Assembly: GCF_003851125.1 (NCBI RefSeq)
Contig: NZ_BGOW01000027.1
Coordinates: forward strand, 1-64,000
Source of the DNA: Sulfuriferula multivorans
GTDB taxonomy: Bacteria; Pseudomonadota; Gammaproteobacteria; Burkholderiales; Sulfuriferulaceae
Reading direction: 5' to 3'
DNA length: 64,000 bases
Shown: positions 1 to 64,000 of the stretch, one piece after another
Numbering within the stretch: position 1 is the stretch's first letter
Layout: each line of letters starts with the position of its first letter
Made by a program: the position numbers and the translations under genes
Notes under the pieces: generated by a model
The model's database searches: none
Seen by the model: the letters and a program-made list of their open reading frames with translations, nothing else
What the model was told of the DNA's origin: nothing

Positions 1-433
1 GGTCGATGCTCAACACCCCGTCGCTGGTTTTTACGCCGGTGACCATGGCGGTCATGGTGGGTGCGGAATCCGGCGTTTGCTGGTTGGCGGAATAGGTCTT
101 GGACAGCGCCAGGTAAGGCAGCTTTTCAAAGGCCAGCGAGTTTTTCTCGCCATCCTTGCCCTGCAATTGGCCTTCCAGAATGCGCGAGGCCGTCACCGTG
201 GAAATGCCCATGCCGTCGCCTATGAACAGGATCACATTCTTGGCACGGCGCGCGTTGGGGTGAAGCTGCTTGGCTTCCCTGAGCGCTTTCTGGCCGGCCT
301 TGTACCAGGTGGCAGCGCTTTCGACGCCGGCGGCGCTATCTTCCTCGACTTCGGCAGCAGCCAGCATGCTGTGTGCACATAATGCAAAAGCCGTGGCGGC
401 TACGATGGGTTTCAATCCAAATTTCATTTTCAT
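1..433 (-). CDS. alkaline phosphatase, N-terminal part (cut by window edge)
   Basis: Secreted phosphomonoesterase of the alkaline phosphatase superfamily; only the first 144 residues are inside the window. A signal peptide is visible (charged MKMKFGLK, hydrophobic stretch to about residue 25, Ala-rich cleavage region). The metal-binding motif GDGMG lies at residues 72-76, and the nucleophile region PDSAPTMTA at 121-129 has the candidate catalytic Ser123. The ATG at 431-433 has a GGGAG ribosome site 9 bases upstream; an internal in-frame ATG two codons later is the alternative start. It would release phosphate from organic esters in the periplasm. Together with the next gene it forms a phosphate-scavenging pair. 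The family call is firm; the exact subfamily cannot be decided without the C-terminus. Confidence 0.88.
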   Translation of the reverse strand, partial: MKMKFGLKPIVAATAFALCAHSMLAAAEVEEDSAAGVESAATWYKAGQKALREAKQLHPNARRAKNVILFIGDGMGISTVTASRILEGQLQGKDGEKNSLAFEKLPYLALSKTYSANQQTPDSAPTMTAMVTGVKTSDGVLSID

Positions 434-580
434 TTTCAGGCTCCCGGAGAAATGTTGGTTTTAAATCAGAATCTGCACTTGCCAATGACTCAACATGTTC
501 AAACCAGTTTTGCGGTGCCGTTGCAGACTGGGCAAACAGACGCAGCCAACTTCAACTGATTAAACAGTGACCCAAGATAC

Positions 581-596
581 CTGACAGATTTGTCAG
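581..596. promoter_or_regulatory. perfect 6-4-6 dyad upstream of alkaline phosphatase
   Basis: CTGACAGATTTGTCAG is a perfect inverted repeat about 150 bases upstream of the alkaline phosphatase start. It contains TGTCA half-sites like those in Pho boxes. However, they are inverted, whereas PhoB binds direct repeats spaced 11 bases apart, so PhoB binding is only a possibility. It could be an operator for another dimeric regulator. Confidence 0.3.
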
Positions 597-734
597 AATT
601 GTGAATTCCAGAACTCTACAATTTATTGTTTTTACGATTCCTGGGTTATCCATAGCGGATAGTCGCGAGCGACTCGTGTCGCAAATGTGTCACCTGCATC
701 AAGTCCGCCCGCTAAACTGCCGGTATGCCAAAGT

Positions 735-767
735 CGAAAAAAATGGCCAAGGTCGCCCTTGGCCATT
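735..767 (-). terminator. intrinsic terminator of the phosphoesterase gene
   Basis: An 11-bp perfect stem (742-752 with 757-767) with the four-base loop TCGC is followed, on the minus strand, by a run of seven T. It lies 57 bases past the stop codon of the phosphoesterase and separates it from the alkaline phosphatase. Confidence 0.9.
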
Positions 768-824
768 CCAAACCACGCTTACTGGATACGCTAAATGTTC
801 TGCCCGGCTAGCCGGGGATTAACA

Positions 825-2642
825 TCAGTCATCCTGACCTGCATGGTGATCCTGCGCATCCCCATCGCGCTGTTCGAAATGCGCATGGTCGAAATCAAAC
901 ATGCTCATCAGGTCGCCAATCGCCGGGCGGTTGAGCGGCACGTAGGGGTTGTTTTTGGTGGCAATCGGGTTGGGTAGATTGTCGCGGCTACGCTTGGAAA
1001 GCGGGTTGAGCCCCCAGTTCTTCTCGATGAACTTGAGGATGGAGGCATGATCGTTGTATACATGGTCGACATACCCTTTTTTGGCGAGTGGGGAAACCAC
1101 GATCAGCGGTATCCGGGTGCCATCGCCGAAGAAATCCACCGGCTGGATATAGCCTGAGTCATAGTAGCCGCCGCCCTCGTCGGTGGTGATGATAATCGCC
1201 GTTTTCGCCCATGCCTTCTTGTCGCTCTTGACGCGCTTGATCACGTCCGCAACGAAGTTCTCGAAATCGGGCATGGTGGCATTCGCCGGATGGCCGGCCT
1301 TGCTCTCGAACGGCCGGATGAAGGATACGGCGGGCAAGGTCGCGTCGTTGGTGACATCCTGGTAAAACTGCGTGACATCCTGCAGGTTGTTCTTCAACGG
1401 GGTGGTCATCACGCCCTTGAAACCGGTGAACGGATCGCAGATGGTGCAATACTCGTTGGTCGGCGTGACGCCGTCATTGCGCCCGCCGCTGTACCATTTC
1501 CAGGAAACGCCTTTGGCCGACAGGGCTTCGGCGATGGTGGGAATGGTCTGCGGCGGCAACGTGAACAGGTTCGCACCCAGTGGTTTCACCGCGCCTGTGG
1601 CGGTATATCCCAGCCCGTAGTTGTTCAGCAGATAATAGGTATTGGGTGCGCAGTTGCCGTTGTTAAAGGCGTTGCCCGGCAACGAGTTGAGGTAATCCAT
1701 GATGGGCGCGACACCAGGCTGCTTGATATCCGAACAGTCCACGTAGGAACCACCGCGATAACCGTCCTGCTTGTAAAAATTATTGGTGCCGGGTTGCGGA
1801 TCGGGATTCTCGATCTGGTTGGCAGGCGGCATATCCGGCACACCATCCAGATTGTGAAACGCAACGTCGCCCGTGGCAATGGCAATGAAGTTCGCGCCGG
1901 TTCCGCCCATGATGGACTGGTGGTAGTTGTCGCTGATTGCATAATGATCCGCCATGGCCTTGAAGAGAGGCGCATCGCCGGTGCTCATGTTATAAAAACC
2001 CATCGCTTCGCCGCCCTGAAAGGTGTTGCCGGGCGTGGGGGCTGGCGCACTGTTTTGCGGACCGATGCCGACCGTCTGGTTAGCCCAGACAAACAGATCA
2101 TTTTTTCCCTTGTTGGATTGCTGCCACATCTGGAAAAAGCGGTGCATCGGGTCGCCGGTGTGTGCGTCATAAGATACATACTTGGTAATCTGGAATGGCC
2201 CATTGGGCAGATTTGCCGGGAAGCGCGCATCGGGAACACCCGGCGGCAGGCCTGTTGCATAGGTGGTGGCGGGTTGCAGCAAATGCGCATACGGTCCGGT
2301 CAGCGAAGGGTCAATGCTGTAGCTGTTCGGATTGGAAGCCTGCTGCTGCGCTGCCAGCGAGAAGTTGGGGCCGGGCGAACCGTCCGCGTTGATGATGCCT
2401 TTGGACAGCAAGTTCTCCACGGTTTGCCCGCGACGCGGCTTGTAGCCGCCATACAGGTTATCAAAGGTATGGTTTTCGCCGATGATCACGATTACGTGCT
2501 CGATCGGCGTTGCGGTCTTCAAGCGTTCATGGGAATGTCCATTTTCATCACTTTCATTCATGGCATGGGCAGCGTTGAATTGCCAGATCATGGCAAGGCT
2601 AAGCGCCAATACCGATAATTTCGGACTGTTATTCATTTTCAT
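825..2642 (-). CDS. secreted phosphoesterase (acid phosphatase / phospholipase C family)
   Basis: A 605-residue protein of the PF04185 phosphoesterase family, which covers AcpA-type acid phosphatases and non-haemolytic phospholipases C. A signal peptide ends near AHA at residue 27. The family's active-site motif ENHTFD is at residues 56-61. A metal-binding TTDEGGG and a YNDHAS motif follow in the C-terminal third, as expected. The C-terminus is rich in His/Asp (DDHHAGQDD). The ATG at 2640-2642 follows AGGGG about 7 bases upstream. The gene stands alone and ends at the terminator at 735-767. Whether the substrate is a phospholipid or a small phosphomonoester cannot be read from the sequence. 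Confidence 0.87.
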   Translation of the reverse strand: MKMNNSPKLSVLALSLAMIWQFNAAHAMNESDENGHSHERLKTATPIEHVIVIIGENHTFDNLYGGYKPRRGQTVENLLSKGIINADGSPGPNFSLAAQQQASNPNSYSIDPSLTGPYAHLLQPATTYATGLPPGVPDARFPANLPNGPFQITKYVSYDAHTGDPMHRFFQMWQQSNKGKNDLFVWANQTVGIGPQNSAPAPTPGNTFQGGEAMGFYNMSTGDAPLFKAMADHYAISDNYHQSIMGGTGANFIAIATGDVAFHNLDGVPDMPPANQIENPDPQPGTNNFYKQDGYRGGSYVDCSDIKQPGVAPIMDYLNSLPGNAFNNGNCAPNTYYLLNNYGLGYTATGAVKPLGANLFTLPPQTIPTIAEALSAKGVSWKWYSGGRNDGVTPTNEYCTICDPFTGFKGVMTTPLKNNLQDVTQFYQDVTNDATLPAVSFIRPFESKAGHPANATMPDFENFVADVIKRVKSDKKAWAKTAIIITTDEGGGYYDSGYIQPVDFFGDGTRIPLIVVSPLAKKGYVDHVYNDHASILKFIEKNWGLNPLSKRSRDNLPNPIATKNNPYVPLNRPAIGDLMSMFDFDHAHFEQRDGDAQDHHAGQDD

Positions 2643-2832
2643 CAGGAACCCCTATGGCTGTTCAATGGTTGAATTTCATGGTTGTCGAGCCTGAGTGCGC
2701 CCACGCATGGGGAAATAGGCTCCCTTTGCTGCGCAAAGGCGATGCGCGGATAACACCACGCACGGACCATCCTAGGTGTCCAACATGACGGCCATATTAA
2801 AGATGACCTTACCCATGAAAACGTATCTCTTA

Positions 2833-2851
2833 GCTGATTGTTACAATCAGC
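2833..2851 (+). promoter_or_regulatory. hairpin just upstream of IS orfA
   Basis: GCTGATTG-TTA-CAATCAGC forms an 8-bp perfect stem immediately before the AAAGGAG ribosome site of the transposase gene. A hairpin here could sequester the start region in read-through transcripts, as known for some insertion sequences; that role is inferred. Confidence 0.4.
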
Positions 2852-2865
2852 AAAAGGAGAACGCA

Positions 2866-3162
2866 ATGAGTGAAGTAAAACGCCGCGCGCAGTACTCACT
2901 GGAATTCAAGCAAGAAGCGGTTCGGCTGGTACTGGCAGGCAAAAGCATGGCAGCAGTAGCACGTACCCTGGGCATCGTAGACCAGACCCTGTTCAACTGG
3001 GTCAAAGCCCATCGACAGGGACGGCTTGTCGGAGCAGACCGCAAACCGGTCAGCGCTGAGCAAATGGAACTCACACGCCTGCGTGCTAAGAATACCCGCC
3101 TCAAGATGGAACGCGACATCCTAAAAAAAGCCACGGCGTACTTTGCACGGGAGCTACTGTGA
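2866..3162 (+). CDS. IS3-family transposase OrfA
   Basis: A 98-residue DNA-binding subunit of an IS3-family transposase. It has an N-terminal helix-turn-helix (SLEFKQEAVRLVLAGKS, then the second helix VARTLGIVDQTLFNWV) and a C-terminal leucine-zipper-like helix (QMELTRLRAKNTRLKMERD). The start is the ATG after AAAGGAG; the frame is open further upstream but without support. Near the 3' end, A7G at 3123-3130 is a typical -1 slippery site, and orfB lies in the -1 frame, so programmed frameshifting would have made the OrfAB fusion. Intact here, but its partner is truncated. Confidence 0.88.
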   Translation: MSEVKRRAQYSLEFKQEAVRLVLAGKSMAAVARTLGIVDQTLFNWVKAHRQGRLVGADRKPVSAEQMELTRLRAKNTRLKMERDILKKATAYFARELL

Positions 3163-3407
3163 AGTACGCCTGGATTAACCGGCATACAAGCCGTTGGCCC
3201 ATCCGCCTGACGTGTGAGGTGTTGAGTGTCAGCGTCAGCGGCTACTTTGCCCACCGTAGCCGGTCAACACAGCCTGGCACGCCTGAGCTCAAGCGCATCA
3301 GTGCTGCCGCCTTGCTGACCCACATCTGCGCCATCCATGCCCAGGTGCGGCAGGAATACGGCAGCCCCAGAATGTGGCGAGAGCTACAACACAGAGGCAT
3401 CCCGGTA
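3159..3407 (+). pseudogene. IS3-group transposase OrfB, 5' fragment
   Basis: The GTG start overlaps the orfA stop, as is usual for IS3 elements. The first 80 or so residues match the OrfB N-terminus ([42 protein letters not shown]). The reading then runs into unrelated sequence at about 3407. That sequence is the reverse complement of another transposase, so the whole DDE catalytic domain is missing. The frame stays open to 3515 only by chance. Confidence 0.82.
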
Positions 3408-3850
3408 GACCAGCGTGACGGCGCTGATGTATTCCGGGCCGTTGTCGCAGCGGATCGCCTTCGGTGCGCCGCGCCACTCGATGACCTGGTCCAGCGAGCG
3501 GACGACACGCTCTGACGGCAGCGAGAAATCGACGTCAATGCACAGCCCTTCCCGGTTGAAATCGTCGATCACGTTGAAGAGCCGGATGCTGCGGCCATCG
3601 GCCAACTGATCGTGCATGAAGTCCATCGACCCTACTTCATTGATCTGCGCCGGCACCGCCAGTGCCAGCGGTTTCTCACGCACCAGGCGCTGTCTTGGCT
3701 TGATGCGCAGGTTCAGTTCCAACTCCCGGTAGATGCGGTAGACGCGTTTGTGGTTCCAGCCGAACTGCTTCACGTTGCGCAGGTACAGGAAGCACAGGCC
3801 GAAGCCCCAGTTGCGCTGGTGCGTGGTCAGCCGGATCACCCAGTCGGCTA
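3407..3850 (-). pseudogene. IS51/IS407-group transposase OrfB, internal fragment
   Basis: Read leftwards from 3850, the frame gives [46 protein letters not shown], then the integrase-core motifs SMDFMHDQL and [11 protein letters not shown] and finally CDNGPEYIS. These are the central blocks of an IS51-type OrfB, containing the first two catalytic acidic residues. Both ends are missing: the N-terminus is replaced by the glycosyltransferase remnant, and the region carrying the third acidic residue is replaced by the other element. Confidence 0.82.
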
Positions 3851-4172
3851 TCGCAGCGACATGCGCGAAGTGTTTGCGGTGTCCGACATCGTGCTTTCAC
3901 TGTCCAGCAAACCGGAGTCATTTGGCCGCACGGTGCTGGAGGCGCTGCGGCTGGGCACGCCGGTGGTCGGGTATAATCACGGCGGCGTCGGCGAGATACT
4001 GGCGGCGGCCTATCCTGCCGGGCTGTTTGAACTGGGGGGATATGGATATGCTGGTTGAACGCGTTACCGAATTACTGGAACAGCCGGTGGGGTTGCCGAT
4101 TCTGGCGTTTACCCTTTGGCAGCGATGTTGGACGATACACTGGCGGTTTATCTGCACTCAGCGCGAGCATAA
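3846..4172 (+). pseudogene. glycosyltransferase (GT4-type), 3' remnant with two frameshifts
   Basis: The last ~105 codons of a GT4 glycosyltransferase. [17 protein letters not shown] is followed by the nucleotide-sugar-binding block ESFGRTVLEALRLGTPVVGY and NHGGVGEIL. The reading frame is lost in a run of six G at 4034-4039 and regained around the G-rich 4086-4092; the final part (PLAAMLDDTLAVYLHSARA) ends at TAA 4170-4172 in the original frame. The 5' part was lost at the IS junction. It lies just upstream of the polysaccharide genes at 4200-7463 and was probably part of that operon. The compensating homopolymer indels could also be sequencing errors. Confidence 0.75.
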
Positions 4173-4199
4173 GCGCGCACATTTATCTGGATTGGTACT

Positions 4200-5183
4200 A
4201 TGACTTTGGTGTGCAGGATTTGCGGCAACGTGGAAGGCAACATCCCTTATCGCGTTCGAGAAATGATGTTCGGCACACGCGAAGTATTTGATTATTTCCA
4301 ATGCAAACAATGCGGCTGTCTGCAAATAGCGGACATCCCAACCGACCTCGCGCGCCATTATCCGAACGACTATTTCTCCTTCAAAAAATTCAGCCGCTCC
4401 ACGCAAAATCCATTACGTGGCTTTTTCGACCGGCATCGGGTCATGCAAGGTCTGGGACAGCCAGACTGGATAGGGCGTTTCGCGGGCCTATTTGCCAAAC
4501 CACTCAATTATGTTGAATGGCTCAATAAAACCAGGCTGGATACGCGTGCCAGCATACTGGATGTGGGCTGCGGGCGCGGAAAGCTGCTACTGAGAATGCG
4601 CCTGGGTGGCGTGCAGGATTGCACCGGGGTCGACCCTTTCCTGACAGAGACGGTTCGCTATGACAATGGCGTGACCATCCACAAAACCAGTCTCACAGAA
4701 TTTGCCCGAACCGCTTCCAAAAAATACGATCTGATCATGTTCCACCACTCCCTGGAACATATGGAGAACCCCGGCGAAATGTTGAAAAGCGCTGCGCGTC
4801 TCCTGTCCAGCAGGGGCACCATCATGGTCAGAATTCCGGTCGCAGACTGCTATGCCTGGGAACATTATGGCGTCAACTGGATGCCTCTCGACGCGCCCCG
4901 GCATCTGTATTTGTTGACCCGGAAGAGTATGCAGATTCTGGCCGAGCAGGCCGGGCTGCAGATATGGCGCACCGAATACGACTCCACCATCCAGCAATTT
5001 ACCCATAGCGAACTCTACTGTCGGGATATCCCGTTGAATGTCAGCGAAAAGGAAAAACGCATCTTCTCGCGGGCAAAAATCAAGGAATTCAAGCGCCAGG
5101 CCGAGCAACTGAATCAACAGCAAAGAGGCGATCAAGCCGTGTTTTATCTGTCTTTGGCCGGCATCTCGCCTCAGGCGAACTGA
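4200..5183 (+). CDS. class I SAM-dependent methyltransferase with N-terminal zinc ribbon
   Basis: A 327-residue methyltransferase of the type found in polysaccharide clusters. Cys5/Cys8 and Cys35/Cys38 form a zinc-ribbon-like N-terminal element. SAM-binding motif I, DVGCGRG, is at residues 121-127. FHHSLEHMENPGEMLK follows as the post-motif II region common to methylases acting on sugars. It is the first intact gene of a three-gene plus-strand set; its stop is one base before the GTG of the next gene. The acceptor, probably a sugar in an O-antigen or exopolysaccharide unit, cannot be identified. Confidence 0.85.
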   Translation: MTLVCRICGNVEGNIPYRVREMMFGTREVFDYFQCKQCGCLQIADIPTDLARHYPNDYFSFKKFSRSTQNPLRGFFDRHRVMQGLGQPDWIGRFAGLFAKPLNYVEWLNKTRLDTRASILDVGCGRGKLLLRMRLGGVQDCTGVDPFLTETVRYDNGVTIHKTSLTEFARTASKKYDLIMFHHSLEHMENPGEMLKSAARLLSSRGTIMVRIPVADCYAWEHYGVNWMPLDAPRHLYLLTRKSMQILAEQAGLQIWRTEYDSTIQQFTHSELYCRDIPLNVSEKEKRIFSRAKIKEFKRQAEQLNQQQRGDQAVFYLSLAGISPQAN

Positions 5184-5184
5184 A

Positions 5185-6192
5185 GTGCGCATCCTGCTGG
5201 TCGCCAAACCCTGGAAAGGCGGGCTTGCGCAATACCTGTTCGATGCCCTGCAGGACTTGTTCCCCGGACAGGCGCAGTGGATGACTACCTACCCTGACAG
5301 CCTTGCCGACTATCTGGCCTACCGTATTGATAAGCGCAAATGGCAGCGCGACCGGGTCGCACGGATCAACGCCAGCGACTATGACTGCGCGCTGTTCATC
5401 AACCACATTCCCGCTTTCAGAGATTTGCACACTGACCGCAAGCACATCCTCTGGCTCACTGATGCGCCGAGGTTGTCAGTGGGTGATTGCACCCCTTTTA
5501 AGCGTATTTATCTCTCGGATGCGGGTTATGCGGAAGACTTGTTCAAGGTCATCAATCCGGCGCATTACCGGGGGGAACTGGCATTTGCCTGCCACCCCAA
5601 GGTGCATCGCCCTGCCCCGGCAGCGCGCAATCCGACAGGCTGCTGTTTTATTGGCAACAAGGATAACCAGCGCGACCTCTGGCTGAATGGTCTGATTGCA
5701 TCAGGCATGCGGCCGGTGGTGTATGGCAATTACTTCCTGCGTACACGCCTTTTCTGGCAGCACCCGCAACTGTTTCGCCCAGCACTCGCCAACGCAAAAA
5801 TGGGGGAAGTCTATGCACGCCATCGTATCTCGCTCAACATCCACGCCCAGGTGGTGCGGCACGGCACCAATATGCGCAGTTTCGAATGCGCGGCTTACGG
5901 CATCCCGCAGGTCCTCGATTATCGGGATGGACTCGCACAATATTTCGAGCCTGACACCCAGATGCTGATCAGCCATACTCCCGGGCAAATGGCAGACCAG
6001 GTAAAATATCTGCTGGCGCATCCTGATGCCGCCGCTGGCATCGCGCAACGGGCGCGTACTCGCGCCTTGGCCGAACATACCTATTACCATCGCCTGCTCT
6101 CGATACTTGCGGACTGGTTGTCGCCAGCCGCCAATACTGCCAGCAGGCAACTTGTCACATCTCTCATTGCTCACCAGGAAACCCCCGCATGA
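5185..6192 (+). CDS. CgeB-like glycosyltransferase
   Basis: A 335-residue predicted glycosyltransferase resembling the CgeB / glycosyl-transferases-group-1 (PF13524) family. N-terminal MRILLVAKPWKGGLAQ is a Rossmann-type opening. The C-terminal block ARHRISLNIHAQ, NMRSFECAAYGIPQVLDY and EPDTQMLI matches the part of this family that reads '..lN.h....g.n.R.FE..a.G.....'. It starts at GTG 5185, one base after the methyltransferase stop, and its stop overlaps the next start (ATGA at 6189-6192), so translation is coupled. The donor sugar is unknown. The family assignment is good, the function generic. Confidence 0.75.
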   Translation: MRILLVAKPWKGGLAQYLFDALQDLFPGQAQWMTTYPDSLADYLAYRIDKRKWQRDRVARINASDYDCALFINHIPAFRDLHTDRKHILWLTDAPRLSVGDCTPFKRIYLSDAGYAEDLFKVINPAHYRGELAFACHPKVHRPAPAARNPTGCCFIGNKDNQRDLWLNGLIASGMRPVVYGNYFLRTRLFWQHPQLFRPALANAKMGEVYARHRISLNIHAQVVRHGTNMRSFECAAYGIPQVLDYRDGLAQYFEPDTQMLISHTPGQMADQVKYLLAHPDAAAGIAQRARTRALAEHTYYHRLLSILADWLSPAANTASRQLVTSLIAHQETPA

Positions 6193-7463
6193 CTTCCTCT
6201 GAACCCGTTGTTCTCTCTACCCCCGCCGGATCATTTGCGAACGCCGTGCGCCAGCATGGCTGGTGGCTGATCGCCGCATTTGTTTTCGCCTCACCCATGG
6301 GCAAAGGCTTTGAGGTACCGCTGGCGCTGATGACCTTCGGCGGTATTGCGCTGATGTTCAAGGATGGACGCGCCATCTGGCGGCACCCTTCGATGCGCTG
6401 GCTGCTGTTGCTGTTCGTCTGCATCTGGCTTCCGCTGGTGACGGCGTTGCCGGATGCAATCACCTTCGAGCCGGCTGCCAGCACGGCACTGGCTTATGTA
6501 CGCTTTCCGCTGGCCGGTGTATTTGCGCTGTATGCGCTGCGCGATGAGGCCAGCCGCAGCAAGCTGTTCATAGCCATCACGGTGCTGCTGAGTTTGTGGA
6601 TTGCCGATGGACTGCTGCAAGCCGCCATCGGTCATGATGTATTCGGCTATCAACCCGCCGGCGGCCGTATCACCGGTCCGTTCGCCAAGCTCACCATGGG
6701 ACTCATCTTGGCGGTGCTGGCACCGATCTATTTTGAAGTCATCCGCCGTTATGCGGCACGCTCAAGTGGCTGGTACTGGCTGGCATTGCTGCCTTACTCC
6801 GCGGCAATTCTGCTATCGGGCAGCCGCGCTGCGTGGGGAATGTACGCTGCAGGGATGGTGGGCTTTGCCGTGTATGCCTATTTCACCGCACCCAGACGCC
6901 ACTTGGGCCGGGCAATCCTGATAGTTTTGCTGTGCGCCGCGTCGATCGGGGCGCTGATTGCCGTCTCCCCGCCTCTGCAGGACAAGCTGCGTGTCACAGC
7001 CGGTCTGTTCAGCGGCAATTATGAAAAAATGGACGAGGCAACAAGCATCCGTCTGCCGATCTGGAAAACCGGCATCAACATGGTCAAGGAGCATTGGCTG
7101 AACGGGATCGGCGCACGCGGCTTCCGCTACATCTATCCCCAGTATGCAGCCCCGGACGACCCTTTCATGAAGGTCAACCCAACCTCCGGCCCCACCCATC
7201 CACACCAGATCACGCTGGAAATTCTGATTGAAACCGGTGTAATCGGGCTGCTGGGCTTCGTGGCGTTCCTGATTCTGATGCTACGCCGCACCTGGCAGGC
7301 GATGCGCGCCGGCAATACCTACGCCGTACCATTGGGGCTGTCGGTGCTGGTGGCAACCCTGCCGGTGAATGCGGGCATCGCATTTTATGGCAGCATTTTG
7401 TCAGCGCTGGTGTGGTGGCTGGTTGCGTTGTATTGCGCGACATTGATCCAGGCAGATAATTAA
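6189..7463 (+). CDS. O-antigen ligase / polymerase family membrane protein
   Basis: A 424-residue multi-spanning inner-membrane protein with about 11 hydrophobic segments and the Wzy_C (PF04932) pattern. SGSRAAWGMYAAG is followed by a large periplasmic loop containing NGIGARGFRYIYP and THPHQITLEILIETGVIG, the conserved His-containing loop of WaaL-type ligases. It would join undecaprenyl-linked O-chains to lipid A-core in the periplasm, or polymerise repeat units. It is translationally coupled to the upstream glycosyltransferase and is last in the plus-strand set, facing the asnB-like gene. Confidence 0.85.
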   Translation: MTSSEPVVLSTPAGSFANAVRQHGWWLIAAFVFASPMGKGFEVPLALMTFGGIALMFKDGRAIWRHPSMRWLLLLFVCIWLPLVTALPDAITFEPAASTALAYVRFPLAGVFALYALRDEASRSKLFIAITVLLSLWIADGLLQAAIGHDVFGYQPAGGRITGPFAKLTMGLILAVLAPIYFEVIRRYAARSSGWYWLALLPYSAAILLSGSRAAWGMYAAGMVGFAVYAYFTAPRRHLGRAILIVLLCAASIGALIAVSPPLQDKLRVTAGLFSGNYEKMDEATSIRLPIWKTGINMVKEHWLNGIGARGFRYIYPQYAAPDDPFMKVNPTSGPTHPHQITLEILIETGVIGLLGFVAFLILMLRRTWQAMRAGNTYAVPLGLSVLVATLPVNAGIAFYGSILSALVWWLVALYCATLIQADN

Positions 7464-7481
7464 GGCTGGAAAAGCGGTCGA

Positions 7482-7606
7482 AGCCACAGAGAACACTGAG
7501 AAAAAATGTTTTGGTGTTTTTCCAGCATCACTTGTCAAAAAAACGATTCACCTCAAAGCCTGCGCGACTCTCTGTGACCTCTGTGACCTCTGTGTTCTCT
7601 GTGGCT
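7482..7606. repeat. inverted-repeat element between convergent genes ('CTCTGTG' type)
   Basis: The arm AGCCACAGAGAACAC at 7482-7496 is perfectly complementary to 7592-7606, with about 95 bases between. The right arm is preceded by a 9-base tandem repeat of CTCTGTGAC (7570-7587, plus a partial copy). No gene is encoded. It sits between convergent genes, where a bidirectional terminator or REP-like element would be expected. Confidence 0.75.
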
Positions 7607-7628
7607 AAATGCCTTTTTCAGGTTAAAG

Positions 7629-9428
7629 TCAGGTCGCTGCAGCGCCCACCCAATCATGCAGCGTCCCAGTTCGGCCTTCCATAAAACGCTCATACCACAA
7701 CCCATACTGCAACAAGGCCCAGACAAAGGTGGTTTCATCCCCGCTGCGGGATTGTCGGTCAATCAGCCGCGTCAGCGACTCGGTGCGCATCGCCTGGAAC
7801 GCCGCATGGCCACGACAAGCCGCACCTAACTGCGCCATACGCTCGCCGCGCAGCCATTCTCTGACCGGTACGGTGAAACCTTTTTTCTTGCTCCACAGGT
7901 GATCTTTCGGCAAAAACTGCTCGGCCCAGCGGCGCAGGAATATTTTGCCGGTGCGGCCTTCCACCTTGAGCCGGTCCGGCAGCGCCAGGCCGAATTCCAC
8001 CACGCGATGGTCGAGGAACGGCACGCGCCCTTCCACGCCATGCGCCATCATCATGCGGTCGGCCTTCACCAACAGGTCGTCGGCAAGCCAAGTGGCAATG
8101 TCGGTATATTGCATGCGCGCCAGATTGCTCCAGCGCGGGTTGGCTGCGCGCCAGGCCTGTATGAAAGGAGCACGGGCAATGCTTTCCACGTCACTGCCAT
8201 TGAACAAATCCGCAACAGACACTGATTTTGCCAGCCCGCGGGTGCGGTAGCCGCCGCTGCCAGGGTGTTGCAGCGCCTGCCACAACCGTTTGATGCGGGG
8301 TGCGCGATAGCGTCCGTAACCCGCAAAGACTTCATCGCCGCCTTCGCCGGACAGCACCACTTTGACGTCCACGCTGGCGCGCCGGGCCAACAGCCAGGTG
8401 GGCAGGTTGGCGTAGTCGGCCATCAGCTCGCCGGAGACGGCGATGGTGTCGGGTAGCACCGCCAGCAGTTCGCGCTCGCTGAGAGCCAGCTCGGTATGCT
8501 GCGTGTGAAACTGTTCGGCGATGCGGCGCGCAGTGGCGAGTTCGTTATTCACCGCCGCGCCGGGAAATCCCACCGAATAGGTATGCAGCGGCTGGTCGCT
8601 GTAACGGCGGATCAGCGCCACCAGCGTGGAAGAATCCACACCGCCCGAGAGAAACACGCCGAACGGCACGTCGGCGCGCAGATGCTGCTGCACCACGGTC
8701 GCCATCAGATCGTCGAAGCGGCGTGCCGCCTCCGCATAAGAAATTTCCAGCGGCTCGACATCGCTTAATTGCCAGTAGCGTCTGCGCGCGGTAATGCGAC
8801 CGCCGCGCACTTCCACCAACTCGCCGGGCCATACTTTTTCGATGCCGGCGACGATGGTGCGCGCACCGCTGATGAAATTGCTCTGGAAATATTGCAGCAG
8901 CGCGTCGGGCTCGATGCGTGCAGGCTCGCCTGCCGGCAACAGCGCTTTGATTTCGGAAGCGAACACGACGCCCGCGCTATCCGCCTTGATGAACAGCGGC
9001 TTGATGCCGAGCCGGTCGCGCGCCAGCAGCAGGCGATCGCGGGCCACGTCGTACAGCGCAAAGGCAAACATGCCGAACAGATGCCGGACAAAATCATCGC
9101 CATATTCGCGGTAGGCATGGAGGATGGTTTCGCAGTCGGAATGCGTGCTGAACACATGGCCGCGCGCTTCCAGCGTGGCGCGCAACTCGATGTGGTTGTA
9201 GATTTCGCCGTTGGCCACCACACACAGCTGGCGATCCCGGGTATACAGCGGCTGGTTGCCTCCGGCCAGATCGATGATGGACAGCCGGGTGTGCACCAGG
9301 CCCAGCCTGGCGGTCTGGTAATAGCCAGTCGCATCCGGTCCGCGGTGGTGCAGCGCAGCCGCCAGTTGCGTAAGCGCTGCTTGCGGCACCGCTGCCGACA
9401 CCGAATAAATGCCCGCAATGCCGCACAT
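7629..9428 (-). CDS. asnB: asparagine synthetase-like glutamine amidotransferase
   Basis: A 599-residue AsnB-family enzyme. The N-terminal class II glutaminase domain starts MCGIAGIYS with catalytic Cys2 and carries RLSIIDLAGGNQP and GEIYNH. The C-terminal synthase domain carries the ATP PP-loop FLSGGVDSS near residue 260. Free-standing AsnB makes asparagine from aspartate, but copies inside polysaccharide clusters often amidate sugar carboxyl groups. It is the last gene of a minus-strand set with a GT4 and two GT9 genes, and its start overlaps the stop of the GT4 by one base. The context favours a role in surface glycan modification, but a true asparagine synthetase is possible. Confidence 0.87.
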   Translation of the reverse strand: MCGIAGIYSVSAAVPQAALTQLAAALHHRGPDATGYYQTARLGLVHTRLSIIDLAGGNQPLYTRDRQLCVVANGEIYNHIELRATLEARGHVFSTHSDCETILHAYREYGDDFVRHLFGMFAFALYDVARDRLLLARDRLGIKPLFIKADSAGVVFASEIKALLPAGEPARIEPDALLQYFQSNFISGARTIVAGIEKVWPGELVEVRGGRITARRRYWQLSDVEPLEISYAEAARRFDDLMATVVQQHLRADVPFGVFLSGGVDSSTLVALIRRYSDQPLHTYSVGFPGAAVNNELATARRIAEQFHTQHTELALSERELLAVLPDTIAVSGELMADYANLPTWLLARRASVDVKVVLSGEGGDEVFAGYGRYRAPRIKRLWQALQHPGSGGYRTRGLAKSVSVADLFNGSDVESIARAPFIQAWRAANPRWSNLARMQYTDIATWLADDLLVKADRMMMAHGVEGRVPFLDHRVVEFGLALPDRLKVEGRTGKIFLRRWAEQFLPKDHLWSKKKGFTVPVREWLRGERMAQLGAACRGHAAFQAMRTESLTRLIDRQSRSGDETTFVWALLQYGLWYERFMEGRTGTLHDWVGAAAT

Positions 9429-10504
9429 CAGCGCAGCGCCGCCAGCAGGTGTTGATGCAGTGCGGTGTATTCGCCCACGATTCCGGCTTCCGAAAACTGC
9501 TGCTCAAGCTTATGGCGCGCCTGCGCGGCAAGCTTGCTGCAAGCGCTTTCATCCCCGATCAGCGCGCGTATCGCGCCGGCCATGGCAGCGGCATCCTCCA
9601 GCGGGGTGAGCACACCGTCCACGCCTTCCTCGATCAACTCCTGCGCGCCCTGGCTGCGCGTGGACACCACCGCCACCCCCTGTGCCCAGGCTTCCAGGAT
9701 CACATTGCCCAGCGGCTCGTGCCGCGACGGGCAGACGAACACATCGGCGCTGCGATATACCGGCGCGGGGTCGGCCTGCCAGCCCAGCCAGTGTACTCGG
9801 TCACCGATGCCGAGCTGCGCCGCGTGCTGGTGCAGCGCAGCGCGCAACGGACCGTCGCCCGCAATCGCCAGATGCAAGGAGCGGCCTGCCAGCTGCGCGG
9901 GCAATAGATGAAAAGCGTCGAGCAAATCCGCCATGCCTTTGTTCGGGTGCAAACGGCCCACCGCCGACACGACCCAGGCATCGTGCGGCAAGCCCAGTGC
10001 ATGGCGGTGCATGGCTTGCTCCGTAACACCGAGCGGCGCGCCCGGCTCGACGAAATTGCCGATATGGAACACGCGCTGCGCAGGCAGTCCATGCTGGATG
10101 AGGTAATCGCAAATGCCGCGCGTATTGCCTACCCAGGCGTGGGCGTGGCGGTAACCCTTGAGGTCGTAATAGCCGCCCAGACGCGCCACATGCACCGGTT
10201 TTTTCCCGAGCTTGAAATGGGTGAGGCGCGTGGCACGCCCCATGTAGGTCTGCACGATGTCGGCACCCTCGGCGCGGGCGGTCATGCCGATTTTCCAGCG
10301 TGAAGGCAAGTCCCACACACTGCGCAACGGCAGATGGCGCTGCTGCACGTTGGCGCTCAGTTCGGCGTTGATCGCACTGCCCGGCGGCGTGATGCTGGTG
10401 ACACGCTCGCCGCGCTGCGCCAGCGCGTTCACCAGGCGCGCATAGAACCGTTCCGCGCCGCCGGATTGCTTGCTGCCGATAATGTGCAAGGAATGGATGT
10501 TCAT
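9428..10504 (-). CDS. GT4-family glycosyltransferase
   Basis: A 358-residue retaining glycosyltransferase with the two-domain GT-B layout. Near the N-terminus the motif SGGAERFYARL is typical of GT4 enzymes. In the C-terminal half, RLHPNKGMADLLDAF, GDGPLRAAL and the EX7E block (RHEPLGNVILEAWAQG) bind the nucleotide-sugar. It is probably a cytoplasmic enzyme adding a sugar to the LPS core or O-chain. It overlaps its neighbours by a few bases on both sides (a four-base overlap with the GT9 stop at 10501), so the genes are co-translated. Substrate unknown. Confidence 0.87.
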   Translation of the reverse strand: MNIHSLHIIGSKQSGGAERFYARLVNALAQRGERVTSITPPGSAINAELSANVQQRHLPLRSVWDLPSRWKIGMTARAEGADIVQTYMGRATRLTHFKLGKKPVHVARLGGYYDLKGYRHAHAWVGNTRGICDYLIQHGLPAQRVFHIGNFVEPGAPLGVTEQAMHRHALGLPHDAWVVSAVGRLHPNKGMADLLDAFHLLPAQLAGRSLHLAIAGDGPLRAALHQHAAQLGIGDRVHWLGWQADPAPVYRSADVFVCPSRHEPLGNVILEAWAQGVAVVSTRSQGAQELIEEGVDGVLTPLEDAAAMAGAIRALIGDESACSKLAAQARHKLEQQFSEAGIVGEYTALHQHLLAALR

Positions 10505-11412
10505 GGCGAGTTCAGCAGATCGTTCAATTGTTCGGCTACCCTTGCCACATCGAGCCGGGCAAGGTCGTTGCCCGGCGCAATCAGCCAGCGCGCACGGGCG
10601 CCCCAGGGATGATAACGCAGCGGCTCGCCCGGACCGAATACGGTAAGCGTAGGGGTGCCGACTGCGCTGGCGAGGTGGCCGAGGCCGGAGTCATTCCCCA
10701 CAAACACCGTTGCGCGTTGCAACACGGCAGCGGCCTCCAGCAGACCGCTTTTACCCGTCAGATCGAGGCAGGGCAAGGACAGCGTGCGGGCGATGTCCGC
10801 CACACGCGCACTGTCGGCAGCGCTCCCCAGAAAAATCACGGCGTCGAATTGTCCGCTGCAGTGCTGCGCCAGTTCAGCAAAGTGCGTGGCCGGCCAGATC
10901 TTGCCTTCCCAGTTGGCGCCCGGCCCCAATGCCAGCCAGCGTTTGCCGGGCAGCCCTTGCAGCCAGGCTGCCACACGCGCATGGATCGCCGGTGCTATCC
11001 ATAACTCAGCGGGCGGTGGCTGGCTGTGGCCCAGCAGCGGTTCAATTGCCATGAAATGCCGCACCACGCTATGGCGTTCAGGCGGGTGATGTTTGACTTT
11101 ATGCAAGCGCCGTCTGGCCCGCAGCAGCCAGCCTAGGCCATCGGTGCGCAGGTCCACGATGAGGTCGTAGCGCTTGCGCCGCAGTTGCCTCACAAAGGCC
11201 AGCTTGTCGCGCCAGCGCGCATTTTTGTGCTTGAGAATGATCTCGTCGAGTGCATCGAAGTGTTCGAACAAGGCGGCCGAACGCGCATCGGCGACGATGT
11301 CGAAGCGCGCCTGCGGATAGCGTGCGTGCAATGCGGCCAGCACCGGGGTGGTCATGACCGCGTCACCGATATTGCTCAGGGTGACGAACAGAATGTGGCG
11401 CGGGTCAGGCAT
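10501..11412 (-). CDS. GT9-family glycosyltransferase (heptosyltransferase-like)
   Basis: A 303-residue member of glycosyltransferase family 9, the ADP-heptose:LPS heptosyltransferase family. The N-terminal ILFVTLSNIGDAVMTTPVL is the signature opening (conserved Asp). In the C-terminal domain, ALGPGANWEGKIWP and FVGNDSGLGHLASAVGTPTL match the ADP-sugar-binding region. I chose the ATG at 11410-11412 because GAGG lies 9 bases upstream; a TTG five codons earlier is less likely. Its start overlaps the 3' end of the second GT9 gene. It builds the inner core of LPS or a similar glycan. Confidence 0.85.
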   Translation of the reverse strand: MPDPRHILFVTLSNIGDAVMTTPVLAALHARYPQARFDIVADARSAALFEHFDALDEIILKHKNARWRDKLAFVRQLRRKRYDLIVDLRTDGLGWLLRARRRLHKVKHHPPERHSVVRHFMAIEPLLGHSQPPPAELWIAPAIHARVAAWLQGLPGKRWLALGPGANWEGKIWPATHFAELAQHCSGQFDAVIFLGSAADSARVADIARTLSLPCLDLTGKSGLLEAAAVLQRATVFVGNDSGLGHLASAVGTPTLTVFGPGEPLRYHPWGARARWLIAPGNDLARLDVARVAEQLNDLLNSP

Positions 11413-12511
11413 CTGGAAGCGCCTCAAGGATTCTGGCCGGCACCCGGACGATGGCTTGCGCTGGCGGTGCAGTGAGCAATGCCAGAACCTGCGCCGGGTG
11501 CACCTCGCGCATGCACGAGTGATGCGCGCAATGCTTGCGATAGCAATTGCTGCACGGCAAGTCGGCCTGGATGGCGATAACCCGGTCGCCCAGCGGTTTG
11601 ACGCGGGTGGGGTCGGTAGGCCCGCAAATCACTACTTGCGGACGTTCGCTGCAGGCGGCCAGATGCGAGGTGCCGGTGTCGTTGCCGATGATGCAGCGGG
11701 CATGCCCGGCCAGCGGAATGATGTCCAGCATTTCGGTGGCGCCGCACAGATTCACTGCCGCTGCACCTATGCTGCCGGCGATGGTGTTGCCCAGTTCGGC
11801 CTCATCCGGGCCGCCTGCGATGACAATGTGCCTGACCAGCCCCTCTGCCAGCAGCAAGCGGCCCAATTCGGCGTAGTTTTGCTCTCCCCAGCGTTTGAGG
11901 TAACCGCGCGGATGGCAGCCGGGGAACAGCAGCGCATAGTTTCCATCCGCGATGCCATGTTGGGCCAGTAGATGTTGCACACGTTCACGGTTGTGCTCCG
12001 GCACCGCCAGCACCGGATGGCTGGTGGTTGTGGGAATACCTGCCAGCTTGAGCGCAGCGCGCATGCGCAGCACCGGGTTGATGTCCAGCGGCAGGTCGTC
12101 CGGACCGATGGTGTATGGCCAAAAACCATGATTGCCGACGCGATGGCGGATCCCCTTGCCGGTGAGTTGCAACGCGCCAAGCAACAAACGGCTGCGGTCA
12201 CTGGTCTGCAGATCTACGACCAGATCGTAGCGCCCTGCGCGTATGCTGCGCAGCCAGCGCAGCATGGCGCCGAACCTAGCTGATTTTGGACGCGTATCCA
12301 GCGCGATGATTCTCGCAAAGCGCGTATCGGCGGCAAACAGTGCCTGATTGGCGGGTTGGGTATTTAAATGGATTTCGGCACGCGGAAAAGCGCGGCGGAT
12401 ATCCTCGAACAATGCGCTGGCCATCACCAGATCGCCCAACGCACTCCATTTGATGATCAGGATGCGCTGGATGGATGAATCGGCGGGCAGGTCGACGGGC
12501 TTTGCCGACAA
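11405..12511 (-). CDS. GT9-family glycosyltransferase (heptosyltransferase-like)
   Basis: A second GT9 enzyme of about 368 residues. RILIIKWSALGDLVMASALF near the N-terminus and FPGCHPRGYLKRW plus IIGNDTGTSHLAACSERP in the C-terminal domain are the family signatures. A Cys cluster near the end (CSNCYRKHC..SCM) is typical of one GT9 branch. The start is uncertain: TTG at 12511 is the furthest possible codon, six bases after the hisG stop, and I see no strong ribosome site. It continues the minus-strand run from hisG into the LPS genes. Confidence 0.83.
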   Translation of the reverse strand: MSAKPVDLPADSSIQRILIIKWSALGDLVMASALFEDIRRAFPRAEIHLNTQPANQALFAADTRFARIIALDTRPKSARFGAMLRWLRSIRAGRYDLVVDLQTSDRSRLLLGALQLTGKGIRHRVGNHGFWPYTIGPDDLPLDINPVLRMRAALKLAGIPTTTSHPVLAVPEHNRERVQHLLAQHGIADGNYALLFPGCHPRGYLKRWGEQNYAELGRLLLAEGLVRHIVIAGGPDEAELGNTIAGSIGAAAVNLCGATEMLDIIPLAGHARCIIGNDTGTSHLAACSERPQVVICGPTDPTRVKPLGDRVIAIQADLPCSNCYRKHCAHHSCMREVHPAQVLALLTAPPAQAIVRVPARILEALPDA

Positions 12512-12517
12512 CGGGCG

Positions 12518-13159
12518 TCAATCCGTCTTGATGGCCGAAGCGATGCTGTCCAGTACCGGCTGGATTTCTGCGCGCTTCAATTTGAGCGAGGCCTGGTTGA
12601 CCACCAGGCGCGAACTGATGTCCATGATGTCTTCCACAGCCACCAAACCATTGGCCTTGAGCGTACTGCCGCTGCTCACCAGATCGACGATTACATCGGC
12701 GAGCTTGACCAATGGCGCCAGCTCCATCGAACCATACAGCTTGATGAGATCGACATGGACGCCCTTGGCGGCAAAGTATTCGCGTGCGGTTTTCAAGTAT
12801 TTGGTGGCCACGCGCAGGCGCGCGCCCTGATGCACGGCCTGTTCGTAGTCGAAAGCCGGGTGGGCTGCCACCATCATCTTGCAACGCGCGATGTTCAAAT
12901 CCAGCGGCTGGTACATACCCTCGCCGCCGTGCTCGATCAACACATCCTTACCCGCCACGCCGATATCCGCCGCGCCGTATTGCACATAGGTAGGCACGTC
13001 AGAGGCACGGATAATCACCAGGCGCACATCGGGCCGGTTGGTGGCGATAATCAGCTTGCGCGATTTTTCCGGATCCTCGCGTGGAGTGATCCCTGCAGCT
13101 TCGAGCAGCGGCAGGGTTTCCTGGAAAATGCGGCCTTTGGACAGTGCAATGGTAATCAT
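12518..13159 (-). CDS. hisG: ATP phosphoribosyltransferase catalytic subunit, short form
   Basis: First enzyme of histidine biosynthesis, condensing ATP with PRPP. At 213 residues it is the short HisG form that lacks the C-terminal allosteric domain and needs HisZ. Typical blocks: [40 protein letters not shown] and the PRPP loop [12 protein letters not shown]. It lies 12 bases after murA, as in many betaproteobacteria. In those genomes hisDCB usually follow; here heptosyltransferase-like genes follow instead. hisZ is not in this window. Confidence 0.95.
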
Positions 13160-13171
13160 GGGTACCTCTGG

Positions 13172-14667
<1,496 letters not shown>

Positions 14668-14672
14668 GTCTA

Positions 14673-15428
14673 TTAATGCCGGAGTTTGTAGCCGCTTTTG
14701 AGCAGAATCAGGGTGAGTGCGGATAATGCCACAAAGCACACCCCTACGACCAGCAGGCTCAATTGCGGCGTTACGTCGGCAATGCCGAAAAAGCCGTAGC
14801 GGAACCCGTCTATCATGTAAAAAATCGGGTTAAAACGCGACACCTCCTGCCAGAATGCGGGCAATGAGTGGATCGAGTAGAACACTCCGGAGAGAAACGT
14901 CAGCGGCATGATGAGGAAATTCTGAAACGCAGCCAGCTGGTCGAATTTTTCCGCCCAGATACCGGCGATAATTCCCAGTGCGCCGAGGATACCCGTACCC
15001 AAAAACGCAAAAACAATCAGCCACAGCGGATGCAGAATGGTGAGCTGGGTAAACGCCAGCGTGACCACAAATACACCCAAACCAACCACAACGCCGCGTA
15101 CCACCGAGGCGAGCAGGTAAGCCGCAAAGAACTCCAGATAGGACAGCGGCGGAAGCAGCATGAATACAATATTGCCGGTGATCTTGGATTGAATCAGGCT
15201 GGACGAACTGTTGGCGAAGGCATTCTGCAGCATCGACATCATCACCAGTCCGGGTACCAGAAACGCAGTGTAGCGAACGCCCGGATAAACCTGCACATGC
15301 GCTTCCAGCACGTGTGAAAAAATCAGCAGGTAGAGCAGCGCGGTAATCACCGGCGCCAGCACCGTCTGGAACGACACTTTCCAGAAGCGCAACATCTCCT
15401 TGTACAGCAGAGTGTAGAAACCGACCAT
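14673..15428 (-). CDS. ABC-2 type exporter permease
   Basis: A 251-residue inner-membrane protein of the ABC-2 family with about six hydrophobic segments (VLAPVITALLYLLIF, FLVPGLVMMSML, GVVVGLGVFVVTLAF and others) and the family motif near MPLTFLSGVFYSIHSLP. The start ATG at 15426-15428 overlaps the stop of the ATPase gene (ATGA), so the pair is translationally coupled; the longer upstream frame is only the ATPase read out of frame. It resembles E. coli YadH. Substrate unknown. Confidence 0.9.
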   Translation of the reverse strand: MVGFYTLLYKEMLRFWKVSFQTVLAPVITALLYLLIFSHVLEAHVQVYPGVRYTAFLVPGLVMMSMLQNAFANSSSSLIQSKITGNIVFMLLPPLSYLEFFAAYLLASVVRGVVVGLGVFVVTLAFTQLTILHPLWLIVFAFLGTGILGALGIIAGIWAEKFDQLAAFQNFLIMPLTFLSGVFYSIHSLPAFWQEVSRFNPIFYMIDGFRYGFFGIADVTPQLSLLVVGVCFVALSALTLILLKSGYKLRH

Positions 15429-16333
15429 CACGACGCCCCCATTACCTGGACGAAAACATCTTCCAGATCCGGCTGGGTGAGCTCCATTTCCTGAATGCAA
15501 ATACCCGACTCGCGCAACTGCGCCAGCACCCCCTCCATATCCGCGTAGTGATCCAGTGCCAGTACATACAAACCTTCGGTGTAACTGACAACACGTGCGG
15601 CCAGTCCGGCAGGTAGTGCGTCGGGTGTAATCCTTAAGCACAGATGGCGCTCGGCGATACTCTTCAGGAGGTTGGCAGTGCTGTCCAATGCCACGATACG
15701 ACCCTGCTTGAGCATGGCGACCCGATTGCACAAGGCTTGCGCTTCTTCCAGATAATGGGTGGTGAGTACGATGGTGTGACCATCCTCATTGAGCTTGCGG
15801 ATGAAAGCCCACAGTGACTGACGCAGTTCCACGTCCACCCCGGCGGTCGGTTCATCCAGGATAATCACTGGCGGCTTGTGCACCAGTGCTTGCGCAACCA
15901 GCACGCGTCGTTTCATGCCACCGGATAATGTACGCATGTTGCGATCGGCCTTGTCGAGCAAATCGAGATGCGCCATGATCTCGTCGATCCAGTCGTCATT
16001 GTGGCGCAGGCCGAAATATCCGGATTGAATGCGCAGTCCCTCGCGCACGGTGAAAAAAGGGTCGTACACCAGTTCCTGCGGCACTACGCCGAGCGCCGTG
16101 CGCGTGGCGCGGTAATCTTTCACCACGTCGTGACCCATCACTGCGGCGCTGCCGCTGCTGGCCCGAGTGAGCCCGGCAAGGATGCTGATAAGCGTGGTTT
16201 TGCCCGCGCCATTAGGGCCCAGCAGGGCAAAAAATTCGCCTTGCTGCACTTCCAGGTCAATGCCCTGCAAAGCATGCAAACTGCCGAAATGCTTGTGTAA
16301 CTGGCGAACCAGAATGGCCGGTGTAGTGCCCAT
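15428..16333 (-). CDS. ABC transporter ATP-binding protein
   Basis: A 301-residue ATPase partner of the ABC-2 permease that follows. Walker A GPNGAGKTT, signature LSGGMKRRV and Walker B VIILDEPTAGVD are all present, with the His switch in VLTTHYLEEAQ. The C-terminal ~80 residues form the accessory domain of the YadG/CcmA-like family. The start is one base past the mlaB stop. It is inserted between the Mla genes and ibaG and may serve envelope biogenesis, but nothing in the sequence names the cargo. Confidence 0.9.
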   Translation of the reverse strand: MGTTPAILVRQLHKHFGSLHALQGIDLEVQQGEFFALLGPNGAGKTTLISILAGLTRASSGSAAVMGHDVVKDYRATRTALGVVPQELVYDPFFTVREGLRIQSGYFGLRHNDDWIDEIMAHLDLLDKADRNMRTLSGGMKRRVLVAQALVHKPPVIILDEPTAGVDVELRQSLWAFIRKLNEDGHTIVLTTHYLEEAQALCNRVAMLKQGRIVALDSTANLLKSIAERHLCLRITPDALPAGLAARVVSYTEGLYVLALDHYADMEGVLAQLRESGICIQEMELTQPDLEDVFVQVMGAS

Positions 16334-16612
16334 TTATTGCGGGATCAAATCCAATACGCCGTAAAGCGTGGCGAGCCCTCTCAGATTGGCAGGCAGATTG
16401 ATGCAGCGCAGTTCAACTCCAGCGTGCTCGGCCTCACGTCGACATTCAATAATCAGGGCGAGCGCTGCCGAATCGAGCTCGTTCACCTGGTGAAAATCGA
16501 TGATATTTGCGCCCTGCCTGATGGCATCGGTGCTGGACTTGAGCACCTGGGTAATGGTGGAAATAGTCACTTCCGCATCGAGAACGCAGATGGCGTTTTC
16601 GACTGCTGTCAT
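16334..16612 (-). CDS. mlaB: STAS-domain protein MlaB
   Basis: A 92-residue STAS-domain protein, the cytoplasmic regulatory subunit that binds the MlaF ATPase in the MlaFEDB phospholipid transporter. The conserved block NIIDFHQVNELDSAALALIIE carries the STAS loop with DSAAL. The start overlaps the mlaC stop by four bases. Sequence identity of STAS proteins is low, so the name rests partly on the operon. Confidence 0.82.
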   Translation of the reverse strand: MTAVENAICVLDAEVTISTITQVLKSSTDAIRQGANIIDFHQVNELDSAALALIIECRREAEHAGVELRCINLPANLRGLATLYGVLDLIPQ

Positions 16613-17343
16613 TTGTGCGTACTATGCGATTTTTTATCCATCCCGGCTCCCGGTTTTTCGGGCTGATGGCCAGTATTCTGCTGATTGCGGCTAGCGAGCG
16701 TGCGAATCAGCCCATCAATGCCAGACTGGCGAATTTCCGTACCAAACGAGCTACGATAGTTGGTCACCAGACTGACGCCGTCGATAACCACATCGTAGAC
16801 TTTCCAGCCGAAGGACGTTTTTTCCATACTGTAGTCAATCGGGATAGGCTGCGCGCCGGGCTGCTTGACCTGCGTCTGCACTGTCACGTCGGTCGCGCCG
16901 GGAGTCATGCTGAAAGGTTTGAATTCAATGGTCTGATTATTGAATTCGGTCAGCGAACTGGCATAGGTGCGCACCAGCAGGGTACGAAATTCCTGAATCA
17001 GCGACTGGCGCTGAGCCGGCGTGGCCCGCGGCCAATATTTTCCCACAGCAAGCATGGTCATATGGTTAAAGTCGAAATTGGGCAGGACCTTGGCGTCCAC
17101 CAACTCGTATACCTTGTGGGTGTCGCCAGCCTGAATGTCCTTGTCCTTTTTGAGAATGGCAACCACTTCCTGGGTGGTGGTCTTGACCAGCACATCGGGC
17201 GACACATCGGCGGCCGCAGCCGGTCCGTGGGCGGCAATCAAAAGGCTCAACGCTGCCAGACTCCCCAGCAGCCATTTCTCTACCTGCGTAAATGATTTCA
17301 CTATGGGTTCATCCTTCATGATTAAATTTGTACTCGGGTTCAT
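16609..17343 (-). CDS. mlaC: periplasmic phospholipid-binding protein MlaC
   Basis: A soluble periplasmic shuttle that carries phospholipids between the outer membrane and the MlaFEDB complex. It has a signal peptide (KWLLGSLAALSLLIAAHGPAAA) and the MlaC/Ttg2D body with NFDFNHMTMLAVGKYWPRAT, TLLVRTYASSL and VYDVVIDGVSLVTNYRSSF. I start it at the ATG at 17341-17343, two bases after the stop of the TolC-like gene; ATG 17319 is an equally possible start. The C-terminal tail (KPGAGMDKKSHSTHK) is basic and probably disordered. Confidence 0.9.
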   Translation of the reverse strand: MNPSTNLIMKDEPIVKSFTQVEKWLLGSLAALSLLIAAHGPAAAADVSPDVLVKTTTQEVVAILKKDKDIQAGDTHKVYELVDAKVLPNFDFNHMTMLAVGKYWPRATPAQRQSLIQEFRTLLVRTYASSLTEFNNQTIEFKPFSMTPGATDVTVQTQVKQPGAQPIPIDYSMEKTSFGWKVYDVVIDGVSLVTNYRSSFGTEIRQSGIDGLIRTLASRNQQNTGHQPEKPGAGMDKKSHSTHK

Positions 17344-17344
17344 T

Positions 17345-18712
17345 TTATTTGAGTTCGCCGGCGGCACGGTACATTTGGGCAACATCCATGTTGTAATCGT
17401 TCACCGTTTTCAGATACTCCGCTTGGGTCAGCGCATAGGTTTTCAGGGCATCAGCCACTTTGTCTGCCGATTCAAGACCGGCATTGAAATCTGCCAGTGA
17501 AGAAATCATCCAGCGCCGCGCCGCTGTGGCACCTTCGGCCAGATCCTGCAGCGCCTGATAGTTAGCGTGAACATGCTGGTAGGCTTCGGATACCTGAAAT
17601 GGAATCCCGGCTTGCGCGTACTGGTTTTTATAATTGAGTGCTTCCAGTTCGGCCTGCTCCTGCGCCACCTTGGCATCGGTTACGTCAAATGCCATGTCCC
17701 ATTTAACCCCCACAACCGGCGTTGCGCCGACATTGTTAAATGGATCATATACGTAGGGATTGTTCAGCCGGTCACGCCGCGATGCGTAATTCGCAGTACT
17801 GACAATACCCGCATAAACGTTCGGATACTTCTCCGATTTTTTTGCGGCAACCAGTGCGCGGCGAGCACGCATCCCCGCTTCCAGCTGTGCCATTTCCGGA
17901 CGATCCTGCAATGCTTTTGACTGTAATTCTGCCAGGCTATCCTTGGGCAACGCTACCGGGGTCAGGCTATCATCCGCTACTTGCAAATCGGCATCCATCC
18001 CCACACCAGTGAGTACCTTCAAACCATTCAGGCTGATTTTTTCAATGGCTTTGGCCTGGCTCAGATATTTTCCCAACATGCCTCGCGCCGCTTGCATCGC
18101 GTACAAATCGGATTGCTTGGATTCACCATTATCATCCTTGAGGTTTTGGCTGACTCGCTTCAGCGCGCTATCCAGCCGATTCTGCACATCTTCCAGGAAA
18201 CGGCGTGAATCACGCGCAGTCAAATAGCCATAATAAGCACGCTTGACATCCATTACCGTGTCCGCCTTGCTGATACGCACATCACCGCGCTTGACATCGA
18301 TATTGCCCTCTGCGGCCTCGCTGTAATGCTTGATTTTTCCAAACGTAAACAGCGGCTTGATTAACGCAACCTGCAACGAAGTCCAGTCGGACAGACCGCC
18401 CGGAAATGGGCCATCGGTACGCGGCGTCGTGCCGGATGTCGCCCCGCCCTGATAAAAGCCACCGCTCACTGCGGGTGCCAGACCTACGAACAGGTTGGCA
18501 TTGATACGCCAGCCATCATTGGCTTGCGCCTCTTCGAGCAGCGCACGCGCCGATTCCACCAGTTGTTCGCGCTCCTTGACCCGAGGATCGGCATTCAGAC
18601 TCATTTGCACCGCCTGCAGCAAATCGACGGTCTGCGCGAAGCTGGCTGCTGGAAAGGCAACCGCCAGCACCAGCATGAATCCCGATAAACCATTCATCAT
18701 CTTAATATTCAT
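17345..18712 (-). CDS. TolC-family outer-membrane protein inside the mla operon
   Basis: A 455-residue outer-membrane efflux protein-like subunit. The signal peptide ends near SFAQ (residue 27). The body has the long helical repeats of TolC proteins: LLQAVQMSLNADPRVKERE, then a second half with LQSKALQDRPEMAQLEAGM. The YGYL and FGK motifs and an N-terminal SLQVALIKPLFTFGK strand region also fit. The start overlaps the mlaD stop by four bases and mlaC follows after two bases, so it is transcribed with the transporter. In related operons the outer-membrane lipoprotein MlaA is often found near this position. No mlaA is present here, so this protein may provide the outer-membrane end or use another transporter. 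Confidence 0.87.
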   Translation of the reverse strand: MNIKMMNGLSGFMLVLAVAFPAASFAQTVDLLQAVQMSLNADPRVKEREQLVESARALLEEAQANDGWRINANLFVGLAPAVSGGFYQGGATSGTTPRTDGPFPGGLSDWTSLQVALIKPLFTFGKIKHYSEAAEGNIDVKRGDVRISKADTVMDVKRAYYGYLTARDSRRFLEDVQNRLDSALKRVSQNLKDDNGESKQSDLYAMQAARGMLGKYLSQAKAIEKISLNGLKVLTGVGMDADLQVADDSLTPVALPKDSLAELQSKALQDRPEMAQLEAGMRARRALVAAKKSEKYPNVYAGIVSTANYASRRDRLNNPYVYDPFNNVGATPVVGVKWDMAFDVTDAKVAQEQAELEALNYKNQYAQAGIPFQVSEAYQHVHANYQALQDLAEGATAARRWMISSLADFNAGLESADKVADALKTYALTQAEYLKTVNDYNMDVAQMYRAAGELK

Positions 18713-19224
18713 TGCTGGGTTCCTTGAGTTGCAGGCGCGCCTGCGGCGGGTGCGGGCGATTTGTCCGAACCACCGGCAGCCTTGCTATAGAGAAAATTGC
18801 TGATCAGGTTCTCCAATACCACGGCCGACTGGGTAATCTGGATTTTATCGCCATTCGCGAGCTTTTTGTCACTGCCACCGGCATCCAGGCCTATATATTG
18901 TTCACCCAGCAATCCTGAAGTCAGAATGGCCGCGATAGTGTCCTTGGGGAAGGTATAGCGTTTATCCAGGCTCAAGGTGACCCTTGCTTCGTAAGTCTTG
19001 TCGTCAAACGCAATCTCGCTCACCCGCCCGACCACCACACCCGCACTTTTTACCGCGGCGCGCGGCTTGAGCCCGCCAATATTGTCGAAGTCGGCCGTTA
19101 CTGTATAGGCATCGGACAGATTTACGCTTCTCATGTTCCCCACCTTAAACGCCAATACAAGCAAAGCCGCCAGTCCCGCCGCTACAAACACACCTACCCA
19201 TAAATCGAGAGTAGTTCTTCCCAT
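18709..19224 (-). CDS. mlaD: MCE-domain protein MlaD
   Basis: A 171-residue inner-membrane-anchored MCE protein, whose hexamer forms the periplasmic pore of the Mla transporter. One N-terminal transmembrane helix (LWVGVFVAAGLAALLVLAF) is followed by the MCE domain (TVTADFDNIGGLKPRAAVKSAGVVVGRV, LLGEQYIGLD). A Pro/Ala-rich tail ends the protein. ATG 19222-19224 has AAGGGG upstream and starts four bases after the mlaE stop; an in-frame ATG further up overlaps mlaE and is rejected. Confidence 0.93.
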   Translation of the reverse strand: MGRTTLDLWVGVFVAAGLAALLVLAFKVGNMRSVNLSDAYTVTADFDNIGGLKPRAAVKSAGVVVGRVSEIAFDDKTYEARVTLSLDKRYTFPKDTIAAILTSGLLGEQYIGLDAGGSDKKLANGDKIQITQSAVVLENLISNFLYSKAAGGSDKSPAPAAGAPATQGTQQ

Positions 19225-19228
19225 TTCT

Positions 19229-20023
19229 TTATACCCCTTTGAACATGAATGCGGTGAGCACAAAATCCAGCGCAAGTATCGTCAGCGAGGAAGTCACCAC
19301 CGTACGCGTGGTCGCACGCGACACACCCTCCGCTGTGGGTGGCGCGTCGTAGCCTTCAAATAACGCAATGGTCGTCACCGCGAAACCGAACACACAACTC
19401 TTGATGAAGCCATTAACCACATCGTGGCGCACATCCACCGCCGCCTGCATCTGCGACCAGAATGCACCGTCGTCGACGCCTATCAGCACCACACCCACAA
19501 GATATCCGCCAAATACACCCATCACCGAAAAAATCGCCGCCAATAGCGGCATCGAAATGACACCACCCCAGAAGCGCGGCGCCACAATCCTTGCGATAGG
19601 GTCTATCGCCATCATTTCCAGGGCTTTTAATTGCTCCGTGGTTTTCATCAGACCGATTTCAGCAGTAATCGCGGATCCGGCACGACTGGCAAACAGCAAA
19701 GCAGCCACAACCGGTCCAAGTTCGCGCACCAGCGACAATGCAACCAGCACCCCCAGGGATTGTTCCGAACCATAGGTTTTCAAGGTTTCATAACCCTGAA
19801 AACCCAGCACCATGCCCACAAACAATCCCGACACCGCAATAATGATCAGTGACAAGACACCGCTTGAATAAATTTCGCGGATCACCAGACCAGGTCGCGT
19901 CAGGCTGGTGCATGAGCGCAGAAGCGTAAGCATCAGAAAACGCGTAACGTAGCCTAGACGCCAAACGCCTTCTATCACCCTTCGCCCGATAGCGGAGAAA
20001 AAATTCACGCCGATACGCATCAT
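19229..20023 (-). CDS. mlaE: Mla transporter permease MlaE
   Basis: A 264-residue inner-membrane permease of the MlaE/YrbE family with five or six hydrophobic segments. Family blocks: GLFVGMVLGFQGYETL, LVRELGPVVAALLFASRAGSAITAEIG, MKTTEQLKALEMM and a C-terminal VNGFIKSCVFGFAVTTIALFEGYD. It begins ATG-ATG, overlapping the mlaF stop by four bases. It forms the membrane core of the MlaFEDB complex that moves phospholipids between inner and outer membrane. Confidence 0.95.
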   Translation of the reverse strand: MMRIGVNFFSAIGRRVIEGVWRLGYVTRFLMLTLLRSCTSLTRPGLVIREIYSSGVLSLIIIAVSGLFVGMVLGFQGYETLKTYGSEQSLGVLVALSLVRELGPVVAALLFASRAGSAITAEIGLMKTTEQLKALEMMAIDPIARIVAPRFWGGVISMPLLAAIFSVMGVFGGYLVGVVLIGVDDGAFWSQMQAAVDVRHDVVNGFIKSCVFGFAVTTIALFEGYDAPPTAEGVSRATTRTVVTSSLTILALDFVLTAFMFKGV

Positions 20024-20829
20024 TTGCGCGCCCCTAGTCCGAGGTCCTGCGTATAACTGGATGCAGGATAGTGGAAAGGCACCGGGCCATCTTCTTCACC
20101 ATGCACAAACTGGTGCACGAAAGGCAGGCCTGATGCACGAATCTGATCCGGTGTGCCTTCGGCCTCAATCGCGCCTTCGGAGACGAAATAAACATAATCG
20201 ACAATTTTGAGGGATTCATGCACGTCGTGGGTGACCAGAATCGAGGTCAGCCCGAGTGTATCGGTCAATCTGCGAATCAAATTGCCCACTACACCCAGCG
20301 AAATCGGATCAAGACCGGCGAATGGTTCATCGTACATGATCAACATGGGATCGAGAGCCACCGCCCGAGCCAATGCGACGCGCCGTGCCATGCCGCCGGA
20401 CAGCTCGGACGGCATCAGCTTGCTGGCGCCGCGCAAGCCCACTGCGTGCAGTTTCATCAATACCAGATCACGGATGAGGGTTTCAGACAGATCCGTATGT
20501 TCACGCATCTGGAAGGCGACATTGTCGAACACGGACATGTCGGTAAACAGTGCGCCAAACTGAAATAACATGCCCATTTTGCGGCGCAATTGATACAGCG
20601 CCTGCTGGTCAAGATCATGCACCAGTTGCCCGGACACGCGCACCTCGCCCTTGCTGGGGCGAAGCTGCCCACCGATCAGTTGCAACAGCGTGGTTTTACC
20701 ACAACCGCTGCCTCCCATGATGGCGATCACTTTACCTCGTGGCGCAACAAGATTGATCCCTTGCAAAATCGGGCGCTTGCCATAAGCAAAAGAAAGATTG
20801 CTAATCTCGACCAGATTGTCTGTCGACAC
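20020..20829 (-). CDS. mlaF: Mla transporter ATPase MlaF
   Basis: A 269-residue ABC ATPase that powers the Mla system. Walker A is GGSGCGKTT, the Q-loop region lies in MLFQFGALFTDMSVFDN, the signature is LSGGMARRV, Walker B is LIMYDEPFAGLD and the switch His is in VTHDVHESL. The PFHYPASSY tail resembles the MlaB-contact C-terminus of MlaF proteins. It is the first gene of the long minus-strand series that continues, nearly without gaps, through murA and hisG to the LPS genes. Confidence 0.95.
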   Translation of the reverse strand: MSTDNLVEISNLSFAYGKRPILQGINLVAPRGKVIAIMGGSGCGKTTLLQLIGGQLRPSKGEVRVSGQLVHDLDQQALYQLRRKMGMLFQFGALFTDMSVFDNVAFQMREHTDLSETLIRDLVLMKLHAVGLRGASKLMPSELSGGMARRVALARAVALDPMLIMYDEPFAGLDPISLGVVGNLIRRLTDTLGLTSILVTHDVHESLKIVDYVYFVSEGAIEAEGTPDQIRASGLPFVHQFVHGEEDGPVPFHYPASSYTQDLGLGARK

Positions 20830-20840
20830 GGATATGCCTT

Positions 20841-20897
20841 AAAAAAAATAGAAAAATAAAAAACTTGGCGCCATGGTGCCACAGGACAGGCTGTGGC
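20841..20897 (-). promoter_or_regulatory. overlapping hairpins with T-rich tail just before mlaF
   Basis: Two mutually exclusive stems overlap at 20878-20881: GCCACAG-GACAGG-CTGTGGC at 20878-20897, and the near-palindrome TGGCGCCATGGTGCCA at 20866-20881. On the minus strand the second is followed by T-rich DNA (TTTTTT at 20858-20863, more to 20841). It could be the terminator of the gene at 21129-21614 or an attenuator in the mla leader. The stems are seen; the role is inferred. Confidence 0.4.
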
Positions 20898-21128
20898 ATA
20901 TCGATCAAACCATGTCTTTACCAGAATTTACTACGCATACAAACGGCTGGCACTGAACCCACTTTGCAAGCTCAGGATTGCGAAGTCCATTAATGCGGCA
21001 CCTTTCTGAATACGGCGAGAACAAGGTGAAAACTGACTGAAAAAATACACCTGAATTTTCTACTGACACCGATTAAGCACTGTATTCAGGACAAACGCAT
21101 TTTATATCGGCTGCGAGGCGTGAACAAT

Positions 21129-21614
21129 TTAATAACCCAGAATTTCCAGCAAAGTCATCGCCTGTTGTAAATCGGCCACAACCTGCGTTCGACTGATCAG
21201 ATAACACGGCGTTCCGGGCGTTTGCGCGCGTTGCTGAATTTGTGCCGACAACGCGCGCCAATCCGTCTCATCCGGCAGCCACAGGCAGGATGCCTGCAAT
21301 GCGGATGCAGTGGCGGCCTGTCCGGTGCGCGGCGCCAATACAGCCAGGCGCCTGCGATCGGCTTCTGACAAGCTGGCTGGCGTCTCCAGCACAAAACGAA
21401 AACGTGGCAAGGTATCGTCCAGCCACTGTACCAGCATCGCCTCGGGCTGTTGCGCCCAGTCCGTGTAGCTGAGGTAGCAGCAAGTGAAAAAATTATTGTA
21501 ATAGGTCAGCCGCCAATCCGCCGGGAGATCATCCGGGTAAAAGCTGCCTGCCCAGCCCTCATGATCCCAGCCCTGCGCACCGACATAACACGTATAGTTT
21601 GGCGAATCCGTCAT
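21129..21614 (-). CDS. DUF72-like protein, short
   Basis: A 161-residue protein whose N-terminus (CYVGAQGWDHEGWAGSFYPDDLPADWRLTYYNNFF) resembles the TIM-barrel DUF72/YecE family pattern. The barrel in that family is usually around 230-260 residues, so this is either a divergent short version or a shortened copy; no frameshift is visible. The start is ATG 21612-21614; in-frame codons further up overlap the divergent LLM gene and are rejected. Function unknown. Confidence 0.7.
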   Translation of the reverse strand: MTDSPNYTCYVGAQGWDHEGWAGSFYPDDLPADWRLTYYNNFFTCCYLSYTDWAQQPEAMLVQWLDDTLPRFRFVLETPASLSEADRRRLAVLAPRTGQAATASALQASCLWLPDETDWRALSAQIQQRAQTPGTPCYLISRTQVVADLQQAMTLLEILGY

Positions 21615-21655
21615 GATGCTGGCATTATAACAGCCCCCTGTGACCCGCTCCGGCC

Positions 21656-22708
21656 ATGCAATTCGACCTGTTTTACGAGATTTCCCAGCCCCCGCATCTG
21701 GCGCGCAGCGAGACGCAGGCATACGCCGATACCCTGGCCGAAATCGAGCTGGCCGATCGCCTGGGTTTCGGTTGTGCGTGGCTGGTCGAGCATCACTTCA
21801 TGCGCGGCTACTCGCATTCTTCCAAGCCTGATCTGGTGCTAGCCGCGGCCAGCCAGCGCACCCGGCGCATCCGCCTGGGCTTGAGCGTGGTGCCGCTGCC
21901 CTACCACCACCCCGTGCACGTTGCCGAGCGCGTCGCCACCCTGGACATCCTCACCGGAGGACGTCTGGAACTGGGTATCGGACGTGGTTTCTCTCCTCAG
22001 GAATATGGCGTGTTCGGCGCCGCCATGAGCGACAGCCGCAGCCGCACGGCGGAGTCGCTGGCGATCCTGCGCCAGTCATTCCTGCGCCGCCCGGTCACCT
22101 TTCATGGCGAGCATTATCACCTGGATGCGCTGGATATCCTGCCCTACCCGGTGCAATCCCCGCATCCACCGCTGTGGACCGCAGCGGTCAGCCCGGACAC
22201 TTTCACCTGGGCGGCGCAGCAACAGCTCGGGATGCTGGCCGGCCCGTTCAAGCCGTGGATGATGGTGAAACACGACATCCGCAACTATCTCGACAGCGCG
22301 GCTGCCGCGCCTGCGCCGCGTGCCGGCATGACCGTCGGCATCTTCTGTCTGCCCGACGGCAAGCGTGCCCGCGAACTCGCCAAACCGGCACTGACGTGGT
22401 TTTACAATGCTCTCTTCGCGACCACGCTGCCGGTGCTGGAAAAACTCTACCCCAGCTATGAACACTTTCACGATCTGGGACGCTTCCGCAGCCTGATCAA
22501 GCTCGGCATCAATCTGAAGCTGCTGGAAACATTCGGCATGGCCGTCGTGGGCACGCCCGCAGAATGTATCGAGAAACTGCAAAAATATCGTGAGGCCGGG
22601 GTGACCAACCTGCTCTGTGCGGTAGGGGCCGGTGCACTTCCGACCGAAGCCATCCAGGAATCCATGCATTGCATTGCAGAGGACGTCATGCCTGCCTTGC
22701 GCACCTGA
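21656..22708 (+). CDS. LLM-class flavin-dependent oxidoreductase
   Basis: A 350-residue luciferase-like monooxygenase family protein (PF00296) expected to use FMN or F420. Visible blocks: LADRLGFGCAWLVEHHF, RIRLGLSVVPLPYHHPVHVAERVATLDILTGGRLELGIGRGF and SFLRRPVTFHGEHYHLD. The ATG at 21656 begins the first beta strand (MQFDLFYE); there is no obvious ribosome site, so it may be weakly translated or leaderless. It is divergent from the DUF72-like gene with 41 bases between starts and is followed 5 bases later by the epimerase gene. Substrate unknown. Confidence 0.85.
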   Translation: MQFDLFYEISQPPHLARSETQAYADTLAEIELADRLGFGCAWLVEHHFMRGYSHSSKPDLVLAAASQRTRRIRLGLSVVPLPYHHPVHVAERVATLDILTGGRLELGIGRGFSPQEYGVFGAAMSDSRSRTAESLAILRQSFLRRPVTFHGEHYHLDALDILPYPVQSPHPPLWTAAVSPDTFTWAAQQQLGMLAGPFKPWMMVKHDIRNYLDSAAAAPAPRAGMTVGIFCLPDGKRARELAKPALTWFYNALFATTLPVLEKLYPSYEHFHDLGRFRSLIKLGINLKLLETFGMAVVGTPAECIEKLQKYREAGVTNLLCAVGAGALPTEAIQESMHCIAEDVMPALRT

Positions 22709-22713
22709 ACGCC

Positions 22714-23598
22714 ATGCGTGTATTCATTAGCGGTAGCGCCAGCCACCTTGCCCGCGCCCTGTTGCCGCGCTTGTGCGATGACCCGGCGATCGAATCGGTG
22801 CTCGGACTGGATATTCAGCCGGGATGGTTTGAACACCGGAAATATCGCCACGTCCAGGCGGATCTGCGCGATGTCAGTCTTGCCCCGCTGCTGCAAGGCT
22901 GCGACGGCTTGGTGCACCTGGCGTTTGTGGTGCTGCGCGGCAAGACTCCGGCGCATGCGATGCGCGCGATCAACCTGGATGCCTCGCAGCGTTTGTTTGC
23001 CGCAGCCAGCGCCGCGGGCGTGACACGCCAGGTGCATCTGTCCAGCGCAGCGGTGTACGGCAGCGGCGTGCTGATTAATGAAGCAGTGCCACTCAAGCCC
23101 ATCCCAGGCTTTCTGTATGGCGAGCACAAAGCCGAACTGGAACACTGGCTCGCGTCACATTACCCGGATGTGGTGCGGATGCGCCCGCACATCATCCTCG
23201 GCGCCCATGCCCAGCCCCTGCTGAAAACCTTGCTGCATCAACCGTTTTATGTGCGCCTGCCCGATCCGCAACCGCAACTGCAATGCGTACACGAAGACGA
23301 CGTGGCCACGGCGATTGTGCTGGCACTCAAACAACCGGCAGCGGGCGCCTACAATCTGGCCGCGGACGACAGCTTCAGCTTCCGCGACGCGATTCGCGCA
23401 CGCAGCCGCGTGGCGGTGCCGATTTCGCCAAAATTGGCCGACGCGGTGCTTAAACTGGTCTGGGGAATGACAGGCGCAGGCGGCGAACCCGGCTGGATGG
23501 AGGGTGTGCACCAGAGTCTTACATTGGACTGCGGCCGCGCTCGCAATGAACTCGGCTGGCGTCCGCTGCACACCAGCCGGGATATGTTGACGCGTTGA
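22714..23598 (+). CDS. NAD-dependent epimerase/dehydratase-family protein
   Basis: A 294-residue extended short-chain dehydrogenase-like protein. The nucleotide-binding loop is slightly unusual (ISGSASHLARALLPRL instead of GxxGxxG). The catalytic YxxxK is present (LYGEHKAELE), preceded by HLSSAAVYGSG. The start ATG 22714 follows the LLM gene by 5 bases, so the two are co-transcribed. The altered glycine motif suggests modified cofactor binding. The specific reaction cannot be assigned. Confidence 0.8.
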   Translation: MRVFISGSASHLARALLPRLCDDPAIESVLGLDIQPGWFEHRKYRHVQADLRDVSLAPLLQGCDGLVHLAFVVLRGKTPAHAMRAINLDASQRLFAAASAAGVTRQVHLSSAAVYGSGVLINEAVPLKPIPGFLYGEHKAELEHWLASHYPDVVRMRPHIILGAHAQPLLKTLLHQPFYVRLPDPQPQLQCVHEDDVATAIVLALKQPAAGAYNLAADDSFSFRDAIRARSRVAVPISPKLADAVLKLVWGMTGAGGEPGWMEGVHQSLTLDCGRARNELGWRPLHTSRDMLTR

Positions 23599-23620
23599 AT
23601 TATTCTAAAAACAAGCTGGT

Positions 23621-23830
23621 CCACGAAACGGTTCTCGCAGGGATATTGCCCTTGGGCAATAACTCGCAAAAACACAAAAAGCACGAAATGGAGTAAGCGG
23701 GTATTTCGCCGTAAGGCAAAAGCTCGCAAAATATTCAATGAAATAGAAATTGTAGACCACCTCCTAAAAGGTGAATGACTTAATCAATGCAATATATTGA
23801 TTGATTTCGTGTCTTTTGTGTTTTTCGTGG
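23621..23830. repeat. inverted-repeat element between convergent genes ('TTTCGTG' type)
   Basis: The left arm around 23665-23689 (CGCAAAAACACAAAAAGCAC followed by GAAAT) pairs imperfectly with the right arm at 23804-23830 (ATTTCGTGTCTTTTGTGTTT, then TTCGTGG). An outer CCACGAAA at 23621-23628 also pairs with TTTCGTGG. Internal short repeats with TCGCAAAA occur at 23664 and 23724. It encodes nothing and lies between convergent genes, like the element at 7482-7606. Confidence 0.7.
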
Positions 23831-23850
23831 ATTAATCGCCGTTTTCAGTA

Positions 23851-25218
23851 TTACTCGCGCCGCCAGCTGGTGCCTTGTGCGCCATCCTCCAGCACGATCC
23901 CGGCGTCCAGCAATTGCTTGCGGATACGATCGCCTTCGGCAAAATTTTTGGCCTTGCGCGCCGCCGCACGGTCAGCGATCAGTTGGTCTATCTGTTGTGC
24001 TGAATAGGCACTGCCGGTCAGCGCCTGCAGATAGCTTGCCGGATCGTTTTGCAGCAAACCCAGCACGCCGCCAAGCGCGCGCAGCAACGCAGCATCCTGC
24101 ACCGAACGCGACTTGTTGGTCTCGCTTGCCAGTTCGAACAACACCGCCATGGCCTCGGCGCTATTGAAGTCGTCGTCCATCGCCGCCTTGAAACGCGCCG
24201 CATGCGGGTGCGCCCAATCGATCTGGATGCCCAGCGGCGGAATATCCCGCAACGACGTGTATAGCCGGGTCAGCGACTGCCTGGCGTCATCCAGATGCTG
24301 GTCGGAATAATTCAGCGGGCTGCGGTAATGCGCGCGCAGGATGAAGAAGCGCACGGTTTCGGGATCATAGCGGGTCAGCACTTCGCGGATGGTGAAAAAG
24401 TTGCCCAGCGACTTGGACATCTTTTCGTTATCCACGCGCACGAAACCGTTGTGCATCCAGTAGTTCACAAAGGTGCAACTGTGGGCACCCTCGGACTGTG
24501 CGATTTCGTTTTCGTGGTGGGGAAACTGCAGATCCTGCCCGCCGCCATGGATGTCGAAATGCGCGCCGAAATAATGTTCGCCCATCGCCGAGCACTCGAT
24601 ATGCCAGCCCGGACGTCCGGCTCCCCACGGCGAATCCCACGCCGGCTCGCCTGCCTTGGCAGCTTTCCACAGCACGAAATCGAGCGGGTCACGCTTGTTC
24701 CGGTCCACTTCGACGCGCTCGCCCGCACGCAATTCATCCAGCGATTTTCCAGACAGCTTGCCGTAACCGGGAAAAGCATGCACCGCGTAGTAGACATCGC
24801 CATTCTCAGCCGGGTAAGCCAGGCCACGCGCGATCAGGGTTTCGATCATATGCAGCATGGGCGCGACGAATTCGGTGGCGCGCGGCTCATGGGTAGGCGG
24901 CAGCACACCCAGCGCGGCGGCGTCCTCATTCATCGCGGCGATAAAGCGCGTAGTGAGTGCGTTGATGGATTCGTGATTCTCGGCGGCGCGCTTGATGATT
25001 TTGTCGTCGATGTCGGTCACGTTGCGCACATACTCAACAACATAACCTGACGCGCGCAACCAGCGCGTCACCATATCAAAAACCACCAGTACGCGTGCAT
25101 GACCCAAGTGACAATAGTCATACACTGTCATGCCGCACACATACATGCGCACCTGGCCGGGAGTAATCGGAATAAAGGTCTGCTTTTCGCGGCCCAGGGA
25201 ATTATAGACGGTCAGCAT
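23851..25218 (-). CDS. cysS: cysteinyl-tRNA synthetase
   Basis: Charges tRNA-Cys. At 455 residues it has normal length. The class I HIGH motif is CHLGHAR, preceded by the zinc ligand in YVCGMTVYD; the other zinc-site segments are IECSAMG and [15 protein letters not shown] is KMSKSLGNF. The start is ATG 25216-25218 ([13 protein letters not shown]). It is divergent from the TPR-protein gene and ends facing the epimerase gene, with a repeat element between. Confidence 0.97.
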
Positions 25219-25320
25219 GATATAAATTGCGAATGAAAGAAAGTAGCGAAGATTTTGAAGCCGTAGGAGTTCTTGCTAGAATTAGCCTCCCTGGAATCGT
25301 GGCTGACCGAGTATAACATA

Positions 25321-26358
25321 ATGAAATCCCCTTCAATTTTTGTACTTTTATTTGCCCTGTTTTCCATATTCTCATTTTCAGCAAACGCAGCACCTGCACC
25401 TGAAGTACAAGAGATTAGCAATTTAATGAAGCAAGGACAGCTGGCCGCAGCACTTGACCAGGCGAACGCCTACATCGCAAAGCATCCACAAGATGCGCAA
25501 ACACGTTTTATGAAGGGCCTGATTCTGACTGAACAGAACAATAAGGCAGAAGCCATCAAAACCTTCTCTGCACTCACCAGGGATTTCCCGAGTTTGCCAG
25601 AACCCTACAATAATCTGGCCGTACTGTATGCCGCACAAGGCAAGTACGACGAAGCAAAAACCGCATTGCAAATGGCAATCCGCACCAACCCTAGCTATGC
25701 CACAGCTCAGGAAAATCTGGGCGACATATATGCCAAAATGGCTACTGCCGCCTACGACAAAGCCTTACAGCTCGATACCCGCAATACTTCTGCGCAAACA
25801 AAATTGTTGTTGATTCGCGAATTATTCAGCAAAAACGACAATCCCGTGCCAGCCAAAACTGCCAACGATAAAGCAAGGAAACCTGCAGCTGGAAAAATGC
25901 TGGATGAAAAAACCATCGTTGCCACTACTGCAGCCAAGCCAGTTGCACTACTCTCCGTGAAACCACCGGGAACAGTAGCCAAGGCCCAGGAAAAAATTGC
26001 AGCGCCCAAGGAAAATCCGGATGATGCCGCAGTGACTGCTGCTATTGAAGCCTGGGCCAAGGCCTGGTCCAGGCGCGATGTCGATGCCTATCTTGCCGCT
26101 TATTCTCCCAAATTCAAGCCATCCGGCGGGGAATCACGGACATCGTGGGAGAACAGCCGTCGCGAACGGATTACATCCCCCAAGAAAATAGCCGTTGAAT
26201 TAACGGACATACATATTAAAGACCTCGGCGCCAACCGTTACCAGGCGAACTTCCGGCAAAGCTATCGTTCCGATAAACTGGTTTCGCGCACCCATAAAGT
26301 GATGGAACTGGTAAAGTCCGGCCACAAATGGCAAATTGTCGAAGAACGCAGTCGCTAA
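25321..26358 (+). CDS. secreted TPR protein with Cds6-like C-terminal domain
   Basis: A 345-residue exported protein. A signal peptide ends near ANAAPAP. Three or so TPR motifs follow (residues 35-150; e.g. PEPYNNLAVLYAAQGKYDEAKTAL). A Lys/Ala-rich linker leads to a C-terminal NTF2-like domain of about 105 residues (AAIEAWAKAWSRRDVDAYLAAYSP .. KVMELVKSGHKWQIVEER). The same domain type ends the next gene's L,D-transpeptidase, and the genes are 23 bases apart, so the two probably act together on peptidoglycan or its lipoproteins. ATG 25321 is chosen because it starts the signal peptide. No catalytic motif is seen. Confidence 0.82.
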   Translation: MKSPSIFVLLFALFSIFSFSANAAPAPEVQEISNLMKQGQLAAALDQANAYIAKHPQDAQTRFMKGLILTEQNNKAEAIKTFSALTRDFPSLPEPYNNLAVLYAAQGKYDEAKTALQMAIRTNPSYATAQENLGDIYAKMATAAYDKALQLDTRNTSAQTKLLLIRELFSKNDNPVPAKTANDKARKPAAGKMLDEKTIVATTAAKPVALLSVKPPGTVAKAQEKIAAPKENPDDAAVTAAIEAWAKAWSRRDVDAYLAAYSPKFKPSGGESRTSWENSRRERITSPKKIAVELTDIHIKDLGANRYQANFRQSYRSDKLVSRTHKVMELVKSGHKWQIVEERSR

Positions 26359-26381
26359 ATCTACCCGTTGCCTGATTCCCT

Positions 26382-27632
26382 ATGCCTTCGTCCAGTATCT
26401 TGGTAAAAATCATAACTGCCATGCTGCTGGTCATGCTGTGCGTGGCGACTACCGCGCAAACGCAGGAACTCATGGCGATGGCGACAGCGCCTTTTTCGCT
26501 ATCGAACGAATCGCCGCGCCCTTTCAAGCCGGAACCCAATCATCCGGAAGCCATGCTCAATCAGGCACTCCTTTCGATCAGCCACAATCATCTCGATCAG
26601 GCTCTCGAAAGCATCAATCATCTGGTAAGCCTTTACCCGGATTTTCGTCTCGCGCAACTCATCCGCGGCGATTTGCTGCTAGCCCGGGTTCAGCCTATCC
26701 TGAGCTTGGGCAACGTCAACGCCGCTCCACCTCAGCTCGATGATTTGCGCTCAGAAGCACGCGTACGATTGAATAGCTATCTGCAGCGGCCTGCCAGCGG
26801 ACTGGTGCCCCGGGAGTTACTGAAACTCGACTCGAGCCAGACAACAGCCGTTGTAGTAGACACTTCTAAATCGCGTTTATACCTGTTTCAAAATCAGAAT
26901 GGCGTATTGACACACCTTGCCGATTTTTATGTCACTATCGGCAAGAATGGCGTCGACAAAATGCGTGAAGGTGATAAACGTACGCCGCTGGGCGTGTATT
27001 ACATTACCGGAAAAAAAGATGGCAAAAAAATAGGAGCTTTATACGGTGATGAAGTCTTCCCGCTCAATTATCCCAACGACTGGGATCAAAGACAGGGACG
27101 ACACGGACATGGTATCTGGCTGCATGGCACACCAAACAATACCTACAGTCGCGCACCAAAATCCAGTGACGGTTGTGTCGTGCTGGCGAATGCTGACTTG
27201 AGCGAACTGGGTAAATATCTGACCGTAGGGAAAACGCCGATGGTTATTACCTCGCATATTGACTGGGTTGCTCCGCAGAGTATCAATAACGACAAGGCAA
27301 CTCTGCTAAGTGCCGTGGAATCCTGGCGGCGTGACTGGGAAAGTCTCAAGCCCTCACTTTATCTGAACCATTACGCCTCAAATTTCAGCGCAAATGGTGA
27401 AAACCTGAGCGAATGGGCCGCAGACAAGCGACGTATTAACGAGACGAAAAGCTGGATCAAGGTCAAACTGTCACAAATTAGCGCACTTGAATATCCCGGC
27501 GAGGCCAACCTGGCGGTGGTCAATTTCGATCAGGATTATCGGAGCAACAATTTGAACGCCCGTAGTCGCAAGCAGCAATATTGGCAACATACGAATGGCG
27601 AATGGAAAATCGTCATGGAAACCACTCTTTAA
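26382..27632 (+). CDS. L,D-transpeptidase (YkuD domain) with Cds6-like C-terminal domain
   Basis: A 416-residue exported enzyme of the YafK/YkuD type that makes or edits 3-3 peptidoglycan cross-links or detaches envelope proteins. A hydrophobic N-terminal segment ([21 protein letters not shown]) directs export. The catalytic domain at about 153-290 includes [19 protein letters not shown] (His248) and [10 protein letters not shown] (Cys265). The last ~110 residues form an NTF2-like domain ([23 protein letters not shown] .. [16 protein letters not shown]) related to the end of the preceding protein. The residues between 50 and 145 look TPR-like. Confidence 0.9.
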
Positions 27633-27657
27633 CTTACATTCAATACGGAGCATATAC

Positions 27658-28149
27658 ATGGTCAAGCTGCACACCAATCACGGCATCATCACTCTCGACC
27701 TCTACGCTGACAAGGCACCCAAGACTGTCGCCAATTTTCTCGACTATGTAAATAGCGGCGCTTACAACAACACTATTTTTCATCGCGTGATTGACGGTTT
27801 CATGGTGCAGGGTGGCGGATTTGAACCCGGCATGAGCCAGAAGCCCACCAATGCACCGGTCGAAAACGAAGCCGCCAATGGCCTAAAAAATGAGGCCTAT
27901 ACCGTTGCCATGGCACGTACCCCAGACCCGCATTCGGCGACCGCACAGTTCTTCATCAACATCGCCAACAACAGCTTCCTCAATTTTACTGCCGCCACAC
28001 CGCAAGGCTTTGGCTACTGCGTATTCGGCAAGGTAGTGGAAGGCCAGGACGTGGTGGACAAAATCAAGAAGGTCAAAACCGGCAGTCGTGCCGGCCACCA
28101 GGACGTCCCTGCTGAAGATGTCATCATCGAGCGCGCTGAAGTCGTCTGA
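27658..28149 (+). CDS. ppiB: peptidyl-prolyl cis-trans isomerase, cyclophilin type
   Basis: A 163-residue cytoplasmic cyclophilin without signal peptide, catalysing proline isomerisation during folding. Active-site segments: [34 protein letters not shown] and [21 protein letters not shown] 27658 follows a GGAG motif. Only 4 bases separate its stop from lpxH; a terminator-like hairpin lies inside the lpxH start region just downstream. Confidence 0.95.
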
Positions 28150-28153
28150 TCGG

Positions 28154-28906
28154 ATGAGCGGCATCCCGCATAGCCTGTTCATCTCCGATCTGCACCTGTG
28201 CGAAAGCCGGCCGCAAATCAGCCGGCTTTTTTTTGATTTCCTGAGGACGCACGCGCGCAACGCCGAGGCCCTGTACATACTTGGGGACCTGTTCGAATCC
28301 TGGGTGGGGGATGATGACGAAACATCGTTGAGTCGCAGTGTTGTTGAGGCATTACGGAGCCTTTCAGATAGCGGCGTGGCCGTATACCTGATGCACGGCA
28401 ATCGCGACTTTTTGCTGGCGCGGCCATTTGCCGATGCCAGCGGCGCGCGTCTGCTGGCTGACCCCACGATGATGGATATATACGGCCAACCAACCTTGCT
28501 GATGCATGGCGACACGCTATGCACCGATGATGCAGCCTATCTGGCTTTCCGCGCACAGGTGCGCGATCCTGCCTGGCAGTCAGGTTTTCTGGCACAGCCG
28601 CTCGCAAAACGTCACGCCATGGCACAACAGGCACGCAACCAGAGCGAACAAGCCAAACAGGGAAAAACCGCCGCGATCATGGACGTCAATCAACAGGCGG
28701 TAATCGAAATCCTGCGCGAATATGCTTATCCGCGCCTGATCCATGGCCATACTCACCGTCCTGCGCGCCACCTTCTGCAAATCGATGGACATGCCTGCGA
28801 GCGCTGGGTATTGCAGGACTGGTATGACAGCGGAGGCTATCTACGCTGCGATGCTGAAGGTTGCAGTACACATTCACTCACTTGCCCTGAACCTGATCCG
28901 CGTTAA
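28154..28906 (+). CDS. lpxH: UDP-2,3-diacylglucosamine diphosphatase
   Basis: Hydrolyses UDP-2,3-diacylglucosamine to lipid X in lipid A synthesis; a peripheral inner-membrane calcineurin-like phosphoesterase. Metal-binding motifs are in the right order: FISDLHL, GDLFESWVGDD, HGNRDF, LLMHGDTLCTDD and HGHTHRPA. Length 250 residues. It starts at ATG 28154, four bases after ppiB. Its 3' end overlaps the convergent gene at 28878 by 29 bases. The first part of the frame contains a hairpin plus T8 at 28203-28234 that looks like an intrinsic terminator. Confidence 0.95.
   Translation: MSGIPHSLFISDLHLCESRPQISRLFFDFLRTHARNAEALYILGDLFESWVGDDDETSLSRSVVEALRSLSDSGVAVYLMHGNRDFLLARPFADASGARLLADPTMMDIYGQPTLLMHGDTLCTDDAAYLAFRAQVRDPAWQSGFLAQPLAKRHAMAQQARNQSEQAKQGKTAAIMDVNQQAVIEILREYAYPRLIHGHTHRPARHLLQIDGHACERWVLQDWYDSGGYLRCDAEGCSTHSLTCPEPDPR
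28203..28234 (+). terminator. intrinsic-terminator-like hairpin inside the lpxH reading frame
   Basis: AAAGCCGGC at 28203-28211 pairs perfectly with GCCGGCTTT at 28221-28229 over a 9-base loop and is followed by further T to a run of eight. It lies 50 bases downstream of the lpxH start and 54 bases after the ppiB stop. The amino acids encoded across it fit the LpxH family, so coding and structure coexist. Confidence 0.6.
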
Positions 28907-29558
28907 TGATTTTGTATTTGGGCGGCAATTCAAATAATGCCGCTTGCGATGCATGCGTACTGTGTGAGACATAGCGACGGCTGCGCCCATTGGCGTACAC
29001 CTCTTCAATAGGCAGCCCGTATTGCAAGGTACGCCGGATCTCGAATACATGTTGTGCCAGATCGCACTGATCGCGCATTTCCGGGGGGGTACGCTGCCAG
29101 GTTAACGCTTCCACCCAGGACAGCGTTTGCCGATAGGTGGCAAGTGCTGAGGTGACATCGGGTAAAAGTTTGTCAGTCGCTGTGATTTCCATGCATGGCT
29201 TGCCATTGACGCCGATGGTAAATTTGCGCGTGTTGCCTGGCAGCTGTTTGACCTGCTCCTGGATTTTCCAGGGCGTGGGCTTTGCCAGCGTCACCGGATG
29301 CGGATTGTAGCGGTAAATATTTGCCTCGCTCCGTATCACGTTATAAACCGTGCCGGTGTGGCGATCCATCAAAATGAAATCGCCGGCGTCCTTGCCCGAA
29401 TCCATACGCATGAATTTTTTGTTCACCAGGATACGGGTGGGATAAGCCGCAGTACCAGGATCCTGATCGAGATAATCCAGTTCCGTCATGCTCTCGGCCA
29501 ATCCCAACATAGGCCATAACAGTACCACCCAGAGCAGTTTTTTAGCCAACTTGTTCAT
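28878..29558 (-). CDS. exported protein of unknown function
   Basis: A 226-residue protein with a signal peptide (MNKLAKKLLWVVLLWPMLGLAES). I do not recognise the family. It has a middle region that looks like a beta-rich periplasmic domain (ILVNKKFMRMDSGKDAGDFILMDRHTGTVYNVI) and two Cys (GKPCMEI, RDQCDL) that could form a disulfide. The start overlaps the metZ stop by four bases, so it is transcribed with metZ; its 3' end overlaps lpxH convergently. The DFILMDRHTGTVYNV stretch resembles outer-membrane-lipoprotein-type 'reporter' sheets, but that is weak. Confidence 0.75.
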   Translation of the reverse strand: MNKLAKKLLWVVLLWPMLGLAESMTELDYLDQDPGTAAYPTRILVNKKFMRMDSGKDAGDFILMDRHTGTVYNVIRSEANIYRYNPHPVTLAKPTPWKIQEQVKQLPGNTRKFTIGVNGKPCMEITATDKLLPDVTSALATYRQTLSWVEALTWQRTPPEMRDQCDLAQHVFEIRRTLQYGLPIEEVYANGRSRRYVSHSTHASQAALFELPPKYKIINADQVQGK

Positions 29559-30730
29559 AGCGCGTCTAACCCTCTAGCCAGATCATTCCGAATATCGCGC
29601 ACTGATTCCAGTCCAACCGCCACCCGCAACAGACCGTCACCGATACTGGCTGCGCTGCGCTGCTCCGGGGACAATCGGCCATGCGTGGTGGTAGCCGGAT
29701 GGGTAATGGTGGTTTTTGCATCGCCCAGATTCGCGGTGATCGAGATCATGCGGGTTGCATCCACTACTTTCCATGCCGCTTCCTTGCCCCCCTTCACATC
29801 AAACGCGACGATACCGCCGCCGCTGCGCTGCTGGCGCATGGCCAGCGCGTGCTGGGGATGCGATGACAGGCCCGGATAATACACTCGCGCCACACCCGGA
29901 TGCTGTTCCAGCCAGTTCGCCAGTTGCAGTGCCGAGGCTGAATGCGCATCCATGCGCAGCTTGAGCGTTTCCAGCCCCTTCAGGAACACCCAGGCATTGA
30001 ATGCGCTCAGGGTAGGGCCGGCAGTACGCAAAAAAGTGAACACGCCTTCCATCAGTTCCTTGCTGCCCAGGACAGCACCGCCCAGCACCCTGCCCTGGCC
30101 ATCCAGGTATTTGGTAGCGGAATGAATCACGATATCCGCGCCCAGTTCCAGCGGGCGTTGTAGCGCCGGAGAACAGAAACAGTTATCCACCGCAAGCCGC
30201 GCGCCGCATTCCCGGGCCAGGGCAGCGAGCGCACCGATATCGCTGATTTCAGTCAGTGGATTGGATGGCGATTCAACGAAAAATAACTTGGTATTGGGAC
30301 GAATGGCGCGGCGCCATTCGTCCAGATCCGTCGGTGACACCAGCGTCGTCTCAACTCCAAAGCGCGCCATGATGTTGTTGAACAATTGCACGGTGGAACC
30401 GAAGATGGAACGCGAAGCAACAATATGGTCGCCGGCCGACAGCAGCCCCATCACGGTGGCCAGGATGGCGGACATGCCGGAAGCCGTAGCGACACAGCGC
30501 TCCGCTCCCTCCAGTGCGGCCAGACGCTGTTCGAACATGGTCACGGTGGGGTTGGTGAAGCGCGCGTAAATATTGCCCGGTTCTTCACCTTTGAAGCGCG
30601 CCGCTGCCTGCGCGGCACTGTTGAACACGAAGCTGGAAGTGAGGAACAACGCCTCGCTATGCTCGTTGAACTGGCTGCGCTCTATACCGGCGCGCACGCC
30701 CAGGGTTTCAATATCGTAATTTTCGTCCAT
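29555..30730 (-). CDS. metZ: O-succinylhomoserine sulfhydrylase
   Basis: A PLP enzyme of the Cys/Met metabolism family that makes homocysteine from O-succinylhomoserine and sulfide. At 391 residues it is full length. Blocks: YARFTNPTVTMFEQRLAALEGAE, TASGMSAILATVMGLL, VDNCFCSPALQRPLELGADIVIHSATKYLDGQGR (PLP lysine in SATKY), and a C-terminal RLSPEQRSAASIGDGLLRVAVGLE. It lies downstream of purF, an order shared with Pseudomonas and many betaproteobacteria, which supports MetZ rather than another family member. A terminator separates it from purF. Confidence 0.92.
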   Translation of the reverse strand: MDENYDIETLGVRAGIERSQFNEHSEALFLTSSFVFNSAAQAAARFKGEEPGNIYARFTNPTVTMFEQRLAALEGAERCVATASGMSAILATVMGLLSAGDHIVASRSIFGSTVQLFNNIMARFGVETTLVSPTDLDEWRRAIRPNTKLFFVESPSNPLTEISDIGALAALARECGARLAVDNCFCSPALQRPLELGADIVIHSATKYLDGQGRVLGGAVLGSKELMEGVFTFLRTAGPTLSAFNAWVFLKGLETLKLRMDAHSASALQLANWLEQHPGVARVYYPGLSSHPQHALAMRQQRSGGGIVAFDVKGGKEAAWKVVDATRMISITANLGDAKTTITHPATTTHGRLSPEQRSAASIGDGLLRVAVGLESVRDIRNDLARGLDAL

Positions 30731-30742
30731 GCTGTCTCCAAT

Positions 30743-30776
30743 AAAAAACCCGTTCAGCCAGAAGCTGGAACGGGTT
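30743..30776 (-). terminator. intrinsic terminator between purF and metZ
   Basis: On the minus strand, GAACGGGTT-type arms (30747-30755 with 30768-30776), extended by an AGC/GCT pair, form a hairpin followed by a run of six T (A6 at 30743-30748 on plus). It ends transcription from purF 90-odd bases past its stop and lies about 15 bases before the metZ start. metZ therefore needs its own promoter inside this short region or read-through. Confidence 0.85.
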
Positions 30777-30865
30777 GTTCCGCTTTAGCTGAATTTATTA
30801 AGCGCCCGCAAGCTGTTTCAAATCGGCGCGTGTGGATTGACTATAGCCCTACCCGCAACAGCGCG

Positions 30866-32398
30866 TCAACCACCGCGCCCGCCAGCGACCAGATTAAGGT
30901 CAAGCTGCAGGGTATCCATGTCCTTGCCGTCTTTCATACCTGGATTGCAGCGCACGGACTCGATCAAGGCCAGATAGGCTTCGGAGATATCACCAGTAAC
31001 ATATTCTCCATTGAAGCAGGACGCATCGAAATGCAACAAACCCGGATTGAGTTCGCGCACGGCGTCGATCAGCGAATCGATATCCTGATAAATCAAGGCA
31101 TCCGCGCCAATTTCACGGGCAATTTCCGCATCGTTACGGCCGGTGGCAAGCAATTCCTGGCGCGTAGGCATATCGATGCCATACACATTGGGAAAACGCA
31201 CCGGCGGCGCAGCGGATGCAAAGAATACCTGGCGTGCGCCGGCATCCCTGGCCATCTGTACAATCTCGCGGCTGGTGGTGCCGCGCACGATGGAATCATC
31301 CACCAGCAGTACGTTTTTGCCTTTGAATTCAATACCGATGGCGTTGAGTTTCTGGCGCACCGATTTCTTGCGCATCGCCTGCCCCGGCATGATGAAAGTG
31401 CGGCCAATATAGCGATTCTTGATAAACCCTTCACGGTAGTCCAGGCCAAGCTGGTTGGCCAGTTGCAGCGCGCTGGGGCGACTGGTATCGGGAATCGGGA
31501 TCACCACGTCAATCTGTAGATGGCTCCAGTCGCGGCGTATCTTTTCCGCCAGACTCTCGCCCATGCGCAGCCGGCTCTCGTACACGGACACGCCATCGAT
31601 CACCGAATCCGGACGCGCCAGGTAAACGTATTCGAAAATGCACGGATAATATTGATGCTGTTGCGCGCACTGCATGCTGTGAAACTGCCCGGCTTCATCG
31701 ATATATATCGCTTCGCCGGGTGCCACATCGCGCATGATTTTGAAATCCAGCGCATCAATCGCCACACTTTCCGAGGCCACCATGTATTCCATGCCTTCAG
31801 CACTCTGCCTGCTGCCAATGATCAACGGGCGGATGCCGTATGGGTCACGGAACGCCAGCAGGCCATGCCCGGCAATCATTGCCACCACTGCATAGGCGCC
31901 TTTGCAGCGCCGATGCACACCGGATACCGCCTTGAAAATCCGCTCCGGATTGAGCCGCTGGCTGTTACCCACTTCGACCAGTTCGTGCGCCAGCACATTC
32001 AGCAATACTTCGGAGTCGGAGCTGGTATTGACGTGACGCAGATCGAGGCGGAATAGGTCTTCCTTGAGCTGATCAGCATTGGTTAGATTGCCATTGTGAC
32101 CAAGCACGACACCGAACGGCGAATTGACATAAAACGGCTGCGCCTCGGCGCTCGAAGCGGCATTGCCGGCAGTCGGATAACGCACATGACCGATACCTGC
32201 GTTGCCCAGCAGATTGCGCATGTCGCGGGTGCGGAACACATCGCGCACCAGGCCGTTGGCCTTGTGCATGTGGAAAGTGTTGCCCTCGGCGGTAACAATA
32301 CCAGCAGCATCCTGGCCACGATGCTGGAGCACCAGCAGGCCATCGTAGAGTAACTGATTGACGGGACTATGAGAGACGATGCCGATAATGCCGCACAT
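30866..32398 (-). CDS. purF: amidophosphoribosyltransferase
   Basis: First committed step of purine synthesis: PRPP plus glutamine gives phosphoribosylamine. 510 residues. It starts [12 protein letters not shown] with the glutaminase nucleophile Cys2 and no propeptide. The PRPP loop is [29 protein letters not shown] and [10 protein letters not shown] also match. It starts five bases after cvpA in the conserved cvpA-purF pair. Confidence 0.96.
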
Positions 32399-32403
32399 GA
32401 TAA

Positions 32404-32895
32404 TTACCTGTAATGAATATGATTGACCAGATCAATCGGCAACCACGGTTGAATCATAATAGCCAAATGTTCAAACACCCCGGAAAGCAATGCTTGACGC
32501 CATATATCGGTTTTCGGCAATTGGGTCAGCCCGGCCAACAAGACCAAAATGGTTACAATCACCATACCTCGTAAAAAACCGAACACCATCCCCAATATTC
32601 GATCCATCGCTCCCAGACCGAGCGCTTTCAACGATTCGGATAAAAGCATGCTCAGCAACATTGCCAGTGCCATCACCACGATGAAGATCGCGATAAATCC
32701 GGCCAGGTAACGCAATGCCGGATTGCTTATAAAACCCGGTATCATGTTCGCTGCAGTGCTGGCAAATGATTTTGCCGCAACAAAGGCCAGCACCCAGGCA
32801 GCCAGCGACAATACCTCTTTGACCATCCCCCGCATCAGTCCAACCAGGACTGACAGAGCAACGATACCTATTACAACAAAATCGAAACCGGTCAC
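32404..32895 (-). CDS. cvpA: CvpA-family membrane protein
   Basis: A 163-residue inner-membrane protein with four hydrophobic helices, named after colicin V production; its molecular role is not settled. Visible: [58 protein letters not shown] and [23 protein letters not shown]. It is in the standard place between the SPOR gene and purF; its start overlaps the SPOR gene stop by four bases. Confidence 0.92.
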
Positions 32896-33611
32896 GGTTT
32901 GTCTAAACTCACCACTGTGGCTTGCACCCCCAGCAATGCAATCCTGGCCTGCGTACTATCCGCCTGCTCACGCGTTTTGAATGGTCCGGCACGCACTCTG
33001 GTTGCACCGCCCGGCAGGCCTTCAGTATAGGTATGAATTCCTCCGGCCAGGAGTTTGTCGCGCAACTGACGCACATTTTCGGCATTGCTGAATGCACCCA
33101 GTTGAACAACAAAATGGGTAGAGACTGCAGGTTTTTCAAGGGGTGCTTTGGCTAATTTTGGAGCAGGCTCGGCCTTCTGTGCGGGTTTTTCCGAAGATTT
33201 ACCGGAAGTTTGTTCCGGCTTGGGCGCTGCCGCGATTTTGGGCGCAGTCATCTCATGCGCAGTATTCGTATCCGCGGGCGGCCTGGAAGGGGTAATGGCA
33301 GGTTCGGTCCGGTCGACCGTTGTTGCCGGGGATGGTGGGGCTGTTTTATCCGTTGCAACGGGTGCCGATTGAGTTGTAGTCGGCGGAACAGACGGTGTGC
33401 TGGAAGCCACCGGCGGGGCGGAAGCCATCGGCGCTGCCGTGGGCGAAGGGATGCGAATTTCGATATCGCGATCTAGCGGGCGTGGTTGCTTATCCAGCAA
33501 CATGGGCAGAACTATCGCTGCCAGCAATAGCAGTGTCGCTGCACCCAGTAATCGGCGCCGCGCGCGACGGCGCATACGCAATTGTTCTTCGGAAGTGGCT
33601 TGAATGGCCAT
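32892..33611 (-). CDS. SPOR-domain protein (DedD-like)
   Basis: A 239-residue bitopic membrane protein. A basic cytoplasmic N-terminus (RRARRRLLG) precedes one transmembrane helix (AATLLLLAAIVLPMLL). A long Pro/Thr/Ala-rich periplasmic linker (roughly residues 50-155) leads to a C-terminal SPOR domain (FVVQLGAFSNAENVRQLRDKLLAGGI .. RVRAGPFKTREQADST) that binds denuded glycan strands at the septum. Gene order folC-SPOR-cvpA-purF equals that of dedD in E. coli. Probably a division-site protein. Confidence 0.9.
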   Translation of the reverse strand: MAIQATSEEQLRMRRRARRRLLGAATLLLLAAIVLPMLLDKQPRPLDRDIEIRIPSPTAAPMASAPPVASSTPSVPPTTTQSAPVATDKTAPPSPATTVDRTEPAITPSRPPADTNTAHEMTAPKIAAAPKPEQTSGKSSEKPAQKAEPAPKLAKAPLEKPAVSTHFVVQLGAFSNAENVRQLRDKLLAGGIHTYTEGLPGGATRVRAGPFKTREQADSTQARIALLGVQATVVSLDKP

Positions 33612-33629
33612 GATGCAATATTTTCCTGT

Positions 33630-34898
33630 TTATCTGCCAGTAAGCTGCAACATTTGAGCGACAGTGTAGAAGGAACCAAAGACGCAGATTCTATCATTTT
33701 CGCGGGCCCGTTCACAGGCAAGCCGCCACCCGTCCTCCACATTATCACTACATGTTATCGGTGCGTTGATCCCTGCTTTACGCAGCACCTCGTGCAGAGC
33801 CTGTGCTGTTGCGCCGCGCGGCACATCCAGGCTGGCCACCAGCCATTCGTCCACCTCGTTGTGCATGGCTTGCACCACACCGTTTATGTCCTTGTCTGCA
33901 AGCATCGCCATGAGCACCAGTGTTTTACCCTGGCTCGGACGGGCTTTTAAATTAACTGCCAGCGCAGCTGCGGCATGGGGATTGTGCGCCACATCCAATA
34001 TCACCTCCGGCTGTCCCGGCAATATCTGGAAGCGCCCCACTGCGCACGCGGTCTGCAGGCCGTGGCGAATCGCCGCCTCGGTCACCGGCAAGCGTTCGCC
34101 CAAGGTTTCCAGTGCGGCGATTGCGCAAGCGGCATTATTGAACTGATACCGACCCGTCATGGCTGGATTGGGTAAATCCCGAAATTTGTGTTGCCCGTTG
34201 TAATGCCAGCCGCTTGCTTCAGGCACAGGGCTGAACGCGACGCCGATGGCGCACAAATCCGCGCCAATGTCGGCGGCATGTTGCAACAACGATTGCGGTG
34301 GCAGATCATCTCCGCAAATTGCCGGACGTCCGGCGCGAAAAATACCCGCTTTTTCAAACCCGATCTTCTCGCGCGTGTCGCCCAGATATTCGGTGTGGTC
34401 GATATCCACACTGGTGACAATCGAGCATTCTGGATCGAACACATTGACCGCATCCAGCCGTCCGCCCAGGCCTACTTCCAGTACCGCCACATCGACTTCG
34501 GCGCGTGCAAACAACCACATGGCGGCCAGGGTGCCGAACTCGAAATAACTCAGCGATACCGCACCGCGCGCGGTTTCAACCGCAGAAAAAGCGGTACACA
34601 GCGCTGCGTCATCTGCTACGCGATGATCAATGCGCACACGCTCGTTGTAGCGCAGCAGATGCGGTGAGGTATACAGCCCTACCCGATAGCCAGCTGCCGC
34701 AAGCATGGCTTCCAGATAGGCACAGGTGGATCCTTTGCCATTGGTACCGCCAACGAGAATCACCGGAAAGGATGGTGTGAGTTGCAGTGCCGTTTTGACT
34801 GCATTGACACGCTCCAGTCCCAACTCTATGGTCTTGGGATGCAGCGTTTCGAGGTAGGTCAGCCAATCTGCAAGATTGGCCGGGGAATTTTTTGGCAT
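33630..34898 (-). CDS. folC: bifunctional dihydrofolate / folylpolyglutamate synthase
   Basis: Adds glutamate to dihydropteroate and folates. 422 residues. The P-loop is ILVGGTNGKGSTCAYLEAM; other Mur-ligase-like blocks are YTSPHLLRYNERVRI, VLEVGLGGRLDAVN, SVDIDHTEYLGDTREKIGFEKAGI and DVAHNPHAAAAL. It starts one base before the accD stop codon and lies upstream of the SPOR gene, the conserved accD-folC order. Confidence 0.96.
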   Translation of the reverse strand: MPKNSPANLADWLTYLETLHPKTIELGLERVNAVKTALQLTPSFPVILVGGTNGKGSTCAYLEAMLAAAGYRVGLYTSPHLLRYNERVRIDHRVADDAALCTAFSAVETARGAVSLSYFEFGTLAAMWLFARAEVDVAVLEVGLGGRLDAVNVFDPECSIVTSVDIDHTEYLGDTREKIGFEKAGIFRAGRPAICGDDLPPQSLLQHAADIGADLCAIGVAFSPVPEASGWHYNGQHKFRDLPNPAMTGRYQFNNAACAIAALETLGERLPVTEAAIRHGLQTACAVGRFQILPGQPEVILDVAHNPHAAAALAVNLKARPSQGKTLVLMAMLADKDINGVVQAMHNEVDEWLVASLDVPRGATAQALHEVLRKAGINAPITCSDNVEDGWRLACERARENDRICVFGSFYTVAQMLQLTGR

Positions 34899-35771
34899 TC
34901 AGGCAGCAGTAGGCATACGCTGCATCATGGAGAGCAAACTGGCGAGTCGTCCACGCATTTCGCGGCGGTCAATAATCAGGTCTATCGCACCGTGCTGTTG
35001 CAAAAACTCGGAACGCTGGAAGCCTTCCGGCAAGGTTTCTCGTACCGTCTGTTCAATCACGCGTGGTCCGGCAAAACCGATGAGTGCCTTAGGCTCGGCA
35101 ATGATCAGATCGCCAAGCATCGCGAAACTGGCGGACACGCCGCCCATGGTCGGATCAGTCAGCACCGAAATAAACGGCAACTTCGCCTCGGCCAGCTTGG
35201 TCAGTGCCGCGCTGGTCTTGGCCATCTGCATCAGCGAGAACAGCCCTTCCTGCATGCGTGCCCCGCCGCTGGCCGCATAACAGACAAACGGCAAGCCATG
35301 CTCCAGACAGGTTTCGACGCCGCGTACAAAACGTTCGCCCACCACTGCACCCATCGAGCCGCCCATGAATTTGAATTCAAATGCCGCCACGACTACCGGT
35401 ACCGACAATATGCTGCCCCGCATGACGATCAGCGCGTCCTTTTCCTCGGTGGCGCGTTGAGCTTCGGTCAAACGATCAATGTAACGCTTGCTATCCTTGA
35501 ATTTCAACGTATCCAGCGGCGTCACATTGGCACCGATCTCTTCTTGATCCTCCGCGTCCAGCAGTATTGCCAGGCGGGCACGCGCATCAATACGATGATG
35601 GTGGCCGCACTTGGGACAGACTTCCAGATTGTTTTCCAGATCAGCTCGGTACAGCACCGTTTCACAGGTCGGGCACTTACTCCACAATCCCTCCGGCATG
35701 ACTTTCTTGGCTACACCGTCAGTTTCTCTGCGGTTGATCTTGGGACGCAGGATTTTCTGGAACCAGCTCAT
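34899..35771 (-). CDS. accD: acetyl-CoA carboxylase carboxyltransferase subunit beta
   Basis: Transfers carboxyl from biotin to acetyl-CoA with AccA to make malonyl-CoA. 290 residues. An N-terminal zinc finger (CPTCETVL .. CPKCGHHH) and the crotonase-like body ([58 protein letters not shown]) are clear. It sits 9 bases after trpA, the widely conserved trpA-accD-folC order. Confidence 0.97.
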
Positions 35772-35780
35772 GGGATTTCC

Positions 35781-36581
35781 TTATTTGGCGTCTATCGCAA
35801 CGCGGATACCGCGCACGAAGTTAGTGAGGTTTTCAATAATTTTCTCGCGCGGAGAGTTTTCTATCTCCTGTACGATACGGCTTCCTATCACTACGGCATC
35901 GGCAAACCGGGCGATGGCATGGGCGGTTTCACCATCGCGAATACCGAATCCCACACCCACAGGCAGCCCGCAATGCTCACGGATGGCGGGGATATGCGAC
36001 GCTACCTCTGTCAGGTCCAGGCTGGCCGAACCAGTTACACCCTTGAGCGAGACGTAATATACAAAACCGCTGGCCTTCTGCGCCACCACGTTGATGCGCG
36101 CCTCGGGCGTGGTCGGCGAGAGCAGGAAAATCATGTCCACACCATGGGCGGCAAACACATCGGCGACGCCGGTACTTTCCTCGGGCGGGATATCCACCGT
36201 CAACACCCCGTCCACGCCGGCAGCTGCGGCATTTTTTGCAAACGTTTCATACCCCATGTGTTCCACCGGGTTGGCATAACCCATCAGCACAATCGGGGTG
36301 GCGGTATTGGTTTTGCGAAACTCCGCCACCAGCGCCAGCACATCCTTCAGGCCGATATGATGCTTCAACGCCCGCTCGGACGCACGCTGGATGGTCGGGC
36401 CATCCGCCATCGGATCGGAAAAAGGAACTCCCAGTTCGATAATGTCCGCCCCCGCCGCCGCCAGGGCATGCAGAATCGGCACGGTGAGCTGCGGGTCAGG
36501 ATCGCCTGCAGTAACGAAAGGAATCAGCGCGGTTTTATGTTGCGCCTTGAGTTGTTCAAAAACGGATGAAATACGAGACAT
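35781..36581 (-). CDS. trpA: tryptophan synthase alpha subunit
   Basis: Cleaves indole-3-glycerol phosphate to indole, which is channelled to TrpB. 266-residue TIM barrel. Catalytic Glu lies in [18 protein letters not shown] and the Asp in [13 protein letters not shown]; the phosphate-binding [13 protein letters not shown] is near the C-terminus. A paiB-like gene separates it from trpB, which is unusual because trpBA normally overlap. Confidence 0.96.
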
Positions 36582-36605
36582 AGATAACCAATAGGTAAAT
36601 TTGGA

Positions 36606-37232
36606 TTAGCGCCGCGCTTTAAGATTTGAAACCATCAAGGCTGCGGTTTCCTTATCCGAGGCTATCGCTGAAGCTTGCAGATGTTGAATGACACTTTGCT
36701 GATCGTCATTGCTGCGATTCTGGCTGAGTTTGAATTTTCCCTGAATTTCGGTGACTTCGATTTCGAAGCCGACAATCATATCCAAAAGTCGTGTTTTATT
36801 CTCGCGCATATAGCCCGTCTGCATAGTCTCTGGATAGTCCGCATCATGTACTGCAGTCAATTTATCGAGAATCTCCTCAAGTTGAGATTCCTCTTCAACT
36901 ATCCTCGCTCTGCCATATAAATGCACAACGGCATAATTCCAGGTAGGAACACCCGGCTTGGCATACCAGCCGGAAGATACATAAGCATGAGGCCCCTGAA
37001 AAACCGCCAGCGCCATCTGCCCTTGAGCCAAATGCTGCCATTGCGGATTGGCGCGCGCCATATGCCCAATCAGCTTGCCGTGAGGGCTCGCATCCTGTTC
37101 AAACAAAAACGGAAGATGGCTCACGAAAGGCAATCCTTCGTGTGTAGAAACAAGCGTTCCAAAGGAATAATCTTCAATAAGCGCCGTGAGCCGCTCCAAA
37201 TTTTCTTCCTTGAATTGCGATGGGATATACAT
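36606..37232 (-). CDS. PaiB-family FMN-binding protein
   Basis: A 208-residue protein of the PaiB/FMN-binding negative transcriptional regulator family (split-barrel flavin reductase fold). Blocks: MYIPSQFKEENLERLTALIEDYSFGTLVS, LPFVSHLPFLFEQ, HMARANPQWQ, VFQGPHAYVSSGWYAKPGVPTWNYAVVHLYGRARIVE. The ATG at 37230-37232 starts the conserved MYIP; a longer frame would overlap trpB. It lies between trpB and trpA in the same direction with gaps of 16 and 24 bases. B. subtilis PaiB affects sporulation and protease genes, but the role here is unknown. Confidence 0.88.
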   Translation of the reverse strand: MYIPSQFKEENLERLTALIEDYSFGTLVSTHEGLPFVSHLPFLFEQDASPHGKLIGHMARANPQWQHLAQGQMALAVFQGPHAYVSSGWYAKPGVPTWNYAVVHLYGRARIVEEESQLEEILDKLTAVHDADYPETMQTGYMRENKTRLLDMIVGFEIEVTEIQGKFKLSQNRSNDDQQSVIQHLQASAIASDKETAALMVSNLKARR

Positions 37233-37248
37233 GCAAGCCTCGCCCAGT

Positions 37249-38448
37249 CTACAGTTCAATTCCTGACAGCTTCGCCACGGTATTGATGTCCTTATCCCCG
37301 CGCCCGGACAGATTGACCAGCAGTACCTGATCCTTGCTCATGCCCGGCGCAATCTTGGCTGCATGAGCGAGTGCATGGCTGGATTCCAGCGCTGGAATGA
37401 TGCCTTCAAACCGGCATAAATCATGGAAGGCGCGCAGGGCTTCGTCGTCGTTGATGGCAACATACTCGGCGCGGCCGCTGTCTTTGAGCCAGGCGTGTTC
37501 GGGGCCGACGCCGGGGTAGTCCAGGCCGGCAGAAATCGAGTGGGTTTCGATGATCTGGCCGTTTTCGTCCTGCATCAGATAACTGCGGAAGCCGTGCAGC
37601 ACACCCGGAGTACCCGCGGACAGGGGCGCAGCATGGCGGCCTGTGGCAACACCGTCACCGCCAGCTTCGACACCGATCAAGCGTACGTTTTTGTGATCTA
37701 TGTATGGATAGAAAATTCCGATGGCATTGGAGCCGCCACCTACGCAGGCAATCACCGCGTCGGGCTGACGGCCAATCATGTCGGGCATTTGGGTAAGGCA
37801 TTCATCACCAATGACCGACTGGAAATCACGCACCAGCATGGGGTAAGGGTGCGGGCCCGCGGCAGTGCCAAGTATGTAGAAGGTAGATTCGACATTGGTG
37901 ACCCAGTCGCGCATGGCCTCGTTGAGTGCGTCCTTCAAGGTTTTGGAACCGGAAGACACCGGCACCACGGTGGCGCCGAGGAGCTTCATGCGAAACACAT
38001 TGGGCGACTGCCGCACCACATCATCGGCGCCCATGTAGACGACGCATTCCATGCCATAGCGTGCGGCGACAGTGGCGGAGGCGACGCCGTGCTGACCCGC
38101 GCCGGTTTCGGCGATGACGCGCTTCTTGCCCATGCGCCGCGCCAACAGCGCCTGACCAATCGTGTTGTTTATTTTGTGCGCGCCGGTGTGATTGAGGTCT
38201 TCGCGCTTGAGATAAATCTGTGCGCCACCCAAGTGCTCCGACCAGCGTTTGGCATGATAAATGGGGCTGGGGCGACCCACATAGTGCTTCAGCTCATGGC
38301 GGAATTCGGCCATGAAGGCAGCGTCCTTGCGCGCAAGCTCGTATTCGCGGCGCAGTTCGTCCAGCGCGGCGATCAGCGTTTCTGCCACGAAAATACCGCC
38401 GTAAGGGCCAAAATGCCCGCGTTCGTCCGGAAGTTCACCGATCCGCAT
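37249..38448 (-). CDS. trpB: tryptophan synthase beta subunit
   Basis: PLP enzyme that joins indole to serine to give tryptophan. 399 residues. The PLP lysine is in [10 protein letters not shown]; the glycine-rich phosphate site is [38 protein letters not shown] opens the catalytic region. Its start overlaps the trpF stop by 14 bases, so trpF and trpB are coupled. Confidence 0.97.
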
Positions 38449-39058
38449 TACCCACCTCTTGAATGAATTTCGCTACTTTAGCCGCGTCCTTGATGCCTTT
38501 ACTTGTTTCAACGCCGCTGGAAACATCCACCGCCCACGGGTGTACACTTTGCACTGCGTGGCGCACGTTTTCCGGGTCCAACCCGCCGGACAGTATCAGC
38601 GGCAGCGGCAGGTTTTCCGGAATCAGCGTCCAATCGAACGATAGCCCCGTACCGCCGGGCTGCCCGGGTACGAAGGCATCCAGCAGCAAACCCTGCGCAT
38701 CCGCATATAAAGCCGCATATTGTACCAAATTCAAGCCTGCCTTGACCCGCGCTGCCTTGATATAAGGTACACCAAACTGGCGGCAGTATTCGGGCGATTC
38801 ATCACCGTGGAACTGAAGCAGGTCGGGGCGCACATCCGTGAGCACTGTTTCCACTTGTGCCGGATCGGCATCCACAAACAACGCGACACGAGTAACAAAC
38901 GCGGGCAACGCCCGGCTGATGGTACGGCCCTGCTCCAGCGCGATGTGACGTGGGCTGGGCGGGTAAAACACCAGGCCGATGGCATCTGCGCCACAGCGGG
39001 CTGCGTGTACAGCATCGGCAACGCGGGTCAGGCCGCAGATTTTTATTCGGGTTCGCAT
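38435..39058 (-). CDS. trpF: phosphoribosylanthranilate isomerase
   Basis: Amadori rearrangement step of tryptophan synthesis. 207-residue TIM barrel with [13 protein letters not shown] (catalytic Cys), [12 protein letters not shown], and [11 protein letters not shown] near the end. ATG 39056-39058 is the start of MRTRIKICG; a further upstream in-frame ATG overlaps truA and is rejected. It follows truA by 13 bases. Confidence 0.95.
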
Positions 39059-39071
39059 GAAGGTAATGACT

Positions 39072-39848
39072 TTATAAATCAATGCGTTGTGATGTTGGCA
39101 AACCCCACTCATCAGCATATTGCACGGCGCTCAAGTATAACCCATCCGGCGCGAAGGTCGGCGCGGCCAGTTTGCGGTCGCGCTGTTGCAACAACTCGGC
39201 TACCCAGTGCGACGGATATCGGCCTTTGCCGACATATACCAGCGCACCGACGATGTTGCGAACCATGTGATGCAGGAAGGCATTGGCACTGAGGTCAAAG
39301 AGGATGCGGTCGCCATCGCGCCTGATTTCCAGGCTGCGTAGCTCGCGCACCGGCGATTTCGCCTGACAGGCAGCAGCCCGAAAGGCGCTGAAATCATGTG
39401 TTCCGATCAGCAATTGCGCCGCTTCATGCATGGGTTCGAGCGCTAATGGCGCATGAAACCAGCCTGCCTTACCCGCCTGCAAAGCCGGGCGCACCGGATG
39501 GTTGAGCAACACATAGCGGTAGCTGCGCGCCAATGCGCTAAAACGGGCATGGAATTCTTGCGTTACCACGCACGCCCACAGCACTGCCACGCTATCCGGC
39601 AGAAAGCTGTTGACGCCACGCACCCAGGCGCTGGCTGGGCGGTCGAATTGGGCATCAAAATGGACTACCTGCATGGCTGCATGGACACCCGCATCAGTAC
39701 GTCCCGCGGCGACAACCTCAACCGGGTGACCGGCGATACTCGTCAATGCGCGCTGTAATGCATCCTGTACGCTGCAGCCAGCGGATTGCGTCTGCCAGCC
39801 ACAAAAATTCCTGCCGTCATATTCCAGCCCGAGGGCTATTCTTACCAT
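39072..39848 (-). CDS. truA: tRNA pseudouridine(38-40) synthase
   Basis: Makes pseudouridine at positions 38-40 of tRNA anticodon arms. 258 residues. The catalytic Asp is in VAAGRTDAGVHAAMQV; RIALGLEYDGRNFCGWQTQ opens the protein and FLHHMVRNIVGALVYVGKG is the conserved C-terminal block. It is located between fimV and trpF, as in Pseudomonas and other relatives. Confidence 0.96.
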   Translation of the reverse strand: MVRIALGLEYDGRNFCGWQTQSAGCSVQDALQRALTSIAGHPVEVVAAGRTDAGVHAAMQVVHFDAQFDRPASAWVRGVNSFLPDSVAVLWACVVTQEFHARFSALARSYRYVLLNHPVRPALQAGKAGWFHAPLALEPMHEAAQLLIGTHDFSAFRAAACQAKSPVRELRSLEIRRDGDRILFDLSANAFLHHMVRNIVGALVYVGKGRYPSHWVAELLQQRDRKLAAPTFAPDGLYLSAVQYADEWGLPTSQRIDL

Positions 39849-39855
39849 GACATAT

Positions 39856-40509
39856 CTACCAGAGCGTAACGGCGCCGCCGACTAGCGCTACAAACATGCA
39901 TAGATAATCAGTCCATCCCATGGTCCGATCCGGCAATTCGACCTGCGACTGCGTATCAACGGGTAATACCGAGTTTAACTGCAATGCTTCCAGTCGCTGT
40001 TTCATATTGGTTGTCCGGGTATTGCCCAAAGCGGTCTCGGCATAGTGCAGTGTAAGCCAGAGACGCACGGCGATGCGTTCCGCATCCACGCCAAACCATT
40101 GCAGCGGACTTAAAATCCGGTATATGCCCAACAGTAAATCATCACGAGGAATGCTTCGCATCAGTATGGAAAGTGCAGCAAGCAGCAGGACCATACGCAC
40201 CAGGCGCAATATTCCGTACTGCAAACCTTGCACGCTTGGACTGAAACTACCTAGCACTGTGGATATATTTTCACCCGGCAGCGTATAGGCATATATCGCC
40301 AGCAATGTGAGCAGCAGCCAGCGGGTGCGGCGCAGGTAGCGTAGAAATTGAGCCATGGCAGCACCCCGCAGCCAGGACAGCAATCCCAGTGCTGCCAGTC
40401 CGAGCATCGAAGGAGGTGCGAATTCAAGCCATACAACAAAAAACAGCCACAGCACGATGGCTGTGGCTGGATGAAGTTTGCAACGAGTCGAATCTATGAT
40501 GCGATGCAT
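39856..40509 (-). CDS. CbiQ/EcfT-like membrane protein, uncertain
   Basis: A 217-residue membrane protein with about five hydrophobic segments (ATAIVLWLFFVVWLEFA, MLGLAALGLLSWL, WLLLTLLAIYAYTLPG, GILRLVRMVLLLAALSILMRS, and a final YLCMFVALVGGAVTLW). The cytoplasmic IYRILSPLQWFGVDAERIAVRLWLTLHYAETAL resembles the coupling helices of ECF transporter T components (CbiQ). No ECF ATPase or S component is nearby. Its start overlaps the fimV stop by one base. The family call is tentative; it could simply be an unassigned membrane protein. Confidence 0.6.
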   Translation of the reverse strand: MHRIIDSTRCKLHPATAIVLWLFFVVWLEFAPPSMLGLAALGLLSWLRGAAMAQFLRYLRRTRWLLLTLLAIYAYTLPGENISTVLGSFSPSVQGLQYGILRLVRMVLLLAALSILMRSIPRDDLLLGIYRILSPLQWFGVDAERIAVRLWLTLHYAETALGNTRTTNMKQRLEALQLNSVLPVDTQSQVELPDRTMGWTDYLCMFVALVGGAVTLW

Positions 40510-43196
40510 CAGCCTATCTGGGCCAGGAGCATTTGCGCATCCTCTTTTTGCGTTGGGTTTCCTTCCTGCATCACTTCCTGCAGAATTTCACGGGCATTTT
40601 CCTTGTCACCCATTTCATGGTAAACGCGTGCCAGGTCAAGTTTGGTTGCTGCTTCCTGGAAGGCCTCGTCCGGTTCACCCGCAGCCTGACTCATGTCACC
40701 AATGTCATTCAAATCCAGGCTGATATCAGAAAAATCCAAATCCGCAGCCGAATCCGGCGACGTCAGAGGCGCTTCAGGTTCAGGCAAGTCAAAGTCAAAA
40801 TCCAGTCCTGACTCATTCGCGTTGGTTGATTCGAGTGGTGCAGGAGCAGGCTGGCTGCCAAAATCATGGGCAGCAAAGTCGAGATCAGGGAAGTTCAACT
40901 CATCATGAGCAACAGAACCTACCTGGATATCTTCATCCGCATCTGAAGCCACCATCGAATCCAGATCATGAAATACCGAGTCTTCATGCGCTGCATGTTT
41001 TTCTACTGCGTCGGCGATAATCCCCTGTTCTGCATTAGACGTAAAATCCAGGCTGTGGTCTATCGGCGCATCTGCAGCATCCACATCTGCAATGTTGAAA
41101 TTGTGTGAAAAATCCGGCGCAGCATCGCCATGAATTTCCTCGCTTGCGGGAGGCGCATCACCATCTTCTGCACGCCTGCGCGAAGCCAGAGCAACGGTTG
41201 CCATGCCAGCGGCGACCACGACTGCTGCTGCGGGGTCCCTATTTTCACCTGATTGCTGCGCTGCGCCAATATGGCTGGCTTCGCCAGTATTGTTGTACAG
41301 CGGATTATTGGGATCCAGCTTGCGTCCCAGTTCAGCCGCCTTTGCCCACACAGGGGTCATCTCCCCGCCCAGTGCTGCATACAGCTCAGTGGCTACCGAC
41401 TCAAACGCAGGCAGGTTTTTGCGCGCTGCATAGATTTCCAGTAACTTGAGGTGAATTTCATGCCGGCCCGGATCTTTGGTCAACGCTTCCTTGAGGATTT
41501 CCTCAGCTTGCGCATCACGTCCATAAGCCATGTAAACCTCGGCTTCGGCGATCGGATCCACATCATGAGTATCAATAGTTCCCAGCCCGGCCTGACTGAA
41601 GTCAGTAAGGAATGAGGTGTTGTTGGTATTCACTGCACCGCCGCCCTGGGTTCCAAAGACGGTATTGGCTCTGATGTCGGTGCCAGCCATGATGCTGTCT
41701 TCAAAATTTGACAGCCCCTTGCGCTTGCGTTTGCCATGCATCATGAATGCGAGCAGGGCCAGCAACAGTGCAGCCAAGGCGCCACCGCCAAGGTAGAGCG
41801 GATTAATATTTTCATACCAGCTTGGCCCCGCGCTTGCGGGCATGGGTGCTGGCGTCGGCACAACCGGCTTGGGTACCGTTGCTGTCTGTGCCGGCGGAGT
41901 GGCTGGCTTGACGGCTGCAGGCGCAGCAACGGGCGGCATTACCTGGGTCGATTCTGCAGCAGGGGCTGCAGTGGAGCCAGCCTTGGCTGCATTTTTTTGC
42001 AGTTCTGCCAGCGCCTGGCTCTTGATATCCAGCAACCGCTGCATGTCCTGGATATTTTTCTCCAGGGCAGCTACACGGTTGTTGGCATCCTGCAAAGCTT
42101 TTTTCTGGGCAGCAGCATCTTCCTGCAGGGCATTAAGTTTGTCCTGGGTAGCTGCTACCTGCTTGGCATCTTTGCCGGATGCCGGCTGTTTCCCGGTGGC
42201 TGGAGCTTCTCCTTTGGAGAGCGTCAGCACGTCCTTGCCGGCTTGCATCTGAGCAGCCTTATCTTCCACCTTGGGCATGATCTTGCCGACAGCCTGTGCG
42301 GATTTCTCCGGCGCTGCCGTTCCCTGGGCGACTTCTCCGGCCAGCTTCTGACGATAGCTTTGCCAATCGGCTGATTGCAGTTTGATATCGCGCGCGGCTT
42401 CTGCCACAGGAATCGCGGCTATTTGCTCCGGGCTCGGTACTTTAAGAATCTTGCCGGTTTTGAGCCGGTTCATGTTATCGCCAGCGAAAGCCTTGCGATT
42501 TTCGCGGTACAAGCCAACCAGCATCTGTTCGAGATTGACGCCATCCGGTTTGGTTTGACTGGCGATGGACGACAGCGTGTCTCCCCGTTTGACCGGGCCG
42601 TAAGATTGCTTGGTTGTTTTTTCGGCAGCTTGAGCGGATTTGCGAGTTGCCGTCGCTCCGCCCGTTGTTTTGGATCCCATCGAAGAGGAAGGCTTGGTCT
42701 CTGCCGACGACTCTGCGGATTTCCCGGATTCGTTGCCGCCAGTGCTGGCCGAGTTAACTTCCAATGGTGACACCGGCGTTTGTGCAGCCGTCATGCCTGG
42801 AGGATCAAGTAAAACCGTATATTCGCGAACCATTCGACCGGTTGCCCAGTCAAGCTCGATGAGCATGTCCAGAAAAGGATCGTTGATTGGCTTGCTCGAG
42901 GTTATTTTCAATACTGCGCGGCCATTGGGCTTTTTATCAACCGTAAACTTAAGGTTGTATAGCACCGCTGCCGGATCAATTTTAGCTTCGCGGAACGCAT
43001 CATTACCCGCGAGGCGGGCAGACAATGCATCAAGCTCGGACTTGTCCCTGGCGAGCAACTCGATTTCTGCGTTAAGAGGCTGTCCCAGCGCCGATCTGAC
43101 GGACAGCTTCCCCAGTCCGGCCGCATGTGAAGTCAATGGCAGCAACATCAACATGCCTGCCGACAGATAACTCGCAATGATCTTTTTTTGACTCAT
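40509..43196 (-). CDS. fimV: FimV-family peptidoglycan-binding protein
   Basis: An 895-residue inner-membrane protein needed in relatives for type IV pilus assembly, twitching and polar organisation. Signal peptide (LSAGMLMLLPLTSHAAG); an N-terminal FimV domain (LGKLSVRSALGQPLNAEIELLARDK..); a periplasmic LysM near residues 200-260 (YGPVKRGDTLSSIASQT); a coiled coil (about 345-405); Pro/Ala linker; one transmembrane helix (LGGGALAALLLALLAFMMHGKRKRK). The long acidic cytoplasmic part has a TPR-like segment (MAYGRDAQAEEILKEALTKDPGRHEIHLKLLEIYAARK) and the conserved FimV C-terminus (KLDLARVYHEMGDKENAREILQEVMQEG). An 82-base gap separates it from usg. Confidence 0.93.
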   Translation of the reverse strand: MSQKKIIASYLSAGMLMLLPLTSHAAGLGKLSVRSALGQPLNAEIELLARDKSELDALSARLAGNDAFREAKIDPAAVLYNLKFTVDKKPNGRAVLKITSSKPINDPFLDMLIELDWATGRMVREYTVLLDPPGMTAAQTPVSPLEVNSASTGGNESGKSAESSAETKPSSSMGSKTTGGATATRKSAQAAEKTTKQSYGPVKRGDTLSSIASQTKPDGVNLEQMLVGLYRENRKAFAGDNMNRLKTGKILKVPSPEQIAAIPVAEAARDIKLQSADWQSYRQKLAGEVAQGTAAPEKSAQAVGKIMPKVEDKAAQMQAGKDVLTLSKGEAPATGKQPASGKDAKQVAATQDKLNALQEDAAAQKKALQDANNRVAALEKNIQDMQRLLDIKSQALAELQKNAAKAGSTAAPAAESTQVMPPVAAPAAVKPATPPAQTATVPKPVVPTPAPMPASAGPSWYENINPLYLGGGALAALLLALLAFMMHGKRKRKGLSNFEDSIMAGTDIRANTVFGTQGGGAVNTNNTSFLTDFSQAGLGTIDTHDVDPIAEAEVYMAYGRDAQAEEILKEALTKDPGRHEIHLKLLEIYAARKNLPAFESVATELYAALGGEMTPVWAKAAELGRKLDPNNPLYNNTGEASHIGAAQQSGENRDPAAAVVVAAGMATVALASRRRAEDGDAPPASEEIHGDAAPDFSHNFNIADVDAADAPIDHSLDFTSNAEQGIIADAVEKHAAHEDSVFHDLDSMVASDADEDIQVGSVAHDELNFPDLDFAAHDFGSQPAPAPLESTNANESGLDFDFDLPEPEAPLTSPDSAADLDFSDISLDLNDIGDMSQAAGEPDEAFQEAATKLDLARVYHEMGDKENAREILQEVMQEGNPTQKEDAQMLLAQIG

Positions 43197-43278
43197 GCCA
43201 ATCCCTCGTTACTGAAGACTTTTATCAAGAACTTCATGTAGTTATATTGTGAATTTAAAGCCAACCATATCAATACGC

Positions 43279-44301
43279 TTATTTCAGATATTTTTCAATA
43301 AAAATTTCTGCAATGTTGACACAATTCAGGGCCGTTCCAGCCCGTACATTGTCAGCAACAATCCACATATTCAATCCGTTAGGATGCGAAATATCCGCAC
43401 GGATACGGCCTACCAACACATCATTTTGTGCCGCTGCATCAAGCGGCGTCGGGAAACTGCCATCCTCGCGTTCGTCTATTACGGTCACACCCGGCGTATT
43501 CTTTAGTAAATCGCGTGCGGTCGCTGCGCTTATGCTGTTGCGCGTCTCAATGTGCACTGCCTGAGCATGCCCATAAAACACAGGTACGCGCACCGTAGTC
43601 GGGTTGATTGCCACGCTTTCATCGGCCAGCACACGTTGGGTTTCATTCACCATTTTCATTTCTTCCACCGTGTAACCATTGTCCAAAAAGGCCCCAATTT
43701 GCGGCAGAAGATTGAATGCTATCCGTTTTGGATAAACGTTATTTTCGGTTTCCGACAGATTAAAAATGGCGCGGGTCTGATCAGCCAATTCATTGATGGC
43801 TTCTTTGCCGCTACCCGATACAGACTGGAAAGAGACCACATTGATGCGGCTGATGCCAGCTGCGTCGTAAATCGGTTTGAGGGCTTTCAGCAAATGTATG
43901 GTTGCAGCATTGGGACTGGCGATCAGCTTGCGTGGCAAATAATCTGCGATGCTGTCCGGATTCACCTCCGCCACGACCAGCGGCACCGCTGCATCCGTGC
44001 GGAATTGCGGGCTGCTGTCGATCACCACGCAGCCAGCCGCTGCGGCCTTGGCGGCATAATGCGCTGCCGCTTCAGCGCCTGCTGCAAACAATGCAATGCG
44101 CACTTGGGTAAAATCAAATTGCTCGGCATCCTGAACCACGATATCGCGTCCGGCAATGCTGATTTCCTCACCTACGGACAGGCTGGGCGACAGCAAATAT
44201 AACTTGCCCAATGGGAAATCGCGTTCGGACAAATGTTCCAGTATTGCCTCACCGACCAGGCTGGTCGCGCCAAGGACGGCGACATCCACTTTTTTCGGCA
44301 T
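43279..44301 (-). CDS. usg: Asd-like protein without catalytic cysteine (Usg type)
   Basis: A 340-residue homologue of aspartate-semialdehyde dehydrogenase. The nucleotide-binding VAVLGATSLVGEAILEHL is intact, but the active-site block reads SPNAAT at 129-134, with Ala132 in place of the nucleophilic Cys of PNCST. It is therefore unlikely to reduce aspartyl phosphate and matches the Usg proteins next to fimV in Pseudomonas and E. coli. I use ATG 44299-44301, which overlaps the true asd stop. Function unknown. Confidence 0.9.
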   Translation of the reverse strand: MPKKVDVAVLGATSLVGEAILEHLSERDFPLGKLYLLSPSLSVGEEISIAGRDIVVQDAEQFDFTQVRIALFAAGAEAAAHYAAKAAAAGCVVIDSSPQFRTDAAVPLVVAEVNPDSIADYLPRKLIASPNAATIHLLKALKPIYDAAGISRINVVSFQSVSGSGKEAINELADQTRAIFNLSETENNVYPKRIAFNLLPQIGAFLDNGYTVEEMKMVNETQRVLADESVAINPTTVRVPVFYGHAQAVHIETRNSISAATARDLLKNTPGVTVIDEREDGSFPTPLDAAAQNDVLVGRIRADISHPNGLNMWIVADNVRAGTALNCVNIAEIFIEKYLK

Positions 44302-45413
44302 CAAGCTTCTACCAGTATGCGCAACATGCGCCGCAACGGTTCGGCAGCACCCCACAGCAACTGGTCGCCCACCGTGAAGGCAGACAGGTATTCGCCGCCC
44401 ATGTAGAGCTTGCGCATGCGGCCTACCGGCACGGTCAACGTGCCGGTCACGGCGGTGGGGGTAAGATCGGTCATGCTCGCCTGGCGCTGGTTGGGCACGA
44501 CCTTCACCCAGTCGTTATGGGAAGCGACGATGGCTTCTATCTCATCCATCGGTACGTCTTTTTTCAGCTTCACGGTCAACGCCTGGCTATGGCAGCGCAT
44601 TGCGCCGATGCGTACGCACAAGCCATCTATGGCAATGGCATCGTCGCTGCGGCCAAGTATCTTGTTGGTCTCGGCACGCGCTTTCCATTCTTCCTTGCTC
44701 TGGCCGTTGCCCAGGTCTTTGTCGATCCACGGGATCAGACTGCCTGCCAGCGGAACGCCGAAATTGGCGGTAGGAAAGCTGTTGTCGCGTAGTGTGCCGG
44801 CAACTTCGCGGTCGATGTCGAGTATGGCGGAGGCCGGGTCGTCCAGCAGCGTTTTCGCAACCCGGTGCGCTTCACCCATCTGGCTGAGCAATTCGCGCAT
44901 GTTCTGAGCACCGGCACCCGACGCAGCCTGATAGGTCATCGCGCTGATCCAGTCCACCAGGTCTTCGCGAAACAGGCCGCCCAGCGCCATCAGCATCAGC
45001 GAAACCGTACAGTTGCCGCCGATGAAATCCCTGCCGCCCTTGGCCAGCGCATCCTGGATGACGTGTTGGTTGACCGGGTCGAGAATAATGACGCTGCCCG
45101 CTTCCATACGCAACGTGGAAGCGGCATCGATCCAGTAGCCTTTCCAGCCGGCGGCGCGCAGCTTGCCGAAGATTTCACTGGTGTAGTCGCCGCCCTGGGT
45201 GGAAATGATGGCGTCCATCGCGCGCAGCTCATCCAGATTGCGGGCATCTTTCAATGCGGGAACGTCCTTGCCGATATCGGGGCCTTTGCCTCCCACCTGC
45301 GAGGTGGTGAAAAATACCGGCTCGATCACGTCGAAATCGCGCTCCTCGCGCATGCGCTGCATCAGCACCGAACCGACCATGCCGCGCCAGCCAACCAGAC
45401 CTACTCGCATCAT
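44301..45413 (-). CDS. asd: aspartate-semialdehyde dehydrogenase
   Basis: Reduces aspartyl-4-phosphate to the semialdehyde for lysine, threonine, methionine and diaminopimelate. 370 residues of the Gram-negative type. [20 protein letters not shown] binds NADP; the catalytic Cys135 is in [25 protein letters not shown] is the conserved C-terminal part with the active-site His. It is intact, unlike its neighbour usg. It follows leuB by 30 bases. Confidence 0.96.
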
Positions 45414-45443
45414 TTTATGTGTCTCCTGTTGTTCTATTTTCGG

Positions 45444-46508
45444 TCACAGCGCGGCAAGCACTGCGTCGCCCATGGCCGCGCAACCCACTCGGGTGGTGCC
45501 GGGCGTGTAAATATCGGCGGTGCGCAGCCCCTGGCTAATCACTTTTTTGACCGCATTCTCAATGCGGTCGGCCACACCATCGTGGCCGAAGGTATAGCGC
45601 ATCATCATCGCGGCGGAAAGTATCGTGGCGAGCGGATTAGCGATGTCCTTGCCGGCAATATCCGGCGCCGAACCGTGGATGGGCTCGTACATGCCCTTGC
45701 GGCTCTCGTCCAGCGACGCTGAACCAAGCATGCCGATGGAGCCGGTGAGCATGGAGGCCTCGTCGGAAAGGATATCGCCAAAGATATTTCCGGTGAGGAT
45801 CACATCGAACTGCTTCGGGTTGCGCACCAGTTGCATGGCTGCGTTGTCCACGTACATGTGCGACAGTGCCACCTCGGGATATTGCCGGGCGGTCTCGATC
45901 ACCACCTCGCGCCACAGCTCGCTGGTTTCCAGCACGTTGGCTTTTTCCACCGAGCACAGTTTCTTGCCGCGCTTCATGGCGATCTGGAAACCGATGTGCG
46001 CGACGCGCCGCACTTCCGACTCACTGTAGCGCATGGTGTTGTAGCCTTCGCGCTCGCCCGCCTCGTTGACATGGATGCCACGCGGCTGGCCGAAGTAGAG
46101 GTCGCCGGTAAGCTCGCGCACGATCATCAGATCCAGCCCCGCCACCACTTCCGGTTTGAGCGTGGAAGCATCAGCCAGCTCCGGATAGAGCGTGGCCGGA
46201 CGCAGGTTGGCGAACAGGTTGAGTTCCTTGCGGATGCGCAGCAAGCCCTGCTCCGGGCGCATCGGGCGCGGCAGCGTATCGTACTGATAGCCACCCACCG
46301 CACCGAGCAGAATTGCGTCGGATTCGCGAGCAAGCTTGAGTGTAGCGTCCGGCAATGGATCGCCAGCGGCGTCATACCCCGCCCCACCGATGGCGGCATG
46401 TTCCATCTCGATCCTGAAGCCGTCGCTATTCAGCGCCTGCAACACCTTCACTGCCTGGGCGGTTACTTCGGGACCGATACCGTCGCCGGGCAATACTGCG
46501 ATTTTCAT
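45444..46508 (-). CDS. leuB: 3-isopropylmalate dehydrogenase
   Basis: Oxidative decarboxylation of 3-isopropylmalate in leucine synthesis. 354 residues. Blocks: [55 protein letters not shown], and [25 protein letters not shown] with the metal-binding aspartates. It lies 31 bases after leuD in a leuC-lipoprotein-leuD-leuB-asd series. Confidence 0.96.
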
Positions 46509-46539
46509 AAGGATTCTTTCAATTCAAAATCAGAAAAAA

Positions 46540-47178
46540 CTACACAAACAGCCACGGCGCTTCCGCCTTGCGCCGTTCTTCATAAGCCTTGATCTTGTCC
46601 GCTTGTTGCAGGGTCAGGCCGATATCGTCGAGACCGTTAAGTAGGCAATACTTGCGGTGCGCATCCACGTCGAAACCGAAGGACTCGCCAGCGGGCGTGG
46701 TAACGTTCTGCCGTTCCAGATCCACCTGCAGGGCGTAACCGGGCGTCGCTTCGGTTTCACGGAACAACTGATCGACGATGGCCGCGTCCAGCACGATAGG
46801 CAGCAGACCGTTCTTGAAGCAGTTGTTATAGAAAATATCCGCAAAACTGGGCGCGATGAGGGCGCGCAAGCCAAAATCCTCCAGCGCCCACGGCGCGTGT
46901 TCGCGGCTCGATCCGCAGCCGAAGTTCTCGCGCGCAAGCAGCACCTGCGCACCCTGGTAACGCGGCTGGTTGAGCACGAAATCCGGATTTTTCGGGCGAT
47001 TACTGGCATCCTGCCCCGGCTCGCCATGGTCGAGATAACGCCATTCATCGAACAGATTTTGGCCGAAACCGCTACGCTTGATGGATTTCAGGAACTGCTT
47101 GGGAATGATGGCATCGGTATCCACATTGGCGCGGTCGAGCGGCACCACCAAGCCGTCTAGTAGGGTAAATGCACGCAT
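46540..47178 (-). CDS. leuD: 3-isopropylmalate dehydratase small subunit
   Basis: Small subunit of the aconitase-like isomerase that converts 2- to 3-isopropylmalate. 212 residues. [20 protein letters not shown] and [20 protein letters not shown] are the family signatures. Its ATG overlaps the TAA of the small lipoprotein gene upstream (TAATG), so the two are coupled. Confidence 0.96.
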
Positions 47179-47306
47179 TATTTTTCCGATTTTTTCTGGA
47201 TGGTGTCCCCGACTTTTTCAACATCCTGGCCGAAGCCATGCATGGTATTGCAGGCGGAAAGGCCAAGAACGGAAAACAGGGTAACAATAAGAGCAAGGGT
47301 GCGCAT
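47178..47306 (-). CDS. entericidin-like small lipoprotein between leuC and leuD
   Basis: A 42-residue predicted lipoprotein. Signal [18 protein letters not shown] ends in the lipobox LSAC, giving lipidated Cys19. The mature part [20 protein letters not shown] has the entericidin A/B pattern (CNT..G.G.D....G..I). A GGAGTGA ribosome site precedes the ATG at 47304-47306, 18 bases after leuC. Entericidins are bacteriolytic or antidote lipoproteins in E. coli; the role in a leu operon is unknown. A similar protein is encoded at 56683-56841. Confidence 0.82.
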
Positions 47307-47323
47307 GATTTCACTCCTTCAAG

Positions 47324-48727
47324 TTAAAATTTACGGACATCGACAAAGTGTCCCGCCACGGCGGCGGCGGCAGCCATGGCCGGACTCACCAGATGGGTAC
47401 GCCCGCCCTGCCCCTGGCGGCCTTCGAAATTGCGGTTGGAGGTGGAGGCGCAGCGCTCGCCCGGCTCCAGCCGGTCGGCATTCATCGCCAGACACATCGA
47501 GCAGCCCGGATCGCGCCATTCAAAACCGGCTGCGAGAAATATCCGGTCCAGGCCCTCTTGTTCCGCCTGTTGTTTGACCAGGCCAGAACCGGGTACCACC
47601 ATCGCCAGCTTCACACTGGCGGCTTTTTGCCGGCCTTTCACCACTGCGGCGGCGGCGCGCAGGTCTTCGATGCGGGAATTGGTACAGGAACCGATGAACA
47701 CCTTGTCCACAGCGATTTTCTCGATCGGCGTATTGGCCGCAAGCCCCATATAGGCTAATGCGCGTTCCCAATCGCTGCGCTTTACTTCGGAGGGCGCATC
47801 CGCCGGGTCGGGCACGCGTCCGTCCACGCTGGTCACCATTTCAGGCGAAGTGCCCCAGGTCACTTGCGGGACGATGGCAGCGGCGTCCATGTGCACTTCC
47901 TGGTCGAACACCGCATCTGCATCCGACACCAGCGTGCGCCACCAGTCCACCGCCTGATCCCACTGCTTGCCCGTGGGTGCGTAAGGACGGCCTTTTACAT
48001 AGTCGATAGTCTTGTCGTCAACCGCCACCATGCCGGCGCGTGCACCCGCCTCGATAGCCATGTTGCACAAGGTCATGCGCCCTTCCATGGAGAGTCCGCA
48101 TATCGCCGAACCGGCGAACTCGATCGCGTAGCCGTTACCGCCGGCAGTGCCGATTTTTCCGATGATGGCGAGCGCCACGTCCTTGGCGGTCACGCCGTGT
48201 CCCAGTTCGCCTTCCACATTGACGCGCATGGCCCTGGATTTTTTGGTGACCAGGCACTGGGTGGCCAGCACGTGTTCCACTTCAGAAGTGCCGATACCGA
48301 ACGCCAGCGCACCGAATGCCCCATGGGTGCTGGTGTGGGAATCACCACATACCACGGTCATGCCAGGCAGGGTGAGCCCTTCTTCCGGGCCGATCACGTG
48401 CACGATGCCCTGACGCACGTCTTCCATTTTGAATTCGACAATGCCGAAGTCAGCGCAATTCTGATCCAGCGTTTCCACCTGCAGACGCGAAATCGGGTCG
48501 GCAATACCGCCGGCGCGGTTGGTGGTGGGCACGTTGTGGTCGGGTACCGCCACTGCCGCCGCAGGTCGCCGGGGTTTGCGCCCAGCCAGACGCAGGCCCT
48601 CGAATGCCTGCGGGCTGGTTACCTCATGCACCAGGTGACGGTCGATATAGAGCAGCGTGGCGCCGTCCGGCTCCTCGTGAACCAGATGGGACTGCCAAAG
48701 TTTGTCATAAAGGGTTTGCGCGCTCAT
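47324..48727 (-). CDS. leuC: 3-isopropylmalate dehydratase large subunit
   Basis: Large, 4Fe-4S-containing subunit of isopropylmalate isomerase. 467 residues. The cluster cysteines are in IGSCTNSR and the later [32 protein letters not shown] is the aconitase-family signature. I start at ATG 48725-48727 ([11 protein letters not shown]), four codons inside the longest frame. The gene heads the leuC-leuD-leuB-asd series. Confidence 0.96.
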
Positions 48728-48790
48728 GGATGCAGCCACTCAATAGTTGAACCGAAAATTATACACAGGCTGTCGCAACCATGCACTGAA

Positions 48791-49936
48791 TCAGGCCTCC
48801 ATTGCCTTGAGTTTCCATGCCACCAGCCCGAATCCCAGCAAGGCGAATCCCGCTGCGATGGTAAACGTCCATTGCGCGCCGAGGCTGTCCCAGATGGCGC
48901 CGGCGTATAACCCGCCCAGCGTGCCACCCGCGCCGAACGCCAGGCTGCTGTAGATGCCCTGCCCGCGCGCCTGATGCCTGCCGCGGAAATAACGGTGGAT
49001 CAACGCCACCGCCGCTGCGTGGAATGCACCAAAAGTTGCCGCGTGCAGCACCTGGGCAAAAATCACCCAGCCGGGGTAGTCCACCGCCCAGCCGATGAGG
49101 AGGAAGCGCAACACTGCAATGGCAAAAGTCGCCAGCAGAATGCGCGCCATGGATACCCCCGGCAGCAGACGCGGCAGCCACATGAATACGGCGATTTCGC
49201 AAATGACCCCCAGCGCCCACAACCAGCCCACTGCGCTTTTCGTATAGCCATGCTCGACCAGATCAATGGAATAAAAGGTGTAATACGGGCCATGCGCCAC
49301 CGCCATCAGGAAACATGCGGCGATCAGCGCCATCACCTCGGGACGGCGAAGGATGTGCCACACTGGTTGGTGATCGGCCGCGTGCACTTCGATCGCCGCT
49401 TCCGGAATGCGCCGTGCCAGCAACGCAATACCGGCCATGAAGCCCAGTACCGCCCAGGGCAAATCGCTGATGGGCCGTACATCGAACCAGTAACCCAGCC
49501 CCAGCACTGCCACGATAAATCCCACTGACCCCCACAGGCGGATGCGACCGTAGCGATGGCTGTGCTCACCCAGGTGCGACAGCGTGGTGGCCTCCACCAG
49601 CGGCAGCGACGCGCTCCAGAAGAAACTCATGGTCGCCATCACCGCAAACAACCAGGCAAAGCTGGTGCCAAAAAATACGCCGAGATAGCACAACAGGCTC
49701 CCCAGCGCCGCGATTTGCACGATCATCACGCGCTTGCCGCTGCGATCCGCCATCCAGCCCCAGATATTCGGTGCGAAAATACGCATCACCTGCAACAGCG
49801 ACATCAGCACACCGATCTGGAACGCGCTGAACGCCAGCGACTCGAGGTAGATCGCCCAGAACGGTGACATCGCCCCGACAAAGGCAAAATAAAAAAAATA
49901 GAAACCGGACAGGCGCCAGTAGGGAAGATTTTGCAT
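48791..49936 (-). CDS. MFS transporter
   Basis: A 381-residue major-facilitator protein with about 12 hydrophobic helices, of the type often annotated MFS_1-like / HcaT-like. MADRSGKRVMIVQ is the loop 2-3 signature; GRIRLWGSVGFIVAVLGLGYWF and ALIHRYFRGRHQARGQGIYSSLAFGAGGTLGG are further family segments. ATG 49934-49936 begins MQNLPYWRLSGFYFFYF; in-frame codons further up add a non-conserved leader. It lies 63 bases before leuC in the same direction. Substrate unknown. Confidence 0.85.
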   Translation of the reverse strand: MQNLPYWRLSGFYFFYFAFVGAMSPFWAIYLESLAFSAFQIGVLMSLLQVMRIFAPNIWGWMADRSGKRVMIVQIAALGSLLCYLGVFFGTSFAWLFAVMATMSFFWSASLPLVEATTLSHLGEHSHRYGRIRLWGSVGFIVAVLGLGYWFDVRPISDLPWAVLGFMAGIALLARRIPEAAIEVHAADHQPVWHILRRPEVMALIAACFLMAVAHGPYYTFYSIDLVEHGYTKSAVGWLWALGVICEIAVFMWLPRLLPGVSMARILLATFAIAVLRFLLIGWAVDYPGWVIFAQVLHAATFGAFHAAAVALIHRYFRGRHQARGQGIYSSLAFGAGGTLGGLYAGAIWDSLGAQWTFTIAAGFALLGFGLVAWKLKAMEA

Positions 49937-50136
49937 CAGAAATTCAAACCGGGAAAAACGGGAAAATGGGAAAAAATCCGTCCCGCGATGAGTGATGAAG
50001 CACTCGCAACGGACACTGAACTCAGCGTGACGCAATGATCTACGGCGGCGTTAAAAGTCCCGTGTTGCTGGTGGCTGCGCGAGCACCAAATGTTTCCGCC
50101 AGAATTGCTCCAGTCCTGTTCTTCATTGCCTCAGGG

Positions 50137-50865
50137 TCAACCCACCGCCTTGTCCGCCAAATCGGCGAGCAAGCTGTCGTACTGTTTTTTTACAATGTCG
50201 TAACACTCGCAGGCCTGCGCTTCCAGCTTGTGCCTATCCAGAATTTCGATGCGACCCCGGGAATAGCTGATCAGACCGGCATCCTGCAGCCTGACTGCGG
50301 CTTCAGTAATGCTCTCTCTACGCACACCCAGCATGTTTGCAATCAATTCCTGCGTCATGCGTAATTCGTCCGTAGGCAGGCGATCAATATTCTGTAACAG
50401 CCAGCGACATAATTGCTGTTCCACCGAATGGCGACGGTTGCAGCCGGTGGTTTGCGACATCTGAACAATCAGTGTCTGAGTGTAGCGCATCAGCAAATGC
50501 TGCAAGCTTCCACAGTGGTCGAACTCCTCTTTCAGAATGCTGGATTTCATCCGGTAAGCATGGCCTGAATGCTGGATCGTGGCCTGCGTGAGCGAAGTCT
50601 GTCCACCCATGAAGATCGACACGCCCAGCACGCCTTCGTTTCCGACCACAGCGACCTCTGCCGAGGTGCCGTCTTCCATACTGCACAGCAAGGACGCAAT
50701 CAAGGTTGTCGGGAAATAACCATATTCCAGCGCTTCATCAAATTCATATAGCACCTCGGAGCGTTCCAGAGATACCAACTCAAGATGGGGTGCGATGTGC
50801 TCGAATTGATCGTCGGGCATTGCGCCAAGCAAGTGATTCTGTTTTGGATCGTGTATAGCTGACAT
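50137..50865 (-). CDS. Crp/Fnr-family transcription regulator
   Basis: A 242-residue regulator. The N-terminal cyclic-nucleotide-fold domain carries YGYFPTTLIASLL and VVGNEGVLGVSIFMGG; the C-terminal winged helix carries LRMTQELIANMLGVRRESITEAAVRLQDAGLI. There is no FNR-type Cys cluster, and I see no cAMP-binding Arg-Ser pair, so the signal is unknown. The recognition helix keeps the R-R-E that in Crp reads TGTGA-like half-sites. It is divergent from a lipoprotein gene across a dyad at 50911-50926 that is a plausible binding site. A close paralogue is encoded at 60407-61168. Confidence 0.9.
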   Translation of the reverse strand: MSAIHDPKQNHLLGAMPDDQFEHIAPHLELVSLERSEVLYEFDEALEYGYFPTTLIASLLCSMEDGTSAEVAVVGNEGVLGVSIFMGGQTSLTQATIQHSGHAYRMKSSILKEEFDHCGSLQHLLMRYTQTLIVQMSQTTGCNRRHSVEQQLCRWLLQNIDRLPTDELRMTQELIANMLGVRRESITEAAVRLQDAGLISYSRGRIEILDRHKLEAQACECYDIVKKQYDSLLADLADKAVG

Positions 50866-50910
50866 GGCCTGGCCCCAGATTTTGTGACACGAAAAGATTT
50901 GGCTCTTTAA

Positions 50911-50929
50911 TGTGCGACAGCGTACAGAC
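50911..50929. promoter_or_regulatory. candidate Crp/Fnr-type operator, copy 1
   Basis: TGTGCGACAGCGTACAGAC; its first 16 bases form an imperfect dyad TGTGCG-N4-CGTACA with Crp-like half-site spacing. The identical 19 bases recur at 56567-56585. It lies between the divergent regulator (start 50865) and the glycine-zipper lipoprotein (start 50978), 45-50 bases from each, where it could control both. Confidence 0.55.
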
Positions 50930-50977
50930 TGCTGTCGGCATTTCTCCTAATCTGCGAACTCGATCATAGGAGATTCC

Positions 50978-51463
50978 ATGAAAACATTCCACAAGGTGCT
51001 TGCGATTGCAGGCGTGAGCGTGATCTTGCTGGGTGGCTGCGCCAGCACCAATCCATATCCGGATACGCGCTCCAGTAATCCATACCCCGACAATCAATAC
51101 GGCAATGCTCCGCGTTACAGCAGCGCCTATGGGGTGGTCGATTCCATCAACACAGTGCGTACAGACAGTAACGGCAGCCCGATAGGCATCGGTACCATCA
51201 TTGGCGGTGTCGTGGGCGGCGTACTGGGCAACCAGGTCGGCGGTGGCACAGGCAGAACTGTGGCCACGGCGGCGGGCGCAGTCGGTGGTGCCATTGTGGG
51301 TCACCAAATCGAAAAGAACCGCAATGCTGCGAACGCCAATGCTTTTCAGATACGCGTACGTCTGGATAACGGGGCTTACGAAACCTTTACCCAGAATGAT
51401 ATAGGCGATATGCGTGTTGGGGATCGGGTTCGCATCGACAACAACCACGTCACGCGCTATTGA
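50978..51463 (+). CDS. glycine-zipper outer-membrane lipoprotein
   Basis: A 161-residue lipoprotein. The signal ends in VILLGGC (lipidated Cys21). A Pro/Tyr/Asn-rich stretch with two NPYPD repeats follows, then a glycine-zipper 2TM segment at about 70-108 (IGTIIGGVVGGVLGNQVGGGTGRTVATAAGAVGGAIVGHQIEK) and a small beta domain (FQIRVRLDNGAYETFTQNDIGDMRVGDRVRIDNN). This is the SlyB/PcP family layout linked to envelope stress. ATAGGAG precedes the ATG. First gene of the envelope-stress region. Confidence 0.88.
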   Translation: MKTFHKVLAIAGVSVILLGGCASTNPYPDTRSSNPYPDNQYGNAPRYSSAYGVVDSINTVRTDSNGSPIGIGTIIGGVVGGVLGNQVGGGTGRTVATAAGAVGGAIVGHQIEKNRNAANANAFQIRVRLDNGAYETFTQNDIGDMRVGDRVRIDNNHVTRY

Positions 51464-51554
51464 TATCACGCGGTTTTGCCCTTGCATCCGTACCAGAGTG
51501 CATCAATTCTCGCCGGGTAATCCCGCCTGTCGAATTCACTGCAAAGGAGAAAAC

Positions 51555-51770
51555 ATGAACTGGGACATCGTTCAAGGAAACTGGAAACAATTCAAAGGTA
51601 ATGTCAAACAACAGTGGGGCAAGCTTACGGATGATCACCTGGATCAAATCGCCGGCAAACGCGACCAACTGGTGGGCAAGATCCAGGAAGCTTATGGCGT
51701 CAACAAGGATGAGGCTGAAAAGCAGATCAAGGAATTCGAAGAGCGCAACAAGGACTTCCGCGCCCATTGA
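51555..51770 (+). CDS. CsbD-family stress protein
   Basis: A 71-residue CsbD-like protein, a small, highly charged family induced by stress in many bacteria; molecular role unknown. The pattern MNWDIVQGNWKQFKGNVKQQ, WGKLTDDHLDQIAGKRDQLVGKIQEAYG is the full family domain. AAAGGAG precedes the ATG at 51555. A weak dyad-like segment (CGTACCAGAGTGCATC) lies at 51489-51504. Confidence 0.92.
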   Translation: MNWDIVQGNWKQFKGNVKQQWGKLTDDHLDQIAGKRDQLVGKIQEAYGVNKDEAEKQIKEFEERNKDFRAH

Positions 51771-51845
51771 GGCGTACCCGAAACCACATCGACCACCCGG
51801 TTCGGGTTTATGAAATCAGAACCGCCAGATAACCGAAGGAGAAAA

Positions 51846-52034
51846 ATGATGGGATTTGACCAAAAAGGATCCACCGTTTTTTGTGTTCAACATGGTAAAT
51901 CCGGGCAGTGGGAAGTAAGCGAAGAAGGTTTTGACAAGCCGCTTGCATCCTTCGACAGCCCTGAAGATGCCAAGAAATATGCCAATGACCTGGCCAAAAC
52001 CAAGGAAGGTTCTGGCGTCAAAGTAATCGACTGA
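51846..52034 (+). CDS. DUF2188-like small protein
   Basis: A 62-residue protein: GSTVFCVQHGKSGQWEVSEEG, then FDSPEDAKKYANDLAKTKEG and VKVID. The aromatic pattern (V..GKSGQWEV..EG...PLASFDSPEDA..YA..LA) matches DUF2188, a small alpha/beta domain of unknown function. The start at 51846 has AAGGAG six bases upstream; a second ATG follows directly. It stands between the csbD gene and the CX10C-repeat gene, each with its own ribosome site. Confidence 0.78.
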   Translation: MMGFDQKGSTVFCVQHGKSGQWEVSEEGFDKPLASFDSPEDAKKYANDLAKTKEGSGVKVID

Positions 52035-52061
52035 CTCACTTGATTCTCAAAAGGAAATATC

Positions 52062-52673
52062 ATGAAAAAAACCACTCTTACCGCACTTACCGCAGCCATT
52101 CTGTTGGCTTTCAGCGCTGGGGCCATGGCTGAGACCATGTCCAAAAGCGATTACAAGGCGAGCAAAAACAGCATCAGTTCCGAATACAAGGCCGCCAAGG
52201 AAAAATGCGATTCATTGTCAGGAAATGCCAACGACGTTTGCGAGGCCGAGGCCAAGGGCAACGAAAATGTCGCCAAGGCTGAACTGGAAGCGAAATACAA
52301 ACCCAGCGAGAAGACGCGTTACAAGGCTTTGATGGCGAAAGCAGAGGCCGCATACAAAGTGGGCAAGGAACGCTGCGACGACAAATCGGGCAATGCCAAA
52401 GATGTTTGCGTGAAAGAAGCCAAGGCCGCTTTTGTGCATGCGAAAGCCGATGCTAAAGTCCAGATGAAGAGCCTGCAGGCAGATGAAAAGGCCAGCAATA
52501 CATCCGCAGAAGCCAACATGAAAGCCAAGGAAAAAACCTCCGACGCGCAGCATGACGCTGCAAAGGACAAGCGTTCGGCAGATTTCGCTGTGGCCAAGGA
52601 AAAATGCGAGACCTATTCCGGTGCGGCCAAAGACCGTTGCATCAATCAGGCGAAAGCACAGTTCGGGATGTAA
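52062..52673 (+). CDS. exported Lys/Ala-rich protein with three CX10C repeats
   Basis: A 203-residue exported protein; the signal peptide ends at AMAE. The mature chain is mostly charged helix with three repeats of the form K-E-(K/R)-C-(D/E)-x3-G-x-A-x-D-x-C: Cys49/60, Cys105/116 and Cys182/193. Six Cys in an exported protein with constant spacing suggest three local disulfides pinning helical hairpins. No enzyme motif is visible. I recognise this only as a hypothetical protein type of betaproteobacteria. AAAGGAAATATC precedes the ATG. Confidence 0.82.
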   Translation: MKKTTLTALTAAILLAFSAGAMAETMSKSDYKASKNSISSEYKAAKEKCDSLSGNANDVCEAEAKGNENVAKAELEAKYKPSEKTRYKALMAKAEAAYKVGKERCDDKSGNAKDVCVKEAKAAFVHAKADAKVQMKSLQADEKASNTSAEANMKAKEKTSDAQHDAAKDKRSADFAVAKEKCETYSGAAKDRCINQAKAQFGM

Positions 52674-52800
52674 TTGGACATCTGAAACTGCTACAACCCA
52701 TTATCCGGAAATGGTGTTCAATTTTAATGAATATTCCGGCACCGGATAAGGGTCATAGACCAGCATAAACTGATTACAAATTTTAAAGAGGGGTTTTGTC

Positions 52801-52950
52801 ATGCTATATACCATCGCCGTTATTTTAATCATTCTCTGGTTGCTGGGCATGGTCACCTCATACACCTTGGGGGGATTCATTCACATTCTTCTGGTCATTG
52901 CGATAGTGGTTATCCTGCTCCGCGTGATCAGCGGCCGGCCCCCGGTATGA
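52801..52950 (+). CDS. Lmo0937-family small membrane protein
   Basis: A 49-residue peptide with two hydrophobic helices: LYTIAVILIILWLLGMVTSY, then a turn TLGGF and IHILLVIAIVVILLRVISG. The pattern LWLLG....T.GG.IHILLVIAI....L.R is that of Lmo0937-like proteins, small membrane proteins often near stress genes. AAAGAGGGG precedes the ATG at 52801. Function unknown. Confidence 0.85.
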   Translation: MLYTIAVILIILWLLGMVTSYTLGGFIHILLVIAIVVILLRVISGRPPV

Positions 52951-53096
52951 ACCGCGCGTGGTGATCGTTTCATGTATGGACACCCAGCTTGCGTCATGGC
53001 TGCCACGGCGATTTCGCCACGTTTAGCCAGGGCGGTTATGGTTGGGTTTCCCATACATGGCTCCGCGTTGAACAGAAAATCAAAGAGAGCAATAGA

Positions 53097-53744
53097 ATGA
53101 CTTTCGCACGCAATCCTGCGGTAGAAATCGGACTGCTCCTGCTCCTGGCAGGGCAAGCAGGCGTGAGCCATGCCGACGTCAAGGCGGGTGAAGCGATCGC
53201 AAAAAGCGGGACCGGGAATATTTCCGCCTGCATGCTGTGTCACGGCCTTAACGGGGAAGGTCGGCCGCCTGCTGGATTTCCGCGTTTGGCAGGGCAGAAT
53301 CGGGACTACCTGGTCAAGCAATTAAAGGATTTCAAGGCAAAATTGCGTACCAATCCTTTGATGCGACCCATCGCCAGTGCATTGAACACTGCCCAGATGA
53401 ACGACGTCGCGGATTATTACGCCAGTTTGCCGCCCTGGAAACCAGGCACCGGCCCTGCCCAAAATACAGCGCAAACGCCCCGTGGCGCGCAACTGGCGCA
53501 GCACGGCAACTGGGACAAAGGCATGCCTGCCTGTTTTGCCTGTCACGGTGCAAATGGCGCCGGGATCCCGCCGCACTTCCCGAGTATTGCCGGGCAAAAT
53601 GCCGTTTACATAAGCAATCAGCTTAATGCCTGGAAAGCCGGAACGCGTATCAATGATCCTGAAGGATTGATGAAGGCTGTTGCAGACAAACTGAGCCCCG
53701 AGGATATCAGTGCTGTCAGCGCCTATCTTGCGAATCCGAAATGA
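53097..53744 (+). CDS. dihaem cytochrome c4-like protein, TsdB-like
   Basis: A 215-residue exported cytochrome. Signal peptide (EIGLLLLLAGQAGVSHA), then two class I cytochrome c domains with haem motifs CMLCH (45-49) and CFACH (146-150); each is followed by the G.GRP..FP.LAGQ / G.IPPHFPSIAGQ pattern of cytochrome c4. It would carry electrons in the periplasm. It precedes a TsdA-like gene by 22 bases, the tsdB-tsdA order known from thiosulfate oxidisers. The start ATG 53097 follows AAAGAGAG. Confidence 0.88.
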   Translation: MTFARNPAVEIGLLLLLAGQAGVSHADVKAGEAIAKSGTGNISACMLCHGLNGEGRPPAGFPRLAGQNRDYLVKQLKDFKAKLRTNPLMRPIASALNTAQMNDVADYYASLPPWKPGTGPAQNTAQTPRGAQLAQHGNWDKGMPACFACHGANGAGIPPHFPSIAGQNAVYISNQLNAWKAGTRINDPEGLMKAVADKLSPEDISAVSAYLANPK

Positions 53745-53766
53745 TGAGAGTTGATGGAGACACGCC

Positions 53767-54705
53767 ATGAATCGATTGCTTGATCGACTGACGCAAAATG
53801 GCAAATTTCATCCCATGTGGATCGTGCTGGCCGTCACCGGGGTATTGATTGTTGCATCCATAGTCTTTATTCCCGCGCGTTATGAAGGTTCCAAGGAACC
53901 CAAACAAAAAATAGCCGTTGCCGACCATGCAGCCGCAGAAACCCTGCCCGAGCCGGATGCGGGACAGCACGAATCAAAACCGGAGCCGGCAGTTATCCAA
54001 ACGACACATTTCACGCCCCCGGCAGAGCGCGATATGCCCACCGGCGAAATGGGCGACATGATCAAACTGGGCAGAAATATTTTTGTACATACTCAAGTGT
54101 ATGCAAAAAATCTGGTCGGCAATGGTTTGAATTGCGTGAATTGCCACCTGGATGCAGGTCGCAAAGCTGACTCGGCGCCATTATGGGGTGCGTATGTAAT
54201 GTTTCCTGCTTACCGGAGCAAGAATCACAAAGTAAACAGCTTTGAAGATCGTTTAGCGGGGTGCTTCCGATTCAGCCTGAATGGCACGCCACCCGCTTAT
54301 AACAGCAAGGAAATGCTGGCCTTGACCAGTTACAGCTACTGGCTGGCGACAGGCGCTCCTACCGGTAAAGAACTCGCTGGCCGTGGTTATCCAAAGCTGG
54401 ACAAACCTCCACGGCAGCCTGATGCGCAACGCGGCGCTGCGGTATTCGAGAAAAACTGCGCAATTTGTCATGGCGCAGATGGACTGGGTACGAAAGTAAA
54501 CGCACAATATGCGTTCCCGCCGCTCTGGGGAAAAGATTCCTTTAATGCGGGCGCAGGTATGCATTCAGTAAAAAATGCAGCTGCCTTTATCAAGGCCAAC
54601 ATGCCGCTCGGCAAAGGCAACTCGCTCTCGGTACAAGAGGCCTGGGACGTTGCACAGTTCGTGGATAGCCACGACAGGCCGCCAGACCCTAGAGTAAAAA
54701 AATAA
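53767..54705 (+). CDS. TsdA-like dihaem cytochrome (thiosulfate dehydrogenase family)
   Basis: A 312-residue membrane-anchored cytochrome. One N-terminal helix (MWIVLAVTGVLIVASIVFI) and a Pro/Glu-rich linker precede two haem domains. Haem 1 is CVNCH (123-127); haem 2 is CAICH (231-235) with a likely Met ligand in ANMPLG. Between them, FPAYRSKNHKVNSFEDRLAGCFRFSLNG contains Cys166, in the place of the unusual Cys haem ligand of TsdA. TsdA joins two thiosulfates into tetrathionate, or works in reverse. The match in motif order and the TsdB-like neighbour support the call; substrate is not proven. Confidence 0.78.
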   Translation: MNRLLDRLTQNGKFHPMWIVLAVTGVLIVASIVFIPARYEGSKEPKQKIAVADHAAAETLPEPDAGQHESKPEPAVIQTTHFTPPAERDMPTGEMGDMIKLGRNIFVHTQVYAKNLVGNGLNCVNCHLDAGRKADSAPLWGAYVMFPAYRSKNHKVNSFEDRLAGCFRFSLNGTPPAYNSKEMLALTSYSYWLATGAPTGKELAGRGYPKLDKPPRQPDAQRGAAVFEKNCAICHGADGLGTKVNAQYAFPPLWGKDSFNAGAGMHSVKNAAAFIKANMPLGKGNSLSVQEAWDVAQFVDSHDRPPDPRVKK

Positions 54706-54748
54706 GGCAGTTCATTCTGCCTGCAGGAAAATCATAGGTGAATGCGGC

Positions 54749-54958
54749 ATGCCTAACCCCTTACCAGAGACGGTAACACTCCAGATTAGACGGCCAGTCT
54801 GCCCGGCGTGTGGAGGTGCGTTGGCACGCATACACCGTAGACTTATCGACCGTTTAATCAGCATGGTGGTCTTGCGTCATCGATATCGTTGTCTCGCATT
54901 GGGCTGCGGCTGGATTGGAAATCTTCCGCCAGTGAAAAAGTACATCATGCAACAGTAA
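54749..54958 (+). CDS. small zinc-ribbon-like protein
   Basis: A 69-residue basic protein with four Cys: CPAC at 18-21 and CLALGC at 48-53, the spacing of a zinc ribbon, and many Arg between them (ARIHRRLIDRLISMVVLRHRYR). Such a protein could bind nucleic acid or another protein; no family name can be given. An in-frame GTG 11 bases earlier is an alternative start. It lies alone between tsdA and the broken phospholipase D gene. Confidence 0.55.
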   Translation: MPNPLPETVTLQIRRPVCPACGGALARIHRRLIDRLISMVVLRHRYRCLALGCGWIGNLPPVKKYIMQQ

Positions 54959-55041
54959 GCATTCTGTTTGCTTCTTACCTCTTCCCAGTGCTTAAAGGCA
55001 AGCCCCGAACATGAATAGGGATCAAAATTTGCACTTGAAGA

Positions 55042-56535
55042 ATGACAGTAAGCCAGTTCCGACTGGATATACATACTAATCAAAAAACTGGTTTGTTCAT
55101 GGTGATGACGATGCAATTGCAATACTTCGCAGATTGTTTTTCTAATTGCTTATCGCATACCAAATTACTGATTGCAGCTATGACAAGTCTACTGATGATG
55201 GCTGGCTGCGCCAGTCTTCCCGATGCCAAAGCCACCCTCGCGACCCCTCCGCAGGCGGTGCAATTTGATAACGCCGACGGCGCATTACCTGCAAAAAAAA
55301 GTCAAGCCATCCTCAGGCAATTAAAGCTGGAGGCAGGCAGTCTGGATATCTTGCAGAAGCATCTGGCGCTGGAGCAGCAAATCAATCCTGAAAATCCGCT
55401 GGTATTAGGTAACAAAGTCACTTTGTTACAGGATGGGCCATCCACCTATAAAGCCATGTTTTCTGCCATCCGTAGCGCACGGCACACGATCAACCTGGAA
55501 ACTTACATCTTTGAAGTTGGCAAGGTCGGCGATGAGTTTGAGGAATTACTGCTGGATAAACAGGCCCACGGAGTCAAGGTCAACCTGATTTACGACAGTG
55601 TCGGCTCACTCGGCACGCCCTAAGATTTTTTTAAATTCATGGCCGACAGCGGTATCCATGTAGTGGAGTTCAATCCGGTTAATCCACTGGCGCACAATGC
55701 CAAAACCTGGCGGCTGAATAATCGTGACCATCGCAAGCTATTAGTTGTGGATGGTCGAATCGCCTTTGTAGGAGGCATCAATATCAGCGATGCATACTCC
55801 AGTGGCTCTTTTTTACGTCATAAAACAAAAAAAGGTAATCCATCATTCGGCTGGCGTGACACCCATGTTGAGATTGAAGGACCCGCGGTTGCCGAATTTC
55901 AGAAGCTGTTCCTGGCTACCTGGAAAAAACAAGGCGGCGCACCGCTTAGCCAAAGCGATTATTTTCCTCAACTTCACAAGCAGGGCAACGAAATCGTCCG
56001 CGCCATTGGCAGTGTTGCGAATGACCCAACCAGCCCTATTTACCTGACGCTGCTCTCGGCCATCAATCATGCGGAGCGGCAGGTACATCTTACCAATGCC
56101 TATTTTGTGCCCAACCCACAGTTTCTTAAAACCTTGATGGATGCCGCACAACGGGGTGTAGATGTGAAGCTGATATTACCCAGCCATAGTGATTCATGGA
56201 TAGTCTTCAATGCGGGGCGTTCTCATTACACAACGCTATTGCGCGCTGGCGTCAAAATCTACGAGCGTCGCGGAGCGGTAATGCATGCCAAAACTGCCAC
56301 CATAGACGGTGTCTGGTCGACCATTGGTTCAACAAACCTGGATTGGCGCAGCTTTCTGCACAATGACGAGATCAACGCAGTCATCCTCGGCAGCGATTTT
56401 GCCAACCAGATGGAAGCCATGTTTGCCAACGATCTGACGCAATCGGATCAGATTGAGCTGAAGCAATGGCGGCACCGGCCCATCACTTCGCGCTTCAAGG
56501 AATGGCTATCCAGACTCCCTGAGTATTGGTTATAA
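55042..56535 (+). pseudogene. cardiolipin synthase-like phospholipase D gene with an in-frame stop
   Basis: One reading frame of a two-HKD phospholipase D protein interrupted by TAA at 55621-55623. The upstream part has a lipoprotein-type signal (LLMMAGCAS), LLQDGPSTYKAMFSAIRSARHTINLETYIFEVG and ends VGSLGTP; the frame continues without shift as DFFKFMADSGIHVVEFNPVNPL. Both HKD motifs lie after the stop: HRKLLVVDG and HAKTATIDG, with NLDWRS near the end. The stop replaces a single residue. The second part begins with an ATG at 55639 and could be made alone as a 298-residue protein. Either a recent nonsense mutation, a recoded stop or a sequencing error. Confidence 0.82.
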
Positions 56536-56566
56536 AACCAGTCTTGCCGATCACGCATGATATCTA

Positions 56567-56585
56567 TGTGCGACAGCGTACAGAC
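56567..56585. promoter_or_regulatory. candidate Crp/Fnr-type operator, copy 2
   Basis: TGTGCGACAGCGTACAGAC, identical in all 19 bases to 50911-50929. It lies 32 bases after the phospholipase D-like gene and about 100 bases before the entericidin-like gene. A 16-base imperfect dyad TGTGCG-N4-CGTACA is included. Confidence 0.55.
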
Positions 56586-56682
56586 CGCGTCTGTCATGCC
56601 CGATAAAGTTGCTCCAGCCTTGTAAATCACTGCTTCCGGTTTTCGGGCTTTTTATTCAGCTTTTAACGTTCAGGAGAAAATC

Positions 56683-56841
56683 ATGACCAAGAAAATTTTA
56701 TCCGCATTGATAATGGCTGGCACATTGGGGATGTTGCTCAGCGTCTCGGCTTGCAATACTGTAGCCGGCGCAGGTAAAGATGTTGAACATGCTGGTGATG
56801 CCATTCACGACAAAGCCAGGGACGTGCAGAACAGCAATTAA
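56683..56841 (+). CDS. entericidin-like small lipoprotein
   Basis: A 52-residue lipoprotein. The signal peptide ends in VSAC; the mature part CNTVAGAGKDVEHAGDAIHD has the entericidin A/B pattern. CAGGAGAAAATC precedes the ATG at 56683, and a strong terminator follows 20 bases after the stop, so it is a single-gene unit with the dyad at 56567 in its upstream region. Entericidins are small outer-membrane lipoproteins linked to stationary phase in E. coli. Confidence 0.88.
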   Translation: MTKKILSALIMAGTLGMLLSVSACNTVAGAGKDVEHAGDAIHDKARDVQNSN

Positions 56842-56860
56842 GCCATCTTCAGGCGGAAAT

Positions 56861-56894
56861 ATTAAAAAAGGCTCTGCCAGGAGCCTTTTTTAAT
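56861..56894. terminator. bidirectional intrinsic terminator
   Basis: A 14-bp perfect stem (56861-56874 with 56881-56894) around the loop TGCCAG, with A6 on the left and T6 on the right. It ends the entericidin-like transcript 20 bases after the stop and would work in both directions. Confidence 0.95.
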
Positions 56895-57037
56895 AAATTA
56901 CAGGTTCATTGGTAACAGAGTAGCTCGAATTATTCTGAACCGGCGATTGTCGGATTCAAAGCAAATCCTTCGATATCTTCTTAGGAAGGCAAATCCGACC
57001 AACAACGAGCATAGTTAGCCACTTCCCGGTCGAAATC

Positions 57038-58216
57038 ATGGAATCCCATCCCGAATCGATAAATGCAGCGAAAGACGCAATCAGTACTCTGGAAACTCAT
57101 GATCTGACGCTGCCACCTGCGCATGAGACGGTGGCAACTCATAACATGGCGCTTACCATGCTCGCTGTTATCGCGCTGATATTTACGCTTGATTGGGCCC
57201 AGGTTTTTGTCATTTCCATTCTGCTTGGAATTTTATTCGCCTATACGCTCAATCCACTCGTCGCCTGGCTGGAATTAATCAAAATTCCGCGCATATTGGG
57301 CGCCACTTTAGTAATGCTTACCGTGGTCAGCGCGGGATTACTGTGCACCTACGCTTTACGTGGGGAAATGCAGACGATACTGGATCAGTTACCCAAGGCC
57401 GCCAGCAAGTTATCGTCCGTAACGAGTCATTTGCAACGTGGCCAGCTCAGTAACATGCAAAAAGTACAGATCGCTGCAAATGAAATTGAAAAAGCCACCA
57501 ATCAGGTTGGCGCTACCCCTGAGGCTAACAAGCGATTGAAGACCTACGTGGTCGTCGATCCATCTCCATTCAAGCTGAGCAATTTATTATGGTCGGGTTG
57601 GACGGGCTTGCTGACATTTTTCGGGCAGGCTGTCATGGTGGCATTCCTCACCTATTTTTTACTGCTGTCGGGTGATACTTTCAAGCGCAAGCTGGTACGT
57701 CTGGCGGGGCCCACCCTGACCAGAAGGAAAATTACCGTTCATATCCTGGATGACATTAACAATTCCATCCAGAGTTACATGTTCATGCTGTTGATCACCA
57801 ACGCCATGGTAGGTATTTTCACCTGGGCGGCCTTCTCCTGGCTGGGCCTGGAAAACGCAGGTGCCTGGGCGGCAGCGGCAAGCCTGTTACATATCATTCC
57901 TTATTTTGGACCCGTTATTACTGCCTCCGTGACCGGCATGGCAGCGTTCATCCAGTTCGATTCGATTTCATCAGCACTACAGGTGGCCGGCGCATCGTTG
58001 CTGATAGCCACCATCATTGGCACCCTGGTCACTACCTGGATGACGGGCAGGTTTGCAAAAATGAATACTGCGGCAGTGTTTATTTCCCTGCTGTTCTGGA
58101 CCTGGCTATGGGGTATATGGGGCATGCTGCTTAGCATACCCATCATCGTCATCGTTCGGGTCGTGTCACAGCATATAGAACCGTTGCATCCTCTAGCAGA
58201 ATTGCTGGGGGACTAA
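57038..58216 (+). CDS. AI-2E family transporter
   Basis: A 392-residue inner-membrane protein of the AI-2E (UPF0118/PerM) family. Two N-terminal helices (MLAVIALIFTLDWAQVFVISILLGILFAYTLNPLV), a third near 90-110, a long extracytoplasmic helical segment (about 115-190) and five C-terminal helices including YFGPVITASVTGMAAF, then LFWTWLWGIWGMLLSIPIIVIVRVV. Family members export signalling molecules or act as ion antiporters; the substrate is not predictable. Its N-terminal 35 residues are hydrophilic. It sits alone after the terminator. Confidence 0.9.
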   Translation: MESHPESINAAKDAISTLETHDLTLPPAHETVATHNMALTMLAVIALIFTLDWAQVFVISILLGILFAYTLNPLVAWLELIKIPRILGATLVMLTVVSAGLLCTYALRGEMQTILDQLPKAASKLSSVTSHLQRGQLSNMQKVQIAANEIEKATNQVGATPEANKRLKTYVVVDPSPFKLSNLLWSGWTGLLTFFGQAVMVAFLTYFLLLSGDTFKRKLVRLAGPTLTRRKITVHILDDINNSIQSYMFMLLITNAMVGIFTWAAFSWLGLENAGAWAAAASLLHIIPYFGPVITASVTGMAAFIQFDSISSALQVAGASLLIATIIGTLVTTWMTGRFAKMNTAAVFISLLFWTWLWGIWGMLLSIPIIVIVRVVSQHIEPLHPLAELLGD

Positions 58217-58274
58217 GCAGACCAATGGGACATATAGCTGGATAGATAGCGGGAATACAGAGCATTTGGAATTA

Positions 58275-58290
58275 TGTGCGGTACCGAACA
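58275..58290. promoter_or_regulatory. candidate Crp/Fnr-type operator, copy 3
   Basis: TGTGCGGTACCGAACA, with TGTGCG-N4-CGAACA halves around a self-complementary GTAC core. With flanks it matches the copy at 56567 in most positions (TATGTGCG on the left, ACAGA on the right). It lies 100 bases before the Q-rich secreted protein gene. Confidence 0.5.
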
Positions 58291-58390
58291 GAAACGTCCG
58301 GGCAAGAGCAGGTATCATTTTAAACATGCGGGGGCCTCATTTCATTGACAACCCCAACTCCGAATTTGGATAACAAACCGGGCTCACATA

Positions 58391-59386
58391 ATGCTAAAAA
58401 TCCGCTCCATGTTAATTTTACTCGGCATGCTATTGTCCTCGGCTGCATCGGCGGCCGTCCAGGTGAACATTGGTATTGGGCTGCCTCACGCCAACATCGG
58501 GATTTACCTGCCGGCATACCCGCAACTCGTCGTCGTGCCAGGTTACCCGGTCTATTACGCACCTCGACTGGATGCAAACTTCTTTTTTTACGACGGCATG
58601 TACTGGGTTTACCAGGATGATGATTGGTATGCGAGTTCCTGGTACAACGGCCCCTGGTGGCTAGTACAGCCAGAGGCTGTGCCGGTATTCATCCTGCGGA
58701 TTCCGGTGCGCTACTACCGTCAGCCGCCTGCGTACTTCCGCGGGTGGCGACCGGATGCGCCGCCGCATTGGGGGAATCACTGGGGCCATGATTGGGAACA
58801 GCATCGACGCGGTTGGGATAGATGGAACCACCGCGCTACCCCTGCACCTGCCCCGCTACCCACCTACCAGCGCCGGTATTCAGGGGATCGGTATCCCGAA
58901 CGCATGGAGCAGCAGCATGAGCTGCAACAGCGCAATTACCGTTACCAGCCGCGCGATCCCGTAGTGCGGAAAAGCTATCAGGAGCAAGCCGTGCAAAGAG
59001 CACCTGTCCAACATGGCAAACCTCAGCATGAAAAACAGGGAGCGCCTGAACAGAGAGGTTCCAGGCAGCCGGATTTCCAGCGTTCCGCGCCGCAGCAACA
59101 GGATATGCCCGGCTCGCCGCGCTTACAGTCACCGCAAAGGGGCCACGAAGACATTCAAAAATCTATTCCAGCCCCCTCACAACAGAGACGCCCGGAAGGC
59201 CAGGATCATAGGCAGCCGCCACAGCCAGATATGACCCCGCATGAGCAGCCGATGCAAAGATCACAGGGCCGGGAAGAAAAAAAACATGGCAAGGACGCCC
59301 AACACGAACAGCATCGTGGACAAGGACAAGGACAAGGACAAGGACAAGGACAAGGGCAGGATCGAGGCCGGGATCGCAATGAATAG
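58391..59386 (+). CDS. exported Gln/Arg/Pro-rich protein with aromatic N-terminal domain
   Basis: A 331-residue protein with a signal peptide (MLILLGMLLSSAASAA). Residues 25-125 are rich in Tyr/Trp/Pro (PAYPQLVVVPGYPVYYAP, FFFYDGMYWVYQDDDWYASSWYNGPWWLV), a pattern seen in small secreted YXWGXW-like proteins. From about 150 to the end it is low complexity, rich in Gln, Arg, His and Pro. It ends in a run of Gly-Gln dipeptides coded by six GGACAA hexamers at 59318-59353. Probably disordered and periplasmic or surface-associated; function unknown. A candidate operator lies upstream at 58275. Confidence 0.8.
   Translation: MLKIRSMLILLGMLLSSAASAAVQVNIGIGLPHANIGIYLPAYPQLVVVPGYPVYYAPRLDANFFFYDGMYWVYQDDDWYASSWYNGPWWLVQPEAVPVFILRIPVRYYRQPPAYFRGWRPDAPPHWGNHWGHDWEQHRRGWDRWNHRATPAPAPLPTYQRRYSGDRYPERMEQQHELQQRNYRYQPRDPVVRKSYQEQAVQRAPVQHGKPQHEKQGAPEQRGSRQPDFQRSAPQQQDMPGSPRLQSPQRGHEDIQKSIPAPSQQRRPEGQDHRQPPQPDMTPHEQPMQRSQGREEKKHGKDAQHEQHRGQGQGQGQGQGQGQDRGRDRNE
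59318..59353 (+). repeat. hexanucleotide microsatellite (GGACAA)6 inside the Q-rich gene
   Basis: Six exact copies of GGACAA in tandem, followed by a GGGCAG variant. Each unit codes for Gly-Gln, so slippage would change length without breaking the frame. Confidence 0.95.
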
Positions 59387-59470
59387 GCAATGCAGACCGA
59401 GCAGCTTGCGGTTCCGTTTTACCGAGCCTCCTCGTCACAATATAAAAGCACTTCTACAGGAGAAGATGGA

Positions 59471-59683
59471 ATGAATTCAGTCAAGATGTTGGCAATTGTA
59501 CTGATCGTGGCCGGCGGTTTGGGATTGGCGTACGGTGGTTTCACTTACACCAAGGAAACCCATCAAGCCAAACTGGGCCCGATAGAGTTGTCAGTCAAGG
59601 ATACGCAAACCGTAAACATTCCAATCTGGGCTGGCGTGGGCGCGATTGTGGCAGGGGTGTTCCTGCTTACTCTGCGCAAGTAG
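59471..59683 (+). CDS. DUF3185-family small membrane protein
   Basis: A 70-residue protein with two transmembrane helices (VKMLAIVLIVAGGLGLAYGGF and IPIWAGVGAIVAGVFLLTL) separated by a short polar segment (TYTKETHQAKLGPIELSVKDTQTVN). This is the DUF3185 pattern. CAGGAGAAGATGGA precedes the ATG. The function is unknown. Confidence 0.88.
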   Translation: MNSVKMLAIVLIVAGGLGLAYGGFTYTKETHQAKLGPIELSVKDTQTVNIPIWAGVGAIVAGVFLLTLRK

Positions 59684-59787
59684 TTGAGTCCATTTCCGAT
59701 GGGTATGCCCATGAATTACGGGCAGATCCATGCAGTATTTTGCCTGTTTTTTTACAGTCAACCGCACGGTAAAAAGACAGGATTTCC

Positions 59788-60135
59788 ATGAACGCAACAG
59801 CACCAGCAACGGAGAAAAGTATGGATAAGTTATCTGATGAAGTTACCAAAGAACAGTTGATCGCCGATTTCAAAGTGGTGATAGCGGATGCCGAAGCATT
59901 GCTGAAAGCAACTGCCAACCAGGGCGGCGAGAAGCTGACCGAGGTACGCGCCAAGGCGGAAGAATCCCTCCGGATCGCAAAAGCCGGTATCGCAGAGGCG
60001 CAGGCGGCACTGCTTGTCAAAGCCAAAGCTGCAGCCCAGGCAACCGACGCTTATGTCCATACATATCCATGGCAAGCCATTGGCGCCGTCGCTGGTGTCA
60101 GTCTGGTAATCGGCATACTCATCGGGCGCCGCTAG
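59788..60135 (+). CDS. DUF883/ElaB/YqjD-family membrane-anchored protein
   Basis: A 115-residue protein: a long amphipathic helix rich in Ala/Lys/Glu (TKEQLIADFKVVIADAEALLKATANQGGEKLTEVRAKAEESL) and one C-terminal transmembrane helix (PWQAIGAVAGVSLVIGILIGRR). This is the layout of ElaB/YqjD, inner-membrane proteins linked to ribosome binding in stationary phase in E. coli. The YVHTYPWQAIGAVAG motif before the helix is diagnostic. A second ATG at codon 12 is an alternative start. Confidence 0.9.
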   Translation: MNATAPATEKSMDKLSDEVTKEQLIADFKVVIADAEALLKATANQGGEKLTEVRAKAEESLRIAKAGIAEAQAALLVKAKAAAQATDAYVHTYPWQAIGAVAGVSLVIGILIGRR

Positions 60136-60406
60136 TTGCTTCGCCAGAGCTAAACACCCCATGGGCAAGGATCGGCTCAATGCCGGCCTTGCTTTGGGGC
60201 GGGCTAACCGGCGCCTGATCGCATCTGGATAGGATGGAACTGCCGCTGTATGTCTCAGATCACGCATCAATGTAGCAGGGAGCGCTATAGCCATCGGATA
60301 ACCCCCCTGCGTACACACATCAAAGCCGACAGGCTTGCAGGGTGCAAAGCGTGTATGCTGTTCGCGTGATGATCGCGCCGTCCGGCCGATTATTCTGAGA
60401 CCGCCT

Positions 60407-61168
60407 ATGGATACCGCACACAGTCCCAATCAAAACCATCTTCTTGCCGCCCTGCCCACCGCTGAATTCGAGCGCATCGCGCCTCATCTTGAGTTGGTCG
60501 CGATGCCGCTGGGTGATGTTCTTTATGAATCCGGCGGCCAGTTGCAGCACGCCTATTTTCCTACAACCGCCATCCTGTCGCTGCACTATGTCACCGAGAG
60601 CGGCGCATCGTCTGAAATCGCCGGGGTAGGCAATGAAGGCGTACTCGGCATTTCGCTTTTCATGGGTGGGAATACCACACCGAGCCGGGCCATTGTGCAG
60701 ACTGGGGGCCACGGTTACCAACTCAAGGCGCGGCTGTTGATGGAGGAATTCAATCGCATCGGGGGGCGCCGCGCCGGGGTGATGCAACACTTGCTATTGC
60801 GTTACACCCAGGCGCTGATAACACAAATATCGCAAACTGCAGTATGCAATCGCCATCATTCGGTGGAGCAGCAACTGTGCAGATGGCTGTTACTGACCCT
60901 TGATCGTCTGCCCTCGAATGAACTGACCATGACCCAGGAGCTGATTGCCGGCATGCTCGGTGTGCGGCGTGAAGGCATCACCGAGGCTGCCGGGCATTTG
61001 CAGCAAGCGGGATTCATTCGCTACCGACGCGGCCATATCACCGTGATCAATCGATCTGGCCTGGAGTCCCGCGTGTGTGAATGCTATGGGGTGGTCAAGA
61101 AAGAACATGATCGATTGCTGTGCGATGTACGCAATCGTCAGGAATTTCCGCTTACCGGTCACGCTTAG
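60407..61168 (+). CDS. Crp/Fnr-family transcription regulator, paralogue
   Basis: A 253-residue regulator closely related to the one at 50137-50865. The two share NQNHLL, ERIAPHLELV, YFPTT, VGNEGVLGISLFMGG, HSVEQQLCRWLL and the winged helix LTMTQELIAGMLGVRREGITEAAGHLQ. The recognition-helix core (GVRRE.ITEAA) is almost the same, so both may bind one operator type. There is no Cys cluster for an iron-sulfur centre. I start at ATG 60407 (MDTAHSPNQNHLL), aligned with the paralogue's start; the frame is open upstream. It follows a 271-base gap with a hairpin near 60160-60200. Confidence 0.9.
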   Translation: MDTAHSPNQNHLLAALPTAEFERIAPHLELVAMPLGDVLYESGGQLQHAYFPTTAILSLHYVTESGASSEIAGVGNEGVLGISLFMGGNTTPSRAIVQTGGHGYQLKARLLMEEFNRIGGRRAGVMQHLLLRYTQALITQISQTAVCNRHHSVEQQLCRWLLLTLDRLPSNELTMTQELIAGMLGVRREGITEAAGHLQQAGFIRYRRGHITVINRSGLESRVCECYGVVKKEHDRLLCDVRNRQEFPLTGHA

Positions 61169-61209
61169 TCCTTCGCCTTGTTTCCCGCTTTGCATAATAG
61201 CTCCATCAT

Positions 61210-61227
61210 CCGTGCGATAACGCACGG
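61210..61227. promoter_or_regulatory. perfect palindrome, candidate Crp/Fnr-type operator, copy 4
   Basis: CCGTGCGATAACGCACGG is an 18-base perfect inverted repeat (7-4-7) with the same GTGCG-N4-CG core as the other three sites. It is 42 bases after the second regulator gene and about 200 bases before the PAS protein. No T-run follows, so a terminator is less likely. Confidence 0.5.
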
Positions 61228-61427
61228 ACTGCGACAGAACTCAAGCACCATAATGAAAAATGCTTACACAAAATTCATTCACTGACTCAATGACCTCGCT
61301 CCCGGCACCCGCTTTGCAAAAGCATGCATTTTTTTATCCAGGATGAGCGTATAAGTAGGCGGGTGCTGCTCACCCCTTCGGCCACGCGATCCGTCACGCT
61401 AATTCGCGCTTTAATATGAGGACGGCC

Positions 61428-64000
61428 ATGCCCGAAACAATCCGCGATTCCGCCATTCAAAAACCCGCCACGGCGGATGGCATCACCGAGCTGCGACGCC
61501 AGGAAGTCCTGCTTAAAACCGGGGCCTTGCAGAATGCGATTTTCAATAGCGCCAACTTTTCGAGTATCGCCACCGACGAGAAGGGCGTGATCCAGATCTT
61601 CAACGTCGGCGCCGAGCGCATGCTGGGCTACACGGCCGCCGACGTGATGAACAAGATCACCCCGGCCGAGATTTCCGATCCGCAGGAAGTGATCGCGCGG
61701 GCCGAGGCGTTGAGCGTCGAACTCGGCACCCAGATTGAGCCAGGCTTCGAGGCCCTGGTGTTCAAAGCCGCGCGCGGGATCGAGGACATCTACGAGCTGA
61801 CCTACATCCGCAAGGATGGCAGCCGCTTCCCGGCGGTTGTGTCGGTCACGGCGCTACGCGACGATCAAGACGCCATCATCGGCTACCTGTTGATCGGAAC
61901 CGACAATACCGCGCGCAAGCAGGTCGAGGCAGAGCGACAGCATTTGCTCGATATTCAGGAGGAGACGCATAAACAACTGCAGCAGGCCAACGTCACCTTG
62001 CAGGTCAGCGAAGAAAAGCTCGCGGTTACGCTCAACTCCATCGGCGATGCTGTGATCGCCACCGATGCTGGCGCGCGCGTGACACTCCTGAACCCCCTTG
62101 CCGAACAGCTCACCGGTTGGACGCAGGCGGAAGCCAGTGGTCACCTGGTGGACGAGATTTTTCACATCATCAACAAAGAAACCCGTCAACCCGCCACTAT
62201 CCCGGTACTGGAAACCTTGGCACATGGCACGGTACAGGGCCTGGCCAACCACACCGTATTGATTGCACGCGATGGCAGCGAGTGCGATATCGCCGACAGT
62301 TGCGCACCGATTCGCGACCGCGACGGTCAGGTGATCGGCGCCGTGCTGGTGTTCCGCGATGTCACCGGGGAATATGCGATACAGCAGACCTTGCGCGACA
62401 GTACCGCGCAGATCCAGACGATACTCAATACCGTGGTTGACGGCATCATCACCCTCCATGCCATCGGCGGCATCGTCGAGACAGTTAACCCGGCCGCTGA
62501 GCGTATGTTTGGCTATACCGCCGCAGAACTCATCGGACAAAACTTCAGCATGCTGATACCCGAGCTTGATCGAGACCAGAGCAATGGTAATGGTTCCCTC
62601 GATTATTACAGTGCTAGCGATGAGGCGCGCGCCAGCGGCCTCGGCCGCGAGGTCGTGGGTCGGCGCAAGGATGGCAGCATTTTCCCGATGGAGATGGCGG
62701 TAAGCGAGATGTGGCTGCGCGGCCAGCGTTACTTCACCGGCATTTTACGTGATATCACCGTGCGCAAGCAGGCGGAAGAGGCACTGCTCAAGGCAGGTGC
62801 CCTGCAGAACGCGATTTTCAACAGCGCCAATTTCTCGAGCATCGCCACCGATGCGAAGGGCGTGATCCAGATTTTCAACGTCGGCGCCGAGCGCATGCTG
62901 GGCTACACGGCCACCGACGTGATGAACAAGATCACCCCGGCCGACATTTCCGATCCGCAGGAAGTGATCGCGCGCGCCGAGGAGTTGAGCGTCGAACTCG
63001 GAACCGCAATCACGCCTGGCTTTGAGGCATTGGTGTTCAAGGCCGCGCGCGGGATCGAGGACATCTACGAGCTGACCTACATCCGCAAGGATGGCAGCCG
63101 TTTCCCGGCGGTTGTGTCGGTCACGGCGTTGCGCGACGATCAAAACGCCATCATCGGCTATCTGCTGATCGGTACCGACAATACCGCGCGCAAGCAGGCC
63201 GAAGAGGCGCTGCTCAAGGCAGGTGCCCTGCAGAACGCGATTTTCAACAGCGCCAACTTCTCGAGTATCGCCACCGACGCGAAGGGCGTGATCCAGATCT
63301 TCAACGTCGGCGCCGAACGCATGTTGGGCTACACGGCCGCCGACGTGATGAACAAGATCACCCCGGCCGACATTTCCGACCCGCAGGAAGTGATCGAGCG
63401 CGCCAAAGCATTGAGCGTTGAACTTGGCACGCCGATTACGCCTGGCTTTGAGGCATTGGTGTTCAAGGCCTCGCGCGGCATCGAGGACATTTACGAGCTG
63501 ACCTACATCCGCAAGGACGGCAGCCGCTTCCCGGCGGTGGTATCGGTTACCGCGCTGCGCGACGATCAGGGTGCCATCATCGGCTATCTGCTGATAGGCA
63601 CCGACAACACCGCGCGCAAACAAATCGAAGCAGAACAGAAAAAACTGGACCAGCGCCTGCGCGACCAGCAGTTCTACACCCGCTCGCTGATCGAATCCAA
63701 CATCGACGCCATCATGACCACCGATCCGGCCGGCATCATCAGCGACGTCAACAAGCAGATGGAGGCGCTCACCGGATGCACGCGCGACGAGCTGATCGGC
63801 GCGCCGTTCAAGAACTATTTCACCGATCCGGAGCGGGCGGAGATGAGCGTCAAACTGGCGCTGAGGAACAAGAAGGTCACCGACTACGAGCTTACCGCGC
63901 GCGCCAGGGACGGCAAGGAAACGGTGGTGTCCTTCAATGCGACCACCTTCTACGATCGCGACAGGAAGCTGCAGGGCGTGTTCGCTGCTGCGCGCGACGT
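61428..64000 (+). CDS. multi-PAS sensor protein, partial (runs off right edge)
   Basis: At least 857 residues without a stop. The visible part is six PAS modules or so: three near-identical 142-residue units starting at residues 28, 453 and 595 (each LLK(T/A)GALQNAIFNSANFSSIATD .. FPAVVSVTALRDDQ .. GYLLIGTDNTARKQ), two different PAS domains between the first and second unit (LNSIGDAVIATDAGARV.. and LNTVVDGIITLHAIGG..), and a further one at the end (LIESNIDAIMTTDPAG..). There is no transmembrane segment, so it is cytoplasmic. The output domain (kinase, GGDEF or other) lies beyond the window. GAGGA precedes the ATG 61428. Confidence 0.88.
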   Translation, partial: MPETIRDSAIQKPATADGITELRRQEVLLKTGALQNAIFNSANFSSIATDEKGVIQIFNVGAERMLGYTAADVMNKITPAEISDPQEVIARAEALSVELGTQIEPGFEALVFKAARGIEDIYELTYIRKDGSRFPAVVSVTALRDDQDAIIGYLLIGTDNTARKQVEAERQHLLDIQEETHKQLQQANVTLQVSEEKLAVTLNSIGDAVIATDAGARVTLLNPLAEQLTGWTQAEASGHLVDEIFHIINKETRQPATIPVLETLAHGTVQGLANHTVLIARDGSECDIADSCAPIRDRDGQVIGAVLVFRDVTGEYAIQQTLRDSTAQIQTILNTVVDGIITLHAIGGIVETVNPAAERMFGYTAAELIGQNFSMLIPELDRDQSNGNGSLDYYSASDEARASGLGREVVGRRKDGSIFPMEMAVSEMWLRGQRYFTGILRDITVRKQAEEALLKAGALQNAIFNSANFSSIATDAKGVIQIFNVGAERMLGYTATDVMNKITPADISDPQEVIARAEELSVELGTAITPGFEALVFKAARGIEDIYELTYIRKDGSRFPAVVSVTALRDDQNAIIGYLLIGTDNTARKQAEEALLKAGALQNAIFNSANFSSIATDAKGVIQIFNVGAERMLGYTAADVMNKITPADISDPQEVIERAKALSVELGTPITPGFEALVFKASRGIEDIYELTYIRKDGSRFPAVVSVTALRDDQGAIIGYLLIGTDNTARKQIEAEQKKLDQRLRDQQFYTRSLIESNIDAIMTTDPAGIISDVNKQMEALTGCTRDELIGAPFKNYFTDPERAEMSVKLALRNKKVTDYELTARARDGKETVVSFNATTFYDRDRKLQGVFAAARD

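Follow-up and report, generated by a model that had tools for sequence, protein, structure and literature searches.

CRP and FNR of Escherichia coli are class II activators with the operators TGTGA-N6-TCACA and TTGAT-N4-ATCAA. The cAMP-phosphate residues are the Glu and Arg of a GELxxF...RS stretch, and FNR proper carries an N-terminal cysteine cluster for its iron-sulphur centre. The RpoS regulon of gamma- and betaproteobacteria has a large catalase, an ElaB-like protein and entericidin among its targets. DdrI of Deinococcus radiodurans (structure 8yz7) is a CRP-family protein with a role in stress control. In the general stress response of Sphingopyxis granuli TFA (PhyR/NepR/EcfG), csbD, two catalases, the entericidin genes ecnAB and many envelope genes are among the direct targets, and the top regulators are paralogous (PMC7083833).

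Here we analyse a locus in a window of 64,000 nucleotides (the whole stretch of Sulfuriferula multivorans DNA studied). Its sequence indicates that Crp/Fnr-type activators probably (probability about 0.8) run a scattered regulon of small envelope and stress genes via one class II promoter design.

Gene island between two paralogous regulators

The island consists of 14 codirectional genes bracketed by the Crp/Fnr-family regulators REG1 and REG2. The features are as follows.

50137..50865, minus strand: REG1, Crp/Fnr-family regulator, 242 aa (HTH_Crp_2 above cut-off)
50978..51463, plus strand: glycine-zipper 2TM lipoprotein (PF05433, 1.3e-11); family also behind the operator in other genomes
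51555..51770, plus strand: CsbD (PF05532, 8.9e-21); without own strong operator here, operator-preceded in other genomes
51846..52034, plus strand: DUF2188 protein (PF09954, 22.6 bits, cut-off 22); without own strong operator in the window
52062..52673, plus strand: exported protein with three CX10C repeats (repeat family); operator-preceded in four other genomes
52801..52950, plus strand: DUF5670/lmo0937 membrane peptide (profile); operator-preceded in two other genomes
53097..53744, plus strand: di-haem-type cytochrome c (PF00034, two stretches); without own strong operator in the window
53767..54705, plus strand: SoxA/TsdA-like cytochrome c (PF21342, PF13442); without own strong operator in the window
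54749..54958, plus strand: small Cys-rich protein
55042..56535, plus strand: PLD/cardiolipin-synthase-like gene, ORFs 55042-55623 and 55639-56535 (PF13091, 1.5e-38, and PF00614, second ORF)
56683..56841, plus strand: entericidin (PF08085, 3e-07)
56860..56895, plus strand: terminator-like hairpin 3' of entericidin (folded stretch -24 kcal/mol, z -5.0)
57038..58216, plus strand: AI-2E family transporter (PF01594, 1.4e-39); without own strong operator here, operator-preceded once elsewhere (L089)
58391..59386, plus strand: Q-rich exported protein
59471..59683, plus strand: small membrane protein
59788..60135, plus strand: DUF883/ElaB-like protein (PF05957, PF19029); without own strong operator here, operator-preceded in other genomes
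60407..61168, plus strand: REG2, Crp/Fnr-family regulator, 253 aa, REG1 paralogue (HTH_Crp_2, 3.6e-13)
61428..64000, plus strand: multi-PAS hybrid histidine kinase, cut off by the end of the window, full length on the contig 1272 aa (PAS, HisKA, HATPase_c, Response_reg)

The initial annotation called the two regulators very similar, and they are identical at 140 of 244 positions (57%), with HTH_Crp_2 above cut-off in both. Most of the families that it listed are recovered by profile (glycine zipper, CsbD, DUF2188, DUF5670/lmo0937, PLD, entericidin, AI-2E transporter and DUF883). Two labels are not: the supposed DUF3185 protein, which is the small membrane protein, gives only a sub-threshold DUF202 match, and the small Cys-rich protein read as a zinc ribbon matches no family in profile searches. 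Such searches return no family for the Q-rich exported protein either. The proposed TsdB/TsdA-like cytochromes are two c-type cytochromes by profile, one with a SoxA/TsdA domain, and the CX10C exported protein indeed has three in-register repeats holding C-x10-C. For the DUF883 protein the nearest NCBI model is ElaB, with a match below the ElaB cut-off. An in-frame TAA at 55621-55623 splits the PLD gene. The description of mostly single-gene units is not supported for 14 genes that share one direction, with four strong operators and one strong terminator hairpin (~56860-56895). Simple scans of the island gave 11 promoter matches against 11.0 by chance, and 18 terminator matches against 11.7, little above chance.

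Operators and promoter architecture

A palindromic predicted operator, TNTGTRCG-N4-CGYACANA, is present in four strong copies in the 64 kb, all inside the island.

50909..50928, plus strand: operator 1, score 21/22, in the gap separating REG1 from the glycine-zipper gene; GAC 50927-50929, -10 TAATCT 50948-50953, 17-bp spacer
56565..56584, plus strand: operator 2, score 22/22; GAC 56583-56585, -10 TAAAGT 56604-56609, 17-bp spacer
58273..58292, plus strand: operator 3, score 21/22; GAA replaces GAC, -10-like TATCAT 58313-58318 (by eye)
61209..61228, plus strand: operator 4, score 20/22; has GAC, -10-like CATAAT 61249-61254 (by eye)

Behind these four lie the glycine-zipper lipoprotein gene/REG1, entericidin, the Q-rich protein and the PAS kinase; immediately 5' of 10 of the 14 island genes there is no strong operator. 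The shared operator-like motif noted earlier is confirmed as an exact 19-mer at 50911 and 56567 (0 in 100 shuffles), a near copy at 61210 and a fourth copy at 58273. Lowering the score threshold leaves no excess of the motif in the window (17: 11 against 20 reversed; 18: 5 against 6 reversed). In the S. multivorans genome the strict 19-mer is found unaltered at the two window sites and nowhere else, and 3 further places match with 3 mismatches. One looser pattern gave 7 matches there versus 10 in the reversed control, a second gave 19 (15 places, at least 3 of them intragenic and chance-like) versus 3, and a third gave 41 versus 24.

The position of the operator was analysed in 80 named regulator loci. 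GAC is found at one exact offset from the operator in 59 of 121 sites, against 0-6 at other offsets. A -10 of the xAnnnT type follows GAC with a 17-bp spacer (55 sites; position 2 is A in 85%, position 6 is T in 84%), its first base being weak in this set (T 33%, C 42%). The GAC offset and the -10 pattern are repeated in 82 intergenic sites picked by motif. Operator centre and -10 midpoint are ~32 bp apart, which puts the operator at about -41.5. This predicted geometry, with the operator overlapping the -35 region and at fixed distance to GAC and -10, is that of a class II Crp/Fnr-type promoter. The right half-site would extend into the -35 element, and only GAC of the -35 is left. Judged by their letters, the sites with GAC are sigma-70-like promoters whose operator is placed as in class II Crp/Fnr activation. 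GAC is missing from the other 62 of the 121 sites, and as many as half of all sites may thus work differently, from another position, on the other strand or in repression.

Regulator proteins and putative operator recognition

REG1 and REG2 do not stand alone as a pair: searching the genome with REG1 gives six matches at E<=1e-30, one of them REG1 itself. Both proteins have a Crp-type helix-turn-helix (HTH_Crp_2 above cut-off). An N-terminal beta-roll sensor domain and a long dimer helix are indicated by the structural model and a fold comparison, which match over residues 4-221, with the cNMP_binding profile below cut-off. In an alignment to GlxR the cAMP-phosphate residues are not kept, the Glu lying opposite a gap and the Arg being replaced. 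No Cys is present in the first 60 residues of REG1, i.e. FNR-type N-terminal cysteines are absent. Four cysteines are invariant, C142, C153, C219 and C221. Because the cAMP residues are lost and these cysteines are invariant, a redox, metal or small-molecule input is likelier than cAMP.

The recognition helix GVRRE pairs with CGYACAGAC, and GVRR(S/A/P/V) with CGYACCGAC. GVRRE loci have 19 A and 7 C, versus 0 A and 6 C in GVRR(S/A/P/V) loci (p 0.0019), a link confounded by descent because most non-E loci are from Burkholderiaceae. The C variant of the operator was rejected as a whole-genome marker, as it matches in 88 of 300 genomes, with reversed-control counts of about the same magnitude by inspection; only the regulator loci give a clean signal (19 versus 0).

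Co-occurrence of operator and regulator

In a set of 300 genomes from the order, 57 of 100 regulator-positive and 15 of 200 regulator-negative ones contain the strict motif (Fisher 1.7e-20). The positive genomes contain 127 sites versus 12 reversed-pattern matches, and the negative ones 16 versus 23. Within mixed genera the motif is found in 34 of 48 genomes with regulators and in 5 of 49 without. Its distribution follows the clade of close REG proteins: of 80 genomes encoding them, 53 have the motif and 27 lack it, versus 4 of 20 genomes having distant relatives only. In the 80 named regulator loci 121 operators were counted, versus 3 in reversed sequence and 0 in 20 random stretches (334 kb); 24 of these loci, including both of Cupriavidus necator, have no site at score 20. 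The operator recurs in many beta- and gammaproteobacteria.

The 114 downstream genes include BON (15), CsbD (11), regulators (10), glycine zipper (6), DUF883-like (5) and CX10C (4). In 37 loci, 52 site-regulator pairs have the site within 350 nt upstream of the regulator start. The gene after the site C47:35132 was discarded as a catalase, for Pfam gives no family and by eye it is like cyclic-glucan synthetases, which leaves the gene at C15:56738 as the sole catalase. CsbD genes chosen regardless of the motif have a site in 16 of 58 cases in regulator-positive genomes versus 1 of 46 in negative ones. For this set, 40 of 71 regulator-positive and all 37 negative rows were taken from 108 listed, plus 30 further loci; 3 loci whose CsbD core was not matched by the pattern were dropped, leaving 104, and CsbD genes inside motif-chosen loci were excluded.

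The regulon claim of the initial annotation is supported by all these comparisons, namely operator/regulator co-occurrence, mixed genera, locus enrichment, downstream families and the families-first CsbD set. Its form has to be amended: an operator-linked regulon stands, spread over the genome and beyond the island, and the operator precedes just some of the listed genes. Island genes without it can belong to the regulon only via read-through or by chance.

Alternative explanations and proposed mechanism

An operator at only four of ~14 genes, and many families of no known function, would suit a plain cluster of small accessory genes that share no regulation, in which the motif's three or four copies arose by chance or as a repeat. 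This is extremely unlikely, as chance is contradicted by the reversed and random controls, the 300 genomes, the mixed genera and the CsbD comparison. A dispersed repeat is ruled out because the downstream genes are unrelated and the flanks differ. We also regard it as very improbable that the motif is no operator but a promoter recognised by some alternative sigma factor, such as RpoS or an ECF factor. The gene set does resemble general stress regulons, and the motif lies at promoter distance. However, the element is a 20-bp dyad and not an ECF -35/-10 pair, an ordinary -10 lies downstream, and RpoS is not above cut-off in 45 of the 100 regulator-positive genomes, 23 of which have sites (best E-values; one genome borderline). 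RpoS was likewise dropped as a requirement: S. multivorans has it above cut-off, but many site-bearing genomes have none above it.

The operator could belong to another transcription factor travelling with the REG genes, e.g. a second Crp-type clade whose members share 36-42% identity with REG1 and often neighbour the REG genes. Distant Crp-type relatives adjoin REG in several loci, and some of them are preceded by the operator (cluster C2). Ownership by such a factor is nevertheless rather unlikely, since among genomes whose only relatives are distant the motif is present in 4 of 20, with one site each, against 53 of 80 for the close clade, and recognition-helix changes in the close clade accompany operator changes. 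Repression by the REG proteins, with the operator over the -35 excluding polymerase until stress lifts the block, is unlikely too. An operator overlapping the -35 region fits steric repression equally, and sites just 5' of REG genes could mean autorepression, yet the fixed 32-bp distance, the weak -35 and the class II match favour activation, and a repressor needs no such exact phase.

Under activation of a scattered regulon by Crp/Fnr-type proteins, the reading we prefer, the island would be one node under REG1, REG2 and genomic paralogues. A REG dimer would bind the operator centred at about -41.5 and, in class II geometry, hold housekeeping-sigma RNA polymerase at promoters whose -35 is poor. 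This would switch on BON and glycine-zipper lipoproteins, CsbD, entericidin, DUF883 and the CX10C protein, together with a large catalase, a cyclic-glucan-synthetase-like protein and an OmpA-like protein. This predicted set is general-stress and envelope-maintenance in kind. REG genes and PAS kinases among the predicted targets would provide feedback. The sequences themselves show the operator, its spacing, its co-occurrence with the regulators and the gene families; we infer binding by REG proteins, activation and a stress signal, and the regulon would respond to envelope stress.

If true, this would supply a regulatory logic, and a promoter code that can be searched for, to a large number of little-understood small envelope and stress proteins (CsbD, BON lipoproteins, DUF883, DUF5670, DUF3309, CX10C, entericidin) of environmental beta- and gammaproteobacteria. 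It would also explain how genomes lacking RpoS can run a stress programme. Regulon membership would be predictable from the operator sequence.

Comparison with known systems

A published link between a Crp/Fnr-type regulator and this gene set was not found in searches of open-licence papers, where the operator motif strings matched mainly unrelated primers. The locus appears to represent a stress-control circuit, very probably Crp/Fnr-driven, for which we found no published description. At somewhat less than even odds, it may be a further general stress response of Proteobacteria beside RpoS and PhyR/EcfG. Such a response would use non-cAMP Crp/Fnr-type activators with invariant cysteines and one class II promoter code. 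It would regulate its own genes, take input from multi-PAS kinases, and be acquired or lost as a whole, its operators included.

A comparison with DdrI shows only 15% identity, and that protein is from another phylum. Unlike CRP and FNR, the REG proteins have the predicted operator GTRCG-N4-CGYAC, do not keep the cAMP residues, have no FNR-like N-terminal cysteines and target stress and envelope genes. The alphaproteobacterial EcfG response uses an ECF sigma with its own promoter, while the REG system would place a Crp/Fnr-type protein at sigma-70-like promoters. The targets overlap in kind with those of the RpoS regulon, but the REG system is operator-based and is found in genomes without RpoS above the model cut-off.

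Operators and genes of the island

Two Crp/Fnr-family regulators, REG1 and REG2, share 57% identity and bracket an island of 14 genes, all of them on the + strand. The regulators and the strong operators (score of at least 20) are:

50137-50865, - strand, REG1, Crp/Fnr-family regulator
60407-61168, + strand, REG2, Crp/Fnr-family regulator
50909, operator between REG1 and the glycine-zipper gene
56565, operator before the entericidin gene
58273, operator before the Q-rich protein gene
61209, operator before the PAS kinase gene

Most gene families named in the initial annotation are confirmed by Pfam and NCBIfam profiles, while the DUF3185-like, zinc-ribbon and Q-rich proteins match none. The shared operator-like motif proposed there is borne out by identical copies of the 19-mer TGTGCGACAGCGTACAGAC at 50911 and 56567; 100 shuffles gave none. 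A scan with a palindromic consensus (maximum score 22) gave four sites of at least 20 in the full 64 kb, all in the island, and none in the reversed sequence used as control. Looser scores show no excess over the reversed window (11 vs 20 at score 17; 5 vs 6 at 18). Sites 50909 and 56565 carry GAC followed, at the consensus distance, by a -10-like TAnnnT; at 58273 and 61209, TATCAT and CATAAT respectively lie one base farther out, as judged by eye.

In the window, no strong site lies immediately 5' of the CsbD, DUF2188, CX10C, DUF5670, cytochrome, AI-2E, DUF3185-like or DUF883 genes. These could be reached by read-through, which is conceivable because only one strong terminator hairpin is seen in the island. 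It is near-perfect, A/T-flanked, located 3' of the entericidin gene (56860-56895) and usable as a terminator for either strand. The PLD/cardiolipin-synthase-like gene is interrupted by an in-frame TAA (55621-55623), which may reflect gene decay or a sequencing error. A second entericidin-like lipopeptide of 42 aa (47178-47306, - strand), 44% identical to the island entericidin across 41 residues, lies between a gene of the aconitase family, leuC by eye, and one that resembles leuD.

Co-occurrence of operator and regulators

We searched 300 genomes of the order. The strict pattern GTRCGNNNNCGYACAGAC matches 143 times, in 72 of them, and its reversed control 35 times, in 33. A REG1 relative (E<=1e-30) is present in 100 genomes. 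Motif and regulator occur together in 57 of these, and the motif is found in 15 of the 200 others (Fisher 1.7e-20). Regulator-positive genomes hold 127 sites vs 12 reversed matches; the negatives, with 16 vs 23, are thus at background level. By regulator class, divided by reading best E-values, the motif is present in 53/80 genomes with close relatives, 4/20 with distant ones only and 15/200 with none. The motif is tied to the close REG clade. To lessen the effect of descent, we compared 24 genera holding both regulator-positive and -negative genomes, distant-only genomes excluded: the motif occurs in 34/48 with and 5/49 without the regulator, and in the window's own genus in 7/7 and 0/2.

A profile built from 14 aligned regulators was scanned against genome contigs, and the 80 best named loci among the matches listed were analyzed. 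These are mainly from beta- and gammaproteobacteria; genera among the matches listed include Cupriavidus, Paraburkholderia, Massilia, Collimonas, Thiobacillus, Halomonas, Methylobacter and Dyella. Sites of at least 20 number 121 in 56 of the 80 loci (1.11 Mb), vs 3 in reversed sequence and none in 334 kb drawn at random, as 20 stretches, from regulator-positive genomes. In 37 loci a regulator start has a site no more than 350 nt upstream (52 site-regulator pairs), an arrangement that fits auto- and cross-regulation. Close regulators also occur on contigs labelled as Spirochaetales, Spirochaetaceae and Leptospirillum MAGs (L247, L301, L307), owing either to transfer or to misbinning. Next to the close regulators there is often a member of a second Crp-type clade, with about 35-42% identity to REG1/REG2 (L024:10146-10844, L093, L100, L101, L105, L240, L268); some loci have an operator upstream of its gene, which suggests a possible cascade.

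Genes downstream of the operators

We pooled 159 oriented sites from the motif-chosen and best-listed named-locus sets. A called gene contains 21 of them, and 114 are followed within 420 nt by the start of a gene on the same strand. These 114 genes form 58 clusters, so many are singletons: BON lipoprotein 15, CsbD 11, Crp-type regulators 10, glycine zipper 6, DUF883-like 5, CX10C 4, response-regulator/PAS types 3 and 2, two each of DUF3309, DUF5670, catalase and others, and one each of entericidin, AI-2E, PLD and YihY. Gene counts in the best-listed loci are BON 20, CsbD 13, DUF3309 8, DUF883 6, PLD 6 and AI-2E 5, vs 0 for each in random stretches of 3.3 times shorter summed length. For response regulators the enrichment is slight (3.9 vs 2.1 per 100 kb). 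The initial annotation had made absence of co-occurrence in related genomes one case against its regulon; several of the gene families and the motif do co-occur with the regulators there.

CsbD genes were also taken by Pfam match, ignoring the motif. A site of at least 20 lies within about 650 nt upstream for 16/58 in regulator-positive and 1/46 in negative genomes (reversed control 0/0); most CsbD genes therefore lack a site, even in positive genomes. Together with the genome and locus counts, this upholds the claim of a Crp/Fnr-type regulon.

The own genome has six matches to REG1 (E<=1e-30) and the following further sites:

C15:56738, before a large catalase (PF00199)
C41, before a BrkB/YihY-type protein
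C47:35132, before a cyclic-glucan-synthetase-like protein without Pfam family
C13:31411, before a stress-gene group adjoining another REG paralogue
C36:79826, before a second CsbD

Others precede OxyR-like, phasin-like, OmpA-like, PRC-barrel-like and DUF1328-like genes, identified by eye only.

Promoter geometry and operator variant

The 121 sites of the best-listed loci were picked with no GAC requirement, the score itself favouring the A of GAC and the half-site's last A. GAC lies exactly 3' of the right half-site, in one orientation, at 59 of them, vs 0 to 6 at other offsets. With a 17-bp spacer, 55 sites oriented by GAC alone have A at -10 position 2 in 85% and T at position 6 in 84%, the first base being weak (T 33%). 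The same pattern is seen in 82 motif-chosen intergenic sites (T 52, A 76, T 72%). The GAC offset and this spacer put 32 bp between the centres of operator and -10, as in class II CRP/FNR promoters. GAC is predicted to be the remainder of a -35 element.

Among 77 best-listed loci with a readable recognition helix, 61 have GVRRE and the other 16 carry S, A, P or V in place of the E. ACAGAC-ending sites occur in 19 E-type and no other loci, ACCGAC-ending sites in 7 and 6 (Fisher 0.0019). Descent is an alternative explanation of this link, because the non-E loci are mostly Burkholderiaceae. The ACCGAC variant accounts for part of the 24 best-listed loci without a score-20 site, among them one Cupriavidus necator locus with GTACG-GCAC-CGTACCGAC and a full -10. 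In L251 (Cupriavidus necator A5-1), desaturase-like, DUF3309, BON, PLD and CX10C genes stand in a row beside the regulator; this neighbourhood has no operator of at least 20 and likely uses a variant one.

Comparison with known systems

The sequence comparisons argue that the regulon is real, occurs widely and uses a class II-type promoter code; regulator binding, activation and signal are putative. RpoS exceeds the model cut-off in 130/300 genomes, the own genome included, and sites are present in 23 of 45 regulator-positive genomes without RpoS over that cut-off. In the open-licence literature we found no paper on this combination of regulator and gene set. For the alphaproteobacterial EcfG response, one study names csbD, catalases, ecnAB and envelope genes as direct targets (PMC7083833). 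Given this overlap, the gene set looks like that of a general stress regulon, while the control of the two systems differs.
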